From NCBI RefSeq assembly GCF_000183545.2, contig NZ_JH976535.1, forward strand, positions 1,045,890 to 1,109,889: 64,000 nt of DNA. The letters run 5' to 3'. Positions 1-64,000 of this stretch are shown piece by piece (positions within the stretch are counted from its first letter, which is position 1; every line of letters begins with the position of its first letter). A program made the translations under genes and the position numbers. The DNA is from Thermaerobacter subterraneus DSM 13965. GTDB lineage: Bacteria > Bacillota > Sulfobacillia > Thermaerobacterales > Thermaerobacteraceae. The notes below the pieces were generated by a model, which did no database searches, was not told the origin of the DNA, and saw nothing but the letters and a program-made list of their open reading frames with translations.

Positions 1-450
1 CGGCTGGTCGGGCTTGAGCCCGACCCCCACATGCGCCGGCGGGCGGCGGCCCGGGCCCGCCGCCTCGGCATCCCCATGGAACTGGTCGCCGCTCCGGCGG
101 AGAACATGCCCTTTGCGGATCAATCCTTCGATACCGCGGTGGCCACCCATGTATTCTGCAGCGTCAGCGACCTGGAGCGGGCCTTGCGCGAGGTCTTCCG
201 GGTGCTCCGGCCGGGCGGGACCTTCCGGTTCCTCGAACACGTGCGGGCCCGGGATGAACGGGCGGCCCGCTGGCAGGACCGCCTGACCCCGGTATGGCGC
301 TTCGTCGCCGCCGGATGCCATCCCAACCGGCGGACGACGGAGGTGATCGAGGCCGCGGGCTTCGTCCTGGAGGAGCTGGAGCGGTTCGACCTGTCGGTGG
401 GTGGTCCCGTCAGGCCGCAGGCTTTCGGTGTGGCGCGGCGCCCGGTGTAG
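1..450 (+). CDS. Class I SAM-dependent methyltransferase, C-terminal part
   Basis: The reading frame is open from the first base of the window, so the start codon lies upstream; the first ATG at 31 is internal. The visible part begins inside the SAM-binding fold: VGLEPDPHM is the acidic-loop strand that binds the SAM ribose, followed by a motif of the PFADQSFDTAV type and by VLRPGGTFRFLEHV, the usual post-motif strand of UbiE/Methyltransf_11 proteins. The protein ends in VARRPV at a TAG. The substrate cannot be told from this fragment. It probably belongs to the gene set upstream of the window. The family is clear; its link to the copper genes downstream is only positional. Confidence 0.85.
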   Translation, partial: RLVGLEPDPHMRRRAAARARRLGIPMELVAAPAENMPFADQSFDTAVATHVFCSVSDLERALREVFRVLRPGGTFRFLEHVRARDERAARWQDRLTPVWRFVAAGCHPNRRTTEVIEAAGFVLEELERFDLSVGGPVRPQAFGVARRPV

Positions 451-626
451 ACACGAGGAAGGGTGCTTGCATGGTGACATCCGGGGACGGCGCGTTGCCC
501 CTGTTTCGCGTTCCCGGAGGCGGGCGTGGTCCAGGCGGCGGCCGTTCTCCGGGAGGCGGCCGTTCATAGTCGATCCGCCGCTGCGCCCCCTCGGGCCGCG
601 GCCGCGCCGGTACGGGGAGGGTCTCG

Positions 627-1238
627 ATGAACCGGATTCTCGGGGGAGCTGTCCTGCTGCTCGTGGCCATGTTGCTTGCCGGCGGAAGCCTTAGGCCGGA
701 GGCGCCTTCGGCCCCTCCGCCGGGGGACTTGCGCCTGGCACCGGCGCCCGAGGGGACGCCGCCGCCCGCCGGGCAGGGCGGGACGGCGCAGGAACCGTCC
801 CCGCCGGTGATCGCCGTCGGCATGCCCGCACCCGACTTCGAACTGCAGGACGTCACGGGTCGCACGGTGCGGCTTTCGGATTACCGCGGCAAGGTGGTCT
901 TCCTGAACTTCTGGGCCACCTGGTGCCCGCCCTGCCGCGAGGAGATGCCGGAGATCCAGCGGCTGGTCGACAAGGGCGTCCCGGACCTGGTGGTGCTGGG
1001 CGTGAACACCAGCGATCCGGCCACGCCCGCCGAGGTCAAGGCCTTCATGGAGCGGAACGGCTTCACCTGGCGCGTTCCTTACGATGCGGGCAGCCGTGTG
1101 GCCCGCATCTACAGGGTGGTCTACCTGCCGACCAGCTACTTCATCGGGCCGGATGGCATCGTCTGGGCAAAGTATATCGGGCCGATGAGCCTGCCGGTCA
1201 TGGAAAGCTACGTAGAACGGGCGCGCCAGGGAGGGTGA
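627..1238 (+). CDS. TlpA/ResA-like thiol-disulfide oxidoreductase
   Basis: 203 aa. An N-terminal hydrophobic segment (residues about 4-20) acts as signal anchor, followed by a Pro-rich linker and a thioredoxin/AhpC-TSA fold from about residue 62. The active site is WCPPC (C100 and C103). The cis-Pro region reads VVYLPTSYFI. Such proteins reduce or resolve disulfides outside the membrane, for cytochrome c maturation or for keeping metal-site thiols reduced. The ATG at 627 has a GGGGAGGG ribosome site just upstream. It lies about 50 bases ahead of a small Lgt-like membrane protein, and the pair opens the copper gene region, so a role in redox handling of extracellular copper proteins is a reasonable inference. 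Confidence 0.88.
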   Translation: MNRILGGAVLLLVAMLLAGGSLRPEAPSAPPPGDLRLAPAPEGTPPPAGQGGTAQEPSPPVIAVGMPAPDFELQDVTGRTVRLSDYRGKVVFLNFWATWCPPCREEMPEIQRLVDKGVPDLVVLGVNTSDPATPAEVKAFMERNGFTWRVPYDAGSRVARIYRVVYLPTSYFIGPDGIVWAKYIGPMSLPVMESYVERARQGG

Positions 1239-1287
1239 GCCCCGGCGGGTGCCCCGCGCTGCATGGTCGACAAGGGAGGGACGGTGC

Positions 1288-2085
1288 TTGTCGCTGCCGG
1301 TTCTACCTGACGTGATCGGCCTCGGCCCGCTGGCTTTCCCGACCGGGCCCCTGGCCACTGTGGCCGGTACGCTGGTGGCGTACGTCCTCGCGGTCAAGCT
1401 CGCCGAGCGAGCGGACGCGCGCGCCGGCCCGGCGGGACCGGCGGCGCCCGCACCGTCCCCGGCCACGGTGCCGCATTCCCCGCAGGCCCCTTCCCCGGTT
1501 GCCGATCCGGCCCTCGTCGACCGGCTGTTCACACGGGTGGCCATCGGTCTCTTGCTGGGCGCCAAGGCAGCCGACATCCTGGGCTCGCCGTCCAGTTACA
1601 TCCACAACCCCCGCCTGCTGATCGCCTGGCCCGGCGGTTCCACCGCCGCGATCGGGGCCTTGATCGGAGCCTTGCTGTTGGCCGGTCCCTTGGCGCGGCG
1701 GTGGCGCGAGATCCCGGCCGTTCTTGACGTGGTCGCGACGCCGTTGCTTCTGGGCCTGGGCGTCGTCGCGCTGGGGCTGCGCGACCCGCGCGCATTTCCC
1801 CTGGCGACGGGTCTCGTGCTGGCGGCAGGGATCCTCGCCCGCTTGCGTCCACTGGCTTCGTTCCCGGGCCATGCCGCTTTGGCTGGCGTCGTTCTGGCCA
1901 GCGTGGCGGCTGTCGGAGCGGATTTCTTCCGCCCGGCAGCGGTCATGCTTGGCGGCATCAGCCGTTTCCAGGTCATGGCCGCGATCACCGGCCTGCTGGC
2001 CTATGGGGCCGCCGTGGCCATCGCACGGGCCCGCGGGAGAGCGGAGCGCGGGGAACCGCAGCACCCCGTCGTCAAGGAACCGTGA
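1288..2085 (+). CDS. Lgt-like polytopic membrane protein, probably non-catalytic
   Basis: About 265 aa from a TTG at 1288, chosen because AGGGAGG lies eight bases before it; a GTG at 1249 is in frame but has no site. The protein is almost entirely hydrophobic, with six or seven likely membrane spans. The start (LGPLAFPTGPLATVAGTLVAY) and the stretch WPGGSTAAIGALIGALL resemble prolipoprotein diacylglyceryl transferase (Lgt). However, the GRxGNFxNxE-type signature expected after it is absent, the region reading LDVVATPLLLGLGVVALGLR instead. I therefore call it an Lgt-related membrane protein rather than a working transferase. It follows the TlpA-like gene closely and is likely cotranscribed with it. 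Confidence 0.6.
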   Translation: MSLPVLPDVIGLGPLAFPTGPLATVAGTLVAYVLAVKLAERADARAGPAGPAAPAPSPATVPHSPQAPSPVADPALVDRLFTRVAIGLLLGAKAADILGSPSSYIHNPRLLIAWPGGSTAAIGALIGALLLAGPLARRWREIPAVLDVVATPLLLGLGVVALGLRDPRAFPLATGLVLAAGILARLRPLASFPGHAALAGVVLASVAAVGADFFRPAAVMLGGISRFQVMAAITGLLAYGAAVAIARARGRAERGEPQHPVVKEP

Positions 2086-2352
2086 CCCTCCTCAGCAAGG
2101 AAGCGCCAGACGCGGCGCACGGCAAGGTGGCGTGCAGCGCCGCGCCCCGGCGAGGCAGGGCGCCTCGCCACCGTGGGGCGCACGCTCTCCCCTCGTTCTT
2201 CACACGCTTCTCACACGACTGGCCTAAAATCGCCGGCGCGGGCCGCATCGGGCCGCATCGGAGCGCGCAGTGGCGGCCCGAGCGGCCAAGCGGGGTGGTC
2301 GAACCCGTCGAGGCGGGTTCAGAGTTCCACTCTCATCGAGGAGGAGCCAGCG

Positions 2353-4047
2353 ATGCGCGTGTTGCGGAGGAGATGGACCGCGGCGTTGCTTGCCGCGGGG
2401 CTGGCCTTGCTGGCCGGCTGCTCGAGCGTCGGACCGGCCGGCCCCACAGCGGGCGGCGGCGACGGCGCGGCACCGGTCGACACCGCCGGCAGCGAGATGG
2501 CGACGGCGCCGGCGATCTTGCGTCCCGATGAAACCGGTGAGATCCGCCTGGTGGCCAAGCCGGCGAGGCTGGAAGTCGCCCCGGGCGTCGAGAAGGAAGT
2601 CTGGGCCTACAACGGCAGCGTCCCGGGACCGGAAATCCGGGTCAAGCAGGGAGAGACGATTCGCGTGCGGTTCAAGAACGAGCTTCCGGTCCCGACGACG
2701 ATCCACTGGCACGGGTATCCGGTCCCCAATGAAATGGATGGTGTACCGGGTGTGACGCAAAACCTGGTCAAGCCGGGCGAGGAGTTCGTATACGAGTTCA
2801 AGGCGACCGTTGCGGGGACGTACATGTACCATTCCCACCAGGAGAGCGCCGAACAGGTCGACAGGGGACTCTACGGTGCGCTGGTGGTGGAGGAACCCGA
2901 GTCCGCGTACGATCGTGATTTCACGCTGATTCTCGACGAGTGGACCAAGGCGGGAGAAAGCGACGCAGAGCCGGCCGGGACCGATATGGATCACGGGAGC
3001 ATGGGGGGCATGTCCGGCCAATCGAGCCAGGGAACGGAAGCGCAGGGCATGCAGGGCATGCAGGGCATGCAGGGAATGCAGGGCATGCAGGGCATGCAGG
3101 GTATGGGCGACATGCCGGGCATGTCCGGGGACACGAAGAACGACGGGATGGGTAGCCCGCAGGATATGTCGATGCCCATGCACACGATGCAGTACGACAT
3201 CTTCACCATCAACGGCAAGTCGGGTTCCCTGGTACAGCCCCTGACGGTGAAGGAAGGGGAACGGGTTCGGATCCGCCTGATCAACATGGGCTACCTCCGG
3301 CATGACCTGCATCTCCACGGGCATTCCTTCACCGTGGTGGCCCGCGACGGTCAGCCCGTGGCCGGGGGCCGACCGTTGAAGGATCAACTGATCTCGATCG
3401 CGCCCGGTGAGCGTGTCGACATCGCCTTTGCGGCGGACAATCCGGGTACGTGGTACCTTGAGGCCCACGACGCGGGCGCTGCGGCCGCTTCGGGGATGAA
3501 GGTGGCCATCGCCTACGACGGCGCCTCGCAGCAGACGGGCCAGCCCAACGAGACGGCACAGCTTCCGGTGGTCGATTTGCTGAATTATGGGCAGGATGAG
3601 CAGGGGCCCTTCACCCTGGACCAGGAATATGACGTCCAGTACACGATGGAGCTGGGCACGGGCATGGGCGAGAACGGGGTCATCTACACCATCAACGGCA
3701 AGACGTTCCCGGACACGCCGCCCATCCGCGTTAAGGAGGGCGATCTGGTACAGGTACGCATCGTGAACCGCTCCCCGACGGATGAGCACCCGATGCACCT
3801 CCATGGACACTTCTTCCAGGTTCTGAGCAGAAACGGAAAGCCGTTGACGGGTGCCCCGGTGATCAAGGACACGCTGAACGTCAAGCCCGGCGAAGAATAC
3901 GTGATTGCCTTCCGTGCGGACAACCCGGGCAACTGGGTGTTCCATTGCCACGAGTTGCATCACGCCGCGGGCGGCATGGTGACACAGGTGCTCTACGACG
4001 GGTACGTCAGCAACGTGCAGCCGGAACCCGACGCCAGGCCGGAATGA
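2353..4047 (+). CDS. Met-rich multicopper oxidase lipoprotein
   Basis: 564 aa. Start at ATG 2353 behind GAGGAGG. A lipobox (LLAGC, Cys23) predicts export and lipid anchoring. Copper ligands are all present: HWHG at about 118-121, YHSH at about 159-162, a central HLHGH at about 320-324, then HPMHLHGHFF near 480 and HCHELHH near 531, the type 1/type 3 signature. Between domains 1 and 2 is a Met-rich segment (about 210-280) with seven tandem QGM units, resembling the methionine-rich inserts of CueO and CopA/PcoA oxidases that bind Cu(I). The likely job is oxidation of Cu(I) to less toxic Cu(II) outside the cell. A perfect terminator hairpin follows, and a group II intron sits directly after it. 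Confidence 0.93.
   Translation: MRVLRRRWTAALLAAGLALLAGCSSVGPAGPTAGGGDGAAPVDTAGSEMATAPAILRPDETGEIRLVAKPARLEVAPGVEKEVWAYNGSVPGPEIRVKQGETIRVRFKNELPVPTTIHWHGYPVPNEMDGVPGVTQNLVKPGEEFVYEFKATVAGTYMYHSHQESAEQVDRGLYGALVVEEPESAYDRDFTLILDEWTKAGESDAEPAGTDMDHGSMGGMSGQSSQGTEAQGMQGMQGMQGMQGMQGMQGMGDMPGMSGDTKNDGMGSPQDMSMPMHTMQYDIFTINGKSGSLVQPLTVKEGERVRIRLINMGYLRHDLHLHGHSFTVVARDGQPVAGGRPLKDQLISIAPGERVDIAFAADNPGTWYLEAHDAGAAAASGMKVAIAYDGASQQTGQPNETAQLPVVDLLNYGQDEQGPFTLDQEYDVQYTMELGTGMGENGVIYTINGKTFPDTPPIRVKEGDLVQVRIVNRSPTDEHPMHLHGHFFQVLSRNGKPLTGAPVIKDTLNVKPGEEYVIAFRADNPGNWVFHCHELHHAAGGMVTQVLYDGYVSNVQPEPDARPE
3043..3105 (+). repeat. Seven in-frame 9-bp repeats coding QGM
   Basis: Seven consecutive copies of a CAGGGCATG-type unit encode QGM seven times (residues 231-251 of the multicopper oxidase). 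Units differ by only a base or so, a pattern expected from slippage or unequal exchange, so copy number may vary among strains. The product is a short Met-rich stretch suited to binding Cu(I). Confidence 0.9.
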
Positions 4048-4066
4048 CGCCGGCCGTTGCGGGACG

Positions 4067-4107
4067 CGGAAGACCAGAAGGGGTGCCTCCCTTCTGGTCT
4101 TCCGTTT
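4067..4107 (+). terminator. Intrinsic terminator of the multicopper oxidase gene
   Basis: A perfect 16-bp stem (4067-4082 with 4089-4104) encloses a 6-base loop and is followed by TTTGT. It lies 20 bases after the stop codon. The short T run is cut off by the 5' end of the group II intron at 4110. Confidence 0.9.
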
Positions 4108-4109
4108 GT

Positions 4110-5994
4110 GTGCGCCCGGCATGGGCGAGTGCTAAGGGGTGAAAGTCCCCTGCGGAGGGTGGCCCCGTACAACCGCTAGCCGAAGGCAAGGGTGCCCGCG
4201 GCGACGCGGGATCCGAAGGAAGCCGGAGGCAAAGTCGCGACCCGACGACCAGGAACCGCGGGCGAGGCGGCGCCGTCTGGGCGAGCTGGCACAACACAGC
4301 GAAGCCCGAGATGGGCCGAAGGGCGGCGCTGTAAACGCGGCGGGTGTGCGACGAAAGTGCTCGCTCTTACCCGGGGAGGCCTGCCGGTAGGCCAGCGGAG
4401 CTGGCAACCCGCGACCGCAAGGCGCGGCTGAGCCGGCAGGAGTCAGCAGAGGCCGTAGTACCGCCGGCCGGGCCGGCGGGAAGGGCCGAACGTCGAGTCC
4501 GGGAGGGTGTTGGCGCGTTCGCGCCGGGTGCGAGGAGAGCAGCCAACCCGAGAGGGCCTCGCCCAGGAAGCGGTGGTGAATCCCACCGGGGCCTGGGTGA
4601 GAGCGGAGCACCCGGCCGGGACAGACCGGCGCCCCTCCCCGCGGAGGACGTGGTGGCGTGGACCTGATGGAGCAGGTGGTGGCCCGGGAGAACATGGGGG
4701 CCGCCCTACGACGGGTCGAGCAGAACCGGGGCGCGCCGGGTATCGACGGCATGACCGTCGAACAACTGCGGGGTTTTCTGCGGGAGCGGTGGCCGCAGGT
4801 GCGCGCCCAGCTGCTGGCGGGAACCTACCAGCCGCAGCCCGTCCGCCGGGTGGCGATCCCCAAACCCGGAGGCGGCACGCGCCTCCTGGGGATTCCGACC
4901 GTCCTGGACCGCCTGATCCAGCAGGCTTTGCTGCAGGTGCTGACGCCGATCTTCGACCCCGACTTTTCGGAGCACAGCTATGGCTTTCGGCCGGGACGCT
5001 CCGCCCACCAGGCAGTCGAAGCGGCGCGGCGGCACGTCGAGGAAGGGTACGCCTGGGTGGTCGACCTGGACCTCGAACAGTTCTTTGACCGGGTGAACCA
5101 TGACGTCCTGATGGCCCGGGTGATGCGGAAGGTCGCGGACAAGCGCGTCCGCATGCTGATCCGCCGCTACCTGCAGGCCGGCGTGATGGTCGGTGGGGTG
5201 AAGGTGCGGACGGAAGAGGGGACGCCCCAGGGCGGCCCCCTCAGCCCGCTCTTGGCCAACATCCTTCTCGACGACCTGGACAAAGAGCTGGAACGGCGGG
5301 GACACCGCTTTGTCCGTTATGCGGACGATTGCAACATCTACGTCCGCTCGGAACGGGCAGGGCACCGGGTCATGGCAGGCGTACGGCGCTTCCTCGAGCA
5401 GCGGCTTCGGCTCAAGGTCAACGAACAAAAGAGCGCGGTTGATCGGCCGTGGCGACGCAAGTTCCTCGGCTTCAGCATGTATCACGGCCGGGACGGCGTC
5501 CGCCTGCGGGTGGCCCCCCAAACGGTGCAGCGGCTCAAAGACCGGCTTCGCACCCTGACCAGCCGGACGTGGTCCGTTTCCATGGCCGAGCGGATCCGCC
5601 GGATCAACACTTACCTGCGGGGCTGGCTTGCGTACTTCCGGATTGCGGACATGGCAAGCCTCCTCGATACCGTGGAAGGTTGGCTCCGGCGACGCTTGCA
5701 GGCGTGCCTTTGGAAGCAATGGAAACGGCCCCGCACCCGTTTGCGGGAACTCCGCGCCCTGGGACATCCCGAGTGGAAGGCCCGGCAGTGGGCCTTTTCG
5801 CGCCGGGGTTATTGGGCCATGGCCGGTGGCCCGCTCAACAGCGCCCTGGGCAAGCGCTACTGGCTTGCCCAGGGGCTGCTGAGCCTGACCCAGTACTACC
5901 ACCCACTTCGCCATGCTCGACGAACCGCCCGGTGCGGACCCGCATGCCGGGTGGTGTGAGAGGACGGGGCCGTGACCGGCCCCTCCTACTCGAT
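4110..5994 (+). mobile_element. Group II intron, bacterial class C, complete
   Basis: The element starts with GTGCGCCCGGCATGGG at 4110, the conserved GUGYG 5' end, and continues into AGTGCTAAGGGGTGAAAGTC, typical of domain I in this class. About 550 bases of ribozyme precede the intron-encoded protein (4658-5959). Domain V is the hairpin at about 5919-5957 and domain VI the hairpin at about 5961-5986. The 3' end is taken as CTCGAT at 5994. It is inserted only a few bases past a terminator hairpin, the hallmark of group IIC introns, which recognise such stems. Both ends and the reverse transcriptase look intact, so it may be mobile. The exact 3' base is inferred from family resemblance. Confidence 0.9.
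4658..5959 (+). CDS. ltrA: Group II intron reverse transcriptase/maturase
   Basis: 433 aa from GTG 4658 (ATG 4667 is an alternative); GCGGAGGAC lies upstream. Family-typical order: RT-0/RT-1 (GAPGIDGMTVEQLR), RT-2 to RT-4 (YGFRPGRSAHQAV, VVDLDLEQFFDRVNHD), RT-4 (GTPQGGPLSPLLANILL), catalytic FVRYADDCNIY with YADD at 221-224, then the maturase X domain (KFLGFSMY onward). The protein ends after domain X without an HNH endonuclease domain, as usual for class C introns. It binds its own intron RNA, assists splicing and performs reverse transcription during retrohoming. No frameshift was seen. Confidence 0.95.
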   Translation: MDLMEQVVARENMGAALRRVEQNRGAPGIDGMTVEQLRGFLRERWPQVRAQLLAGTYQPQPVRRVAIPKPGGGTRLLGIPTVLDRLIQQALLQVLTPIFDPDFSEHSYGFRPGRSAHQAVEAARRHVEEGYAWVVDLDLEQFFDRVNHDVLMARVMRKVADKRVRMLIRRYLQAGVMVGGVKVRTEEGTPQGGPLSPLLANILLDDLDKELERRGHRFVRYADDCNIYVRSERAGHRVMAGVRRFLEQRLRLKVNEQKSAVDRPWRRKFLGFSMYHGRDGVRLRVAPQTVQRLKDRLRTLTSRTWSVSMAERIRRINTYLRGWLAYFRIADMASLLDTVEGWLRRRLQACLWKQWKRPRTRLRELRALGHPEWKARQWAFSRRGYWAMAGGPLNSALGKRYWLAQGLLSLTQYYHPLRHARRTARCGPACRVV

Positions 5995-6149
5995 TGTTGG
6001 GACGGAAACGATGCGCGCCGGCCAAGGCCGGGTTGTCCGTCGATGCCGCCGTTGTCAAGCTGAAGGGGAGCGGATCGGGGATCAGCGGCCGGTGGTGCGT
6101 TCCGGGGAACGGGGCCGCTGCATCCTCCAGGCGGCGGGGAGGGCAGACC

Positions 6150-6857
6150 ATGCGCATCCTGGTGGTCGACGACGAGGCTCCGATGCGCGCCTTGCTCCGG
6201 CTGTTCCTCGAGCAGCACGGGTTTGCGGTCTCCGAGGCGGAAGACGGGTATGAGGCATTGGAGCGCGTCCGGACCGAGCGACCGGATCTGGTTCTGCTGG
6301 ACATCATGCTGCCGGGCATCGACGGCTGGGCGGTGTGCCGGATCCTCCGGAGGGAGAGTGATGTTCCGCTCATCATGCTGACGGCCCGGGACGACGTCCG
6401 GGACCGGGTCTCCGGTCTCGAAGCCGGGGCGGACGACTACCTCGTCAAACCCTTTGCAGAAGAAGAACTGTTGGCCCGCATTCGAGCGGTCCTGCGCCGC
6501 ACCCCAAGGGTCGAGGGGCGACCGGCCGACCGGGTGATCGCCGGGCCCCTGCTCATCGACGTGCCGGCCCGGGAGGCATACTGCCATGGACGCCGTTTGA
6601 ATCTGACGCCTAAGGAGTTCGATCTCCTGGCCTTGTTGGCACGGCATCCGGGGCAGGTGCTGGACCGCGCGCGGATCATCGAGCGGGTATGGGGCTGGGA
6701 TTACGACGGCGACGTGCGCACCGTCGACACCCACGTCAAGACGTTGCGCGCCAAATTGGTCGCAGCCGGCTGTTCCCGGCACCTGATCGAGACCGTGCGC
6801 AGCATCGGGTACCGTTTGAACCCGCAACACGACGGACGTGGTGGGACCATCCCATGA
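6150..6857 (+). CDS. OmpR/PhoB-family response regulator
   Basis: 235 aa. The receiver domain begins MRILVVDDEAP; the phosphorylated Asp is in LVLLDIMLPG (about residue 52) and the conserved Lys is in DYLVKPF. The C-terminal winged helix (ELLARIRAVLRR linker, NLTPKEFDLLALLA, VWGWDYDGDVRTVDTHVKTLR) is the OmpR type. I chose ATG 6150, preceded by GGGGAGGG; the frame is open further upstream without resemblance to the family. It overlaps the histidine kinase gene by four bases (ATGA). Between the oxidase and the copper-storage gene, it is a likely envelope or copper-stress regulator, but nothing in the sequence proves the signal. Confidence 0.93.
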   Translation: MRILVVDDEAPMRALLRLFLEQHGFAVSEAEDGYEALERVRTERPDLVLLDIMLPGIDGWAVCRILRRESDVPLIMLTARDDVRDRVSGLEAGADDYLVKPFAEEELLARIRAVLRRTPRVEGRPADRVIAGPLLIDVPAREAYCHGRRLNLTPKEFDLLALLARHPGQVLDRARIIERVWGWDYDGDVRTVDTHVKTLRAKLVAAGCSRHLIETVRSIGYRLNPQHDGRGGTIP

Positions 6858-8239
6858 GTCGTCTGCAACTGTCGACCAAACTGGGGCTATTGTTGTTCGC
6901 CCTGTTCAGCTCGCTCTGCCTGATCCTGCTCGCCGTCCTCTACGTGGTCTTCAGCCGCTCCCTGGTGGCCCAGGCGGCGGCGGATCTATTGCACCGCGGC
7001 CACGGGCATGCCGAAGCGCTCAGCGGCCGGTGGGGGCCGGAGGCCCTGAACCACGTGGTCGCCATGGAGCGACAGACCCCCCTGATCGCAGCCGTCGTGG
7101 ATCGTGGGGGAACGGTCCTGGCGTCCTCGGAACCGCTGGGCCCCGAGCAGGCGCGCTACCTCCAGGTAGACGGCCGTGCCCTCGCCACGCCGGAAGGGGC
7201 CGTCGTCAGTGGCGACTGGCGAGAGGAACCCTACCTCGTTGTATGGTCGCCCGTGTTCAGAAACGGTGAGTGGGTGGCCACGGTGGTCCTCTTCGAACCC
7301 ACGGAACCCTTCCGACGTGACCTGGAGGCGTTCAAGGTCGCCAGCTGGATCGCCCTCGGCATCATGGCGGTCTTGGCAACGGCGGTGACGGTCGTGTTGT
7401 CGAGACGATTGACCCGACCGTTGCGGCAGATGACGGCCGTCACGTCCGCCATTGCCGCAGGGGACTACACGCAGCGCGTGGCGATTCGTGGCAACGACGA
7501 GATCGCTCGCCTGGCCGCTTCCATCAACCGGATGGCCCAAAGCCTGCAAACGTACCGCGCCCAGCAGTCGGCGTTCCTGGCCGACGTATCGCACGAACTG
7601 CGGACTCCGCTGACGTACATCCAGGGTTACAGCGAGGCCCTCGTCAAAGGTTACGGGGACGAAGCCCAGCGCCGGGTGATGGCGGCCACCATTCACCAGG
7701 AGGCGGGCCGGTTGACCCGCCTCCTTCAGGACCTGTTCACCCTGGTGCGCCTGGAGGAGCCGACCTTCTCCCTCCGTCGCCAGCCGGTGGAAGTGGGCCA
7801 GACCGTCAAAGCGGTGGTGGCGCGCCTGTTGCCGGCCTTTGCGGAAAAGGGTGTGAACCTCCGGGTGGATGCGTCGGAGGATCTTTGGGTGGACGGTGAC
7901 GGCGAACGGCTGGAACAAGTGTGGATCAACCTGCTGGACAATGCGCGCCGGCACACCCCTTCCGGAGGAGAGGTGACGGTTAGCATCGGCCGCGAGGGGA
8001 GGGAGGCGGTGGTGACCGTGCGGGACACGGGGGAAGGCATTCCACCCGACGACTTGCCGCATATCTGGGAGCGCCTCTACCGGGTCGACAAGTCGCGCTC
8101 CCGCGCCGGCGGAGGGGCGGGGCTCGGCTTGGCCATCGTCAGGCGCATCGTCGAGCTGCACGGTGGCCGGGTCCATGCGGAAAGCAGATGCGGGCAAGGG
8201 GCGACGTTCCGCGTTTGGCTGCCTCTGCGTCCGGTGTGA
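6854..8239 (+). CDS. Membrane sensor histidine kinase
   Basis: 461 aa. First transmembrane helix at about residues 9-32, an extracytoplasmic sensor loop of about 130 residues, a second helix at about 165-188, then a HAMP domain (LSRRLTRPLRQMTAVTSAIA). The phospho-acceptor is His247 in SHELRTPLTYIQGYSE. The ATPase domain has the N box NLLDNARRH and G boxes DTGEGIPP and GLGLAI. Translationally coupled to the response regulator upstream through ATGA. The sensor loop has no obvious metal-binding cluster, so copper sensing is suggested only by the neighbours. Confidence 0.94.
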   Translation: MSRLQLSTKLGLLLFALFSSLCLILLAVLYVVFSRSLVAQAAADLLHRGHGHAEALSGRWGPEALNHVVAMERQTPLIAAVVDRGGTVLASSEPLGPEQARYLQVDGRALATPEGAVVSGDWREEPYLVVWSPVFRNGEWVATVVLFEPTEPFRRDLEAFKVASWIALGIMAVLATAVTVVLSRRLTRPLRQMTAVTSAIAAGDYTQRVAIRGNDEIARLAASINRMAQSLQTYRAQQSAFLADVSHELRTPLTYIQGYSEALVKGYGDEAQRRVMAATIHQEAGRLTRLLQDLFTLVRLEEPTFSLRRQPVEVGQTVKAVVARLLPAFAEKGVNLRVDASEDLWVDGDGERLEQVWINLLDNARRHTPSGGEVTVSIGREGREAVVTVRDTGEGIPPDDLPHIWERLYRVDKSRSRAGGGAGLGLAIVRRIVELHGGRVHAESRCGQGATFRVWLPLRPV

Positions 8240-8427
8240 GGCCCGGGCGGAAGCCTTGCGCGACAAGCACCGTCACGAAGTGAAGAACCCGGAGAGGTAC
8301 CCGTCTCTCGTTCCGTATATTGCCAGCATGGCGCGACGGCCCTGGCAGGACGTTATCCACGGGGATCGTGCCGGCGCGGGAATCGGGCCGGCACGATCCT
8401 AGCCTATGGAAGAAAGGGGGTATCGGG

Positions 8428-8772
8428 GTGGCGGTTGTTCACACGGACGTGCAGCAGTACAAAAAGTGCATTGACGCCTGCAACAGCTGCATGCAGGCCT
8501 GCGAGCAATGCCTGACGGCCTGCCTGAAGGAGCCGGACGCCGCGCAGCGCGGCCGGTGCGTGCAGCTGTTGCGCGATTGTGCAGACATTTGTGCGCTGGC
8601 TTCCCGGGTGATGTCCCGAGGCAGCGACTTTGCCGGGGCCATTTGCCGGGTCTGTGCCGAGATCTGTGAAGCCTGCGCCCAGGAATGCGGCCGGTTCCAA
8701 GACGAGCACTGCCAGGAGTGCGCGCGCGAGTGCCGCGCGTGCGCCGAGGAGTGCCGGCGGATGGCCGCGTGA
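8428..8772 (+). CDS. csp: Cys-rich four-helix-bundle copper storage protein (Csp/DUF326)
   Basis: 114 aa with 19 cysteines, in helical spacings such as CIDACNSCMQACEQC and CRVCAEICEACAQEC. This is the Csp/DUF326 four-helix bundle in which the thiols line the core and hold many Cu(I) ions. There is no signal peptide, matching the cytosolic Csp3 type. Start taken as GTG 8428 behind AAAGGGGG; the frame is open upstream but unlike the family. It probably buffers or stores cytosolic copper beside the exporters. A perfect 17-bp terminator stem follows 39 bases after the stop, and the next gene is the copB ATPase. Confidence 0.9.
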   Translation: MAVVHTDVQQYKKCIDACNSCMQACEQCLTACLKEPDAAQRGRCVQLLRDCADICALASRVMSRGSDFAGAICRVCAEICEACAQECGRFQDEHCQECARECRACAEECRRMAA

Positions 8773-8811
8773 CCGCGTTCGCCGCGTGGCGGGACGGGAC
8801 TGGGACAGCGC

Positions 8812-8848
8812 AGCGGAAGGCCGCTGGATCCTCCAGCGGCCTTCCGCT
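8812..8848 (+). terminator. Terminator hairpin after the copper-storage gene
   Basis: A perfect 17-bp stem (8812-8828 with 8832-8848) with a 3-base loop. No T run follows; instead GC-rich DNA and a group II intron remnant follow at once, suggesting that the original downstream sequence was displaced. Confidence 0.75.
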
Positions 8849-8865
8849 CTCGCGCCGGGGTTGTT

Positions 8866-8954
8866 CCACCCCCGCCATGCTCGATCAACGCCCGGTGCGG
8901 CCCCGTATCCCGGGTGCGGGAGGACGGGGCTTTCCTTCGCCGCTCCTCCTCGAT
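8866..8954 (+). mobile_element. 3' remnant of a group IIC intron (domains V-VI)
   Basis: This stretch parallels the last part of the intact intron at 5905-5994. Shared blocks include GCCATGCTCGA, GCCCGGTGCGG, the GGACGGGGC stem, and the closing CTCCTCCTCGAT versus CTCCTACTCGAT. The reverse transcriptase gene and the 5' ribozyme are missing, so it is a dead, 5'-truncated copy. It sits 18 bases beyond a perfect terminator stem, the same setting as the intact intron. Confidence 0.75.
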
Positions 8955-9079
8955 CGGCGTCGGAAGGCCGCGCTACAGCGGCCGGTGCCCCACGGCCGAC
9001 CGCCGCGGGGTCGGCGTGGGATGGCCGGCTCTCGTCTTGCTTCCCCACCCGTCGGATGGTAAGTTATTCATGGCTGTGA

Positions 9080-9096
9080 TACCTCGTAGGGGTATC
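9080..9096. promoter_or_regulatory. CsoR-type operator upstream of copB
   Basis: ATACCTCGTAGGGGTAT, an imperfect 17-bp palindrome. It matches the two perfect or near-perfect palindromes at 17376 and 17486 in the csoR-copZ intergenic region, with changes only in the centre. It lies 70 bases before the copB start. Copper-loaded CsoR should release such sites. No confident -35/-10 pair was recognised around it. Confidence 0.75.
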
Positions 9097-9165
9097 GTGT
9101 CGTCGACAGCCGTCATCCCCCAGGTGGCCGGACCGGTCATAGGGTCATAGGAGGTCGTCGATGAC

Positions 9166-11421
9166 ATGGATGAATCGAGCCCACACCGCCATCGCGGTGA
9201 GCACGCCCCGCACGATCCGGTGCACTCCCATCCACCCCATCACCCGCATCACCACCATCACCACCCTTCCCATCCTGCGGCGAAGAGTGTTTCGCCGGAG
9301 GACAAGCCTTCCCGGAGCGACGGTGGTCGATCTCCACTTCAAAGGGCCGTCTCTGCATCCGAAGCCCAAGGGCTTGAGAAAGGTGTCCACGGCCGTGACC
9401 TCCGCGACGCGCAAAGTGTAGACCATCATCACGGTGCCCATGACCACCACGGCGCCCACGACAAGCACGCGGGTCACAGCCCGGAGATGTTCCGGGACCG
9501 GTTCTGGGTCTGTCTTGCTCTCACCGTGCCGATCCTCTACTTCGCACCCCTCACCCAGGAATGGCTGGGCTACCGGGCGGTCCAATTTCCCGGGGCGGAA
9601 TGGGTCCAAGCCCTCCTGGCCACTGCCATTTACGTGTACGGCGGACTGGTGTTCATCAAAGGCGCGGCTCACGAGCTGCGGGCGCGCGCCCCGGGCATGA
9701 TGACCCTCATCTCGCTGGCCATCACGGTGGCCTTCGTCTACAGCGTGGCGGTGACCTTTGGCTTCAAGGGGATGCCGCTGTACTGGGAGCTGGCCACACT
9801 GGTGACCATCATGCTGCTCGGCCACTGGATCGAGATGTCGTCGGTCCAGGGAGCCAGCCGGGCGCTGGAGCACCTGGCGGCGCTGGTACCCTCCCGGGCC
9901 CACAAGCTGGAAGGCGGTACGGTGACCGACGTGCCGGTGGAACAGCTGAAGGAAGGGGATCGCATTCTGATCCGGCCCGGCGAGCAGGTACCGGTGGACG
10001 GTGTGGTCGAGGAAGGCAGCTCCAGTGTCAACGAGGCGTTCCTGACCGGGGAATCGCGGCCGGTTCCCAAGGAACCGGGCGACGAGGTGGTCGCCGGGTC
10101 GGTCAACGGCGAAGGCGCCCTGACGGTCCGGGTCACGCGCACCGGCGACGACACGACCCTGAGCCAGATCCAGCGCCTGGTGCGGGAAGCCCAGGCGTCC
10201 CGCAGCCGCTTTCAGAACCTGGCCGACCGGGCGGCGGGCTGGTTGACCTACATCGCCATCGGCGCCGGCGCCCTGACCTTCCTGGCCTGGTGGGCGTCCG
10301 GGGAGCCCCTGGACTTCGCGCTGACGCGGGCGGTGGCCGTGCTGGTCATCGCCTGCCCCCACGCCCTCGGATTGGCGATTCCGCTGGTGACGGTCAACGC
10401 CACGTCGATGGCGGCGCGCGCCGGCATCCTGGTGCGGAACCGGGAAGCTTTCGAGCGGGCACGGGACCTGAAGATCGTTGCCTTCGACAAGACGGGCACG
10501 CTGACGGAAGGCAAGTTCGGCGTGCGCCGCATCTACACAGCCGGCTTGCCGGAAGAGGAAGCCTTGCGCATCGGCGCGGCGCTGGAACGGCGTTCTGAGC
10601 ACCCCCTCGCCCGGGCGGTGGTCGAACTGGCGGACCAGCGGAATCTGCAAGTCCCGGCGGCGGAGGACTTCCGGGTGGTCGCCGGCAAGGGGGTGATCGG
10701 TTCGGTGGGTGGGAAGGTCTATCGGATCGGTCGCCCCGAGTGGATCGCCGAGCTCGGGCTGGAACTGCCCGTCGCATTGCGCCGGGGTCTGGATGAAGCG
10801 GAAGCTCGCGGCGAGAGCGTCATCGCCCTGATGGACGAGCAGGGCGCACTGGCCTTGTTCGCCCTGGCCGACAAAGTGCGGGGGCGGGCCCGGGAGGCCG
10901 TGCACAGGCTGCGGCAGATGGGCATCCAGGTCGTGATGATCACCGGCGACGCGGAGGCGGTGGCCCGCTCGGTCGCCTCGGAACTGGGGATCCAGCGGTA
11001 CCACGCCCGGGTATTGCCGGAAGAAAAGGCGAAGATCGTTCGCCAGCTCAAGCAGGAAGGTCCGACGGCCTTTGTGGGCGACGGCATCAACGATGCCCCG
11101 GCGCTGCTGGAAGCCGATCTGGGCGTGGCCATCGGAGCCGGTACCAACGTCGCCATCGAGTCGGCGGACCTGGTCCTGATCGAAGACGATCCGCTGGACG
11201 TGGCGGGTGCGCTGCAAGTATCGCGAGCCACCTACCGGAAGATGGTCCAGAACCTGTTCTGGGCGACCGGGTACAACACCGTCGCCCTGCCACTGGCGGC
11301 AGGCGTCGGCGCCGCGTGGGGACTCCTGCTCTCACCGGCCATGGGCGCGGTGTTCATGAGCCTGTCGACGGTCGCGGTGGCGGTCAACGCGATGCTGCTG
11401 CGGCGACTGCGGCTCGAGTGA
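9166..11421 (+). CDS. copB: CopB-type copper-translocating P-type ATPase (P1B-3)
   Basis: 751 aa. The N-terminus is a His-rich cytosolic tail with a run of six His (about residues 20-35) and a second His cluster just after residue 85, as in CopB and unlike CopA, which has CxxC domains. Membrane motif CPH (Cys397) in [13 protein letters not shown] marks the P1B-3 subgroup; the phosphorylated Asp is D441 in [10 protein letters not shown]; the actuator loop has FLTGESRPV; the hinge is [11 protein letters not shown]; the nucleotide domain has SEHPLARAV. It pumps Cu (perhaps Cu(II)) or Ag outward. ATG 9166 is used with AGGAGG twelve bases before. A CsoR-like box lies upstream. Confidence 0.93.
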
Positions 11422-11447
11422 GCGGCGGGAGAGCGGGCTGAGCAAGG

Positions 11448-11490
11448 GGAGAGGCATGGGCCGCCGGCGGCGGGCGCCATGCCTCTCCTT
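11448..11490. terminator. Hairpin between converging copB and CWB2 genes
   Basis: A perfect 12-bp stem (11448-11459 with 11477-11488) followed by TT on the plus strand. It lies in the 103-base gap between converging genes and may end transcription from copB. The T run is weak. Confidence 0.55.
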
Positions 11491-11524
11491 GGCGGACGGG
11501 CCGGCCTGATGCGGCCGGCCTGCT

Positions 11525-12763
11525 TCATTCGATGACCGTGCGGAGGAGCACCTCCAGCTCGAATTGGACCCGGCAGGCCACCTCGCCGGGCGGGCCGACG
11601 ATGTAGCCGTGCATGAACGGAGGGGCGGGGTCCGTGTGGCGAGGGTTGACGCTCAGGATATAGGTGCGGACCACGTCGGGGACCTGCCCGCGTTCAACCA
11701 GCAGCAGCGGCGCGTGGGAGGCGAGGTGCGAGAAAAGGTTGCCGGCGATGGCGGACTGCCAGGCGTCGACGGCGGAGAAACGGAAGAAGTGACCCGCGGG
11801 TTCGGTTTTGCCCCAGCCGAAGTCGCCCGCCGGGCTGAGGAAGCGGGACAGTTCCACGGAGATGGCGAAGGGTGACGCCCCGCTGATCCGGTGGACCAGA
11901 CCGGTCGTAAGACCTCGGATGGCTCGTTCCACTTCTCGAGATACGGTCCGCTCGCTGCCCACGATGTAGACGTTGGGATTGCGGGCGAGGGCGATGACCC
12001 GCGCCGTGGCCAGGGGTAGCGTGTCACGGCGCGTCAACAGGATGGGCTGACCCGTGTGGGCCGACCACGCCGCCGCCGCCAGCCCCTCGGCGAACTCTTC
12101 GCCGGATACGACGATGACGGTCCTGCCTACACCGACGAATTGCGCTACCTGGGCGGCCGTCTCGAAGACGTTGCGGCCTCGCAGGCGCAGGGACCGGAAG
12201 CCCAGCCGCCGGACCTGGTGCTCGACGGCGTGCGACAAGTCGCCGACCAGGAACACCTGGACGGGACCCTGGTGCGTGCCTTCCGCCGGACCGGGGGCGG
12301 GGGCAGGCTCCAGTTCCGGCAGGGGACCGGAGTCCGTGCCCTCTGCGACCATACCCGCTGGTGTTCCGGCCGGTTCCGCCGCACCGGGCGCCGTGCCGTG
12401 CCCTGGCTGCGCGCCCACACCCGGAGGGCGCAGCCGGAGGAGCTCGTCGCGGACGAGCGGGTCCAGTTCGTCGGGGAGGGTCAGCAGAATCGGCCCGTTG
12501 CGCGGGTGATGCATCAGAGGAGACGCGACCAGGGCGTCCTGAAAGTGGTCCTCGTCGCCTCGGGCCAGGATGGCGACGCCGGGACGAAGTTCGGGGACGG
12601 ACGGGTCGGGGAACGCCGTCTGCGACGCGGCCACGCTGGTCGCGATGGGGTGCCGGCCCGCCACCCGGGTGGTGTGGTGGGTGTCCGCGGCCAGCGGCAG
12701 GCAACGGGGCGCCTTGGCTTGCTCGAGGTGACCCTCTTGCCCCGCGACGTCCGGCATGGGCAT
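11525..12763 (-). CDS. Cell-wall-binding repeat 2 (CWB2)-type protein without signal peptide
   Basis: 412 aa. Repeats of the putative cell wall binding type 2 family are visible: TRVAGRHPIATSVAAS near the N-terminus, VFLVGD and RLRGRNVFETAAQVA in the middle followed by VIVVSGEEFAEGLAAA, and NVYIVGSERTVSREVERAI and YIVGPPGEV later. These are the usual GxxRYxTA, VVATGxxFPDALAAxP and VYIVGG units in diverged form. A Pro/Gly-rich linker lies at about 115-165. ATG 12763 follows AAAGGAG at the right distance, and the N-terminus (MPMPDVAGQEGH) is hydrophilic, so no export signal is visible. Function is unknown; the family normally attaches to cell walls, so a cytosolic or unconventionally exported form is odd. 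Confidence 0.7.
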   Translation of the reverse strand: MPMPDVAGQEGHLEQAKAPRCLPLAADTHHTTRVAGRHPIATSVAASQTAFPDPSVPELRPGVAILARGDEDHFQDALVASPLMHHPRNGPILLTLPDELDPLVRDELLRLRPPGVGAQPGHGTAPGAAEPAGTPAGMVAEGTDSGPLPELEPAPAPGPAEGTHQGPVQVFLVGDLSHAVEHQVRRLGFRSLRLRGRNVFETAAQVAQFVGVGRTVIVVSGEEFAEGLAAAAWSAHTGQPILLTRRDTLPLATARVIALARNPNVYIVGSERTVSREVERAIRGLTTGLVHRISGASPFAISVELSRFLSPAGDFGWGKTEPAGHFFRFSAVDAWQSAIAGNLFSHLASHAPLLLVERGQVPDVVRTYILSVNPRHTDPAPPFMHGYIVGPPGEVACRVQFELEVLLRTVIE

Positions 12764-12911
12764 CGCACACCGCTCCTTTCGCCACAGGTCTGCCAGGGAT
12801 CCCCGGCGACAACAGGTGGGGCCGCGGCGGACGTGGCCCCACCTGTCCGCAACCTATGGCCTGAGGGTAAGGAGGGTGCGCTGGGAGCCGTCAAAATGGG
12901 CGCGCCGTGGG

Positions 12912-13883
12912 TCATTGCGGTGCCCCGATCGTTTCCCATGTCCCGCCGCCGTCGGTACTGCGCCAGAGCGTGCCTGTCATGGTGATGGCGTAGATCCGCT
13001 GCGGAGCGTCGGGGCGGGCCGCCAGGGCGGCCAGCGGATCTTGTGGGTCCACCCGCAAGCCCGACCCCGCGGGCTGCCACGTCCGGCCGCCGTCGGTGGA
13101 GCGGAGGAGCCCCTCGGCGGCGTCGTAGACCAGGATGGTCCCACGGTCCGTTCCGGGAACGAAAGCCGCCGCGGTCACCACCCCGTCCCGCAGCCGTTCC
13201 CAGGTTCGCCCGCCGTCCGTGCTCAGGAGCAGCCCGTTCTCCCCGGCCGCCAGCAGCGTCGCGGGATCGGTCGGATGGGCCACCAACTGCAGCGGGCCCA
13301 GACCACGGGGGCCGGCCAGATCCGAAGCGGGGGTGCGGGTCCACGTCTGCCCGCCGTCTTCACTGCGGTAGAGCTGCCCGTCACCGTAAAAGTAACCGTA
13401 GATCAGGCCGGGGTGGGCCGGACTCACCGCCATCGCATGGAAGTCGACGACGCCCTCCAGGCTGACGGGTTCCCAGGTCCGGCCGCCGTCCTCGCTGCGG
13501 GCGAGCCCCAGGGGGTTGTCCAAGTTCAACTGCGGTCCCGGGTGCCCGCTGGCGTAGAGGCGGCCGTCAGGCCCCGCGGAAAAGCCCATCAGGTCTGCCA
13601 CCGGGCCCACGCGGCCGCGCCAGCCACCGGGTTCTTCCCAGACCAGCAGGCCGTCGTGGGTGGCCACCCAGAGCCGGTTTGGATCCCCGGGATCCACCGC
13701 CATGCCGTGGACGTGGCGGATGGACGGGGACGAGGCCGCCCCGCCCCACCCCAGGACCCCGCCCGCCACGATGACGCCGGCCACGGCGGCCACGGCCACC
13801 ATGACGGCCACCCACACGCCGGTTCTTCGCCAGCGCTCTGTCCGGGACGAACCGCGGCCCTTGCGGCGGCCCTGGCGGCTCAT
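12912..13883 (-). CDS. BNR-repeat beta-propeller protein, membrane-anchored (F510_1955-like)
   Basis: 323 aa. A basic N-terminus and one transmembrane helix (about residues 22-47) place the rest outside the cell. Several Asp-box/BNR repeats of the form S.DGG.TW occur: [44 protein letters not shown] and [11 protein letters not shown], with HVHGMAVDP at the start of the propeller. This layout is that of F510_1955-type glycosylhydrolase-like proteins often found beside heavy-metal genes; no catalytic residues can be assigned. Its start overlaps the copA stop by four bases, so it is translated from the copA transcript and probably serves the same copper response. Confidence 0.78.
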
Positions 13884-16714
13884 GACGCCGGGCTCCTTTC
13901 ATCGCGGCGGAAGCGCCGCATGGGATCGAAACGCTTCAGCAGGGTGGAGTTGGTCGTGACCGAGACGGAGCTCAGCGCCATGGCCGCGCCGGCCAGCACC
14001 GGGCTCAGGTAACCCAGGGCGGCCACCGGGATTCCCAGGGTGTTGTAGATCAGCGCCCAGAACAGGTTCTGCCGGATCTTGGCCAGGGTGGCCCGGCTGA
14101 GCTCGATGGCGGCCACCAGGGTGCGCAGGTCGCCCCGCATCAGGGTGACGTCGGCCGCCTCGATGGCCACGTCGGTGCCCGTGCCGATGGCGATGCCCAC
14201 GTCGGCCGCCGCCAGGGCCGGGGCGTCGTTGATGCCGTCGCCCACCATGGCCACCTTGCGGCCGCGGGCCTGGAGCTCGCGCACCTTGGCGGCCTTGTCC
14301 GCGGGCAGCACCTCGGCCAGGACGCGCTCGGCGGGAATCCCCGCCTGCCGGGCGACGGCGCGGGCCGTGCGGGCGTTGTCGCCGGTGATCATCCAGACTT
14401 CGAGGCCCATCTCGTGCAAGGCGGCCACCGCCTCGGGGGCCGTCTCCTTGAGGGTGTCGGCCACGGCGATGAGGCCCGCCAGGCGGCCGTCCACCGCCAC
14501 CAGCATGACCGTCTTGCCCTGTTCCTCCAGGGCGGCCAGCCGGTCCGCCGCGGCGTCCACGGCGACGCCCCGCGCCTCCATCAGCCGCCGGTTGCCCACC
14601 ACCACGTCGCGGCCGGCCAACCGCGCCTGCACCCCGTGGCCGGGGATGGCCTCGAAGGATTCCGGTTCGTCCAGGTCGAGGCCGGCTTCCCGGGCCCGCT
14701 GCACGATGGCGGCGGCCAGCGGGTGCTCGGAGGCCCGTTCCACCGACGCCACGAGCCGCAACAGGGCCCGCTGCGCGGCATCCAGGTCGGAGGAACCGGC
14801 CCCGCCGCGGCCGGGGGCTGCGTCACCGCCCGGGGCGGCGTTCCCGCTGGCGCCGGCACCGGTTGGGGCCTCGCCGGCATCCTCGGCCGCATCCTCGACC
14901 ACGTCGCCGTCAACGCCCGGACCGGCATCCAGCGCCTCCAGCGCCTCCAGCACCACTACGTCCGTCACCGACGGCTTGCCCACGGTGAGCGTCCCCGTCT
15001 TGTCCAGCAGGATGGCGTCCAGGGTGGCCGTCGCCTCCAGGTGCTCGCCGCCGCGGAAGAGGATGCCGTTCTCCGCGCCGCGCCCCGTCCCCACCATCAC
15101 TGCCGTCGGCGTGGCGAGGCCCAGCGCGCACGGGCAGGCGATGACCAGCACCGCCGTGGCCGCCAGCAGCGCCCGGGTGAGGTCGCCCGTCGCCACCAGC
15201 CACCCCGCAAAGGTCACGCCGGCCAGCGCCATCACCGCCGGGACGAAGACGTTGGACACCCGGTCGGCAAAGGCCTGGATGGGCGCTTTGGAGGCCTGGG
15301 CCTCCTCCACGATGCGCACGATCTGGGCCAGGGCCGTGTCCCGCCCGACCTTGGTGGCGCGGAACTTGAAGGTGCCCGTGGTGTTGACGGTGGCGCCGAT
15401 CACCTCGTCGCCGGGGCCCTTCTCCACGGGCAGGCTCTCGCCCGTGAGCATCGACTCGTCCACCGCGGAGCGGCCTTCCAGCACCACCCCGTCCACGGGG
15501 ATCTTCTCGCCGGGCCGCACCACCACCACGTCGCCGACGGCCACCTCCTCCACGGGGACGTCCACCTCGCGCCCGTCGCGGATCACGCGGGCCGTCCGCG
15601 CCTGCAGGCCGAGGAGCTTCTTGATGGCCGCCGACGTGCGCCCCTTGGCCACGGCCTCGAGGTACTTGCCCAGCGCCACCAGGGTGATGAGGATGGCGCT
15701 GATCTCGAAGTACAGCCCCGTGATGCCCAGGCCCGGCCAGAGCAGGGCCACGACGCTGTACGCGTAGGCCGCCGTGGTGCCCAGGGCCACCAGCACCGAC
15801 ATGTTGGCGTTCCGGTTCTTCAGGTTGAAGTAGCTGTCACGGTAGAAGATCCAGCCCACGTAGAACTGCACGGGCGTGGCCAGGGCCAGCTGCAGCCATC
15901 CGTTCTGAAGAAGGTCGAACACCGGCCCGTGCCACGTGAAGAAGTGGGCGGCCATGGCTACCAGCAGCGGCAGCGACAGCACGGCCCCCAGGACGAACCG
16001 GTTCCACCACCCGCGGATCTCGCGCTGGCGCGCCGCCTCGGCCTCGTCGCCGGCCTCGCCGACTGGCTCCGCCTCGTAGCCGGCGTCGCGGACGGCGCCC
16101 ACCAGGTCGGCCACCGAGGCCGTGCCGGGGAGCAGGCGCACGGTGCCGGTGCCTGTGGCCAGGTTCACCGCGGCTTCGGCCACACCGGGGACGCGGCGCA
16201 GGGCCCGTTCCACCCGGTTGACGCAGGCCGCGCAGGTCATGCCGCTGATGGCCAGGCGCACCTGCTGCAGGGGTACATCGTAGCCCAGGTCACGCACCCG
16301 CGCCGCCATGTCGGTCACCGTCACCCGGCTGGGGTCGAACCGGACCCGCGCCCGGGCCAGCGCCAGGTTGACGGCGGCGTCGGCGACGCCGTCCATCTTC
16401 TTCAGCCCCCGCTCGATGCGGTTGGCGCAGGCGGCGCAGGTCATGCCCTCGATGGGCAGGGTGACCTCGGCCGTGGAGGCGGAGGGTGTCGCGGCGCTTG
16501 CACCGTCGGCGCTGGCACGCGGGTTCCGGGCGCCGTCCACCGTGCCGTTGCCCACCGTGCCGTTGCCGGGGCCGGTGGGGCCGCCGGTACCGTGGCCGGT
16601 GTGGTGGCTGACGCCGTCGCCGGTTCGGTCGCCGGTGCCGGTACCCGGGCCGGGGCGAGGCGTGGGGCCGGTCCCGGCGCCGGCGCGCTGTTGAAGCAAG
16701 CTGGTATCGGCCAT
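13880..16714 (-). CDS. copA: CopA-type Cu(I)-exporting P-type ATPase (P1B-1)
   Basis: 944 aa. After an 80-residue Gly/Thr/Pro-rich leader come two heavy-metal-associated domains with [12 protein letters not shown] (C93, C96) and [12 protein letters not shown] (C161, C164). The membrane site is CPC in [21 protein letters not shown]; the phosphorylation motif [10 protein letters not shown] is near 570; [22 protein letters not shown] and [18 protein letters not shown] complete the set. It expels cytosolic Cu(I) delivered by CopZ. An Asp/Gly/Ala-rich insert of about 50 residues lies in the nucleotide-binding domain just after DKTGT, which is longer than usual. ATG 16714 is preceded by AGGAGG. The BNR gene is coupled downstream. 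Confidence 0.95.
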
Positions 16715-16775
16715 GGGGGAACCTCCTTACAGGCTGTCTTGCTGCGAACAGGCCAGCGGGCTGAAGACGGCGTGG

Positions 16776-17051
16776 CTACGGGGTCCGGAGCAGCCGCTGC
16801 ACCACCGCCATGACCTCGTCGATGGCGGCGTCGCCGTCACCGCTGCGTACGGCCTCCTGGACGCAGTGGTGGGTGTGCTGCTCGAGGAGCTGCAGGGCGA
16901 CGGCGTCCAGGGCGGCCCGTACCGCCGCCACCTGGACCAGCACGTCCACGCAGTAGCGCTCCTCTTCCACCATGCGCTGCAGGCCGCGGACCTGGCCCTC
17001 GATGCGGCGGAGGCGGTCCAGCAGCTTCTTGCGGTCGGCATAGGGCGTCAT
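16776..17051 (-). CDS. csoR: CsoR copper-sensing repressor
   Basis: 91 aa from ATG 17051. The DUF156/CsoR fold is plain: KLLDRLRRIEGQVRGLQRMVEEERYC. The Cu(I) ligands are Cys34, His59 and Cys63 in the C / HxxxC arrangement of CsoR. Loss of DNA binding on Cu(I) uptake should open the copper genes. The start is uncertain: the promoter at 17373-17402 predicts a transcript beginning about 310 bases upstream, and the frame is open to a GTG at 17288 that would add a 79-residue Gly/Asp-rich tail containing HPIREHCHP. The ribosome site at 17051 is weak. Copper boxes lie in its promoter and in that of copZ. Confidence 0.92.
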   Translation of the reverse strand: MTPYADRKKLLDRLRRIEGQVRGLQRMVEEERYCVDVLVQVAAVRAALDAVALQLLEQHTHHCVQEAVRSGDGDAAIDEVMAVVQRLLRTP

Positions 17052-17372
17052 CCGGCGCTGCCGGTTCCCGCCCGCCTGCATCCCGCCCGCGCCGTCGTCG
17101 TCCCTTCCGGCGGCGTCCGTTCCACTCCCGCCGGCGGTACCGGTCGCGCTCCGTCCGGCGCCGCCGGTGCCGGGTTCATCGGGACCGCGATCATCGCGGA
17201 GCCCGGCCTGCACCACGGGATGGCAATGTTCACGGATAGGATGACCGGCTGCCCCCGCGGGCTGCCGGCGTGCGTCTTCGGTCGCCACACTCTCGTTTCG
17301 GCCGGTCAAGTGGTTCCCTCCCGTTGGTTCCGCGGTGCGCCTTCGACGTGGACTCACGCGACGTTCGCCACG

Positions 17373-17402
17373 ATCATACCCCCATGGGGTATATTGAGTC
17401 AA
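17373..17402 (-). promoter_or_regulatory. csoR promoter with embedded CsoR operator
   Basis: On the minus strand TTGACT (17402-17397) and TATGAT (17378-17373) are 18 bases apart. The 17-bp palindrome ATACCCCCATGGGGTAT (17376-17392) fills the spacer and overlaps the -10, so bound CsoR would block RNA polymerase: autoregulation. Confidence 0.85.
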
Positions 17403-17446
17403 CGGTGGGTGCGAACACCGGCCCAGGCCGGTGGCGATAGGTGGGT

Positions 17447-17476
17447 TTGACAGGGTAGGAGACCCTGGTCTACCAT
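17447..17476 (+). promoter_or_regulatory. copZ promoter
   Basis: TTGACA (17447-17452) and TACCAT (17471-17476) are 18 bases apart. Transcription would begin about ten bases before the CsoR palindrome at 17486, so the repressor would sit on the start region. Confidence 0.7.
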
Positions 17477-17485
17477 GAATGCAGA

Positions 17486-17502
17486 ATACCCCTACGGGGT
17501 AT
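17486..17502. promoter_or_regulatory. CsoR operator upstream of copZ
   Basis: ATACCCCTACGGGGTAT, a palindrome of 17 bp with only the central base unpaired. It is the closest of the three to the known CsoR operator style (TACCCC...GGGGTA). Confidence 0.85.
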
Positions 17503-17616
17503 GTTCCGCTTGGAGCCGCTCCGTCAGGGGAGTCGTCCCCTGGGGCTATCCTAAACGCCGGGGGCATCCGGTCGGGCCCTGCAGGGCCTGCCGGTCGCAT
17601 GCAAGGAGGGGATCCC

Positions 17617-17820
17617 ATGGCGACGCGGGTCTACCAGGTCAAGGGCATGTCCTGCGACCACTGCAAGTCGGCGGTCAAGAAGGCGATCTCCGGGATTGCG
17701 GGCGTGAAGGATGTGGAGGTCGACCTGGCCACCGGCCGTGTGACGGTGACCTACGAGGGCGACCTGGACGACACCCGGGTTCGGGAGGCCGTCGAGGACG
17801 CCGGCTACGAGGTGGCGTAA
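17617..17820 (+). CDS. copZ: CopZ copper chaperone
   Basis: 67 aa, a single heavy-metal-associated domain with GMSCDHC (Cys13, Cys16) and the closing EDAGYEV. It carries Cu(I) in the cytosol to CopA and can load CsoR. ATG 17617 follows AAGGAGGG. It has its own CsoR-controlled promoter and is divergent from csoR-copA. Confidence 0.95.
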   Translation: MATRVYQVKGMSCDHCKSAVKKAISGIAGVKDVEVDLATGRVTVTYEGDLDDTRVREAVEDAGYEVA

Positions 17821-18106
17821 CGCCTCAAGGCGCTTGGAACCAGAGCGCCGGAGTTGGTGCGCAGGCGCCCCTACGGGCGACCCGCCAGGCTTGGCGGTCC
17901 GATGTGGCCCGGCGGCGACCGGCATCCAGCATGGGTCATGCGGATGCCGGTGCCCCGGGCCGTTTTCTATCCCTTCGTCGATCCATTCGCCATCCGGTGG
18001 ACGTTACAGGAGGCCGCGCACCCCGGGCCGAATCCTTGCCCTGATGACGACCCGATGGCGACGCGACCCGGTCGGGATCCTGCCCGAAGCGAAGGAGGCG
18101 GTGCCG

Positions 18107-18349
18107 GTGGACGTGGCGGCGCCGATCCAGGAGCGGTTCAAGTGCAGCAAGTGCGGCAACGACCAGGCACGGGTCAAGGAATTGGCCATGACCGGTACGG
18201 GGCTCAGCAAGCTCTTCGACATCCAGCACAACCACTACCTTTTTGTCTCGTGCCTCCACTGCGGTTACACCGAGGTATACGACCCCCGCATCCTGGGCGG
18301 CAAGCGCGGCACCCTTTCGACAATCCTGGACGTCCTGTTCGGCGGGTGA
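18107..18349 (+). CDS. Small zinc-ribbon protein
   Basis: 80 aa from GTG 18107, eight bases after GAAGGAGG. Two zinc knuckles, CSKCGN (C13, C16) and CLHCGY (C49, C52), form one ribbon, and between them is LSKLFDIQHNHYLFVS, matching the zf-nucleic-acid-binding (DUF2082-type) family. The C-terminal half, VYDPRILGGKRGTLSTILDVLFGG, is typical of the family. Function is unknown. It ends 12 bases from the converging ResA-like gene, with GC-rich inverted repeats in between. Confidence 0.75.
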   Translation: MDVAAPIQERFKCSKCGNDQARVKELAMTGTGLSKLFDIQHNHYLFVSCLHCGYTEVYDPRILGGKRGTLSTILDVLFGG

Positions 18350-18361
18350 CGCGCCCGCCGC

Positions 18362-19027
18362 TCACCCGGCCGGCGGCGGGTTGCTCGAACGGCTCGCCGC
18401 GGCCGTCTCCCGGTAGAAGCGCTCCATGTCTTCCAGGGTCATGGGGCCGCGCCAGTGAATCCGCACGATCCCTTGCTCGTCGATCCAGAAGGTCTCCGGG
18501 TACCCCGTGACCCGATACTGGCGGTAAACGGTCTTGTCCCGGTCCAGCAGCACGGGGTAGGTGGCGCCGAACTCCGCCAGGAAGGCGCGCACGGTGTCCA
18601 CGGGTTCGGCGACGTTGATGGCGTAGAAGGCCACCCGGTCGCCGTACTGCTGGTAGAAGGCCTTGAGGGCCGGCGTCTCTTCGCGGCACGGAATGCACCA
18701 GGAGGCCCAGAAGTTGAGGACCACCACCCGGCCGCGCAGGTCGGAGAGCCGCACTGGCGGGCCGTCCAGCTGGGGCAGGGTGAAGTCGGGCGCAGGCTTG
18801 CCCGGTGCCGGTGCCGAGGCCAGGATGTGCCCCATGGACCGGACCCCCACCAGGAAGGCGGCGGCCAGCACCAGGGCCACGGCCAGGGCGATGCGCCGCC
18901 GGCGCCGCCGGACGTCAGGCGGCACCGGGAAGGCATCCGAACCGGGTTCGCCCGTCCTCGACGCGGCCGGGGATGCCGCTGCGGCCGCCGCTTCTGCCTG
19001 GTGGATTCCGTCATCGCGCTTGCTCAT
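18362..19027 (-). CDS. ResA/TlpA-like membrane-anchored thioredoxin
   Basis: 221 aa. A poly-Ala and basic cytosolic stretch is followed by one membrane helix (about 46-64) and a thioredoxin fold beginning [11 protein letters not shown]. The active site is [11 protein letters not shown] (C111, C114) and the cis-Pro region is [14 protein letters not shown]. This is the ResA pattern (cytochrome c thiol reduction). ATG 19027 follows GGGAGGGAG; upstream in-frame sequence is unrelated. It is the second such protein in the window; the first, at 627, has CPPC rather than CIPC. Confidence 0.9.
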
Positions 19028-19240
19028 GCCGCCGGGCTCCCTCCCTCGCACGCTGCGGGCCGGTTCTTCCCGTCGTCCCCGCCGTGAGCCGGCGCGTCCG
19101 GCCGCGCCGGCAGAGCCGGTCCGTCCGGCTGGGCGTACCACCGTCCGGTTCTTCCGGGTCCGTGGGCGGGGACGTGCCGATCCCACCGCTCCCGTCCCGC
19201 GCCCGTCCGGTCCCACCATGCCGGAACGGCCCGCCGGAAA

Positions 19241-22816
<3,576 letters not shown>

Positions 22817-22945
22817 CGGCTCTCGCCGCAGGGGATGCTCACCTCTCCTCGATCCGGTTTCTCTGGGATGTGGTGGCGGTTCCGCTGGCTCGTCCTCCGC
22901 CCCGCCCGGCCCGGCCCTGCGCCGGGGAGGCCGCCAGGGCGGTCG

Positions 22946-24145
22946 TCAGCCGATCACCCCGGCCTCCCGCAGCCGCCGGCGCTCCTCGGCCGGCAGGCCG
23001 AGTTCCTCCAGCACCTGGTCGGTGTGCTGGCCGAGCAGGGGCGGGGGTGCGTAGATGGCGCCCGGGGTGGCCGAGAGCTTGACCGGGATGCCCGTCACCC
23101 GGATGACCCCGGCCCGGGGGTGCTCCAGGGAGACGATCATCTGCCGGTGCTGCACGTGGGGGTCCTGGGCCAGGTCGGCGATGCTGAGGATGGGACCCGC
23201 CGGTACCCCGGCCCGGTCCAGGCGCCGGAGCCACTCGGCGGTGGTCCGGCGGCGCATCAGCGCCTCCAGCTCCGGCAGGAGCTCCTCCCGGTGCTCCACG
23301 CGCCCGGCGTTGGTGGCATAACGGGGGTCGGCGGCCAGGTCGGGCCGTTCCGCCGCCTCGCAGAAGCGCCGCCAGAGGCTGTCGTTGCCCACCGCCACGA
23401 TCAGGTGGCCGTCGGCCGTCTCGAAGGCCTGGTACGGCACCAGGTTGGGGTGGGCCGAGCCGTAGCGGCGCGGGACCTGGCCGGTGGCGAAGTAGTTGCC
23501 GGCCACGTAGGTCAGCCAGGCGATCTGGCCCTCCAGCAGGGAGACGTCCACCACCTGGCCGCGGCCGGAGCGCTCCCGCTCCCACAGGGCGGCCAGGATG
23601 CCGAAGGCGGCCCACATCCCGGCGCCGATGTCGGCGATGGCCACGCCGGCCCGCACCGGGGGCCGGTCGGGCTCGCCGGTGACGTGCATGATGCCCCCCA
23701 TGGCCTGGGCGATGGCGTCATAGCCGGGCTTGTCCCGGTAGGGCCCGTCCTGGCCGAAGCCCGAGATGGAGGCGTAGACCAGTCGCGGGTTCTCCCGCAG
23801 CAGGTCGTCGGGCCCGATGCCCAGCTTGGCGGCGGTGCCCGGGCGGAAGTTCTCCACCACCACGTCGCACTGCCGCGCCATGCGCCGGATCAGGTCGCGG
23901 CCCTCGGGCGCCTTGAGGTCGACCACCACGCTGCGCTTGTTGCGGTTGACCGACAGGAAGTAGGCCGCCTCCCCGTTGACGAAGGGCGGTCCCCAGGCCC
24001 GGGTGTCGTCCCCCGTCTCGGGCCGCTCGATCTTGATCACGTCGGCGCCGAAGTCGGCCAGCATCATGGTGCAGTACGGCCCGCTGAGCACCCGCGAAAG
24101 GTCGAGGACGCGGATGCCCTGAAGCGGTCCTTGGCGGCCCTTCAC
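22946..24145 (-). CDS. CaiB/BaiF-type class III CoA transferase
   Basis: 399 aa. The start LQGIRVLDLSRVLSGPYCTMMLADFGADVIKIE is the family signature; PFFxxxNRNKRSV-type residues (SVNRNKRSVVVDLK) follow, and the likely catalytic Asp143 lies in GYDAIAQAMGGIM. Such enzymes move CoA between a thioester and a free carboxylate; the substrate (for example carnitine, oxalate or an aryl acid) cannot be told. No acyl-CoA dehydrogenase or ligase gene lies next to it. It probably forms a dimer. It lies on the same strand as the helicase but 129 bases away, so coupling is doubtful. Confidence 0.93.
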   Translation of the reverse strand: MKGRQGPLQGIRVLDLSRVLSGPYCTMMLADFGADVIKIERPETGDDTRAWGPPFVNGEAAYFLSVNRNKRSVVVDLKAPEGRDLIRRMARQCDVVVENFRPGTAAKLGIGPDDLLRENPRLVYASISGFGQDGPYRDKPGYDAIAQAMGGIMHVTGEPDRPPVRAGVAIADIGAGMWAAFGILAALWERERSGRGQVVDVSLLEGQIAWLTYVAGNYFATGQVPRRYGSAHPNLVPYQAFETADGHLIVAVGNDSLWRRFCEAAERPDLAADPRYATNAGRVEHREELLPELEALMRRRTTAEWLRRLDRAGVPAGPILSIADLAQDPHVQHRQMIVSLEHPRAGVIRVTGIPVKLSATPGAIYAPPPLLGQHTDQVLEELGLPAEERRRLREAGVIG

Positions 24146-24318
24146 CGTCCGTTCCTCCCTCCGGTGGCGTATGGCCTGCGGGTCCTTGCCTTCCTACTTC
24201 CGGCTGCCGAGTCCGCGGTTGCGGTGGCCCCGGGTGCGGAGCCCGCGGGGGCGGAGCTCTCCGGGGGTCGAGGCCCCCGGGGAGCAGCCCCCTGGTGCGG
24301 AGCGCGGCCTGTACTTCC

Positions 24319-24990
24319 TCAGCCGCCCCGCCTGGGCGGCTCCTCCGCGTTGCCGGGGGCTTCCGCCCGGGGCGCCCCTTCCGGCCCGGCCCCGGTGCCC
24401 GCGAGGGTACCCTGCGCAGGCCCGGCGGGGTCTGGGCCGGTGCCCGCCTGTTCAACGGCGGCCGCTGCGCCGGTGCCGGCCTGGGCACCGGCGGCCTCTC
24501 CGGGCGCCTCCGGGCCGGGGGCTGCGCCGGAGGCCGGGGCCCTGCCCCGGCGTGCCTCCTCCCAGAGCTGCTGGAGCTGGCGGAGGTCTTCGAGCCCCAG
24601 CCAGTCCACGCCGGCCAGCCCTTCGACGTGGTGCTGCAGCTCGTGGAGGATGGTCTCCTCCAGCTCGGCGTACCAGACGCCGGCGGGTTCTCCCGCCAGC
24701 ACCCGCTCGAAGGAGCCGTAGTAGATGCGGATGAACCGGCCCAGGTAGGGCTCGGTGATGTACTCGCCCAGCAGGTAGACTCCCGGCGGGTCCGAGGGGA
24801 TGCGCCGGGCCTTGGGGTCGATCTGGACCCCGCCTTCGAGCTCCTGCAGCAGCCGGGGCGGCAGCCGGTCGACGATCTCTTCCGCCCAGGACGTGAAGGT
24901 CTCGAAGTCCACGGGGACGAACCGGTGCCGCCGCAGGCGGCGCGGCCGGCGGGCCGGGGGGCGGGCCGGCCCTTGACCAGCAAGCTCCAT
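24319..24990 (-). CDS. Small zincin metallopeptidase-family protein
   Basis: 223 aa. The core (about 25-145) has FETFTSWAEEIVDRLP, YLGRFIRIYYGSFERV and the zinc motif HELQHH (H116, E117, H120, H121) of the minimal zincin/possibly-zinc-metallo-peptidase family. The N-terminus is a basic Arg/Pro-rich tail and the C-terminal 75 residues are Ala/Gly/Pro-rich low complexity, unlike the compact family members. Proteolytic activity has not been shown for most homologues. It lies 173 bases upstream of the CoA transferase, with a GC-rich inverted repeat in the gap. Confidence 0.82.
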   Translation of the reverse strand: MELAGQGPARPPARRPRRLRRHRFVPVDFETFTSWAEEIVDRLPPRLLQELEGGVQIDPKARRIPSDPPGVYLLGEYITEPYLGRFIRIYYGSFERVLAGEPAGVWYAELEETILHELQHHVEGLAGVDWLGLEDLRQLQQLWEEARRGRAPASGAAPGPEAPGEAAGAQAGTGAAAAVEQAGTGPDPAGPAQGTLAGTGAGPEGAPRAEAPGNAEEPPRRGG

Positions 24991-25049
24991 GGTGGTGGGC
25001 TTCCCTCCCCTCGGGGCCCCGGCGGGGCCGGCGCCGGCGGGGCCGTGGA

Positions 25050-26351
25050 TCAGCGGCGGGCCAGTTCCTCCACTGCCGCCAGCAGCCGGTCAACCTCTGC
25101 GACCGTGTTGTAGGGCGCCAGGCCCACCCGGACCAGGCCGCCCGACGCCGCCAGGCCCAGGCGTTCGACCAAGGTGACGGCATAGAAGTCGCCGTCCCAG
25201 ACGAACAGGCCCCGCTCGGCCAGGTACCGGGCGACGTCGGCCGGATGATGCCCGGCCACGGTGAAGGACACCGTGGGGGTGCGGGGATGGCCTTCGGGAG
25301 GCCCGTAGACCTTGACCCCCGCCAGGGCGGCCAGGCCGGCCCGCAGGCGCGCTGCCAGGGGCGCCTCGTGGGCCTCGATGGCGTGCATGCCGGCCAGGAT
25401 CTCGGCCCGGCGGCCGGTGGCCTCGCCCAGCACCGGCCGGAAGGTGTCCAGGTAGCGGCGGCCCAGGCGGGCGATGAAGTCGATGGCCGCGACCACCCCG
25501 GCCAGCCCCTCGTGGTTCAGGGTCCCCGTCTCGATCTTCTCCGGTGCCGAGGGCGACTGGGGCCGCACCCGGTAGGTGGCCAGCGCCTCGAAAGCCGCCC
25601 GGCGCCCGTAGAGCACGCCCACGTGGGGGCCGAAGAACTTGTAGGCCGAGCAGAGCAGGAAGTCGCAGCCGACGGCCCGGACGTCGACGGGCCCGTGGGG
25701 CGCGTAGTGGACGGCGTCGACCACCGCCAGGGCGCCGGCGTCGTGGGCCATGCGCACGGCCCGGGCCACGTCGTTGATGGTGCCCACCGCGTTGGAGGCC
25801 CAGCCGATGGCCACCACCCGGGTGCGGCGCCCCAGCAGGCCTGCCAGCTGATCCAGGTCCAGGGTGCAGGTCTCCGGGTCCACGGGCAGCCAGCGGATGA
25901 CGGCCCCCTGTTCCTCCAGGGCCAGCCAGGGGCTGACGTTGGCGTCATGGTCCAGCTCGGTCACCACGATCTCGTCGCCCGGGCGCAGGGTGCGGCCGAT
26001 GGCCCGCGCCAGGTTGAAGTTGAGCGTGGTCATGTTGGCACCAAAGGCGATCTCGGCGGGCGTGGCCCCCAGGAAGTCGGCCAGGGCGGCCCGGGCCTCG
26101 GCGATGGTTTCGTCGGTGGCCCTGCTGGTCATAAAGGCACCGTGGGTGTTGGCATTCTTCTTGACCAGGTAGGCGGCCATGGCCTCGATCACCGCCTGGG
26201 GGACCTGGGTCCCGCCGGGCCCGTCCAGAAAGGCTGCAGGATGGCCGTTGACGGTCAGCTCCAGGGCGGGGAACTCCGCCCGGCACCAGGAGAGGTCGAT
26301 GGCCCCCGCCGCGGCCGCGGCAGGGGCCGGAATCTGCTTGTCCACGGGCAT
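25050..26351 (-). CDS. Cysteine-desulfurase-like PLP enzyme (class V aminotransferase)
   Basis: 433 aa from ATG 26351, behind GGAGGG. Class V fold: FLDGPGGTQVPQAVIEAM, then THGAF, the PLP-contact DAVHYAPHGPVD and the Schiff-base Lys in LLCSAYKFFGPHVG (about 238). The best fit is the cysteine-desulfurase-like subfamily related to SufS/kynureninase (TIGR01976 style). Known members act on cysteine, selenocysteine or unknown amino acids, and no suf/isc partner is nearby. It lies ahead of the zincin gene and behind an FAD amine oxidase gene, both on the same strand. Function beyond PLP chemistry is unassigned. Confidence 0.88.
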   Translation of the reverse strand: MPVDKQIPAPAAAAAGAIDLSWCRAEFPALELTVNGHPAAFLDGPGGTQVPQAVIEAMAAYLVKKNANTHGAFMTSRATDETIAEARAALADFLGATPAEIAFGANMTTLNFNLARAIGRTLRPGDEIVVTELDHDANVSPWLALEEQGAVIRWLPVDPETCTLDLDQLAGLLGRRTRVVAIGWASNAVGTINDVARAVRMAHDAGALAVVDAVHYAPHGPVDVRAVGCDFLLCSAYKFFGPHVGVLYGRRAAFEALATYRVRPQSPSAPEKIETGTLNHEGLAGVVAAIDFIARLGRRYLDTFRPVLGEATGRRAEILAGMHAIEAHEAPLAARLRAGLAALAGVKVYGPPEGHPRTPTVSFTVAGHHPADVARYLAERGLFVWDGDFYAVTLVERLGLAASGGLVRVGLAPYNTVAEVDRLLAAVEELARR

Positions 26352-26535
26352 GACCCTCCAGACGACGCGACCCGAAAGTCGAAGGCGCGCGAAGATTCCT
26401 TGAACGGCTGTCCTTTGTGATTGCTTAGGGGCGGGCGGCCCGGTTCCTGCCGAACACGCCGCTGGCCGGGGCTGCGGGCCTGGTGGGGCGCCCGGCCCGC
26501 TCCTGTCCGCACCCGCGCTCTCGCGCGGCCACCCG

Positions 26536-27942
26536 CTACCCCTCGCCGGCCGTGTTGAAGCCCTGCCCCATCTCAAAGTCGGTATAGCCGCTGAACCGGC
26601 TGGCGCGGAGGGCTTCGGTGCCTTCCAGCGGGCGGCCGCCCAGCGCCGGTTCTTCCCCCAGGACGAACCGGGCGACCAGCTCCCCCACCGCCGGTGCTCG
26701 CATCACGCCGAAGCCGTTGAAGCCCACCGCCAGGTGCAGGCCTTCAACGCCTCCGTAGGGACCCAGCAGCGGCCGCCGGTCCGGGGTGGCATCACACAGG
26801 TGAGCCCAGCCGCGAACCAGCTCGGCGCCCCGGGCCGCCGGCAGCCGGTGCTCGAGCCGTGCCCGGCAGGCTGCGATGAACTCGGGGTCGGGCTCGCGGC
26901 GGAAGGCGGCAGGGTCCTGTTCCACCAGCTGGGTGCCGTCGCCCACGGCCAGGAAGCCCTCCCGCGGCAGCCAGTAATATTCGCCCGTGACGTCGTGCAG
27001 GGGCGGCACGGTGGAGGGGTCAAGATCGCCGGGCAGCGCCCAGAAGGACAGCTGGGTGCGATAGGGCTTGATGGGCGCGTCCAGTCCCGCCGTCTGCAGC
27101 AGCCGGCGGGTCCAGACGCCCGTGGCCACCACCACCGCATCGGCCGCCACGGGGCCCTGGGGGGTGCGGACCCCGGCCACCGCCGGGCCGCCGGCACCGT
27201 GCCCCAGCCCCAGCTCCAGGGCGGGCGTTTCCTCCAGGATGGCCACCTCCCGCTGGCGCAGCCGCCGGGCCAGGGTGCGGGCCACCTCGCCTGGCAGCAA
27301 GGTGCCGTCTCCGGGGACGAACCAGGCCGCCTCCACGTCCGCCCAGTTCCAGGCGGGCACCGCCGTCGCACCTTCGGCGGGGGTCAGGTCGTGGACGGCG
27401 ATGCCGGCTTCCCGCACCATGGCAGCCCGCGCGGCCAGCTGGCGGGCGACCTGTTCGGCCCTGTGCTCCCGGCCCGCCTCGTCCATGGGCTCCTGGTCCA
27501 ACTCGCCACCCTGGTTCGCCTGGCCGCCGGTGGCTGCCGCCTGTGCTGGCTCCCCTGCCCGGTGGGGCGGCGCAGGCGCCTCGGCCCGTGGCTCCTGCCG
27601 GGTCCGGGCCCGCGCCATCCCTGCTGCCGCCCTTCCATGGCCGCTGGCCCCCGGCTGCGGCACGGCCCGCGACACCACCACGTACGAGCCCGTGACCCGG
27701 AAAAAGGAGCCGCCCAGTTCCGCCTGCTGGGCCGCGTAGAGCTCCGCGCTGCGCCGGACCAGGTGGGCGTCCAGCGGGTTCCACGTGAAGTGGGAGAGGA
27801 ACCCCGCCCCGTGGGCGGTGGCGCCGCCCCCCACAGCCCCCTGCTCGATGACGGCGATCCGCCGGATCCCCGTCTCGCGCAGGTGCCAGGCGGCCTGCAG
27901 GCCGGCGATGCCGCCGCCCACGATGACGACCTCGAACTGCAA
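26536..27942 (-). CDS. FAD-dependent amine/amino-acid oxidase (DadA/SoxB-like)
   Basis: 468 aa from a TTG at 27942, chosen because AAAGGAGG lies eight bases upstream and the dinucleotide-binding motif VVIVGGGIAGLQAA starts at once. The DAO fold ends with WAHLCDATPDRRPLLGPYGGVEGLHLAVGFNGFGVMRAPAVGELVA, typical of glycine/sarcosine/D-amino acid oxidases. An Ala/Arg/Gly-rich insert of about 70 residues (roughly 90-160) interrupts the fold. The enzyme likely deaminates an amino acid or N-methylated amine. It is divergent from an amino-acid ABC transporter, which fits a shared catabolic theme. Confidence 0.87.
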   Translation of the reverse strand: MQFEVVIVGGGIAGLQAAWHLRETGIRRIAVIEQGAVGGGATAHGAGFLSHFTWNPLDAHLVRRSAELYAAQQAELGGSFFRVTGSYVVVSRAVPQPGASGHGRAAAGMARARTRQEPRAEAPAPPHRAGEPAQAAATGGQANQGGELDQEPMDEAGREHRAEQVARQLAARAAMVREAGIAVHDLTPAEGATAVPAWNWADVEAAWFVPGDGTLLPGEVARTLARRLRQREVAILEETPALELGLGHGAGGPAVAGVRTPQGPVAADAVVVATGVWTRRLLQTAGLDAPIKPYRTQLSFWALPGDLDPSTVPPLHDVTGEYYWLPREGFLAVGDGTQLVEQDPAAFRREPDPEFIAACRARLEHRLPAARGAELVRGWAHLCDATPDRRPLLGPYGGVEGLHLAVGFNGFGVMRAPAVGELVARFVLGEEPALGGRPLEGTEALRASRFSGYTDFEMGQGFNTAGEG

Positions 27943-28138
27943 AGGACATGCCTCCTTTCGCTGGCCGGCCCGGTGCCGGCACCCTTCGCCCTCCGCGCCG
28001 GGGCCCAAGAGCACTGCCGGGCCGGTGTCGATCGCTGTCGTAACCCGTCAGCGATTCGCCGCGGGTGCGCCGTTCCCTCTGGAAACCAACGGGCCCCGCA
28101 ACGAAAAACGACAGAAATTCGCCGCTGTCCACAAGGAG

Positions 28139-28167
28139 TTGACGAGCCGGCCCCGAATCTTTATTTT
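28139..28167 (+). promoter_or_regulatory. Promoter of the amino-acid ABC operon
   Basis: TTGACG (28139-28144), a 17-base spacer and TATTTT (28162-28167), in one of the few AT-rich patches in this part of the window, about 50 bases before the GTG of the binding-protein gene. Confidence 0.7.
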
Positions 28168-28219
28168 CAAACGTGTTGCTTGTATTTTTATGCGTTTCCG
28201 GCAGGAAGGGTGGGAGAAC

Positions 28220-29104
28220 GTGTTGGCAATCTTCGGTCGTAGGGGGCGCATGGCCCGGCTGTGGGCCGCCCTGGCCCTGGTGGCCGCCCTGGTGATCGTC
28301 GCCGGATGCGGTGGATCCGGCCAGCCGGCCGCGGGGGACTCGGGCAGCAGCTCCGGTACCAGCAGCGGCACGGGCACCGGCGCCGGGAGCGAAAGTGGCG
28401 AGAAGTCGCTGCTGGATGAGATCAAGGAGCGCGGGTACATGACCTTCGCCACCGACGGCGCGTACCCGCCCATGGAGTTCCCCGACCCGGAGAACCCCAG
28501 CGAGCTGATCGGGTTCGACATCGATCTGGGGAAGGCCATCGCCGAGAAGCTGGGCGTGGAGCACCGGGCGGTGGTGGTGGACTGGGACGGCATCCTGGCA
28601 GGTCTGGAGTCCGGCCGCTACGACGTGGTGATGAGCTCCATGAACATCACCGAGGAGCGGCAGAAGAGCGCCGACTTCGTCCAGTACTTCGAGATGGGCC
28701 AGATGATCGTCGTGGCGAAGGGGAACCCCAAGGGCATCCACTCGCTGGATGACCTGAAGGGCAAGGTCATCGCCGTCCAGATCGGCACCACCAACGAAGA
28801 GATTGCCCGGGGGATCGAGGGCGCGACGGTGAAGACCTTCCAGACCTTCCCCGACGCCTTGAAGGAGGTCCACGTGGGGCGGGCTGACGCCACCATCCTG
28901 GACGAGCCGGTGGCCCGTTACTACGCCAACATCGAGGGTGACAAGTACGAGTTCGTGGGCGAACCGTTTGAGCGGGCGCCGGTGGGGATCGCCGTGGCAA
29001 AGGGCAACGAGGACCTGGTGCAGGCGATCCAGAAGGCCCTGGACGAGTTGAAGCAGGACGGGACCTACGACCAGATCTACGCCAAGTGGTTCGGTGGGCA
29101 GTGA
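28220..29104 (+). CDS. Amino-acid ABC transporter substrate-binding lipoprotein
   Basis: About 294 aa from GTG 28220, behind GGTGGGAG; an ATG at 28190 is in frame but lacks a site. A signal sequence (LWAALALVAALVIVAGC) ends in a lipobox Cys. After a Ser/Gly/Thr-rich linker the family-3 solute-binding domain starts at LLDEIKERGYMTFATDGAYPPMEF, with GFDIDLGKAIAEKLG and the conserved VMSSMNITEERQKSADF. It captures a polar amino acid outside the membrane. It is the first gene of an operon with a permease and an ATPase, and a stable hairpin after it may favour its own expression over theirs. Confidence 0.92.
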   Translation: MLAIFGRRGRMARLWAALALVAALVIVAGCGGSGQPAAGDSGSSSGTSSGTGTGAGSESGEKSLLDEIKERGYMTFATDGAYPPMEFPDPENPSELIGFDIDLGKAIAEKLGVEHRAVVVDWDGILAGLESGRYDVVMSSMNITEERQKSADFVQYFEMGQMIVVAKGNPKGIHSLDDLKGKVIAVQIGTTNEEIARGIEGATVKTFQTFPDALKEVHVGRADATILDEPVARYYANIEGDKYEFVGEPFERAPVGIAVAKGNEDLVQAIQKALDELKQDGTYDQIYAKWFGGQ

Positions 29105-29197
29105 GCGGCCGCCCGGCGGGCCGCAGGTGGGCCGGCCCGCCTGCGCCACCACGATCAGCACACGACGCCGGGTGAGATGAGAGTCCGGAGCACGAGC

Positions 29198-29231
29198 CAC
29201 GCCGGCGCGCGGCAACCGCAGCGCCGGCGTG
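29198..29231 (+). terminator. Intercistronic hairpin after the binding-protein gene
   Basis: A perfect 11-bp stem (29198-29208 with 29221-29231) without a T run, 95 bases after the stop and 70 bases before the permease. It could attenuate or protect the transcript so that binding protein exceeds permease. Confidence 0.45.
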
Positions 29232-29301
29232 CGGTTTCCGGAGCCGCGTGCGGGGCCGGGCGGGCTCTCGACCCCGGGGGATGGGAGGACGGCGACGGAA
29301 G

Positions 29302-29979
29302 ATGCCGCAAGAAGGCCTGGTGGATCTGGGCTTGTGGGGTGCGTTGCACCGGGTGACACCGATTTACCTGGCCGGTGCCTGGTTGACGTTGAAGCTGACG
29401 GTGGTCTCGATCGTCCTCGGCTTGGCCATCGGCTTGCTGGTGGCCCTCATGAAACTCTCTCGCTTCGGGGTGTTGCGGACCATCGGCTCCGCCTACACGT
29501 GGATCATTCGCGGGACGCCCCTGCTGGTCCAGATCTACCTCATCTACTTTGGCTTGTCGGACTACGGGATCGTTCTGGAAGCCTTCCCCGCGGGAGTGGC
29601 CGCGCTGTCCATCAACTCGGGAGCCTACCTGGCGGAGATTATCCGGGCGGGCATCGAGTCCATCCCGAGGGGCCAGATGGAAGCCGCCCGGTCCCTGGGG
29701 ATGAGTTATGGCCAGGCCATGCGCCGGGTCATCCTGCCGCAGGCGTACCGCCGTATGATCCCGCCCATGGTGAACGAGTTCGTCATCCTGCTCAAGGACT
29801 CGTCCCTGGTGTCCGTCATTGGGCTGCAGGAGATCATGCTCAACTCGCGGCAGTTTGCCTCTGCCACGCTGAAGTCGGTATGGTTCTTCGGTTATGCCGC
29901 GTTCTACTACCTGGTGATGACGACGCTTTTCACCACCCTGGGGTCGTGGCTGGAAAGGAAGTTGAAGGAGTATGAGTGA
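29302..29979 (+). CDS. Amino-acid ABC transporter permease (His/Glu/Gln/Arg family)
   Basis: 225 aa from ATG 29302 (ATG 29281 is also possible). About five membrane helices; the polar amino-acid subfamily is marked by GTPLLVQIYLIYFGL and by the EAA loop EAARSLGMSYGQAMRRVILPQAYRRMIPP, which contacts the ATPase. Its stop overlaps the ATPase start by eight bases, indicating coupled translation. It forms the membrane channel as a homodimer. Confidence 0.93.
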   Translation: MPQEGLVDLGLWGALHRVTPIYLAGAWLTLKLTVVSIVLGLAIGLLVALMKLSRFGVLRTIGSAYTWIIRGTPLLVQIYLIYFGLSDYGIVLEAFPAGVAALSINSGAYLAEIIRAGIESIPRGQMEAARSLGMSYGQAMRRVILPQAYRRMIPPMVNEFVILLKDSSLVSVIGLQEIMLNSRQFASATLKSVWFFGYAAFYYLVMTTLFTTLGSWLERKLKEYE

Positions 29980-30754
29980 GGCGCCCATGATCGAATTCCG
30001 TGGCGTCAACAAGTGGTTCGGCGACCTGCACGTGCTCAAGGACATCAACCTGACCATCGGCCGCGGCGAGGTGGTGGTCGTCGCCGGTCCCAGCGGCAGC
30101 GGCAAGTCCACCCTCCTGCGCACCATCAACTACCTGGAGCCGGTGCAGGAAGGGGAGATCCTGGTCGACGGCGAGCCTATCGGGCGGCGCCGCCAGGGCA
30201 ACCGCTGGGTGGAAGACTCCCCGGCCGAGATCAACCGCAAGCGCCAGGAGATCGGCATGGTCTTCCAGCAGTTCAACCTGTTCCCCCACATGACGGCCCT
30301 GGAGAACGTGATGGAGGGGCTGGTGACGGTCCGGCGGATGCCGCGCCAGGAGGCGGAGCGGATCGCCCGCGAGATGCTGGCCCGGGTGGGCTTGGCGGAC
30401 CGCATGGACCACCGGCCATCCAAGCTGTCGGGCGGCCAGCAGCAGCGGGTGGCCATCGCCCGGGCCCTGGCCATGCGGCCCAAGGTCATCCTCTTCGACG
30501 AGCCCACCTCCGCCCTTGATCCCGAGCTGACGGGCGAGGTGCTGAACGTGATGCTCGACGTGGCCCGGCAGGGGTATACCATGGTGGTGGTCACCCACGA
30601 GATGGGCTTTGCCCGGGAGGTGGCCCACCGCATCGTGTTCATGGACGACGGGCGCGTGCTGCTGGACGTGCCGCCGGAGCAGTTCTTCCGCGATCCCGGC
30701 CACCCGCGGGCCCGGGATTTCCTGGGCCGGGTCCTCTGGCACGCCCAGGCTTGA
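29972..30754 (+). CDS. Amino-acid ABC transporter ATP-binding protein
   Basis: 260 aa. Walker [10 protein letters not shown] (39-47), Q-loop in [19 protein letters not shown], signature [15 protein letters not shown] (about 152), Walker [15 protein letters not shown] (about 172), and the switch His in [15 protein letters not shown]. This is the GlnQ/HisP group. It overlaps the permease gene and is followed after 56 bases by the dipeptidase. Confidence 0.95.
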
Positions 30755-30810
30755 TCCGCCCCCGACCGGTGCCGTGCCGGGCCATTGCCATTCAGGAAGG
30801 AGTGCCAGCC

Positions 30811-32445
30811 GTGGCAGGCGAGGGTGAGGTGCGCGACAACGCAGGCGGTGCCGGGCATGGGCCTCAGGCCGGCGAGGATGCTGCCGGCGAGGCCCATTTC
30901 GTTGCCGAGCTCGACCGCTGGCTGGGCGAGCACCGCCAGGCCATGATCGAAGCCGTCCAGGCCCTCTGCCGCATCCGCAGCGTGCAGGACGAACCGGCCC
31001 CCGGCCAGCCCTTCGGGCCCGGGGTGGCCGAAGCGCTGGAGTGGATCCGCCGGCATGCCGAGGCCATGGGCTTCCGAACCCGGAACATCGACGGCTATGC
31101 CGTCGATGCCGAGATCGGCGAGGGGGAGGAGTGGATCGCCGTCCTCGGCCACGTGGACGTGGTGCCCGAAGGCACGGGCTGGACCTACCCGCCGTACGGG
31201 GCGGAGATCCACGACGGCCGCATCTACGCCCGTGGCGCCGTCGACGACAAGGGCCCCACGGTGGCGGCTCTCTATGCGCTGAAGGCCGTGGCCGATCTGG
31301 CCCTGGCCAGAGGCCGCCGGCCCGCCCGCCGCGCCCGCCTGGTGGTGGGTGGCAACGAAGAGTCGGGTTTCGAGTGCGTCAAGTACTACTTCGCCCGCGA
31401 GCCCCAGCCCGCCCTGGGCTTCAGCCCCGACGCCATGTTCCCGCTGGTCAACGCGGAGAAGGGGATCTGGACCTTCCGCCTCAGCCTGGAGCTGCCCGGT
31501 GAGGCCCAGGCCGCGGGCGCCGGCTGGCGCGCCCGCCTGCTCCGCCTGGAGGGCGGTACCCGGGTCAACGTGGTACCCGAACATGCCACAGCGGAACTGG
31601 TCGTCGAGGGTCCCGGGGCCCCCTCCCTGGACGAACTGGCCCGCCGCCTCCAGGACGGCGGCGGCCCGGGGCGGGCCCGCATCACGGCCCGGGTGGAGGG
31701 GGAACGGCTGGTGGTCGAGGCCCGCGGCGCCGCGGCCCATGCGATGCACCCGGAGAAGGGCATCAACGCCGTAGCCGGTCTGCTGAACGCCCTGGTGCGG
31801 GCGCTGGGGCCCGCCCTGCCGCGCTCGTCCGACCTGGCGTTCCTGGCCGGGGCGGGGGTGCGGACCGACGGCTCGGGCTTTGGGATCGCCGTGGCGGACC
31901 CGGTGTCGGGGCCGCTCACCGTCAACCTGGGCCTGATCCGGCTGGTGGGGGACGATCCGGCGCCAGGGGCGGCGAGCCTGCCCGGTGATCCGCCGGGGGA
32001 GGCGGCGCCCCAGGCCTCCCGGGGTGCCGTGCGGGCCGGGACGGCGGCTGCCATCCTCTACGCCGACTGCAACGTGCGCTACCCGGTCACGGCTTTGGCC
32101 CAGGAATTGGCCCGGCGCGTCGTGGCCGCCCTGGCGGGAACCGGCTGGCGGTTCGAATCCCGGGAGGACATGCCGCCCCACCACGTGCCCGAGGACAGCG
32201 AGATCGTGCGCCAGCTCCTGGCCGTCTACCGGGAGGAGGCGGAGGATCCCGCGGCCCGGCCCCTGGCCATCGGCGGCGGGACCTACGCCCGGGTGCTCAG
32301 GAACGGCGTGGCTTTCGGCCCCCTTTTCCCCGGACAGCGGGAACTGGCCCACGAGCCCGACGAGTACTGGAGCATCGATGACCTGGTGCGCTGCGTCCGG
32401 ATCTACGCCCGGGCCCTGTACCGCCTGATGTTTGCACCCCGCTGA
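30811..32445 (+). CDS. M20-family dipeptidase (PepV/Sapep-like)
   Basis: 544 aa from GTG 30811, eight bases after GGAAGGAG; the frame is open to a TTG overlapping the ATPase stop but that part has no family likeness. Metal ligands and catalytic residues appear in order: GHVDVVPEG (about 114), [10 protein letters not shown] (Asp bridging, about 149), GGNEESG (Glu-Glu, about 186), and HH near the C-terminus. The length fits the PepV group, which hydrolyses dipeptides with Zn. It lies downstream of the ABC transporter, consistent with using imported peptides or amino acids. A Gly/Pro-rich insert lies near 385-415. Confidence 0.9.
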
Positions 32446-32909
32446 CGCCGGCCCCGGGGCCGGGTTCGTCCCGGTCCCGGGCCTTGTGTGTCCAGGTCGC
32501 GGGCGGGGTTCGTCCGGAGCGCGAGAGGGCCGCAAGGTCCGGCCGGGGAGCGGCGTGACCGGGAGCAACTGGAGCGAACCGGGTTCGTCCGGAGTGCGAG
32601 CAGGCCGCAAGGGGTTGGGGGGTTGAGGCTGTCAGAGCTGGCGACCGGTACCGGCAACTGGTGGCGCCCGCCTCGTTGGATTGCCGGCCGCCTGCGGCGG
32701 GTGGCGAGCGTGGCTGCGCCGGGTGGGCCGCCTCGGGCGGCTTACCCGGCGCTTTTGTTCACATTCGCTGATTTGGACAATGCACGACAATTCGCGCCAA
32801 CATTCGGCAGGAAGTTGACCCATCCCTTGGAATTCTTTCCTGAAGCGTCATATCCCACAGGGGAGTTTTCAGCGTTTTTCGGGGGAGTTCCTGGGGGTGG
32901 GGGAACCCG
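32446..32909. other. 464-base non-coding gap with an imperfect direct repeat
   Basis: No gene is supported here; open frames have no ribosome site or family likeness. Two imperfect copies of a 32-33-base unit, 32505-32537 and 32581-32612, share GGGTTCGTCCGGAG and GGCCGCAAGG. The last 150 bases are richer in A/T and probably hold the promoter of the WYL regulator, but no convincing -35/-10 pair was found. Confidence 0.6.
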
Positions 32910-33908
32910 ATGCCGATGAACCGTGCCCAGCTCCACCGGCTGGTGCGCATCGTCGACGAGCTGCGGGCGAAACGCTATCCCAATGCCCGTACCCTGGCGG
33001 AGAAACTGGAGGTGACCTCCCGGACCATCCACCGCGACCTGGACGTGCTTCGCGACGACTGGCACGCTCCACTGGAGTTCGACCGGCGCCGCAACGGCTA
33101 TTACCTGGCGGATCCGGGTTGGCAGCCGCCGGTGGGCGCGGGGCTGGCCCGGCTGGGCGCCGGTGAGGCTCTGGCACTGGTTTTGAGCCTGCAGGCCCTG
33201 GAGGCGGTACGGGCCCACGGGCTGGAAGACGCCTTCCGGGCGCTTTTGCAACGGCTGCCCGAATTGCTGCCGGACCAGGTGACGGTCGACCTGGCGTCCC
33301 TGGCCCACCGGGTGTCCTTCTTCTTCGAGCCGGCCCGCGGCGACCCGGAGGCCGTGGGCGAGCGGCTGGGAGCCCTGCGGGCCGCCATCGAGGCGTGCCG
33401 GGTGGTCCGGCTGCGGTATTACACCGCCTCCCGGGACCAGGAGACCACGCGCCTGGTCGAACCGTACCACCTGCGGTACTACGACGGTGCCTGGTACGTG
33501 GCGGGGTTCTGCCGCTGGCGCCAGGACGTGCGGACCTTTGCCGTCGACCGGATCCGGGAGATCCAGGTGCTGGCGGAAACCTTCCCTCCTCCGACCCCCG
33601 ACCGCTTTTCCCCCGACGTCTACTTCGGCGAGGCCTGGCGCCTGCAGAGGGGCGCCGAGCGGCAGAAGGTGGTGGTGCGGTTCCATCCGCCCCAGGCACG
33701 TTACGTCCGGGGCCGGACCTGGCATCCCAGCCAGGAGTCCCGGGAAGAGCAGGACGGATCGCTGGTGCTATCCTTCCGGGTGCTCGGAACGGAAGAAATC
33801 ATGCGCTGGCTCTTGCAGTTTGGGGCTGGGGTCGAGGTGCTGGAACCCGCCTCCCTGCGGGAGGCCATGGTTGCGGAAGTCGAGGCCATGGCGCGCCTCT
33901 ACCGGTGA
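32910..33908 (+). CDS. HTH and WYL-domain transcriptional regulator
   Basis: 332 aa. An N-terminal winged helix-turn-helix of the HTH_11/DeoR type (LVRIVDELRAKRYPNARTLAEKLEVTSRTIHRDLDVL, about 9-45) and a WYL domain with VVRLRYYTASRDQETTRLVEPYHLRYYDGAWYVAGFCRWRQDVRTFAVDRI (about 163-220), then a C-terminal WCX extension. WYL proteins sense ligands, often nucleotides or nucleic acids, and frequently sit beside CRISPR-cas and other defence loci. It is the gene immediately upstream of cas6, with iterated motifs in the gap between, so it is the best candidate for cas control. ATG 32910 follows a G-rich site; ATG 32916 is possible. Confidence 0.9.
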   Translation: MPMNRAQLHRLVRIVDELRAKRYPNARTLAEKLEVTSRTIHRDLDVLRDDWHAPLEFDRRRNGYYLADPGWQPPVGAGLARLGAGEALALVLSLQALEAVRAHGLEDAFRALLQRLPELLPDQVTVDLASLAHRVSFFFEPARGDPEAVGERLGALRAAIEACRVVRLRYYTASRDQETTRLVEPYHLRYYDGAWYVAGFCRWRQDVRTFAVDRIREIQVLAETFPPPTPDRFSPDVYFGEAWRLQRGAERQKVVVRFHPPQARYVRGRTWHPSQESREEQDGSLVLSFRVLGTEEIMRWLLQFGAGVEVLEPASLREAMVAEVEAMARLYR

Positions 33909-34285
33909 GGGCGGCCCGGAGCGGCGGGATGGTGGCGGGCTGGCGGAGGGTCCGGAAACGGGTCCCCTCCAGGGCGCGGGTGGGGATGACACGTTTTGTC
34001 AGCCCGGATCCCTTACGTTTGAGTACGAAAGCACACGCAAAGCACACGCACTGAAAGCCCTCGCGATGAAAGCACACGGAGGGACCCAGGGTGGAGAGAT
34101 GACCACCCTAACGGCCGGGTCCGAAAGGAGGTGGCGCAGCCGGCCCGTACGGAGCCCGGTTGGACCAAACGGGGCCGCCGGGCCGGCACCAAGGGTTGAG
34201 GCAGTCCACGGGCCCGTGGGGCCGCCGGGTGAGGGGAAGCCGAGCGATGTCCCCAGCGGGGGGGAGCAGGGGGGAGTCATCATCC
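33909..34285. promoter_or_regulatory. 377-base upstream region of the cas operon with AAAGCACACG iterons
   Basis: AAAGCACACG occurs exactly at 34028, 34039 and 34069, and a variant AAAGCCCTCG at 34054; the last three are spaced exactly 15 bases apart. The block lies about 210-260 bases before cas6 and may bind a regulator, plausibly the WYL protein. An AAAGGAGG sequence near 34123 is not followed by a convincing start codon. No strong promoter was recognised. Confidence 0.5.
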
Positions 34286-35464
34286 ATGCGGGTCATCATG
34301 GAGTTGCGACCGGTTTCGGGCCAGCTGGTTTTGCCGTTGCAGTACAACAGCCTGCTTCAGGGGCTGGTCTACCACCTTCTCGAAGGCACCGATGTGGCGG
34401 AGTTCCTCCATGACCAGGGGTTCACCCGCGGCGCTCGCCGGTACAAGATGTTCACCTTCTCCCGGCTGGAGGGGCTGTACACCATCGAGCGGTCGCCCGG
34501 AGGGCCCGTTGGGCGCGGGAGCCGGAGCGGGCTGGGCGCGGGCGGCAGCCCGGATGGCAACGGCCCGCTTGGCAAGGGAGAAGCGGGCGGCACCGCCGGC
34601 ACCAGCGACGCCGCTGGCATCCTCGGTTCGTCCGGAAACGCCGGCAGGTCCGGCACCGGCTCCAACGGCGTTACCATCCCTGTTGGCACCGGCGGCACCA
34701 TGGGCCCGCACAAGGCCGGCGGCCCCGATCACGGTATCGGCACCGGCCCCAGCAACGGTACCGGCCTTCGCAGCGGCACCGGCTCCAACGGTTCGACCGG
34801 CAACAAGATGATCCGGTTTGCGGGGAGCGTCCGCCTTACGGTGAGCTCGCCCTACGCCCCGGTGGTCCATGCCCTGGCCTCCCGGGCCCTGCAGCTGGGT
34901 ACGCTCCGGCTTGGCAGCCAGCTGGTGGAAATCAAGTCGGTTCGCTTTGAAGAGCTGCCTTCCATCACCCCGCCCGTCACCCTGCGGGCGCGGACGCCCA
35001 TCACCGTGTACAGCACCGTGAACCGGCCCGACGGCAGCCGCTTTACGTACTTCTTCGAGCCACGCAGCGGGGAGTTCGAGCGGCTGGTGGCCGAGAATGT
35101 GGTGCGCAAGTGGGAGGCCTTCACCGGGCGCACCTACGAGGGGCCGGGCATTCAGATCCGCTGGCGGGGCGCCGCCCGCGGCCATGTGGCCCGGTTCCGC
35201 CACGGAATCATCAAAGGTTTTACAGGCATCTTCGAGGCCACCGGCGATCCCGCTTTGATCGCCCTGGGGCTGGAGGCCGGTTTTGGTTCGAAGAACGCTC
35301 AGGGATTTGGGCTCTGCGACGTACTGCCCCCGCGCGGGTGGCCCTTGCCCCACCGGGACGGGGGCCCCGCCACCACGATCGTCCCTGGCGGCCGGCCCGC
35401 CGCCAACGGCGAAGCCACCGTCGAGGCAGCGGCGGCCGGGGAGGCGGAACAGGTTGTTGATTGA
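34286..35464 (+). CDS. cas6: Cas6 endoribonuclease with a Gly-rich insertion
   Basis: 392 aa from ATG 34286 behind GGGGGGAG. The first RAMP fold (MRVIMELRPVSGQLVLPLQYNSLLQGLVYHLL) and the closing Gly-rich loop GFGSKNAQGFGLCDV (about 331-345) define Cas6. A catalytic His is plausible in the first 45 residues (YHLL or FLHDQG). Between the two ferredoxin-like halves, residues about 71-173 are a low-complexity Gly/Ser/Thr/Asn insert with no equivalent in ordinary Cas6, which is near 230-260 aa. Type I-C systems usually lack cas6 because Cas5c cuts the crRNA, so this one may serve the second array, whose repeat is of Cas6 type. Its base composition in the insert is GC-rich. Confidence 0.88.
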   Translation: MRVIMELRPVSGQLVLPLQYNSLLQGLVYHLLEGTDVAEFLHDQGFTRGARRYKMFTFSRLEGLYTIERSPGGPVGRGSRSGLGAGGSPDGNGPLGKGEAGGTAGTSDAAGILGSSGNAGRSGTGSNGVTIPVGTGGTMGPHKAGGPDHGIGTGPSNGTGLRSGTGSNGSTGNKMIRFAGSVRLTVSSPYAPVVHALASRALQLGTLRLGSQLVEIKSVRFEELPSITPPVTLRARTPITVYSTVNRPDGSRFTYFFEPRSGEFERLVAENVVRKWEAFTGRTYEGPGIQIRWRGAARGHVARFRHGIIKGFTGIFEATGDPALIALGLEAGFGSKNAQGFGLCDVLPPRGWPLPHRDGGPATTIVPGGRPAANGEATVEAAAAGEAEQVVD

Positions 35465-35541
35465 ACAAGCCAGCCACGCCTCATCAAGGCCGAAGTAATT
35501 CGCTGAACCGAGCACCGGATGCCGGCTGAGGGTGACATTTC

Positions 35542-37725
35542 ATGGAGGAAAGCCTGGCGTTTTACGCCCATTCTCCTGGTGCGACGGGTCAATGGCATCA
35601 ACTTGTGGAACACCTGCGTTCTGTTTCCAAGATGGCTCGTGCGTTTGCCGACGCGTTCGGAATGGGGGATATCGCGTACCTCTTAGGACTGTTGCATGAC
35701 CTGGGCAAGTTCAACCCCGAGTTCCAGCACTACTTGCGAGCTACGCACGAGGGGAGGGCCACTTCTTCGGTGCCCCATGCTGTATGGGGAGCCGCTCTGC
35801 TTTATGGTCTAGCCCGTATCCGCGGCGGCACCGACGTTTGGAAGGAACTCGCTCTTCCCATTCTTGGTCATCACGCCGGTCTGGAGGACGCGGGCGTCGC
35901 GGCTACCAAGCTCGATGCTTTCTGGCAGGAGCGCGGACCAGAGGTGGTAGAGGCTCAGAAGCGCCTCGCCGCGGCTGGCCTGCGGTTGCCAGTGCCCCGC
36001 GTGCCGGCCTTCACGACCTCCACGCAACGGGAGTTCGCCATCCGGATGGTTTTCTCGGCTCTGGTGGACGCGGACTACCTGGACACCGAGAGGCACTTCG
36101 AACCCGAGCAGGCCAGCCTGCGCGGTCGCGGACCCTCGCTCGAGACCCTGTGGCACCGGCTCGAGGCCGCACAGCGTAAGATCCTTGACGATTCGACGGT
36201 GGTGAATCGGATCCGCCGGGAGGTGTACGAGGCCTGTGTGCGGGCGGCATCTGGTCCGCCGGGCGTATATCGCCTGACGGTGCCTACGGGTGGTGGCAAG
36301 ACGCGCAGTGGTCTTGCGTTTGCCCTCCGGCACGCGCTGATTCACGACCTGCGTCGAGTGGTCGTGGCCATCCCGTATACGAGCATCATCGATCAGACGG
36401 CCCGGGTGTACCGCGAGATTCTAGGCGACGAAGCGGTACTCGAGCACCACTCGGCCTTGCAGGTGCCGGAGGAGGACGAACGACAAGATGAATCGGTCGT
36501 GCGGCACCGGTTGGCGACAGAGAACTGGGACGCGCCCATCGTCGTCACCACTACCGTCCAGATGCTGGAGAGTCTTTTTTCCAACAGACCGTCCAAGGTA
36601 CGCAAGATTCACCGCTTAAGCGGAGCAGTCATCGTCCTTGACGAGGTGCAGGCGTTGCCCCCCGAGCTTTTGCGCCCCACCCTCGATGTGCTGGGATGGC
36701 TGGCGACGCCGGTCGAGGAGGGGGGCTTCGGTTCGACGGTGGTGCTGAGCACCGCCACCCAACCCGCGCTGGAGGCAGTCTGCGGTTCCGAGCACCCGCA
36801 CCTGGCCCGGGCTATTGAGATCGTCCCCGACTTCCCAAAGCATTTTGCGTTGCTGAAGCGGGTGGAGTACGAGTGGCGTCCTGACGCCATAACGTGGGAT
36901 ACACTCGCCGGTGAGGTCGAGCAGCTGCATCAGGTTCTGGTGGTGCTCAACAGCCGACGGGACGCCTTCGCCCTGCTGTCCGCATTGGAAGACGTCCCGG
37001 ACGTGTTTCACCTGTCGACTCTGCTTTGCGGGGCGCATCGGAAGAGGGTTCTTGAAGAGGTCAAGCGGCGGCTCCGGCAAGGCGAGCCCGTCAGGCTGGT
37101 CAGCACGCAGGTCGTGGAGGCGGGTGTGGATCTCGATTTCCCCGTAGTGTATCGAGCCGTCGGACCGCTCGACCGGATCGTGCAGGCCGCGGGGCGGTGT
37201 AATCGCGAGGGCCGCCTGCCTTCGGGACCGGGCCGGGTGATCGTGTTCGAGCCCGCAGGAGGCAGGACTCCTTCGGGACCTTACAAAGTAGGCCTCGAGA
37301 AAGCCCGGTTGCTGCTCCGCCATCACCCTGTAAGCCATCTACACGATCCCGATCTATATCGCGAGTACTTCCGGCGCCTGTTCGCGGATGTCGACCTCGA
37401 CAAGAAGCGGATCCAGGAGTATCGCCAAGCGCTGAACTACCCGGAGGTCGCGCAGCGCTACCGTTTGATCGAGAGCGATACCGTGCCCGTCGTCGTCCCT
37501 TACATGGATGCCGCAGCGCAGCTCGAGGAGTTCTTGGCGCGGCCCGGTTACGTCGCTTGGCGTCGTCTGCAACCATATATCGTTAACCTGTTTGCGTATG
37601 AGGTGGCGACCAGGGGCGAGTGGCTCGAGAGGGTCGCCGATAGCCTGTACCTCTGGAAGGGCGCCTACGATGAACGTCTCGGCATGGTGGAGGGCTACGC
37701 CGATCCTGCGGACCTGATCGTGTAG
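35542..37725 (+). CDS. cas3: Cas3 HD nuclease-helicase (type I-C)
   Basis: 727 aa. The HD nuclease comes first: His24 in QLVEHLRSV and His52-Asp53 in LLGLLHDLGKFNPEF, then HH motifs in ILGHHAGLEDAG. The SF2 helicase has Walker A TVPTGGGKTRSGL (about 248), DEVQALPPE (about 366) in place of DEAH, STATQPAL, and motif VI in RIVQAAGRCNREG. Cas3 is recruited by target-bound Cascade and degrades the displaced strand. ATG 35542 lies after GAGGGTGA. The gene and those following are visibly less GC-rich than the flanks, in line with transfer as a cassette. Confidence 0.96.
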   Translation: MEESLAFYAHSPGATGQWHQLVEHLRSVSKMARAFADAFGMGDIAYLLGLLHDLGKFNPEFQHYLRATHEGRATSSVPHAVWGAALLYGLARIRGGTDVWKELALPILGHHAGLEDAGVAATKLDAFWQERGPEVVEAQKRLAAAGLRLPVPRVPAFTTSTQREFAIRMVFSALVDADYLDTERHFEPEQASLRGRGPSLETLWHRLEAAQRKILDDSTVVNRIRREVYEACVRAASGPPGVYRLTVPTGGGKTRSGLAFALRHALIHDLRRVVVAIPYTSIIDQTARVYREILGDEAVLEHHSALQVPEEDERQDESVVRHRLATENWDAPIVVTTTVQMLESLFSNRPSKVRKIHRLSGAVIVLDEVQALPPELLRPTLDVLGWLATPVEEGGFGSTVVLSTATQPALEAVCGSEHPHLARAIEIVPDFPKHFALLKRVEYEWRPDAITWDTLAGEVEQLHQVLVVLNSRRDAFALLSALEDVPDVFHLSTLLCGAHRKRVLEEVKRRLRQGEPVRLVSTQVVEAGVDLDFPVVYRAVGPLDRIVQAAGRCNREGRLPSGPGRVIVFEPAGGRTPSGPYKVGLEKARLLLRHHPVSHLHDPDLYREYFRRLFADVDLDKKRIQEYRQALNYPEVAQRYRLIESDTVPVVVPYMDAAAQLEEFLARPGYVAWRRLQPYIVNLFAYEVATRGEWLERVADSLYLWKGAYDERLGMVEGYADPADLIV

Positions 37726-37738
37726 GAGGGGATGCCGG

Positions 37739-38434
37739 TTGGGTTTCACCAGCAGCACGGTAAGGGTACGCGTGTGGGGCGAGTACGCCTGCTTCACGCG
37801 GCCCGAGTTCAAGGTCGAGCGCGTGAGTTACCCCGTCATGACCCCTAGTGCCGCGCGGGGTCTGCTCGAGGCGATCTTTTGGAAGCCGGAATTCAGGTAC
37901 GAGATTCGGCGCATCGGCGTGGTGAAACCTGGCAAACAAATGGTGATCTTGCGCAACGAGCTCGGGGAACGTCAGGGACGCAAGCCCTATTATGTTGAAG
38001 ATCATCGCCAGCAACGTTCCACGTTGCTGCTGAAGGACGTGGATTACATCATCGAGGCGGAGATGAAGTTGCGACCCCATGCTTCAGATCCGGTGATCAA
38101 GTACGTGGAGCAGTTCCAAAGGCGGGTCGAACGGGGACAGTACCACCACACGCCTTACCTAGGAACCCGCGAGTTCGCGGCGCACTTTGCCCCCGTCAAT
38201 GGCGAAGCACCGGCGCCGTTCAACCTGACCATCGGGACGATGCTGTTCGATATCGCCTTTGTCGAAGACCCGAACCGTGCCGAGCTTGAATTCAAGCGGC
38301 CCGGCAGGGCGGAACCGGTCAAGGGGTACGCTATGGCGCTGTTTTTCGAGGCGGAGGTGAAGCACGGGTGGCTTGCCATCCCTCGTGAGAGGTATCTCGA
38401 ACTCTACCGGTTGGAGGAGGGTCAGCGTGTTTGA
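37739..38434 (+). CDS. cas5c: Cas5c (Cas5d) crRNA-processing subunit
   Basis: 231 aa from a TTG at 37739, seven bases after GGAGGGG; the ATG at 37732 is out of frame. Type I-C features: VRVWGEYACFTRPEFKVERVSYPVMTPSAARGLLEAIFW and KPYYVEDHRQQRSTLLLKDVDYIIEAE, the latter holding the Tyr/Lys/His residues thought to cut the repeat. In type I-C this protein replaces Cas6: it cleaves at the 3' base of the repeat hairpin and remains on the 5' handle. It overlaps cas8c by eight bases. Confidence 0.95.
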   Translation: MGFTSSTVRVRVWGEYACFTRPEFKVERVSYPVMTPSAARGLLEAIFWKPEFRYEIRRIGVVKPGKQMVILRNELGERQGRKPYYVEDHRQQRSTLLLKDVDYIIEAEMKLRPHASDPVIKYVEQFQRRVERGQYHHTPYLGTREFAAHFAPVNGEAPAPFNLTIGTMLFDIAFVEDPNRAELEFKRPGRAEPVKGYAMALFFEAEVKHGWLAIPRERYLELYRLEEGQRV

Positions 38435-40262
38435 GGAGCTTGTTGTGTTGGGGCGGCATCTGGAGGAAGATGGCGTCCTCCTGCCGCCGGGGTTTCATGG
38501 AGACTACACCCAGCCGATCAAATGGATTGTCCATCTCTGGCCGGACCGCGTGTATCTGGAAGCGGCCGAAATATACGTACCACGGCCGTACGACGCGGGC
38601 CGTACGAGAGGAATCCGGGCGTACTTGCTGACAGACGAGGCGGCGTATGCGTTGGCTGTGAGTAAAGAGAAGGACGGCGGTGACGACAAGCGCGCCCGGG
38701 AAAAACATGCCGCCTTCCGCAAGTTGGTGGACGCGTTCCGCGCCTGGGACGGCCTGCAGGACCCGGCGTTGCGGGAAGTTTTGGAATGGCTATGCCGGGC
38801 GTTGGATGATGGCCTCGTTCACCAGGATCCGCGTTACCCACAGATCCTAGCAAAGGACTGGGTTTCGTTCGTACCCGAGGAGGGTCCGTTAAGAGGGCGT
38901 CACCTGTTTGAACATCCCGACGCCAAAGCCTTTTGGCTCGTGGAGCTCGAGCGGCGCACCGATGTGGGAGGGGCGAGCAAAAAGTTCCGCCTATCCGGTC
39001 AGTGCGCGGTCTGCGGTGACGTACGGCCTCTAGTGAAGCGGATCCCTCTGGGAGTCAAGCTGCCCGGGCTAAGGCCGATACCCCTGCACTCGCTCAACAG
39101 GGACGCCTTTACTTCGTTCTACGGCGGTGGCGGTACATCCAAGCGGTCGCACTTGAGCGTGTGCCTCCGATGTGGCGATACCGCCGCGCGCGCTTTCAAC
39201 CATCTCAGCACTTCGGACCAGCATCACCGGGAGCTGGTACGTGACGGCCAGAAACGCGAAGGTTTGGGCAACCAGATAGCCGTTTTCTGGTTGAAGGCGC
39301 CAGCACCGGTGCCGGTGCAGGTAGGCGACCGGGTAGTGGATGTAGCTGATCTGACAGAGGTCGACTGGGGTTCCATACTGATGGAGACCCACGCCTCGGA
39401 GTCGGCGCCGGAGCCGATGCCATCCCAGCTACTGGAATTGCTCAGAGTGCCGTGGAAGCCCTCAGACGCTGCGCTCCGGCTCGATGACTATGCGTTTTAC
39501 CTCGCTGTTGTGTCGCCTAACGTGGCGCGCGTCGCTCTCCGCGAATGGATCCAGGTTTCGCTGGAGGAGTTCAAGGAACACCTGCGCCGCTATCTGGAGG
39601 CTGTTCGCATTGTCTCACCCTTCGGTGATCCACCATGGCCCCTGGCCATCGGCAGCCTGATCGACGGGTTGGGGACGCAGAACCCGCAAATGGTACGCGG
39701 TCTGCTGCGCACCGCTTTCACCGGCACCCGGCCTCCCGCGGGCCTGTTGGTTCGAGGCGTTGCGGTCCTGCGCAATCCTCGCGTCCTGCAGGACCTGCGG
39801 GAGACCACACGCCTGCACGCGGTGGCGAGCGTCCTTAAACTCAGCCTGTGGTATGGAAAGGAGGGCGTAGAACGGATGAGCGCACTTGATACCACCTTGA
39901 ACAGCCCGGCCTACTTGTGCGGGCGGCTCCTGGCCATCCTTGAGGAGGCTCAGCTCCGGGCTGCCAATTTCAACTTGAACCGTACGCTGGTGGGCCGGTT
40001 CTACGGGGCGGCCTCGACGGCCCCGGCGGCAACATTCGGTGGATTACTTAGGCTGGCGACCACCGCCCATCTGCCGAAGACCGATCAGGAGTTAAACCGG
40101 CTTGTGGAAGAGGTGGCGGCCAGCCTCGACAAGGCGGGGGGTTTCCCCCGGACGCTGAGCCTAGTCGAACAGGCGGAGTTCGGTCTGGGGTTCTACCACC
40201 AGCGCGCCGCATTTCGGGACCAGCGCCGCAAAATCAAGGATGAAGGAGGCAGGGAGTGGTGA
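38427..40262 (+). CDS. cas8c: Cas8c (Csd1) large subunit of type I-C Cascade
   Basis: 611 aa from GTG 38427, seven bases after GGAGGAGG and overlapping the cas5c stop. The N-terminus (ELVVLGRHLEEDGVLLPPGF) and the central Csd1 features (CAVCGD, LSVCLRCGDTAARAFNHL, and LYNLGLYHQRA-like FGLGFYHQRAAF near the end) are typical of the family. It recognises the PAM and stabilises the R-loop. Two CxxC pairs (CAVCG and CLRCG) may bind zinc. The stop overlaps the cas7 start at TGATG. Confidence 0.95.
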   Translation: MFEELVVLGRHLEEDGVLLPPGFHGDYTQPIKWIVHLWPDRVYLEAAEIYVPRPYDAGRTRGIRAYLLTDEAAYALAVSKEKDGGDDKRAREKHAAFRKLVDAFRAWDGLQDPALREVLEWLCRALDDGLVHQDPRYPQILAKDWVSFVPEEGPLRGRHLFEHPDAKAFWLVELERRTDVGGASKKFRLSGQCAVCGDVRPLVKRIPLGVKLPGLRPIPLHSLNRDAFTSFYGGGGTSKRSHLSVCLRCGDTAARAFNHLSTSDQHHRELVRDGQKREGLGNQIAVFWLKAPAPVPVQVGDRVVDVADLTEVDWGSILMETHASESAPEPMPSQLLELLRVPWKPSDAALRLDDYAFYLAVVSPNVARVALREWIQVSLEEFKEHLRRYLEAVRIVSPFGDPPWPLAIGSLIDGLGTQNPQMVRGLLRTAFTGTRPPAGLLVRGVAVLRNPRVLQDLRETTRLHAVASVLKLSLWYGKEGVERMSALDTTLNSPAYLCGRLLAILEEAQLRAANFNLNRTLVGRFYGAASTAPAATFGGLLRLATTAHLPKTDQELNRLVEEVAASLDKAGGFPRTLSLVEQAEFGLGFYHQRAAFRDQRRKIKDEGGREW

Positions 40263-41362
40263 TGGTATACACGGACCCTGCGAGGCGGCACGAGTTTGTA
40301 CTTCTGTTCGACGTCAGGGATGGCAACCCCAATGGTGACCCCGATGCGGGCAACATGCCCCGGATCGACCCTGAAACCATGTATGGGCTGGTGACCGATG
40401 TCGCTCTCAAGCGCAAGGTGCGGGATTACGTGTCCGGGGTCCTGAACATTCCTATCTTCATCCAGAGCCGCACAACTCTCAACACCCTTATTCGGGAAGC
40501 GTTCGAGAGCGTGGGTTACGTCCCGCCTGGGATAGACCTCGACCCTGAAGAACTGGATGATCAGGACCTAGTGGAGTGGCTCCAAGAGAAAGGAGATGTG
40601 GGCTTCTCTGTGGACGGAAAACGCCTCCTTTACTCGGGGGAGTCAAGGAACCGGCGGGACATCCAGCGGGAACTGACCGACGGCCTGCCGGAAGAGCACC
40701 AGCAGCTCCGCCAAAAACTGACCAGGATCGCCCGCCGGCTAGGTGACGTGCTCAACAAGGGTGCTGGCCAGGTCAGTGCCAGAGAAAAGCAGGAGGACGC
40801 GCGCAAGGAACTATGCCGCAAGTATTACGACATCCGCATATTCGGTGCAGTCCTCTCGACGGGACTCAACGCCGGGCAGGTTCGGGGACCAGTACAATTT
40901 ACCTTCGCCCGTACTGTGGATCCTATTCAACCCCTGGACCTCACGATCACACGGCAGGCCCGCACAAACACCGTGCGCATGGGCAAGAAGGGCAATGCTG
41001 AGATGGGCAGAAAGCCGGTGGTGCCGTATGGCCTCTACCGCGCGCACGGCTACTTTAACCCGTACCTCGCCAAGGAAACGGGGGTCACCACCCAGGACCT
41101 CGAGACGTTGTGGGACGCGCTGCAGAACCTGTTCGAGTTCGACCGCTCGGCGGCCCGTGGGGAGATGCATGTCCGCGGCCTGATCGTCTTCACCCATGAC
41201 AACCCCAAGGGAAATGCTCCGGCACACAAGCTATTTGACCTTGTGACGGTCAGGCGGCGTGACGGGGTGTCGGTGCCCCGAGGGTACCACGATTATGCGG
41301 TGGTCATCCACCGCGACGATCTGCCCCCGGGGGTCACCCTGAGCGTGTTGGTGGAGCCGTAG
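40262..41362 (+). CDS. cas7: Cas7 (Csd2) backbone subunit of type I-C Cascade
   Basis: 366 aa from ATG 40262, overlapping cas8c by one base (GTG codons at 40256 and 40259 are alternatives closer to AAGGAGG). The RAMP signature FVLLFDVRDGNPNGDPDAGNMPR (in part) is diagnostic of Csd2/Csh2 proteins, and VTDVALKRKVRDYV and GPVQFTFARTVDPIQPL follow. It polymerises along the crRNA spacer. The repeated NPNGDP is the RNA-binding loop. Confidence 0.96.
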   Translation: MVYTDPARRHEFVLLFDVRDGNPNGDPDAGNMPRIDPETMYGLVTDVALKRKVRDYVSGVLNIPIFIQSRTTLNTLIREAFESVGYVPPGIDLDPEELDDQDLVEWLQEKGDVGFSVDGKRLLYSGESRNRRDIQRELTDGLPEEHQQLRQKLTRIARRLGDVLNKGAGQVSAREKQEDARKELCRKYYDIRIFGAVLSTGLNAGQVRGPVQFTFARTVDPIQPLDLTITRQARTNTVRMGKKGNAEMGRKPVVPYGLYRAHGYFNPYLAKETGVTTQDLETLWDALQNLFEFDRSAARGEMHVRGLIVFTHDNPKGNAPAHKLFDLVTVRRRDGVSVPRGYHDYAVVIHRDDLPPGVTLSVLVEP

Positions 41363-41444
41363 GCATTCCCAGGCTGGGGGCGCAACCTCGGATCACCGGA
41401 GTGGCGCCCCCAGCCTCTTCCGCCCAGTGAGAGGGGAGAAGCGG

Positions 41445-42065
41445 GTGCATTCAGGAACCGTCTCGGATGACGAGCCAGTGCCTATCAGCGCCCTACAGCA
41501 CTACGTGTACTGCCCCCGGCAGTGTGCCCTGATCCACGTCGAGCGCGCCTGGGGGGAGAATGTCTTCACACTGCGTGGTCGGCGTGTGCACGAGCGTGCC
41601 GATACACCCGGGACGATGGTTCGCGAGGGAGTGCGGGTGGAGCGGGCCTTGCCGATCTGGTCGGAGAGGCTTGGCCTGATCGGGCAGGCTGACGTGGTCG
41701 AGTTTCTCCCCGACGGTACGCCGTTTCCGGTTGAATACAAATCGGGTCCCCGATTGGCTCGCCGGGCCGACGAGGTGCAACTTTGCGCTCAAGCCATCTG
41801 CTTGGAGGCGATGTTTGGACGACCCGTACCCCGTGGCGCCCTCTACTACCATGGCGGCAGGAGACGAAGGGAAATTGCGTTCACCCCTTCCCTGCGGGAG
41901 GAGGTCGAGCGGGTGACTCAGGAGGTTCGCCGACTGTTGCAGCAGCAGCAACTGCCGGCACCGGTGGCAGACCGCCGCTGCTGCCACTGCTCACTCTTGG
42001 ATACGTGCCTTCCATTTGCTATACGTCGCTGTATCGCCGGGGATTCTGGGAGCGAGTCCACGTGA
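41445..42065 (+). CDS. cas4: Cas4 nuclease
   Basis: 206 aa from GTG 41445, six bases after AGGGGAG. The four Fe-S cysteines are Cys23 in YVYCPRQCALIH plus the C-terminal cluster RRCCHCSLLDTCLP. The RecB-type core has GQADVVEFLPDGTPFPVEYKSG (Asp, Glu and Lys of the nuclease) and QLCAQAICLEAMFG. Cas4 trims prespacers so that PAM-matched DNA is inserted in the right direction. The stop overlaps the cas1 start (GTGA). Confidence 0.95.
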   Translation: MHSGTVSDDEPVPISALQHYVYCPRQCALIHVERAWGENVFTLRGRRVHERADTPGTMVREGVRVERALPIWSERLGLIGQADVVEFLPDGTPFPVEYKSGPRLARRADEVQLCAQAICLEAMFGRPVPRGALYYHGGRRRREIAFTPSLREEVERVTQEVRRLLQQQQLPAPVADRRCCHCSLLDTCLPFAIRRCIAGDSGSEST

Positions 42066-43081
42066 CCCACGTGATCCTCAACACGCTCTACGTCCAAACC
42101 CAAGGTGCCTACATCCACCTTTATCAGGATACGGTCCGGGTAGAGGTCGAAGAAGAGGTCAGGCTGCAGGTGCCCTTGCACCATCTTGGGGGCGTGGTGG
42201 TGTTTGGCAATGTCTTGGTGAGTCCTTATCTCATTCAAAGATTTGCGGAAGATGGCCGGTTTATCGTGTGGTTTTCGGCATCGGGACGCTTCGTCGGTCG
42301 CCTTCACGGCCCAACGTCGGGCAACGTGCTATTGCGCCGCGCGCAGCACGAGGTGTTGAGTGATCGTGCTCGTACCTTGCATCTTGCTCGGTATATCGTT
42401 TCAGGAAAACTCAGGAATTCACGTCAGGTCCTGCTTCGGGGGCTGCGTGACCTTCCGGGCTCTGTACCAGCGATCGAGGAGGCGGCGGACAATCTGCAAG
42501 TCCTTGTTAACGAAGTCCAACAGGCATCGTCACTGGACGGGGTGCGCGGTATCGAGGGGCGTGGCGCGAATCTCTACTTCACCGCACTCGGACACCTGAT
42601 TCGCGGCGAGTTCGTCTGGACGGGGCGCACCCGGCGTCCACCCCGGGATCCGATCAATGCGTTGCTCTCCTTTGCCTACGCGTTGCTCGTCAGCGACTGC
42701 GTCGCGGCCTGCGAGGGTGCGGGATTGGATCCCCAGGTTGGCTATCTGCATGCCCTCCGGCCGGGTCGTCCGTCGCTCGCACTTGATCTTGCGGAAGAGT
42801 TCCGAAGTGTGCTCGCCGACCGCCTGGTTGTTTCTCTGATCAACCGTCGCCAGGTTCAGCCGGGGGACTTCGACGTTCGGCCGGGTGGTGCTGTCGTCCT
42901 CAAGGATGACGCCAGGCGAGTATTCTTGGATGCGTATCAGCGGCGCAAACAGGAGGAAGTCACCCATCCACTTCTAGAACAGCGCATACCCATCGGGCTC
43001 GTCCCCTATGTCCAGGCACGCTTGCTGGCGCGGTTCCTGCGCGGCGACACCCCGAAGTACGTTCCGTACAGCATTCGGTAA
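42062..43081 (+). CDS. cas1: Cas1 integrase
   Basis: 339 aa from GTG 42062. The N-terminal beta domain includes LGGVVVFGNVLVSPYLIQRFAEDGRFIVWFSASGRFVGRL. Catalytic Glu in GVRGIEGRGANLYF, His in GYLHALRPGRPSLALDLAEEFRSVLAD, followed by the catalytic Asp in the same motif. It integrates spacers at the leader end with Cas2. Type I-C/I-B group by length. Confidence 0.97.
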   Translation: MTHVILNTLYVQTQGAYIHLYQDTVRVEVEEEVRLQVPLHHLGGVVVFGNVLVSPYLIQRFAEDGRFIVWFSASGRFVGRLHGPTSGNVLLRRAQHEVLSDRARTLHLARYIVSGKLRNSRQVLLRGLRDLPGSVPAIEEAADNLQVLVNEVQQASSLDGVRGIEGRGANLYFTALGHLIRGEFVWTGRTRRPPRDPINALLSFAYALLVSDCVAACEGAGLDPQVGYLHALRPGRPSLALDLAEEFRSVLADRLVVSLINRRQVQPGDFDVRPGGAVVLKDDARRVFLDAYQRRKQEEVTHPLLEQRIPIGLVPYVQARLLARFLRGDTPKYVPYSIR

Positions 43082-43104
43082 GAACCCGAGAGGTGAAGGA
43101 TGCC

Positions 43105-43395
43105 GTGGACATACTGGTCCCATATGACGTGAACACGGAAACGAAAGAGGGACAACGGCGGTTGCGACGTGTGGCCCGCGTTTGTACCGGCTTTGGGCAA
43201 AGGGTGCAGAAATCCCTCTTTGAATGTCGCGTAACACAGGCCCAGTTGGAAGAACTCGAGGCAAGGCTGGTGAAGATCATCGACGGGAAGAAGGACAGCC
43301 TGCGCATTTACATTCTACCGGGGGGTCGGAACCGCCTTGTAAGGGTTCATGGAATCGACCGCTACATCGATTTCGAGGATCCGCTCATTGTATAA
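43105..43395 (+). CDS. cas2: Cas2
   Basis: 96 aa from GTG 43105, just after GAAGGA (an in-frame GTG at 43093 is less likely). Ferredoxin-like fold: ILVPYDVNTETKEGQRRLRRVARVCTGFGQRVQKSLFECRV, with the Asp of YDVNT and the closing RVHGIDRYIDFEDPLIV used in dimer contact. It is the structural partner of Cas1. It is the last gene before the leader. Confidence 0.96.
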   Translation: MDILVPYDVNTETKEGQRRLRRVARVCTGFGQRVQKSLFECRVTQAQLEELEARLVKIIDGKKDSLRIYILPGGRNRLVRVHGIDRYIDFEDPLIV

Positions 43396-43627
43396 CCATG
43401 TGGGGATCTCCGGGGCATCAGAATCGGTCAGCGTGGCCATGATGGGGTGCGCGAACCCCTAGTGATCACGGAAAACCTGGGAGGTTCGCGGGGCGCGAAA
43501 AGCCTTGTGAAACAAGGGTTTGGGACGTGATGGGTGAGGACGGGCGCTTCCGATATAGAGATTCCAGACGGGGTTCGCGCAATTGGGTCGAGAAGTTCAA
43601 GCACGATGGGCGTTTTTACCCCGCGCC
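43396..43627 (+). promoter_or_regulatory. Leader of CRISPR array 1
   Basis: 232 bases between cas2 and the first repeat, with no open frame. It carries paired motifs GCGCGAACCCC (about 43450) and GGAGGTTCGCG (43480-43490), which can form a long stem as in other type I-C leaders, a nested TTCGCG/CGCGAA pair (43485-43499) and a further GGGGTTCGCGC near 43571. New spacers should be added at 43628. Confidence 0.7.
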
Positions 43628-46021
43628 ATCACACCCGGCCGAAAGGCCGGGTGAGGATTGAAACTCACCTGGCTCCGCCAGTTCTACGCTGAGCATCGGT
43701 CACACCCGGCCGAAAGGCCGGGTGAGGATTGAAACCCCGGGGCCAGGACGAGCTCGGCAAGGCCACAAAGGTCACACCCGGCCGAAAGGCCGGGTGAGGA
43801 TTGAAACATTTGAGGCCCAACCTCCGGCGCAGCTCATCGGCCGTCACACCCGGCCGAAAGGCCGGGTGAGGATTGAAACGTGGACCCCGTGGCCCGCGAG
43901 CGGAGCGCGAGCGGCGTCACACCCGGCCGAAAGGCCGGGTGAGGATTGAAACGAGGCGAACAGGCTGCAGCACGCCTCGATGCGCTCGGTCACACCCGGC
44001 CGAAAGGCCGGGTGAGGATTGAAACGCCGGCGGCCGTGGCGAACGCCTGCAGCGCTCGCAGGTCACACCCGGCCGAAAGGCCGGGTGAGGATTGAAACCA
44101 GATCGAGGACCAGCAATGGACGGCGCCGGAGCGTCACACCCGGCCGAAAGGCCGGGTGAGGATTGAAACCCCTGCGCACAAGCGACTTCGCGCGTAAGGC
44201 TGCCGTCACACCCGGCCGAAAGGCCGGGTGAGGATTGAAACCCTCGGTGGAGTTGGTTCCTGGACCGAGCTTGGCGTGTCACACCCGGCCGAAAGGCCGG
44301 GTGAGGATTGAAACACGGCGACACCCCCTACAGTTCCACGCCGTTGGCTAGGTCACACCCGGCCGAAAGGCCGGGTGAGGATTGAAACCCCCCGCGCCGT
44401 GGGGCGAACGGCTCTACGCGGGCAGGTCACACCCGGCCGAAAGGCCGGGTGAGGATTGAAACCGCTACGAGCTGCTGGATTCGGCGAACCGCCACAGTCA
44501 CACCCGGCCGAAAGGCCGGGTGAGGATTGAAACAACGCCTGGCTGCATGACGTGATTGCGAGGGTGCTGGTCACACCCGGCCGAAAGGCCGGGTGAGGAT
44601 TGAAACGCACGGTACCTGGCAAGGGCCGTGCTTGAGGCGAGGGTCACACCCGGCCGAAAGGCCGGGTGAGGATTGAAACTTCACGCGGCCCTTCAGGCGG
44701 CGGTCGACCAGGGGCGTCACACCCGGCCGAAAGGCCGGGTGAGGATTGAAACCAGACCCGCTCGACGGCCGCCGGGGTCTCTTCGTCGTCACACCCGGCC
44801 GAAAGGCCGGGTGAGGATTGAAACCGCCTGGCGCCGGAGGCTGGCCGCAAGAGCGGCGGGTCACACCCGGCCGAAAGGCCGGGTGAGGATTGAAACGACA
44901 CGCTCGCCAGCTTGCCGTCGGGGGCGTAGTTGAGTCACACCCGGCCGAAAGGCCGGGTGAGGATTGAAACGGGGCCAGCATCTTCTCCTCGGCATAGTCG
45001 CCGTGTCACACCCGGCCGAAAGGCCGGGTGAGGATTGAAACGGGGCCAGCATCTTCTCCTCGGCATAGTCGCCGTGTCACACCCGGCCGAAAGGCCGGGT
45101 GAGGATTGAAACAACATCGCACTGCTGGCGTCGACGACGCGGTTTGTGGTCACACCCGGCCGAAAGGCCGGGTGAGGATTGAAACTGATCCCGCTCAACC
45201 CACACGGGCCCGCTCTGCAGTCACACCCGGCCGAAAGGCCGGGTGAGGATTGAAACAAGCCCCTCAGCATCGATTGGACGCCCCTGAACCGTCACACCCG
45301 GCCGAAAGGCCGGGTGAGGATTGAAACAAGCCCCTCAGCATCGATTGGACGCCCCTGAACCGTCACACCCGGCCGAAAGGCCGGGTGAGGATTGAAACGG
45401 CGAGGCGTACAACGCCCTGCTGAATCACCTGCACCGTCACACCCGGCCGAAAGGCCGGGTGAGGATTGAAACGCAAGCCACCGTTTCCGTCGTAAACAAA
45501 GGCGACATACGTCACACCCGGCCGAAAGGCCGGGTGAGGATTGAAACACGGTACGAGCGCGGGGAGATCCCCGTGCCGGATGTCACACCCGGCCGAAAGG
45601 CCGGGTGAGGATTGAAACGCGTTGGCACCGGCGTACCTCCGGCCACCTTGCGGTCACACCCGGCCGAAAGGCCGGGTGAGGATTGAAACCCCGTAGCCCT
45701 CCCGCTCCCCGGACTCGGGGATGGTGTCACACCCGGCCGAAAGGCCGGGTGAGGATTGAAACAGGAGCACGACGCGCCCCATCACACGACCCTCCCGGTC
45801 ACACCCGGCCGAAAGGCCGGGTGAGGATTGAAACCGGTTGCTCAAGCCGAACCGGCGCATCAAGGCGTGGTCACACCCGGCCGAAAGGCCGGGTGAGGAT
45901 TGAAACATCGCCCGCTGGCAGCGCCAAGCTCGCCTGCTCGCCGTCACACCCGGCCGAAAGGCCGGGTGAGGATTGAAACCCTATGCCGGCGCCCGCTCTC
46001 GCATGGCGCCGATCGTCACAC
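43628..46021 (+). CRISPR. CRISPR array 1, 33 repeats plus a broken one (type I-C)
   Basis: A 37-base repeat starts GTCACACCCGGCC and ends GTGAGGATTGAAAC, with spacers of 33-37 bases. Inside is a perfect 9-bp stem (CACCCGGCC/GGCCGGGTG) closed by a GAAA loop; 11 bases (AGGATTGAAAC) follow the stem, exactly the 5' handle left by Cas5c. Thirty-three full copies run from 43628 to 45979, then a spacer and only GTCACAC of another repeat at 46015-46021, where an IS3-type element begins. The first repeat has A instead of G at base 1. Two spacers occur twice in tandem (44971 and 45042; 45257 and 45328). The leader is at the left, so older spacers were lost or cut off at the right. Confidence 0.98.
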
Positions 46022-46345
46022 ACCTGGACTTGCCCCGGTTTAGTGGACACCCCGATACTTGGGGCGTAAGCCCCGGAAAGGGTGATCCCCATGCCGGCTA
46101 CCAAGCCGCCGTATCCTCCCCAGTTCCGGGCCGAAGCCGTCCGCCTCGTCCGGGAAAGCGGGAAGAAGCTCCAGCAGGTTGCTGCCGATCTCGGCGTTTC
46201 GGAAGCCAGCTTGCGGAAGTGGGTCCGCCAAGCCGAGATCGATGCGGGGCAGCGCCCCGGGTTGACCACAGCCGAGCGGGAGGAGCTGAACCGGCTGCGG
46301 CGGGAGAACCGGATCCTGCGGGAGGAGCGTGAAATCCTAAAAAAA

Positions 46346-46534
46346 GTCCTCCATGCCGCCTACGGCGGCACCACGAAGGACGAAAATGGCGTCCAGCCAA
46401 AGTTGTATGTGCCACCGGTTGCATGAGATCGAGCTTGCTTGGTGCCGGCAAGCCCGCAAAAAAGTCTGATCCTGGCGATCGCGCGGCACCACGAACTGTT
46501 GCCCTCCGCACGGGGGAGCACGCGAGGGAGAATC
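46346..46534 (+). ncRNA. Candidate bridge RNA region of the IS110 element
   Basis: In IS110-type elements the non-coding end upstream of the transposase encodes a structured bridge RNA that pairs with target and donor DNA. This 189-base stretch precedes the transposase, has no supported gene, and contains hairpins such as GCCGCC-TAC-GGCGGC at 46355-46369. The assignment rests on family knowledge; loops pairing with the IS3 target were not worked out. Confidence 0.4.
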
Positions 46535-47815
46535 TTGACCGAGGCGATCGCCACGCCGGTGAGTTCCCTGGGACGGGGGGCGGTGGCGGTGGACGTGGTG
46601 CACGAGCGGTGCGCGGGGCTGGACGTGCATAAGCAGACGGTGACCGGTTGTGTGATCACCCCGGAGGTCCGTGAGACGCGGACCTTCGGCACGATGACGG
46701 CGCCGTTGTTGGAGTTGGTCGCTTGGCTGCAACACCACGGCGTGACGCACGTGGCCATGGAGAGCACGGGGGTGTACTGGAAGCCGGTCTACAACCTGCT
46801 CGAGGGCTCCGGGATCGAGGTCCTGGTGGTCAATGCGCAACACATCAAGCAGGTACCGGGTCGCAAGACGGATGTCAAGGATGCCGCGTGGATCGCGGAG
46901 TTGCTCCGGCATGGGCTGCTGCGGGGCAGCTTCATCCCGGATCGCAACCAGCGGGAGCTGCGGGAACTGGTGCGCTACCGCCGGAGCTTGATCCAGGAGC
47001 AAGCCCGGGAAGCGAACCGGATCCAAAAGGTGCTGGAAGGTGCCAACATCAAACTCGGGGATGTGACCAGCGTGGTCCTGGGTGTCTCCGGCCGGCAGAT
47101 GTTAAAGGCCATCATTGCCGGAGAGACGGATCCGGAGAAGCTGGCGGATTTGGCCCGGGGTCGTTTGCGGAGCAAGCGGGAGAGCTTGGTCCAAGCGCTG
47201 ACGGGTTTGATCGGCCCGCACCAACGGCGGTTGCTGGCTGCACAGCTGGCCAACGTCGAGTTCCTGGATGAGCAGATTGCCGCTTTGGATCGCGAGATCG
47301 CTGAGCGCATGCGCCCTTATGAAGCCATCCTGGAGCGGATGGACGAGCTGGATGGCCTGGCCCGGCGCACAAGCGAGGAGATCCTGGCGGAGATCGGCGT
47401 CGACATGAGCCGCTTCCCGACGCATCGTCACCTGGCCTCGTGGGCCAAGATCTGTCCGGGCAACAACCAGAGTGCCGGAAAGCGCCGGAGTGGGAACACG
47501 GGGCAAGGGAACGCCTATCTACGGGCGGCCCTGGTCCGCGCGGCTCAGGCTGCGGCGCGGACACGCGACACCTACTTGGCGGCCCAATTCCGCCGCCTCG
47601 CTGCGCGGCGGGGCAAGAACCGTGCCAAAGTGGCCGTCGCCCATAGCATCTTGGTGATCATCTACCACATGATCAAGCACGGCACACGCTATAACGATCT
47701 TGGGGCGGCGCATTTCGAACGGCTCAACGAGCAGGCCACCGTCCGGCGGACCGTGGCACGTCTTGAGGCGCTGGGTTACAAGGTCACACTTGAGAAGCCC
47801 ATGTCCGCCGCCTAA
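46535..47815 (+). CDS. IS110-family transposase (recombinase)
   Basis: 426 aa from TTG 46535 near AGGGAG (GTG 46439 is a longer option). N-terminal DEDD/RuvC-like domain: [34 protein letters not shown] and [19 protein letters not shown] supply the acidic residues. The C-terminal Tnp_2/transposase_20 domain has [17 protein letters not shown] and [21 protein letters not shown] with the Ser thought to be the nucleophile. The frame is intact, so the element may be active. Confidence 0.93.
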
Positions 47816-47876
47816 GCCCACGCCGCATTTTCGAGGGAGCCGCGGCCTTTTTTGCCCAGGAGAGCCGACGGAACCG

Positions 47877-48779
47877 GTGACGGTGTTTCGGTTCATCGAG
47901 CAGGAGAAGGCCCACCACCCGGTCGCCACGCTGTGCCGTGTCCTGGGCGTCTCGACCAGCGGCTACTACGCATGGCGGCAACGTGGTGCCTCCAGACGGT
48001 CCCAGGAGGACGCGGATTTGAGTCAGCAGATCCGAGCCATTCATGCCGCCAGCCGGGGCACCTACGGGGCTCCGCGCGTTCACGCCGAACTGCGGATGGT
48101 TCATGGCGTCCGTTGCGGGCGGAAGCGCATCGCCCGGCTGATGCGGGCCATGGGGCTGGCTGGCGTGCACCGGCGCCGAGCCCGGGGGATCACACGCCGG
48201 GATCCCCGGCGCCCGGTCGACCCCGATCGGCTGCATCGCCAATTTGTGCCCGATGCCCCCAACCGGGTGTGGGTGGCGGACCTCACGCAGCACCGCACCG
48301 AAGAGGGATGGTTATACCTCGCCACAGTGGTGGACGGCTTCTCCCGCGCCGTGGTGGGCTGGGCCATGGGCGACCGGCCCGTGGCGGAACTGGTGGTCGA
48401 CGCCGTCACCATGGCGGTGCGGCGTCGCCGGCCGGGGCCCGGCCTGATCCACCACTCCGACCACGGAGCACAGTACACCTCGCTGGCGTTCACCCGTCGC
48501 TTGGAGGCCCTCGGCATCGCCGGATCGATGGGTTCGGTGGGCGATGCACTGGACAACGCCGTGGCGGAGAGTTTCTACGCGACGCTGCAGACAGAACTCC
48601 TCGACCGGCAAACCTGGGCGAGCCGGGATCAGCTGCGCATGGCGATCTTCGAGTACGTCGAAGGGTTCTATAACCGGCGGCGCCGTCACTCGGCACTTGG
48701 CTACCTCTCGCCCGACGAATACGAGGAGCGTTGGAAGCAGGAGCGAAAGGTTCAGCCCCAGGAAGGGATTGTGGCATAA
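47877..48779 (+). CDS. IS3 orfB, DDE transposase
   Basis: 300 aa from GTG 47877, overlapping the orfA stop (GTGA). The N-terminal HTH_21 region (FIEQEKAHHPVATLCRVLGVSTSGYYAW) precedes the integrase core with the catalytic triad: Asp in RVWVADLTQ, Asp in HHSDHGAQYTSLAF and Glu in DNAVAESFYATLQTELL (the D-D-35-E pattern). It is intact, but orfA is split, so a normal OrfAB fusion by frameshifting cannot be made from this copy. Confidence 0.94.
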   Translation: MTVFRFIEQEKAHHPVATLCRVLGVSTSGYYAWRQRGASRRSQEDADLSQQIRAIHAASRGTYGAPRVHAELRMVHGVRCGRKRIARLMRAMGLAGVHRRRARGITRRDPRRPVDPDRLHRQFVPDAPNRVWVADLTQHRTEEGWLYLATVVDGFSRAVVGWAMGDRPVAELVVDAVTMAVRRRRPGPGLIHHSDHGAQYTSLAFTRRLEALGIAGSMGSVGDALDNAVAESFYATLQTELLDRQTWASRDQLRMAIFEYVEGFYNRRRRHSALGYLSPDEYEERWKQERKVQPQEGIVA

Positions 48780-48820
48780 GCCTCAACCCGTCCACGAAAC
48801 CGGGTCAACTCCGATGCCGG

Positions 48821-48868
48821 GGTGGTCAACAATTAAGTTAGCACGGTGGTCAAGTTTTCGATTAGCAC
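48821..48868. repeat. Two tandem imperfect 24-base repeats
   Basis: 48821-48844 and 48845-48868 each start GGTGGTCAA and end TTAGCAC with differing middles. Multiple terminal repeats of this sort occur at the ends of IS21-type elements, so this may be the remains of such an end. It joins the IS3 right end to the IS1182-like remnant. Confidence 0.6.
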
Positions 48869-49243
48869 GCGCAGCCGGCGGATGGGCCGGAACTGTTCCT
48901 GGCGACGAGTAAAGAGTGGAAGCAGCGCCAAGCCTGGAAGGATGCACCCCCTCCGCGGGGCCGGATCCCCAAGGGGCTGAGCCTGCGGGAGCGGATGGAA
49001 CGCAAGCTGCGGACCCGGCGAGGGCAGGCGATCTACGCCAAGCGCAGCCAGACCGTGGAGCCGGTGTTCGGGCAGATCAAGACCGTGCGAGGCGCCGACC
49101 GGTTCCTCCGTCGGGGTCTGGCGGCGTGTGACAGCGAGTGGAAGCTGCTCTGCCTGACCCATAACTTGCTGAAGCTCTGGCGAAGGGTCACGGAGGCGTC
49201 CTCATCCTCGCCCTTGGGTTGGATGGCGGGGGGGTTGGCGTAG
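48866..49243 (+). pseudogene. 3' remnant of an IS1182-type transposase gene
   Basis: The frame after the TAG at 48863-48865 encodes about 125 residues: ELFLATSKEWKQRQAW, PPPRGRIPKGLSLRERMERKL, AIYAKRSQTVEPVFGQIK and CLTHNLLKLWRR. This is the C-terminal part of IS1182/DDE_Tnp_1 transposases, with the catalytic Glu in QTVEPVFGQIK. The first two thirds are missing, so the gene is dead. Confidence 0.85.
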
Positions 49244-49349
49244 AAGGGTAACGACCGGGCCGCCGGCCTACCCCGTCCTGACCGTCAGCCCACGGGACAT
49301 GGCCGAATCGACCCGGTACGTTCCCCCAGTTCTGATCTCGTCAGGGTCA

Positions 49350-50572
49350 GTGAAACAGGCTCATAGGTACCCTACAAACTGTGACAGCCTACCACGCGAC
49401 ATGGGGGACACACCGGTTTCGATCCCTCATAGGTACCCTACAAACCGCAGGTGCGGGACACGAGCCGCGTTCGGAGGTTCTTGTTTCGATCCCTCATAGG
49501 TACCCTACAAACGCCGCGCTCGGCGGCCCGGATCCGGAGCCGCCGGAAGTTTCGATCCCTCATAGGTACCCTACAAACTCCTGCGTCCTGGTGTTGGTGC
49601 CGATTCCGGTCCTGCGTTTCGATCCCTCATAGGTACCCTACAAACCTGCTCACTCAGTGAAGCCATCTGAGTCACCCGTGGTTTCGATCCCTCATAGGTA
49701 CCCTACAAACCTGGGTCTACATCGACGGTAACGGGCTCGTGGTGTAGTTTCGATCCCTCATAGGTACCCTATAAACACGTGGGCAAAAAGCGGCCGGTGA
49801 ATTCGGTCCCAGTTTCGATCCCTCATAGGTACCCTACAAACGGCCTCGAACACCAACGGATTTCGGCTCGTGGACATGTTTCGATCCCTCATAGGTACCC
49901 TACAAACACTTGCATAAGCTGGTCAATGCGCTGAATCTTCTGAGTTTCGATCCCTCATAGGTACCCTACAAACTCCTGAGTGCCATGGCACCGGATTCGT
50001 GGCGGAATGCCGTTTCGATCCCTCATAGGTACCCTACAAACTGTTGCTCTTCGTGATCGTCTTTTCCGCCCCGACTTGTTTCGATCCCTCATAGGTACCC
50101 TACAAACCCCACTCCACCACGCCCGGCTGCCAGCGGGTGCCGGAGTTTCGATCCCTCATAGGTACCCTACAAACCAAGAATGCGATTGCGATTGAGTGCG
50201 ATAGGGAATTGTTTCGATCCCTCATAGATACCCTACAAACCTGCGCGCGCCTGGGGGTGCGGTACGAGGTGGACGCACGTTTCGATCCCTCATAGGTACC
50301 CTACAAACGAGCCCGCGCAAACTCGTCGCGGCTCGCCATCTCGCCGTTTCGATCCCTCATAGGTACCCTACAAACGTCGACGGTCTCCCTCGGCATTGAG
50401 TGCGAAGTGTCGTTTCGATCCCTCATAGGTACCCTACAAACGCGACATGGCAGTTAGCTCTATCCTCCTCTCTTGCGTTTCGATCCCTCATAGGTACCCT
50501 ACAAACCGGAAGTAGCTGCGGCGGTTGCTACGAAGGAAGTGAGTTTCGATCCCTCATAGGTACCCTACAAAC
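49350..50572 (-). CRISPR. CRISPR array 2, 19 repeats (Cas6-type repeat)
   Basis: A 30-base repeat, on the plus strand beginning GTTTCGATCCCTCATAGG and ending TACCCTACAAAC, with 35-39-base spacers. Read on the minus strand it ends ATCGAAAC, the usual 3' end, so transcription should run right to left with the leader at 50573 onward. The leftmost copy (49350-49379) has a degenerate first ten bases, as expected for the oldest end. Two other copies carry single changes (TATAAAC near 49770; ATAGATACC near 50225). The repeat has no strong hairpin and resembles type I-B/III repeats processed by Cas6; it is unrelated to array 1. No effector genes for it are in the window. Confidence 0.97.
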
Positions 50573-50926
50573 CCGTCATTCGCCCCGCCGAAGCCTTGTC
50601 CTTCTTGGCTTCACCGACGGCAGTGCTGTCGATCCAGAAAATGGTCAACTGGGTCCTCATGTATGCAAATAGGCGACAAAGCCTTGCTGGCCAAGGGGTG
50701 GAAAAACGTGGGTCCTGCTGTCGACCTCCGGGGGTTTGGGGGAATTCGGAGGTCGACAGAAAACATTAGGGTAGGTGGACACTGACTGCGGCAACGGTTA
50801 CAGAGACGCCTACGGGCGCGGCTGCGCGAACAACCGGAAACAGCTGCATGAAAAGCCGATCCTACGGACCAGCACCGAAAAGAGCGCCGAAAACATCGCC
50901 GAAAACATCGCGGGGGGGATGATCCC
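50573..50926 (-). promoter_or_regulatory. Leader region of CRISPR array 2
   Basis: 354 bases between the last repeat and the VWA gene. A perfect 13-bp inverted repeat (50718-50730 CTGTCGACCTCCG with 50747-50759) flanks a G-rich loop, a motif of the kind seen in many array leaders. Nearest the repeat, the minus strand has a 31-codon open frame with no ribosome site that I do not call. Near 50885-50910 CGCCGAAAACAT occurs twice, just upstream of the VWA gene. Confidence 0.55.
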
Positions 50927-52924
50927 TTGGAGGCGCCGGCCAAGACCTTGCGGGACCACGTGATCCACCTGGTGCGTCGCTTGCGGGCCGCGGGAGTTCC
51001 CACAAGTCCGGCCGACGCGGTCAACGTCCTCGCTGCGCTCGAGCACGTGGACCTTGAGGATCCGGCGGAAGTGCGAGCGGCCTTGCGGGTGATCCTGGCC
51101 CGCCGGCCCGAGCACCTGGCTGTCTTGGAGCGGGCGCTGGATGCCTTCTTCTGGGGTGAACCGGTGAACCGGCGGGTTCCCGAATGGCTGGCCCGCCGGC
51201 GCCCGGGCCAGGCAGGCCCGGTGGCGGATTCAGGCCCTTCAGGGTATCCGGGCGATCCCGCTGGTGGTCCCTGGGGGGCGGGTGATGGTGAGCCGCCGAC
51301 CGGAGCTCCGCCGTCAGTTGCGGACTTGGCCGGCGCCGCCAACGCCAACGCGGCCTCGGCCGGCGCTGCTGCCGCCAGCGTCGATGCCGCCAGCGCAGAT
51401 GCCGCTGCCGCATCCTCCGCAGGTGCACCCGCCGCCACCGCAGCCTCGCCCAGCGAGGCAATGGCCGCCGCCGGCCCCGGCTCCATCCCCGGCCTGGGTT
51501 CCCCGTACGGGCCGGCAGGTTTCCCCGTGCATGACCCCAGCCTGGCCGGGGTGGACCCCGGAGTGCCGGACATCACCGCCCTTCCCGGCCAGCCCGGCGA
51601 TCGACACGAATCCTACGGCACGAACCTCGTGGTCGATCCGGCCGAGCTGGCGGATTACCTCATCATGGTCCTGCTCTCGCCGGCGGGCACCGTGTCCCTG
51701 GGGGGGCCGGACGGTGCCCCGGGTGCCCGCGGTGACGCCACCGGTCCCGGCCCCGATACCCCCGGCGGCGGCTGGGGTTCGGGAGCTCAAGGCGCAGGCA
51801 GCCCGAATCCGGATGACCCGCACACCGCAGGTCATGACCCCAGCAAGGGCCCGGGCCAGGGGGGTGCGGGCGGGCACGATTCCACGGCTGCGGGGGCAGG
51901 AGGCGAGGCGCCGGGCGGCCAGGGGCCGAGCGGCCAAGGACCGGGTGGCGAGGGACCGGGTGGGCAGGGAGGCAACCCTGGGTCCGAGGATGCGCCAGCC
52001 AGCAGCCTCGCCTGGCGGGCACGGGCAGGAGGAAGCCCCGGCGGCTACAGCCCCTTGGCGGTCCTCACTCGCCGCGACGTCCATTTGCTGGACGACGCCA
52101 GCCGCCGCCTGGTCATGGCCGCGGCCCGCGAGCTGGGGCGCTGGCTGGCCACGCGCCCGTCTCGCCGGTTCGTCCGGGCACGGAAGGGCCCCATCGATGG
52201 CCGCCGTGCCCTCAGGGAGGCGGCCCGCAAGGCGGGCGACCTGTTCCGCTGGCCCCGCCGGCGCCGGCGTCCCGGCCAGCTGCGCCTCGTCGCCGTCCTG
52301 GACGTGTCCGGGTCGATGGACGTCTACAGCCAGCTCTTCCTGCACTTCCTTCACGGCCTGCAGCAGCAGGGCGGGCGGGTTGAAACCTTCGCCCTCGGAA
52401 CGCGGCTGACCCGGCTGACGTCTGTCCTGCGCACCCCGCGGCCGGAGATCGCCATGGCCCGGGCCGCTGTGGTGACCGTGGACTGGTCCGGCGGAACCCG
52501 GCTCGGCGAGGGACTCTGGGTCCTGGCGCAGCGGTACGCATATTTGCTCGACGCCGACACCGTGCTGCTGGTCATCAGCGACGGGCTCGACCGGGGCAAC
52601 CTGGACCTGCTGGACCGGGCCTTGCGCTGGTGCCGCCGCCGGGTGCGGGCTGTGGTCTGGATGAACCCCCTGGCGGGAGATCCTCGCTACGAACCGCTGG
52701 CCCGGGGCATGCAGGTGGCCCTTCCCCACATCGATGTCCTGGCGCCGGCCCACAGCCTGCAAAGCCTGGTTGAACTGGCCTTGTGGTTGCGGCGGCATCC
52801 TTCGACCTTCCGCCAGCTTCACCGGAGGAACCGGCCCGGCGCCCGCCGGTATCTGTCCCGGACGGGCGCCGGTACCGGCCCCGGCTCCGGCCGGGGGTTC
52901 GGCCGGGGTGTCCGTCACCGGTGA
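50927..52924 (+). CDS. CoxE-like VWA-domain protein with a long Gly/Pro/Ala linker
   Basis: 665 aa from TTG 50927, eight bases after a G-rich site. The N-terminus (LRDHVIHLVRRLRAAGVPTSPADAVNVLAAL) is the start typical of CoxE proteins, and LDVSGSMDVYSQLFLHFLHGL (about 459) is the VWA metal-binding motif (DxSGS), with TRLGEGL and VISDGLDRGN completing the site. Residues about 105-375 are an Ala-, Gly- and Pro-rich insert. CoxE works with a MoxR-type ATPase (CoxD) to mature molybdenum hydroxylases such as CO dehydrogenase. A MoxR ATPase and an XdhC/CoxF gene occur 9 kb downstream, beyond the sugar operon. Confidence 0.85.
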   Translation: MEAPAKTLRDHVIHLVRRLRAAGVPTSPADAVNVLAALEHVDLEDPAEVRAALRVILARRPEHLAVLERALDAFFWGEPVNRRVPEWLARRRPGQAGPVADSGPSGYPGDPAGGPWGAGDGEPPTGAPPSVADLAGAANANAASAGAAAASVDAASADAAAASSAGAPAATAASPSEAMAAAGPGSIPGLGSPYGPAGFPVHDPSLAGVDPGVPDITALPGQPGDRHESYGTNLVVDPAELADYLIMVLLSPAGTVSLGGPDGAPGARGDATGPGPDTPGGGWGSGAQGAGSPNPDDPHTAGHDPSKGPGQGGAGGHDSTAAGAGGEAPGGQGPSGQGPGGEGPGGQGGNPGSEDAPASSLAWRARAGGSPGGYSPLAVLTRRDVHLLDDASRRLVMAAARELGRWLATRPSRRFVRARKGPIDGRRALREAARKAGDLFRWPRRRRRPGQLRLVAVLDVSGSMDVYSQLFLHFLHGLQQQGGRVETFALGTRLTRLTSVLRTPRPEIAMARAAVVTVDWSGGTRLGEGLWVLAQRYAYLLDADTVLLVISDGLDRGNLDLLDRALRWCRRRVRAVVWMNPLAGDPRYEPLARGMQVALPHIDVLAPAHSLQSLVELALWLRRHPSTFRQLHRRNRPGARRYLSRTGAGTGPGSGRGFGRGVRHR

Positions 52925-52955
52925 GCGGGCTGTTCAGCACCTTGGGACCTGGCTG

Positions 52956-55736
52956 TCAACGGTGATGAACCTGGATCGCAACATCTGGATTGGACGATTG
53001 ACAAGGCGGGTCATCGCCACGGGGGATCTCCTGGTCCAGGTCTTCGATGCGAAACACCCGCCAGCTGCCCGGTTCCAGCCGCACGGGGGGCGTTTGCCAG
53101 CGCCCCGCCTTGCCATGGCTCGCGCCATGGCTCCAGGGGTGGGGAGCACCTGCGCCCGCCGGAGGGGCCTCCGCGGCCCAGTTGGTGCCGGGAGCCGGCC
53201 TGGCACCAGGGTCGGGAACGGCGGCGCGGGGCCAGGGGGCTGGTACGGGCCTTCGGCCGTTCGTATGTATCGCACCACGCTGTGGAGCGGTTTCGGCGCG
53301 GGCGTAGAGGGTGGCGCCGGTTTCGGCGTCGACCAGCCGGGCAGGTGCCAGCCCTGACAGGACCACGATCACGGGTTGCGGGTGGTGGCTGACCACCACG
53401 AGATAGCGGGCGGGCCCGGTGACGGGCAGGCTTTCGGGAACGGTTCCGGTGGCCCGGCTGCCCGGCTCGAGTCCGCCGGTCAAGGGCTGGCCCGGCGCGC
53501 CCTGGACCAGAACCCCCACCTCCACATCCGGGTGGTCGGCCTCCCATTCAGGGACGATGCCGGCCAGGCGGGCGGCCAGCCGGTACACCTGTTCCGGTCG
53601 GGTGCGGCCGGCGGTGGCGAGGCCGGAAGAGCTTGCGGGTGCTTCAGCCCGCGCTTCGCCCTCGGGTCCTGCGCCCCCCTCGCTGCCGGGGCCATCCTGG
53701 CTTCTCCCGTATCCGCGGTGTGGTTCGGGCCCGTGGTGTTCGCCACCGCTCCCGCTGGCGCCGACTCCGCAGGCGCTGCTCCCGAAGGCGCCGCTCCCGC
53801 AGGCGCTGCTCCCGTGGGCCTGGCTCCCATAGGCGCCGGGCGTGCACGCCAGGATCCATTCCAGGGGATCGGTGACCAGCACCGCCCATCCCCGCCCGTA
53901 CCGGTGGACGAACACGGCCGGTTCCTCCAGGGGCCCTGTGGGGTGACCGCCGTGGGCCACGGCGGCCGGAGGGTGGACCGGACCCGCTGGGCCTGTGCCG
54001 GTGGCGGGGGCCGGGCGGATCCAACCGGCTACGCGGGCGCCGGCGGGCGAGGCCACCAGCCTTTTGCGGGGGGCTGGCCGGGGCGCGGGGATCAGCCGGA
54101 CCACAGGCTGCAGGCCGGAGTGCGCCAGTGTCCCCAGTGCGGCACCGTCCCGGCTGCCCTTGCCGCTGGTCTGCGGCTCCGGACCGCCACGCGGCCCCGG
54201 GCCGCACCGCGTCTCCGGGCCGCCCTGCGGCTCGGGCGGCAGGTCCAGATCCAGGACCAGATCCCACGGGCCCGGCCCGTGGACGGCTTCCCGCGGGTAA
54301 GCGTCCTCGATGCGGATGCCGAAGACGGCCTCCATCCCGGGCAGGGCGGCCCCGTCGTAGGAGAGGTAGAGGGTGCCGCCCTGCTCCACCCAGCGGCGCA
54401 GCCGGTTCCACGTCCGGTTGGACAGGCTGTTGCGCCGGGGCAGGCAGGGGACGATCAGGAGCCTGTAACCGGCCCAGTCGCTGTCGGGGCGCACCAGGTC
54501 CACGGGCAGGCCGGCCCGCCGGGCCAGGACGAAGGCGTTGAACAGCACCGCGAAGTTGCGCTCCGGCGTGATGTCGGGGTCCTGGTTCTCGTAATAGCGC
54601 TCGGGGAGCAGGATGGCCGCGGGGCGCGGGGCAGGCGCCAGCCCCCCGGGCAGCCGCTCCAGCAGCCGGGCGAAGCGGCCGAAAGCCTCGCCGGCAGGCT
54701 TGGGCCGGCCCTGGTCGTCCAGGATCCCGAAGGCCACCTCGTAGGGAGTGCTGTCGTAGGGCAGGTCTTCCTGGCAGCGGAAATCCAGGCCGCACCAGGC
54801 GACGGCCCCCATGCTGCCGTGGAGGAGCAGGCTGCCCAGCACGGCGCTGAGGTAACGGCCGTGACGGGCGGGCGACATCATCAGGGTCGTCCCGCCGAAC
54901 TCCTCGGCCAGGGCCGGCCGTTGCCCCATGGCGGCCACCAGGCGGTCGCCGAAGGGCACCAGCAGGTTGGGCCGGATCGTCCCCACGGGATCGGGGCACC
55001 AGGGCGAGTAGATGGGGTAGAGGTGCATGCAGAGGAAGTCCGCCGCTTCGGCCACGTCGGCAGGCCGGAAGCCGCAGTCGTCCACAAGGGAGGCCACGTG
55101 GATCCCCAGGGTCACGGGAACCCCCGGGGTCACGGACTTCAGCTCCCGGTAGAGCAGCCGGCACCACAGCCAGCCGGCGTCGGGCGAGGGCGGCCGGGCG
55201 AAGATGTCCGGCTCGTTGGCCAGGTCCCAGGCCAGCAGCGCGGGGTGGTGCCCGATGGTCTCGGCCACGGCCCGGATCAGGCGCACCTGGGCCCGCAGCA
55301 TGGCCGGGTCGGTGTAGGGGCAGCGACCCCGCCGCCACGGCACGTCCCAGTTCTCTCCGCTCATGTGGCCGGTGAAAAAGGTGGGGATGACGGCCAGGCC
55401 GACCCCATGGGCCAGGTCGCAAAAGGCCTTGAGCCGGGCCAGGGCGGTGGGGTCCACGCGATCCTCTTCAGGCTGGAAGTGGACCCACCTGAGGAAGAAC
55501 CGGACCACCCGGCAGCCGGCTGCGGCCAGAGCCCGGAGTTCGGCGGCGATGGCCTCAGGCTGCCAGTCTTGCCACATGGCCACCCCCTGGCCGCTGGCCC
55601 AGTAGTTGACGCCCAGCCAGAAGGACGAGGCCGGCCGGGCCGGGGCGCCGGGCCGTATGCCGGCACCCCGCGCGGCCCCCGGCTGGGGGGCCGCGCCCTG
55701 GATCGGCGATAGGATCTCGCTGGCCAATGGCGTCAC
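52956..55736 (-). CDS. GH5-like TIM-barrel glycoside hydrolase
   Basis: 926 aa. The barrel starts at FWLGVNYWASGQGVAMWQDW; the acid/base Glu is likely E175 in WDLANEPD and the nucleophile E278 or E279 in PALAEEFGGTT, the clan-A pattern (NE and E). After about residue 400 comes a domain resembling the trimerisation domain of beta-galactosidases (LVRPDSDWAGYRLLIVPCLPRR, then GGTLYLSYDGA), followed by long Gly/Ala/Ser-rich stretches (about 500-690). No signal peptide is seen, so it works inside the cell on imported sugars. It is the last gene of the sugar operon, six bases after the GH130 stop. Likely a beta-mannosidase or related exo-enzyme. Confidence 0.8.
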   Translation of the reverse strand: MTPLASEILSPIQGAAPQPGAARGAGIRPGAPARPASSFWLGVNYWASGQGVAMWQDWQPEAIAAELRALAAAGCRVVRFFLRWVHFQPEEDRVDPTALARLKAFCDLAHGVGLAVIPTFFTGHMSGENWDVPWRRGRCPYTDPAMLRAQVRLIRAVAETIGHHPALLAWDLANEPDIFARPPSPDAGWLWCRLLYRELKSVTPGVPVTLGIHVASLVDDCGFRPADVAEAADFLCMHLYPIYSPWCPDPVGTIRPNLLVPFGDRLVAAMGQRPALAEEFGGTTLMMSPARHGRYLSAVLGSLLLHGSMGAVAWCGLDFRCQEDLPYDSTPYEVAFGILDDQGRPKPAGEAFGRFARLLERLPGGLAPAPRPAAILLPERYYENQDPDITPERNFAVLFNAFVLARRAGLPVDLVRPDSDWAGYRLLIVPCLPRRNSLSNRTWNRLRRWVEQGGTLYLSYDGAALPGMEAVFGIRIEDAYPREAVHGPGPWDLVLDLDLPPEPQGGPETRCGPGPRGGPEPQTSGKGSRDGAALGTLAHSGLQPVVRLIPAPRPAPRKRLVASPAGARVAGWIRPAPATGTGPAGPVHPPAAVAHGGHPTGPLEEPAVFVHRYGRGWAVLVTDPLEWILACTPGAYGSQAHGSSACGSGAFGSSACGVGASGSGGEHHGPEPHRGYGRSQDGPGSEGGAGPEGEARAEAPASSSGLATAGRTRPEQVYRLAARLAGIVPEWEADHPDVEVGVLVQGAPGQPLTGGLEPGSRATGTVPESLPVTGPARYLVVVSHHPQPVIVVLSGLAPARLVDAETGATLYARAETAPQRGAIHTNGRRPVPAPWPRAAVPDPGARPAPGTNWAAEAPPAGAGAPHPWSHGASHGKAGRWQTPPVRLEPGSWRVFRIEDLDQEIPRGDDPPCQSSNPDVAIQVHHR

Positions 55737-55742
55737 CTCGTG

Positions 55743-56897
55743 TCAGGATTGGGGCCGGTACGTGGCGACGCCGATGCGGGAATCGGCCATCCCGTAGTAC
55801 AAAAACCAGGTGCCGCGGTGCTCGACCAGGCCTTCGACGAAGACCACGTGGTCCACCTGGCCGCGGATCTCCTCGGGCGTTTCGGGTTCAAAGAAGGGGA
55901 TCTCCGACCGCCAGATCAGCTTGCGCGGATCCTTCAGGTCGAACAGCGCCTGCCCCGCGGCGTAACGTACATAGCCCGAGCCCGCGGGTCCCCCGTAGGC
56001 GGGGGGCTCGCCCGGGACGGCCGGTTGGCCCGCGGCGGCAGGCTGCTCCGCGCCGGGCGCCCGGCCGGCGGCAGGCTGGCCCACGGCGACCGGGTTCTCT
56101 CCCTCGAGCTCCGTCGCCGGGCCGCCGGCCCCGTTCCCGGCCATGGCGGCCTGGACGCGGCGGCGGACCCGCGGGGCGTCCGCCAGGCGGTGGGCGGCGT
56201 TGTAGATCAGCAGGATGCCCCGGTCCGTGATCAGGGGCGAGGGGCCGGGTTCGACCAGCAGGGTGTCAAAGGCGTCGCCGGCCGTGCGGACCTGAAGAAC
56301 TGGCTCGGGTTCCGGCTCCCAGAGCAGGCCGTCTTCCGAGGTGGCGATCCAGATGGAGGTGTCCCCGAAGTACATCACGTAGCGGCCGCCGATCTTCACC
56401 GGGCAGATGGCCCCGGACTTGGACCAGATGCGGCCCGTTCCCCCGTCCCATTCGGGGAACAGCACGCCGTGCTTTTCCCAGCGCACCAGGTCGTCCGAGG
56501 TGGCCAGGCAAAGCCGCGCGGAGGTGCCGTCGTAGGCCGTGTAGGTCAGGAAGAACCGCCCGTCGATGCAGGCGACCCGCGGGTCCTCGCAGCCGCCGGG
56601 CAGCTCGTACGGTTCCGTGGGTTCCAGCACCGGGTCGGGGTAGCGCTCGAAGTGGATGCCGTCGTCGCTGACGGCCAGGCCGATGCGGGACGTCCCGTTC
56701 CACTGGCCGGGGCCCGTGTGGTCCTCGGCCCGGTAGAGCATGTACACCCGCCCGTCTTTGACCACCGCGGCAGGGTTGAAGACGTCCTTGGCCTCCCAGG
56801 TGGTGCCCTGGGGACCCAGGATGGGGTTCCCGGGGTGTTTCGCAAAGGGCCCCAGAAGATAGGCCCTGGCGTGCTGCGGATCGAGGACGCGAAGCAA
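55743..56897 (-). CDS. GH130 beta-mannoside phosphorylase-like enzyme
   Basis: 384 aa. The five-bladed propeller of GH130 is visible: NPILGPQGTTWEAKDVFNPAAVVKDGRVYMLYRAED, SRIGLAVSDDGIHFERYPDPVLEP, GCEDPRVACIDGRFFLTYTAYDG and the closing FVEGLVEHRGTWFLYYGMADSRIGVAT. The single catalytic Asp (acid) lies in CEDPR or in the early blade. GH130 enzymes use phosphate to cleave beta-1,4- or beta-1,2-mannosides to mannose 1-phosphate. A Pro/Ala-rich insert lies at about 255-310. It is beside a GH5-like enzyme and a sugar ABC transporter. Confidence 0.9.
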   Translation of the reverse strand: MLRVLDPQHARAYLLGPFAKHPGNPILGPQGTTWEAKDVFNPAAVVKDGRVYMLYRAEDHTGPGQWNGTSRIGLAVSDDGIHFERYPDPVLEPTEPYELPGGCEDPRVACIDGRFFLTYTAYDGTSARLCLATSDDLVRWEKHGVLFPEWDGGTGRIWSKSGAICPVKIGGRYVMYFGDTSIWIATSEDGLLWEPEPEPVLQVRTAGDAFDTLLVEPGPSPLITDRGILLIYNAAHRLADAPRVRRRVQAAMAGNGAGGPATELEGENPVAVGQPAAGRAPGAEQPAAAGQPAVPGEPPAYGGPAGSGYVRYAAGQALFDLKDPRKLIWRSEIPFFEPETPEEIRGQVDHVVFVEGLVEHRGTWFLYYGMADSRIGVATYRPQS

Positions 56898-56935
56898 CCG
56901 CTACAACTCCTTTCGGGAATATCAGCCCTCAGCCC

Positions 56936-57799
56936 TCAGCCCTTGGTCCCGCCCAGCCGGATCCCTTCGATGAAGGCCCGCTGGGCCAGGGCGTAGAGCA
57001 CCAGGATCGGCAGCGCCACCAGCAGCGAGACGACCATCATCAGGTTCCACATGGGCGCCTCGCTGCCCGGCCCCAGCGACGTCTCCAGGAACTTGAGGCC
57101 CAGGGTGACCGGGAACTTGTCCGGCGTGTTCAGGTACAGCAGCGGCGCCATGAAGTTGGTCCAGTTGCCCTGGAAGGCCAGCAGCGCGATCACCAGCAAG
57201 GCCGGTCGCACCATGGGCAGCACCACGTGCCGCAGCACCTGCAGGGGCCCGGCCCCGTCCAGCACCGCCGCGTCTTCGAAATCCCGGGGCAGGCTCAGGA
57301 GGAACTGGCGCAGCATGAAGACGCTGGCCGGCCCCCAGGCGAACCAGGCGGGTGCCGTCAGGGGGGTGAAGGTGTCGAGCCGCCCCAGCTCGCGCCAGAT
57401 GAGGAAGGTGGGGATCATCCCGATGACGCTGGGCAGCATCATGGTGCTCAGCATCAACATGAACAGGAAGTGCCGCCCGCGGAAGTTGAAACGTGCAAAG
57501 GCGTAGGCGACCACCGCCACGCTGGCCACCTCGGCCACCGTGGCCAGGATGGTGATGAACAGGCTGTTCAGGAAGAACCGGGCAAAGGGTAGGGTGGTCC
57601 AGACCTCCACGTAGTTCTCCCACCGCACCGGCGAGGGGAACCACTGCGGCGGGTAGACGTAGAGCTGGTCCCGGCCCTTAAGCGACGTGCTGATCATCCA
57701 CAGCAGGGGCACCAGCACGAAGGCGCCGCCGAAGGCCAGCACGAAATACGTCAAGGCGTCGGCCAGGCGCCTTTGCACCTCGCGCGGCACGGTCCTCAC
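56936..57799 (-). CDS. Sugar ABC transporter permease (MalG-like)
   Basis: 287 aa from GTG 57799; GTGs at 57790 and 57778 also fit. Six membrane spans; starts [29 protein letters not shown] and has the EAA loop [27 protein letters not shown]. Ends [17 protein letters not shown], typical of the MalG subgroup. Its start lies within the upstream permease gene (122-base overlap), so the two are translationally linked. Confidence 0.93.
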
Positions 57800-58787
57800 C
57801 TCGCACCTCGCTCTCGTAATACACCCAAAGGGGCGACGAGCGGAACACCAGCAGCGTCAACCCCAGGATCACCAGCAGGAAGACCCAGGCCATGGCCGAG
57901 GCGTAGCCCATGTGCCGGAGTCCGAAGGCCTCCTGGTAGATGTAAACCTGCAGGAAGGTGACGGTGGAGCGCGGCGTCTCGATGAAGAACGCCTGGGTGA
58001 ACATCTGCAAGGCGCCGATCAGCCCGGTGACCAGCACGTAGAACAGGGTCGGGCTGAGCATGGGCAGGGTGACGTGGCGGAACCGGCCCCAGCCCGTGGC
58101 GCCGTCCACCGCCGCGGCATCGTAGAGCTCCCGCGGGATGTTCTTCAAGCCCGCCAGCAGGATCACCGTGTTGGCGCCGAAGACGCCCCACAGGCTCATC
58201 AGCACGAACCCCGGCAGGATGGTCTCCGGGTCGAGGAACCAGCGGGGCTTCTCCATGCCCAGCAGGGCGTAGACGGGTGCGAGCACCGTGTTGACCAGCC
58301 CGTCGGTGGAGAGCAGCCAGCGCCAGAGCACCGCGGTGGCGACGGCGGGAATCACGGCGGGGACGTAATACAGCGTGCGCCAGAACCCCACGCCCTTGAT
58401 GTTGCGGTTGAGCAGCAGGGCACAGGCCAGCGACCCCACGATCCCCAGGGGCACGCTGAAGAGCGCATAGAGGGCCGTGAACTTCAGGGACGCCGCGAAC
58501 TTGGGATCGTCCAGCAGGCGGGCGAAGTTGGCCAGGCCGACCCAGCGGGGAGGCGTGAGCACGTCGTAGTCGGTGAAGGCCAGGTAGAGCGAGGCGACGA
58601 AGGGAAAGAGCTGGAAGGCCAGGAAACCGGCCAGCCAGGGCAGGACGAAGGTCCAGCCCAGGGCCGTGTCACGGCTACGCCCCAGGGCTCGCAAGCCCGC
58701 GTACACCAGGAGCATGAGCGCGCCCAGCAGGACCACCGTGGCCACGTAGTCCCGCAGGGCGTCCGCGTACCAGGACCACACCGCCAC
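57678..58787 (-). CDS. Sugar ABC transporter permease (MalF-like)
   Basis: 369 aa. Spans include [32 protein letters not shown] and the EAA loop [27 protein letters not shown]. The homologous region ends about residue 325 ([12 protein letters not shown]); the last 40 residues come from DNA that also encodes the start of the next permease in another frame, so the C-terminal tail is likely a by-product of overlap. It follows the binding-protein gene. Confidence 0.92.
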
Positions 58788-58855
58788 CCCCTCCTTTCCG
58801 GCAGGGCGGGCGGGGGCCGGTACCCCCGAGCCCCCGCCCCCGCCGGGCTACGCGC

Positions 58856-60208
58856 TCACGACGACTGCTGCAGGATCTTCTCCAGCTCGGGCCGCACCTT
58901 GGGGGCCAGTTCCTCCGGCTTCCCCTGCTTGTGGAACAAAGGATCCAGGTACTGTTCCCAGAGGGCCTGGTCGAAGGCCTTGTACTGCGGCACGATGCGC
59001 AGCGGCCGCATGAACTCCAGGGACTGGAGGATCACATCGGCGGCCTTCTCCTTGCGCGGCTCCGAAGCCAGCAGGTGCTCCCGGGTGGCCAGGGACTTCC
59101 GCGGGGCCACGATCTTCCAGTGGTGGATGCCTTCGGTCAACTCGATCAGGGCGTCCACGGCCTCTTCCACGTGGGGCGAGCGGGCGTTGACCACCGTGGC
59201 CGCCGTCCAGGCGAAGGTCACGCGGCCTGCGGGCCCGCTGGGCACGGGTGCCACGCCCACGTCCAGGCCGGGAACCCGGTCCAGGTCGTCGGAGGCGCCG
59301 CCCATGAACATGGCCACCTTGCCGGCCTTGAACATGTCCGCGAAGCCCTGCTCCGCGATGACCTCCTCGGGCACCGCGTACTTGGGGTTGTAGATCAGCT
59401 CCTGGTAGAACCGGGCCGCCTCCAGGGCCTCCGGCGAGTCGATGGGGGCCGTGCGGCCGTCCTCGCCGACGATGTCGCCGCCGGCCTGCCAGGCGAACAT
59501 GGCGAAGGGCGGCCAGCCGTTCATCGTGAACCCGTAGACGTCGGGCTTGCCGTCCCCGTTGGTGTCGCGGGTCAGCTTGGCCGCGGCCTCCTTGAAGGTG
59601 TCCCACGTCCAGGTCTCGTCCGGATACGGCACGCCGGCCTCGTCAAAGAGCGCCTTGTTGTAGTACAGGACCACGGGCTGGGCGATCCAGGGCAGGCCGT
59701 AGACCCCGCCCTCATGGGTGAAGGCGCCCAGGATGGGCTCGAAGTAGTCGCCGAGGTTGGCCGCGGGGCGGGAATCATTCTGCAGGTGCTCGTCCAGCTT
59801 CAGCAGCACCCCGGAGGCGGCGAAGGGGATCACGTCCTCCTGGACCAGCCAGAACAGGTCCGGGGCGGTGTTGCCCGCCAGCATGGTCTGGATCTTGGTG
59901 GCGTAGTCGCTGGGGATGGGCTCGTGGACGATCTGCCAGCGGTCGCTCTCGGCGTTGATCCGATCCAGGATGGCTTGCAGCTCCTTGGCTTCCTCGGCAT
60001 GGGCCCAGGTGGCCAGGCGGATGGTCACCTTCTCGCCGCCGGACCCGCCGGCGGCCGGCTCGCTGCTGCCGGTCGAACCGGAGGGCTGGCCGCCACCGGC
60101 GGACGGGAGCGAGCAGCCGGTGGCCAGCACGGCCGTGGCGAGCAGCACGGTCAGGGTTCGGGCCCAGCGGCCCAGTGCCCGCTGCTTGAACCAGGCGACG
60201 AGGTTCAC
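58856..60208 (-). CDS. Sugar ABC transporter substrate-binding lipoprotein
   Basis: 450 aa from GTG 60208 behind GGGGGAG. A signal sequence ends in ATGC (lipobox Cys). Family 1 solute-binding domain: [92 protein letters not shown] and [20 protein letters not shown]. It binds an oligosaccharide for the two permeases; the neighbours suggest mannooligosaccharides. No dedicated ATPase lies in the operon, so a shared MsmK-type ATPase is expected elsewhere. Confidence 0.93.
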
Positions 60209-60336
60209 CGTAGCTCCCCCTTTTCGCGCCCGGCTCCGGCTCCGGGCGGAGTTCGTCTGGACGGGACCCCCCTCCTGGGGATTGCCTGCCGCATCGTCGC
60301 AGCAGCCCATCCCGAAAGGGCGGGTCGCCTCTTCGC

Positions 60337-61590
60337 TTAGCCCCCGGCCCCCTGGGGCACCGGCCCCGAGGGGGGCAGCGCCTCAGCACCCATGGTGAAG
60401 GGCGACTGGAAGAGACCCTGCAGCGCCAGCAGCGCGGCCCCGCGGGCCACGCTGGTTCGACCCAGCTGGGTGGTGGCCAGCTTCACCTCCCCCGTGCCGA
60501 ACCGGCGGCGCCCCAGCTCCCGGCGGGCCGCCTGGAGGAAGGACGGGCTGCGGATGGACCGGCCCCCCAGGACCACCACTTCGGGGCTCACCAGGTTTGC
60601 CAGGATGGCCAGACCGGCGCCCAGGGCCCGCCCGCCCCGGGCCAGCACCTGGCGAGCCAGGGGGTCTCCCGCCGCCTCGGCCGCCAGGAGATCATCGAAA
60701 CCGGCGGGCGCCGGGCCGGCAGGCTGGTGCCGGAGGGCGGCGAAGCGTTCCAGCATGGCATCGGTGGAGGCGATGGCCTCCACACAGCCCCGCCGGCCGC
60801 AGGGACAGGGCGGGCCGCCCAGCTGCACCGGGCAGTGGCCCAGCTCGCCGGCGCCGCCGGCCCCGCGGTACAGCTGGCCCTCCAGCACCAGGCCCGCGCC
60901 GACGCCCGCGTCGGCCAGGACGAAGGCCAGGTTGCGGCTCTGGGGATAGCCGAGGACGTGTTCGGCCAGGGCACCGGCATTGGCGTCGTTTTCGATCCAG
61001 ACCGGCACCCGGAACCGCTCCCGGAGCAGGTCCCGCAAGGGCACGTAGGACCAGCCGCGGAAGTTGGGCGGCTGGATCACCGTGCCGGCACTGGCGTCCA
61101 GCGGGCCGGGCACACCCACCCCGATGCCCACCAGGCGCCGGGGATCCACCCCGGCCTCCTTCAACAGGCCACCGGCCATGGTGGCCAGCCGGGCCACGTC
61201 GTGCTCGGCCGTCTCGCCCCGCGGCTGGCCGGCCTGGGCACGGACGCCGCCCTGCAGGTCGCTGAGCACCACGGAGATCTGGTCCCGGCCCAGCTCGGCA
61301 CCCAGGACGAAGCCGGCCTCCGCCCGCAGGTGCAGCCGGGTGGCGTGGCGCCCGCCCGTGGCCTGCTTCTGGCCTTCCTCCACCAGCCCGTCGCGGATCA
61401 GCTGGTCGACCAGGCGGGATACGGTGGGCAAGGCCAGCCCGGCCCGGCGGGACAGTTCGGCCCGGGAGAGCGGCTGCTGGCGGAGCAGGGAAAGGATCAG
61501 GGTGCGGTTGTGGAGCCGCAGCAGCTGGGGCCGGCCGGAAGGTGTGGCCAAGCCCTTGCCCTTGCCCTGCTGTGGGGGCCGGCGCTTCAT
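60337..61590 (-). CDS. ROK-family transcriptional regulator (NagC/XylR-like)
   Basis: 417 aa. N-terminal winged helix ([39 protein letters not shown], about 33-70), then the ROK sugar-kinase fold with [34 protein letters not shown] and the zinc motif [22 protein letters not shown] (Cys-rich). It likely represses the sugar operon until its sugar is bound. It is the first gene of the minus-strand cluster, and a palindromic AT-rich site sits just upstream. The kinase-like catalytic Asp is present in ENDANAG, but regulators rarely use it. Confidence 0.93.
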
Positions 61591-61611
61591 GGTGCGGTGG
61601 CGGACCTCCCA

Positions 61612-61636
61612 AGATAATTGCTAACGGTAAATAACT
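61612..61636. promoter_or_regulatory. Candidate ROK operator
   Basis: An AT-rich 25-base imperfect palindrome beginning AGATAATTGC and ending AAATAACT (7 of 11 pairs match), in an otherwise GC-rich intergenic region 22 bases before the ROK start. ROK repressors commonly bind AT-rich palindromes of this size. Confidence 0.5.
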
Positions 61637-61816
61637 TAGTTGGAACCGGCCCCGTTTCCTGCCGGCCCCGGCTCCCCAAGACCCCAGCCAGCGCCCGGAG
61701 GGCCGTGGGAGCCGCCGGACTGGGGGGGAATCGGCTGGCCGGCGGCGAATGTCCTTTCCTGACGCAACGCAACGGAGCACGGGGTGCGGAGCCCCGGCTG
61801 CGGGAGGGACACGGGG

Positions 61817-62704
61817 GTGCACGAGGCCGTTCAGGACATCCTGACCCGGCTGGAGGAACGGGGCTACATCGGCGACCGGTCCATCGCCACGGCGATCCAC
61901 CTGGCGATCCGGCTGGAGAAGCCTCTCCTCATCGAGGGGCATGCCGGGGTGGGCAAGACGGAGATCGCCCGGGTGATGGCCGACGTCCTGGAGACCGATC
62001 TGATTCGCCTGCAGTGCTACGAAGGGCTCGACGCTGCCTCCGCCCTGTACGAGTGGAACTACCCGCGCCAGCTGTTGCGGATCCGGATGCAGGAGGGGGA
62101 CCGGCGGGACGCGGCCGAGCGGGAGGCCGAGATCTTCTCCCCGGAGTTTCTGCTCAAGCGGCCGCTGCTCGACGCCATCACCCGGGAAGACCGGGCGCCG
62201 GTGCTCCTCATCGACGAGGTCGACCGGGCCGACGAGGAGTTCGAAGCCTTCCTGCTGGAGGTGCTGGCCGACTTCCAGGTCACCATTCCCGAGCTGGGCA
62301 CGATCCGGGCGCGGCACCGGCCCTTTGTCGTCCTCACCTCCAACCGGGTGCGGGAGCTGTCGGAGGCCTTGCGGCGACGCTGCCTGTACCTGTGGATCGG
62401 CTATCCCGACTTCGCCAAGGAGACGCGGATCGTGGAGGCCCGCCTGCCCGGCATCAACCGGCGGCTGGCCGAGCAGATCGTGCGGTTCATCCAGCGGCTC
62501 CGCACCCTCGGGTTGAACAAGCCGCCGGGGGTGGCCGAGACCCTGGACTGGGCCCGGGCGCTGGTGGCCCTGCACCGGGACGAGCTGGACGAGGAGACGG
62601 TGGAGGCGACCCTGGGCTGCGTCCTCAAGCACGTGGAAGACGTGGAGCGGCTGGGCCGGGGGGAGCTGCAGAAGATCCTGGCCTCGGTGCGGGGCGAGCC
62701 CTAG
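61817..62704 (+). CDS. MoxR-family AAA ATPase (CoxD-like)
   Basis: 295 aa from GTG 61817, seven bases after GGGAGGGA. Walker A GHAGVGKTE (about 40), the MoxR hallmark LIRLQCYEGLDAASALYEWNYPRQLL, Walker B VLLIDEVDRADEEFEAFLLEVL (about 131), and arginine finger region SEALRRRCLYLW. CoxD-type ATPases work with a VWA partner (CoxE) to insert sulfur and metal into molybdenum hydroxylases. The XdhC/CoxF gene follows after 139 bases. Confidence 0.93.
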   Translation: MHEAVQDILTRLEERGYIGDRSIATAIHLAIRLEKPLLIEGHAGVGKTEIARVMADVLETDLIRLQCYEGLDAASALYEWNYPRQLLRIRMQEGDRRDAAEREAEIFSPEFLLKRPLLDAITREDRAPVLLIDEVDRADEEFEAFLLEVLADFQVTIPELGTIRARHRPFVVLTSNRVRELSEALRRRCLYLWIGYPDFAKETRIVEARLPGINRRLAEQIVRFIQRLRTLGLNKPPGVAETLDWARALVALHRDELDEETVEATLGCVLKHVEDVERLGRGELQKILASVRGEP

Positions 62705-62843
62705 GCCCGCGTTGAGGGCGCTGTGGGGGCCGGCGCCGGGTGAGCACCGGTTTCCCGGCGCCGGGGGCGATGCCGGGCGGCGCGGTGGGTACGGAGCGTG
62801 GTACGCGAGGGCGTTCGGGAGAGTCCGGGAGAGGGGTGGAACC

Positions 62844-64000
62844 ATGGAGGCGGTGACGGCAGCCATCCTGGCGGCCCTGGAGGAGGGCCGGGCGGGTGCG
62901 GTGGCGACCATCACCCGGGCGCGGGGGTCCACCTACCGGCGGGAAGGGGCCCGGATGTGGATCCCCGCTGCGGGCGAGCCGGTGGGCAGCCTGAGCGGCG
63001 GCTGCCTGGAGGGCGACGTCTTGGCCGTGGCGGCGGAGGTCATCGCCACGGGGCGACCCCGGCGGGTCGGGTACGATATGACGGCCGACGACGATGCCGT
63101 CTGGGGCCTGGGTCTGGGCTGCAACGGGGCGGTCGACGTGCTGGTCGAGCCGCTGCACCCCGGGCACGGGCAGGTGCTCCGCTGGCGGGAGCAGGGGCAT
63201 CGCCTGGCCGTGGTGGTGCCCCTGCCGCCCCTGGAGCCCCGGGACCCGGCGGGGGCCGAGCCGGCAGCGGGCACCGCGGGCCGTTCGGACGCGAGCGGGG
63301 TGGTGGCCGGCTGCGCGACGGCGTGGCCGGGCGAGGGGGACGGCGTCTCCCCCGGGGCCGGTGCCGGCGCTGCCCCGGGAGCTCCGCTGCCCGGGACGGC
63401 GGCGGAGGGCGGGACGGAGACCGGCGCGGCGGGGGCCCGCGGGACCGGCCGCCCGGCAGGGGGCGGGGCCGGCCGGTTCGTCCCCCGCCGGCAGCTGGTG
63501 GTGTGGGCGGGCGGTGGCAGCGAAGGCTCCCTGGGCTCGCCGGAGCGGGACGCCTACTGCGCCGCCGCGGCCCGCCAGTGGCTGGCCGCCGGCCGCACGG
63601 GCACCCTGGCCGTGCCCGGGGAGGGCGAGTTCTTCATCGAGGTCGTGCTGCCGCCGCCGGTCCTCCTGGTCTGCGGGGCCGGGCACGACGCGGTGCCCGT
63701 GGTGGAGGCGGCGGCGCCCCTGGGCTACGACGTGGTGGTGGCGGACAGCCGGCCGGCCTTCGCCCGGCACGACAGGTTCCCCCGGGCACGGCGGGTGGTG
63801 CGCACCCACCCCGAGGACTTGCGGCGCCACGTCACCCTGGACGACCGCACCTTCGTGGTCATCATGACCCATAACTTTTTGCAGGACGCGGGCTTTCTCG
63901 AGGCCGTTCTGAACAGCCCGGTGCGGTATATTGGCCTTCTGGGCCCCCGCCACCGGGCGGAGCGGCTTTTTGACGAACTTCGCCGGCGCGGGATCGAGCC
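62844..64000 (+). CDS. XdhC/CoxF-family molybdenum-hydroxylase maturation protein, 3' truncated by window end
   Basis: At least 385 aa, no stop before the window ends. Start ATG 62844 after GAGAGGGG. The N-terminal XdhC/CoxI domain reads AVATITRARGSTYRREGARMWI, GSLSGGCLEGDVL and WGLGLGCNGAVDVLVEP (the CxGxxxxxxEP pattern); the C-terminal Rossmann domain starts LLVCGAGHDAVPVVEAAAPLGYDVVVADSR and continues to IGLLGPRHRAERLF. Residues about 135-225 are a Gly/Ala-rich insert between the two halves. XdhC proteins hold and sulfurate molybdenum cofactor before insertion. It follows the MoxR ATPase. Confidence 0.93.
   Translation, partial: MEAVTAAILAALEEGRAGAVATITRARGSTYRREGARMWIPAAGEPVGSLSGGCLEGDVLAVAAEVIATGRPRRVGYDMTADDDAVWGLGLGCNGAVDVLVEPLHPGHGQVLRWREQGHRLAVVVPLPPLEPRDPAGAEPAAGTAGRSDASGVVAGCATAWPGEGDGVSPGAGAGAAPGAPLPGTAAEGGTETGAAGARGTGRPAGGGAGRFVPRRQLVVWAGGGSEGSLGSPERDAYCAAAARQWLAAGRTGTLAVPGEGEFFIEVVLPPPVLLVCGAGHDAVPVVEAAAPLGYDVVVADSRPAFARHDRFPRARRVVRTHPEDLRRHVTLDDRTFVVIMTHNFLQDAGFLEAVLNSPVRYIGLLGPRHRAERLFDELRRRGIE

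Follow-up and report, generated by a model that had tools for sequence, protein, structure and literature searches.

The CRISPR-Cas locus described here lies in a 64,000-nucleotide stretch of DNA (hereafter the window; G000:C1:1045890-1109889) from the assembly (2.89 Mb, 99.96% complete) of a thermophilic Thermaerobacter. On the + strand, a WYL-domain regulator is followed by cas6, the genes cas3-cas5c-cas8c-cas7c-cas4-cas1-cas2 (35542-43395), array 1, insertion sequences (46025-49243) and array 2 (Table 1). Type I-C systems normally lack Cas6, and in B. halodurans their crRNAs are processed by Cas5c (PMC3890593). The locus carries the full I-C gene set (cas8c, cas5c, cas7c, cas3, cas4, cas1 and cas2) in canonical order, together with a hairpin repeat ending in GGATTGAAAC, but it differs from known I-C systems, in which the operon normally has no cas6 and Cas5c does the processing, in the cas6 at the head of the operon and in the second, I-B-type array that follows. 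The first-pass annotation had described a cas6 heading a type I-C operon; that the cas6 is intact and the I-C operon complete is borne out by TIGR01877 for the first gene and by curated I-C models for those downstream. The site was compared among four Thermaerobacter genomes, namely the window's own (G000), T. marianensis (G001), G002 and G003. In each of them the CRISPR locus is flanked on the left by the WYL regulator, which shows 76–97% amino acid identity in G001, G002 and G003. Elsewhere in the window, two domain matches at 4195-4486 mark a group II intron.

Table 1. Features of the CRISPR-Cas locus, in window positions.
Feature	Positions	Strand	Basis or remark
WYL/WCX-domain regulator	32910..33908	+	Pfam WYL, WCX, HTH_11
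cas6, 392 aa (ATG 34286 to stop 35464)	34286..35464	+	TIGR01877, PF01881, synteny with G002 cas6, Foldseek
Gly/Ser-rich low-complexity insert of Cas6, residues ~70-173	34493..34804	+	alignments, pLDDT, substitutions
Low-complexity C-terminal tail of Cas6, residues 352-392	35339..35461	+	pLDDT <50, neutral-like substitutions
Candidate fossil of cas8b start, TTG TTG ATT GAA, overlapping cas6 stop	35454..35465	+	alignment to G002 overlap
cas3 (HD-helicase)	35542..37725	+	TIGR01587, TIGR01596; 87.6% aa identity to G003
cas5c, I-C crRNA-processing subunit	37739..38434	+	TIGR01876, 128 bits
cas8c (csd1), GTG start inferred	38421..40262	+	TIGR01863, 254.8 bits
cas7c (csd2)	40256..41362	+	TIGR02589, 318.5 bits, two stretches
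cas4	41427..42065	+	TIGR00372; 94.8% aa identity to G003
cas1, I-C type, GTG start inferred	42062..43081	+	TIGR03640, 475.8 bits; 95.6% aa identity to G003
cas2	43093..43395	+	TIGR01573; 97% aa identity to G003
Array 1, 33 type I-C repeats of 37 nt	43628..45979	+	repeat detection, folding
IS3-type element interrupted by IS110-type element, between arrays	46025..48810	+	Pfam rve, HTH_21, HTH_Tnp_1, DEDD_Tnp_IS110
Truncated 30-nt repeat, trailer (left) end of array 2	49360..49379	-	sequence read
Array 2, 18 repeats of 30 nt, crRNA sense GTTTGTAGGGTACCTATGAGGGATCGAAAC	49416..50572	-	leader at right end

The cas6 product scores 86.1 bits against TIGR01877 (cut-off 58.65) and 96.8 bits against Pfam Cas6_C (PF01881), and its glycine-rich C-terminal motif, GFGSKNAQGFG, is conserved in the alignments. 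The core of its AlphaFold2 model mostly exceeds pLDDT 90, and the best Foldseek matches are the Cas6 structures 5yi6, 3qjj, 3i4h and 3pkm (TM-score by target 0.82–0.88). H42 in the N-terminal domain, present in at least 90% of the aligned Cas6 proteins, is a candidate catalytic histidine. With G001 as outgroup, substitutions in cas6 were assigned to branches; nonsynonymous and synonymous changes in the core number 4:15 on the G000 branch and 7:15 on the G002 branch, and judged from these counts the core is under purifying selection. Such constraint could mean a job kept after the replacement discussed below, the counts pooling changes from before and after that event. Only 77 nt separate cas6 from the I-C cas3, and the gap contains no terminator-like site.

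The two arrays of the window are of different kinds. The array 1 repeat forms a strong hairpin (−22.3 kcal/mol, z −6.0). That of array 2, 30 nt long and alternating with spacers of 35–38 nt, folds weakly (−4.6 kcal/mol, z −0.5). Repeats of this 30-nt type are typical of I-B and III systems. The same genome holds an orphan array of 119 repeats (G000:C1:387736-398020; L016/L017), the repeat of which, GTTTCGATTCCTCATAGGCACCCTACAAAC, is nearly that of array 2; no cas genes lie near it, it is broken by an IS21-like insertion, and its flanks are common to G002 at 86–97%. Each of the two 30-nt arrays is long, and its repeats vary little. No spacer is common to any of the compared arrays, which points to array turnover in both lineages before the adaptation genes were lost. 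Some smaller features accompany the I-C module and the insertion sequences. Within array 1, repeat-spacer units are tandemly duplicated at two places (44934-45075 and 45220-45361); Cas7c has about 70 extra residues between its matched stretches (40543-40751), and this region aligns poorly to that of G003; and a DDE transposase fragment (48995-49243) follows the IS3/IS110 pair.

At the same site, G001 and G002 have the same WYL gene and the same cas6, and both genomes contain 30-nt arrays of the array 2 kind. Their Cas6 also carries the low-complexity insert seen here, but in these relatives cas6 is followed by cas8b-cas7-cas5-cas3, which are missing in the window, with I-C in their place. The operon encodes a protein of about 700 residues (699) in the Cas8 position, which no Pfam or NCBIfam model matched, a Csh2-like Cas7 (161.6 and 169.5 bits, just under the cut-off of 171.55), a Cas5b (60.7 bits, under the cut-off of 97) and a Cas3; we call it I-B-like, since the label rests on these sub-cut-off Cas7 and Cas5b matches. 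The window is collinear with G002 from 28046 to 35320, at the end of cas6, and again from 50554, the right edge of array 2, to 64000, both at 87–96% nucleotide identity, and the right flank of array 2 is the leader-side flank of the corresponding G002 array. Between these blocks, G002 has I-B-like cas8b-cas7-cas5 and a truncated cas3 where the window has I-C.

The I-B-like operon of G001 has a long cas3. The cas3 of G002 (L042:7387-8256) ends after about 290–300 of 1038 residues, at the same IS3-type element that lies between the arrays of the window, and interference in G002 has therefore probably been lost, with cas6 and the effector genes still open there; a weak cas1 match (18.8 bits) was also recorded in that genome. 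In G002, moreover, an insertion element with a TCATA target duplication sits inside the leader-proximal 30-nt repeat (L042:941-1248). The resulting composite repeat of 31 nt (an IS end plus 19 nt of the old repeat), with an altered crRNA handle, is now present in five copies, so at least four later acquisitions have copied it.

In the fourth genome, G003, the WYL gene is directly followed by the I-C genes cas3-cas5c-cas8c-cas7c-cas4-cas1-cas2 and an I-C array of 87 repeats, and neither cas6 nor 30-nt repeats were found there. Thus, cas6 and 30-nt arrays are both present in three of the four genus members and both absent in the other, which supports the first-pass link between cas6 and array 2. 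The window is thus a hybrid, its flanks, cas6 and array 2 being of the G002 type and its I-C module of the G003 type. Fourfold-site differences between the window and G003 are 0.44–0.48 in the flanking WYL and peptidase genes, 0.09–0.13 in cas4, cas1 and cas2, 0.25 in cas3, and 0.43 in cas5c and cas8c, and identity along the I-C module is a mosaic of 94–98% and 75–80% stretches. The low divergence of cas4, cas1 and cas2 against that of the flanks, together with this mosaic, indicates that the I-C module has been exchanged horizontally, probably more than once.

These observations suggest that a type I-C system replaced an I-B-like system in situ, leaving Cas6 and the 30-nt arrays as relics whose products are most likely unused; we assign this reading a probability of about 0.82. 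In the ancestral state, the WYL regulator would have been followed by an I-B-like cas6-cas8b-cas7-cas5-cas3, with 30-nt arrays adjacent to it and at one further site. The effector genes that lay between cas6 and the adjacent array would then have been swapped for a whole I-C module with its own array, of the kind seen in G003. The left crossover most likely occurred by homologous recombination through the common flank, and the right one may have involved mobile elements or the array region, the elements between the arrays being candidates for the place of the crossover or for its scar. In G002, cas6 and cas8b overlap in GTG CTG ATT GAG, and the 12 nt aligned with this overlap at the end of the window's cas6 are suggestive of a remnant of the cas8b start; the left replacement junction is placed just after them. 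Taken from four genomes, the direction would be I-C over I-B-like; conversely, the I-C arrangement of G003 could be the older one at this locus. A comparable situation is that of orphan CRISPR arrays alongside a surviving cas6, in that the 18- and 119-repeat arrays have neither cognate effector nor adaptation genes. What differs here is that comparison with sister species reveals why the arrays were orphaned, namely by an in-situ swap.

The disordered insert of about 100 residues noted at first pass is real (~104 residues, 37 of the 104 being Gly), but its placement between the two RAMP halves has to be corrected, as the AlphaFold2 model puts residues 77–171 between two strands of the first RAMP domain. 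Predicted confidence falls below pLDDT 50 over residues 77–171 and 352–392. The insert is absent from all 12 aligned Cas6 proteins from outside the genus, and its length varies among those of G001 and G002. Nonsynonymous and synonymous changes number 7:2 (G000 branch) and 11:1 (G002 branch) in the insert and 13:2 and 19:3, respectively, in the tail, counts in which no amino acid constraint is visible in either region. By these comparisons, the insert is a genus-specific flexible loop that evolves as if unconstrained and is older than the swap. It is scarcely credible that Cas6 was recruited as a dedicated extra I-C subunit with the Gly/Ser insert as its adaptation: the gene order and the 77-nt spacing to cas3 do look operonic, but synteny contradicts recruitment, the I-C relative G003 has no cas6, and the insert is ruled out as an I-C adaptation by its occurrence in relatives whose cas6 heads an I-B-like operon.

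The 30-nt repeat type would also fit a Cas6 that works for some overlooked type III or I-B effector encoded at another site, and a search for such an effector, or for a second cas6 beside one, had been proposed with the first-pass annotation. The search was run with family models, for each of which controls in well-known genomes gave matches, and G000 yielded neither such an effector nor a second cas6. Its cas6 is the only one in the genome; there is no Cas7 (PF05107) other than that of I-C, no DevR (PF01905), no cas1 beyond the single I-C-type copy, no relative of the G001 Cas8b, and hence none of the cas8b/cas7b/cas5b set that G001 and G002 carry at the locus. Similarly, PF03787 (RAMP), which would indicate a type III Csm/Cmr system, was absent from all four genus members. 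Given the completeness of the assembly and the positive controls, a cryptic type III or I-B owner of cas6 is ruled out as far as these models reach, and we regard it as very unlikely.

For the present locus, Cas5c would cut array 1 and load the I-C Cascade, as established for its family. By family analogy, transcripts from array 2 and from the distant 119-repeat array would still be cleaved by Cas6, 8 nt before the repeat ends, so that Cas6-type crRNAs of array 2 would start with AUCGAAAC; Cas6 is probably still able to cut the 30-nt repeat and leave this predicted 8-nt 5′ handle. In Haloferax I-B, however, a cas-deletion strain supplied with cas6 by itself made no mature crRNA, whereas cas5, cas6 and cas7 together gave 97% of the wild-type level (PMC3945376). 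Because the Haloferax Cas6 needs Cas5 and Cas7, and the window's Cas6 has lost its own Cas5, Cas7 and Cas8, the array 2 crRNAs are most likely unstable and unused.

The first-pass annotation had suggested two processing routes in one locus. In a working arrangement of this kind, Cas6 would process both 30-nt arrays and its products would be accepted by the I-C Cascade (Cas5c-Cas7c-Cas8c), a single effector then drawing on two nucleases and two families of repeats. The last 8 nt of the repeats, which are the expected handles, differ by one base between array 2 (ATCGAAAC) and array 1 (ATTGAAAC), and it is through this near-identity that the approximately 130 old spacers might be loaded into I-C Cascade. 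The constrained Cas6 core, the short gap to cas3 and the length and uniformity of both 30-nt arrays are in keeping with such use, as is the finding that I-C Cas8c/Cas7/Cas5d restored silencing in E. coli mutants lacking single I-E Cascade genes, including cas6e (reviewed in PMC3890593). Against this, what the I-C processing subunit recognizes is a strong hairpin, and the 30-nt repeat has no such structure; I-C runs without cas6 in G003, and cas6 is therefore dispensable to I-C; and no other cas6-headed operon was met among 40 I-C loci sampled across the phylum. On balance, a two-route locus is unlikely, and it is similarly doubtful that the old I-B spacers still guide the new I-C effector through Cas6-made crRNAs. 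If they did, memory would here have persisted naturally through a switch of CRISPR subtype, and the locus lends itself to testing, in a natural setting, whether immune memory outlasts its effector. Under replacement, cas6 and array 2 are left from the I-B-like operon without a cognate effector, and cas6, as a relic of the swap, is not a new processing pathway.

In the open-licence literature, no account of such an arrangement in Thermaerobacter came to light. We judge the locus to be a real but explained hybrid of known systems, made by locus replacement and captured as an intermediate. The four genomes form a series at one site, from an I-B-like operon with a long cas3, through one with an IS-truncated cas3 and an I-C hybrid with cas6 and 30-nt arrays, to I-C only. 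The series shows how one CRISPR subtype can displace another in place and which parts linger. Annotation pipelines could mistake such a locus for a new I-C variant that uses Cas6. In the phylum sample, cas6 occurred within ~3 kb of I-C in other arrangements at two of the 40 loci. At one of them (L103:1275-3976), it belongs to a separate cas3-cas4-cas1-cas2-cas6 set adjacent to I-C; at the other (L092:14990-15754), a solitary cas6 lies near I-C with an opposite-strand gene between. These two are possibly tandem or relic states like those proposed for the window.
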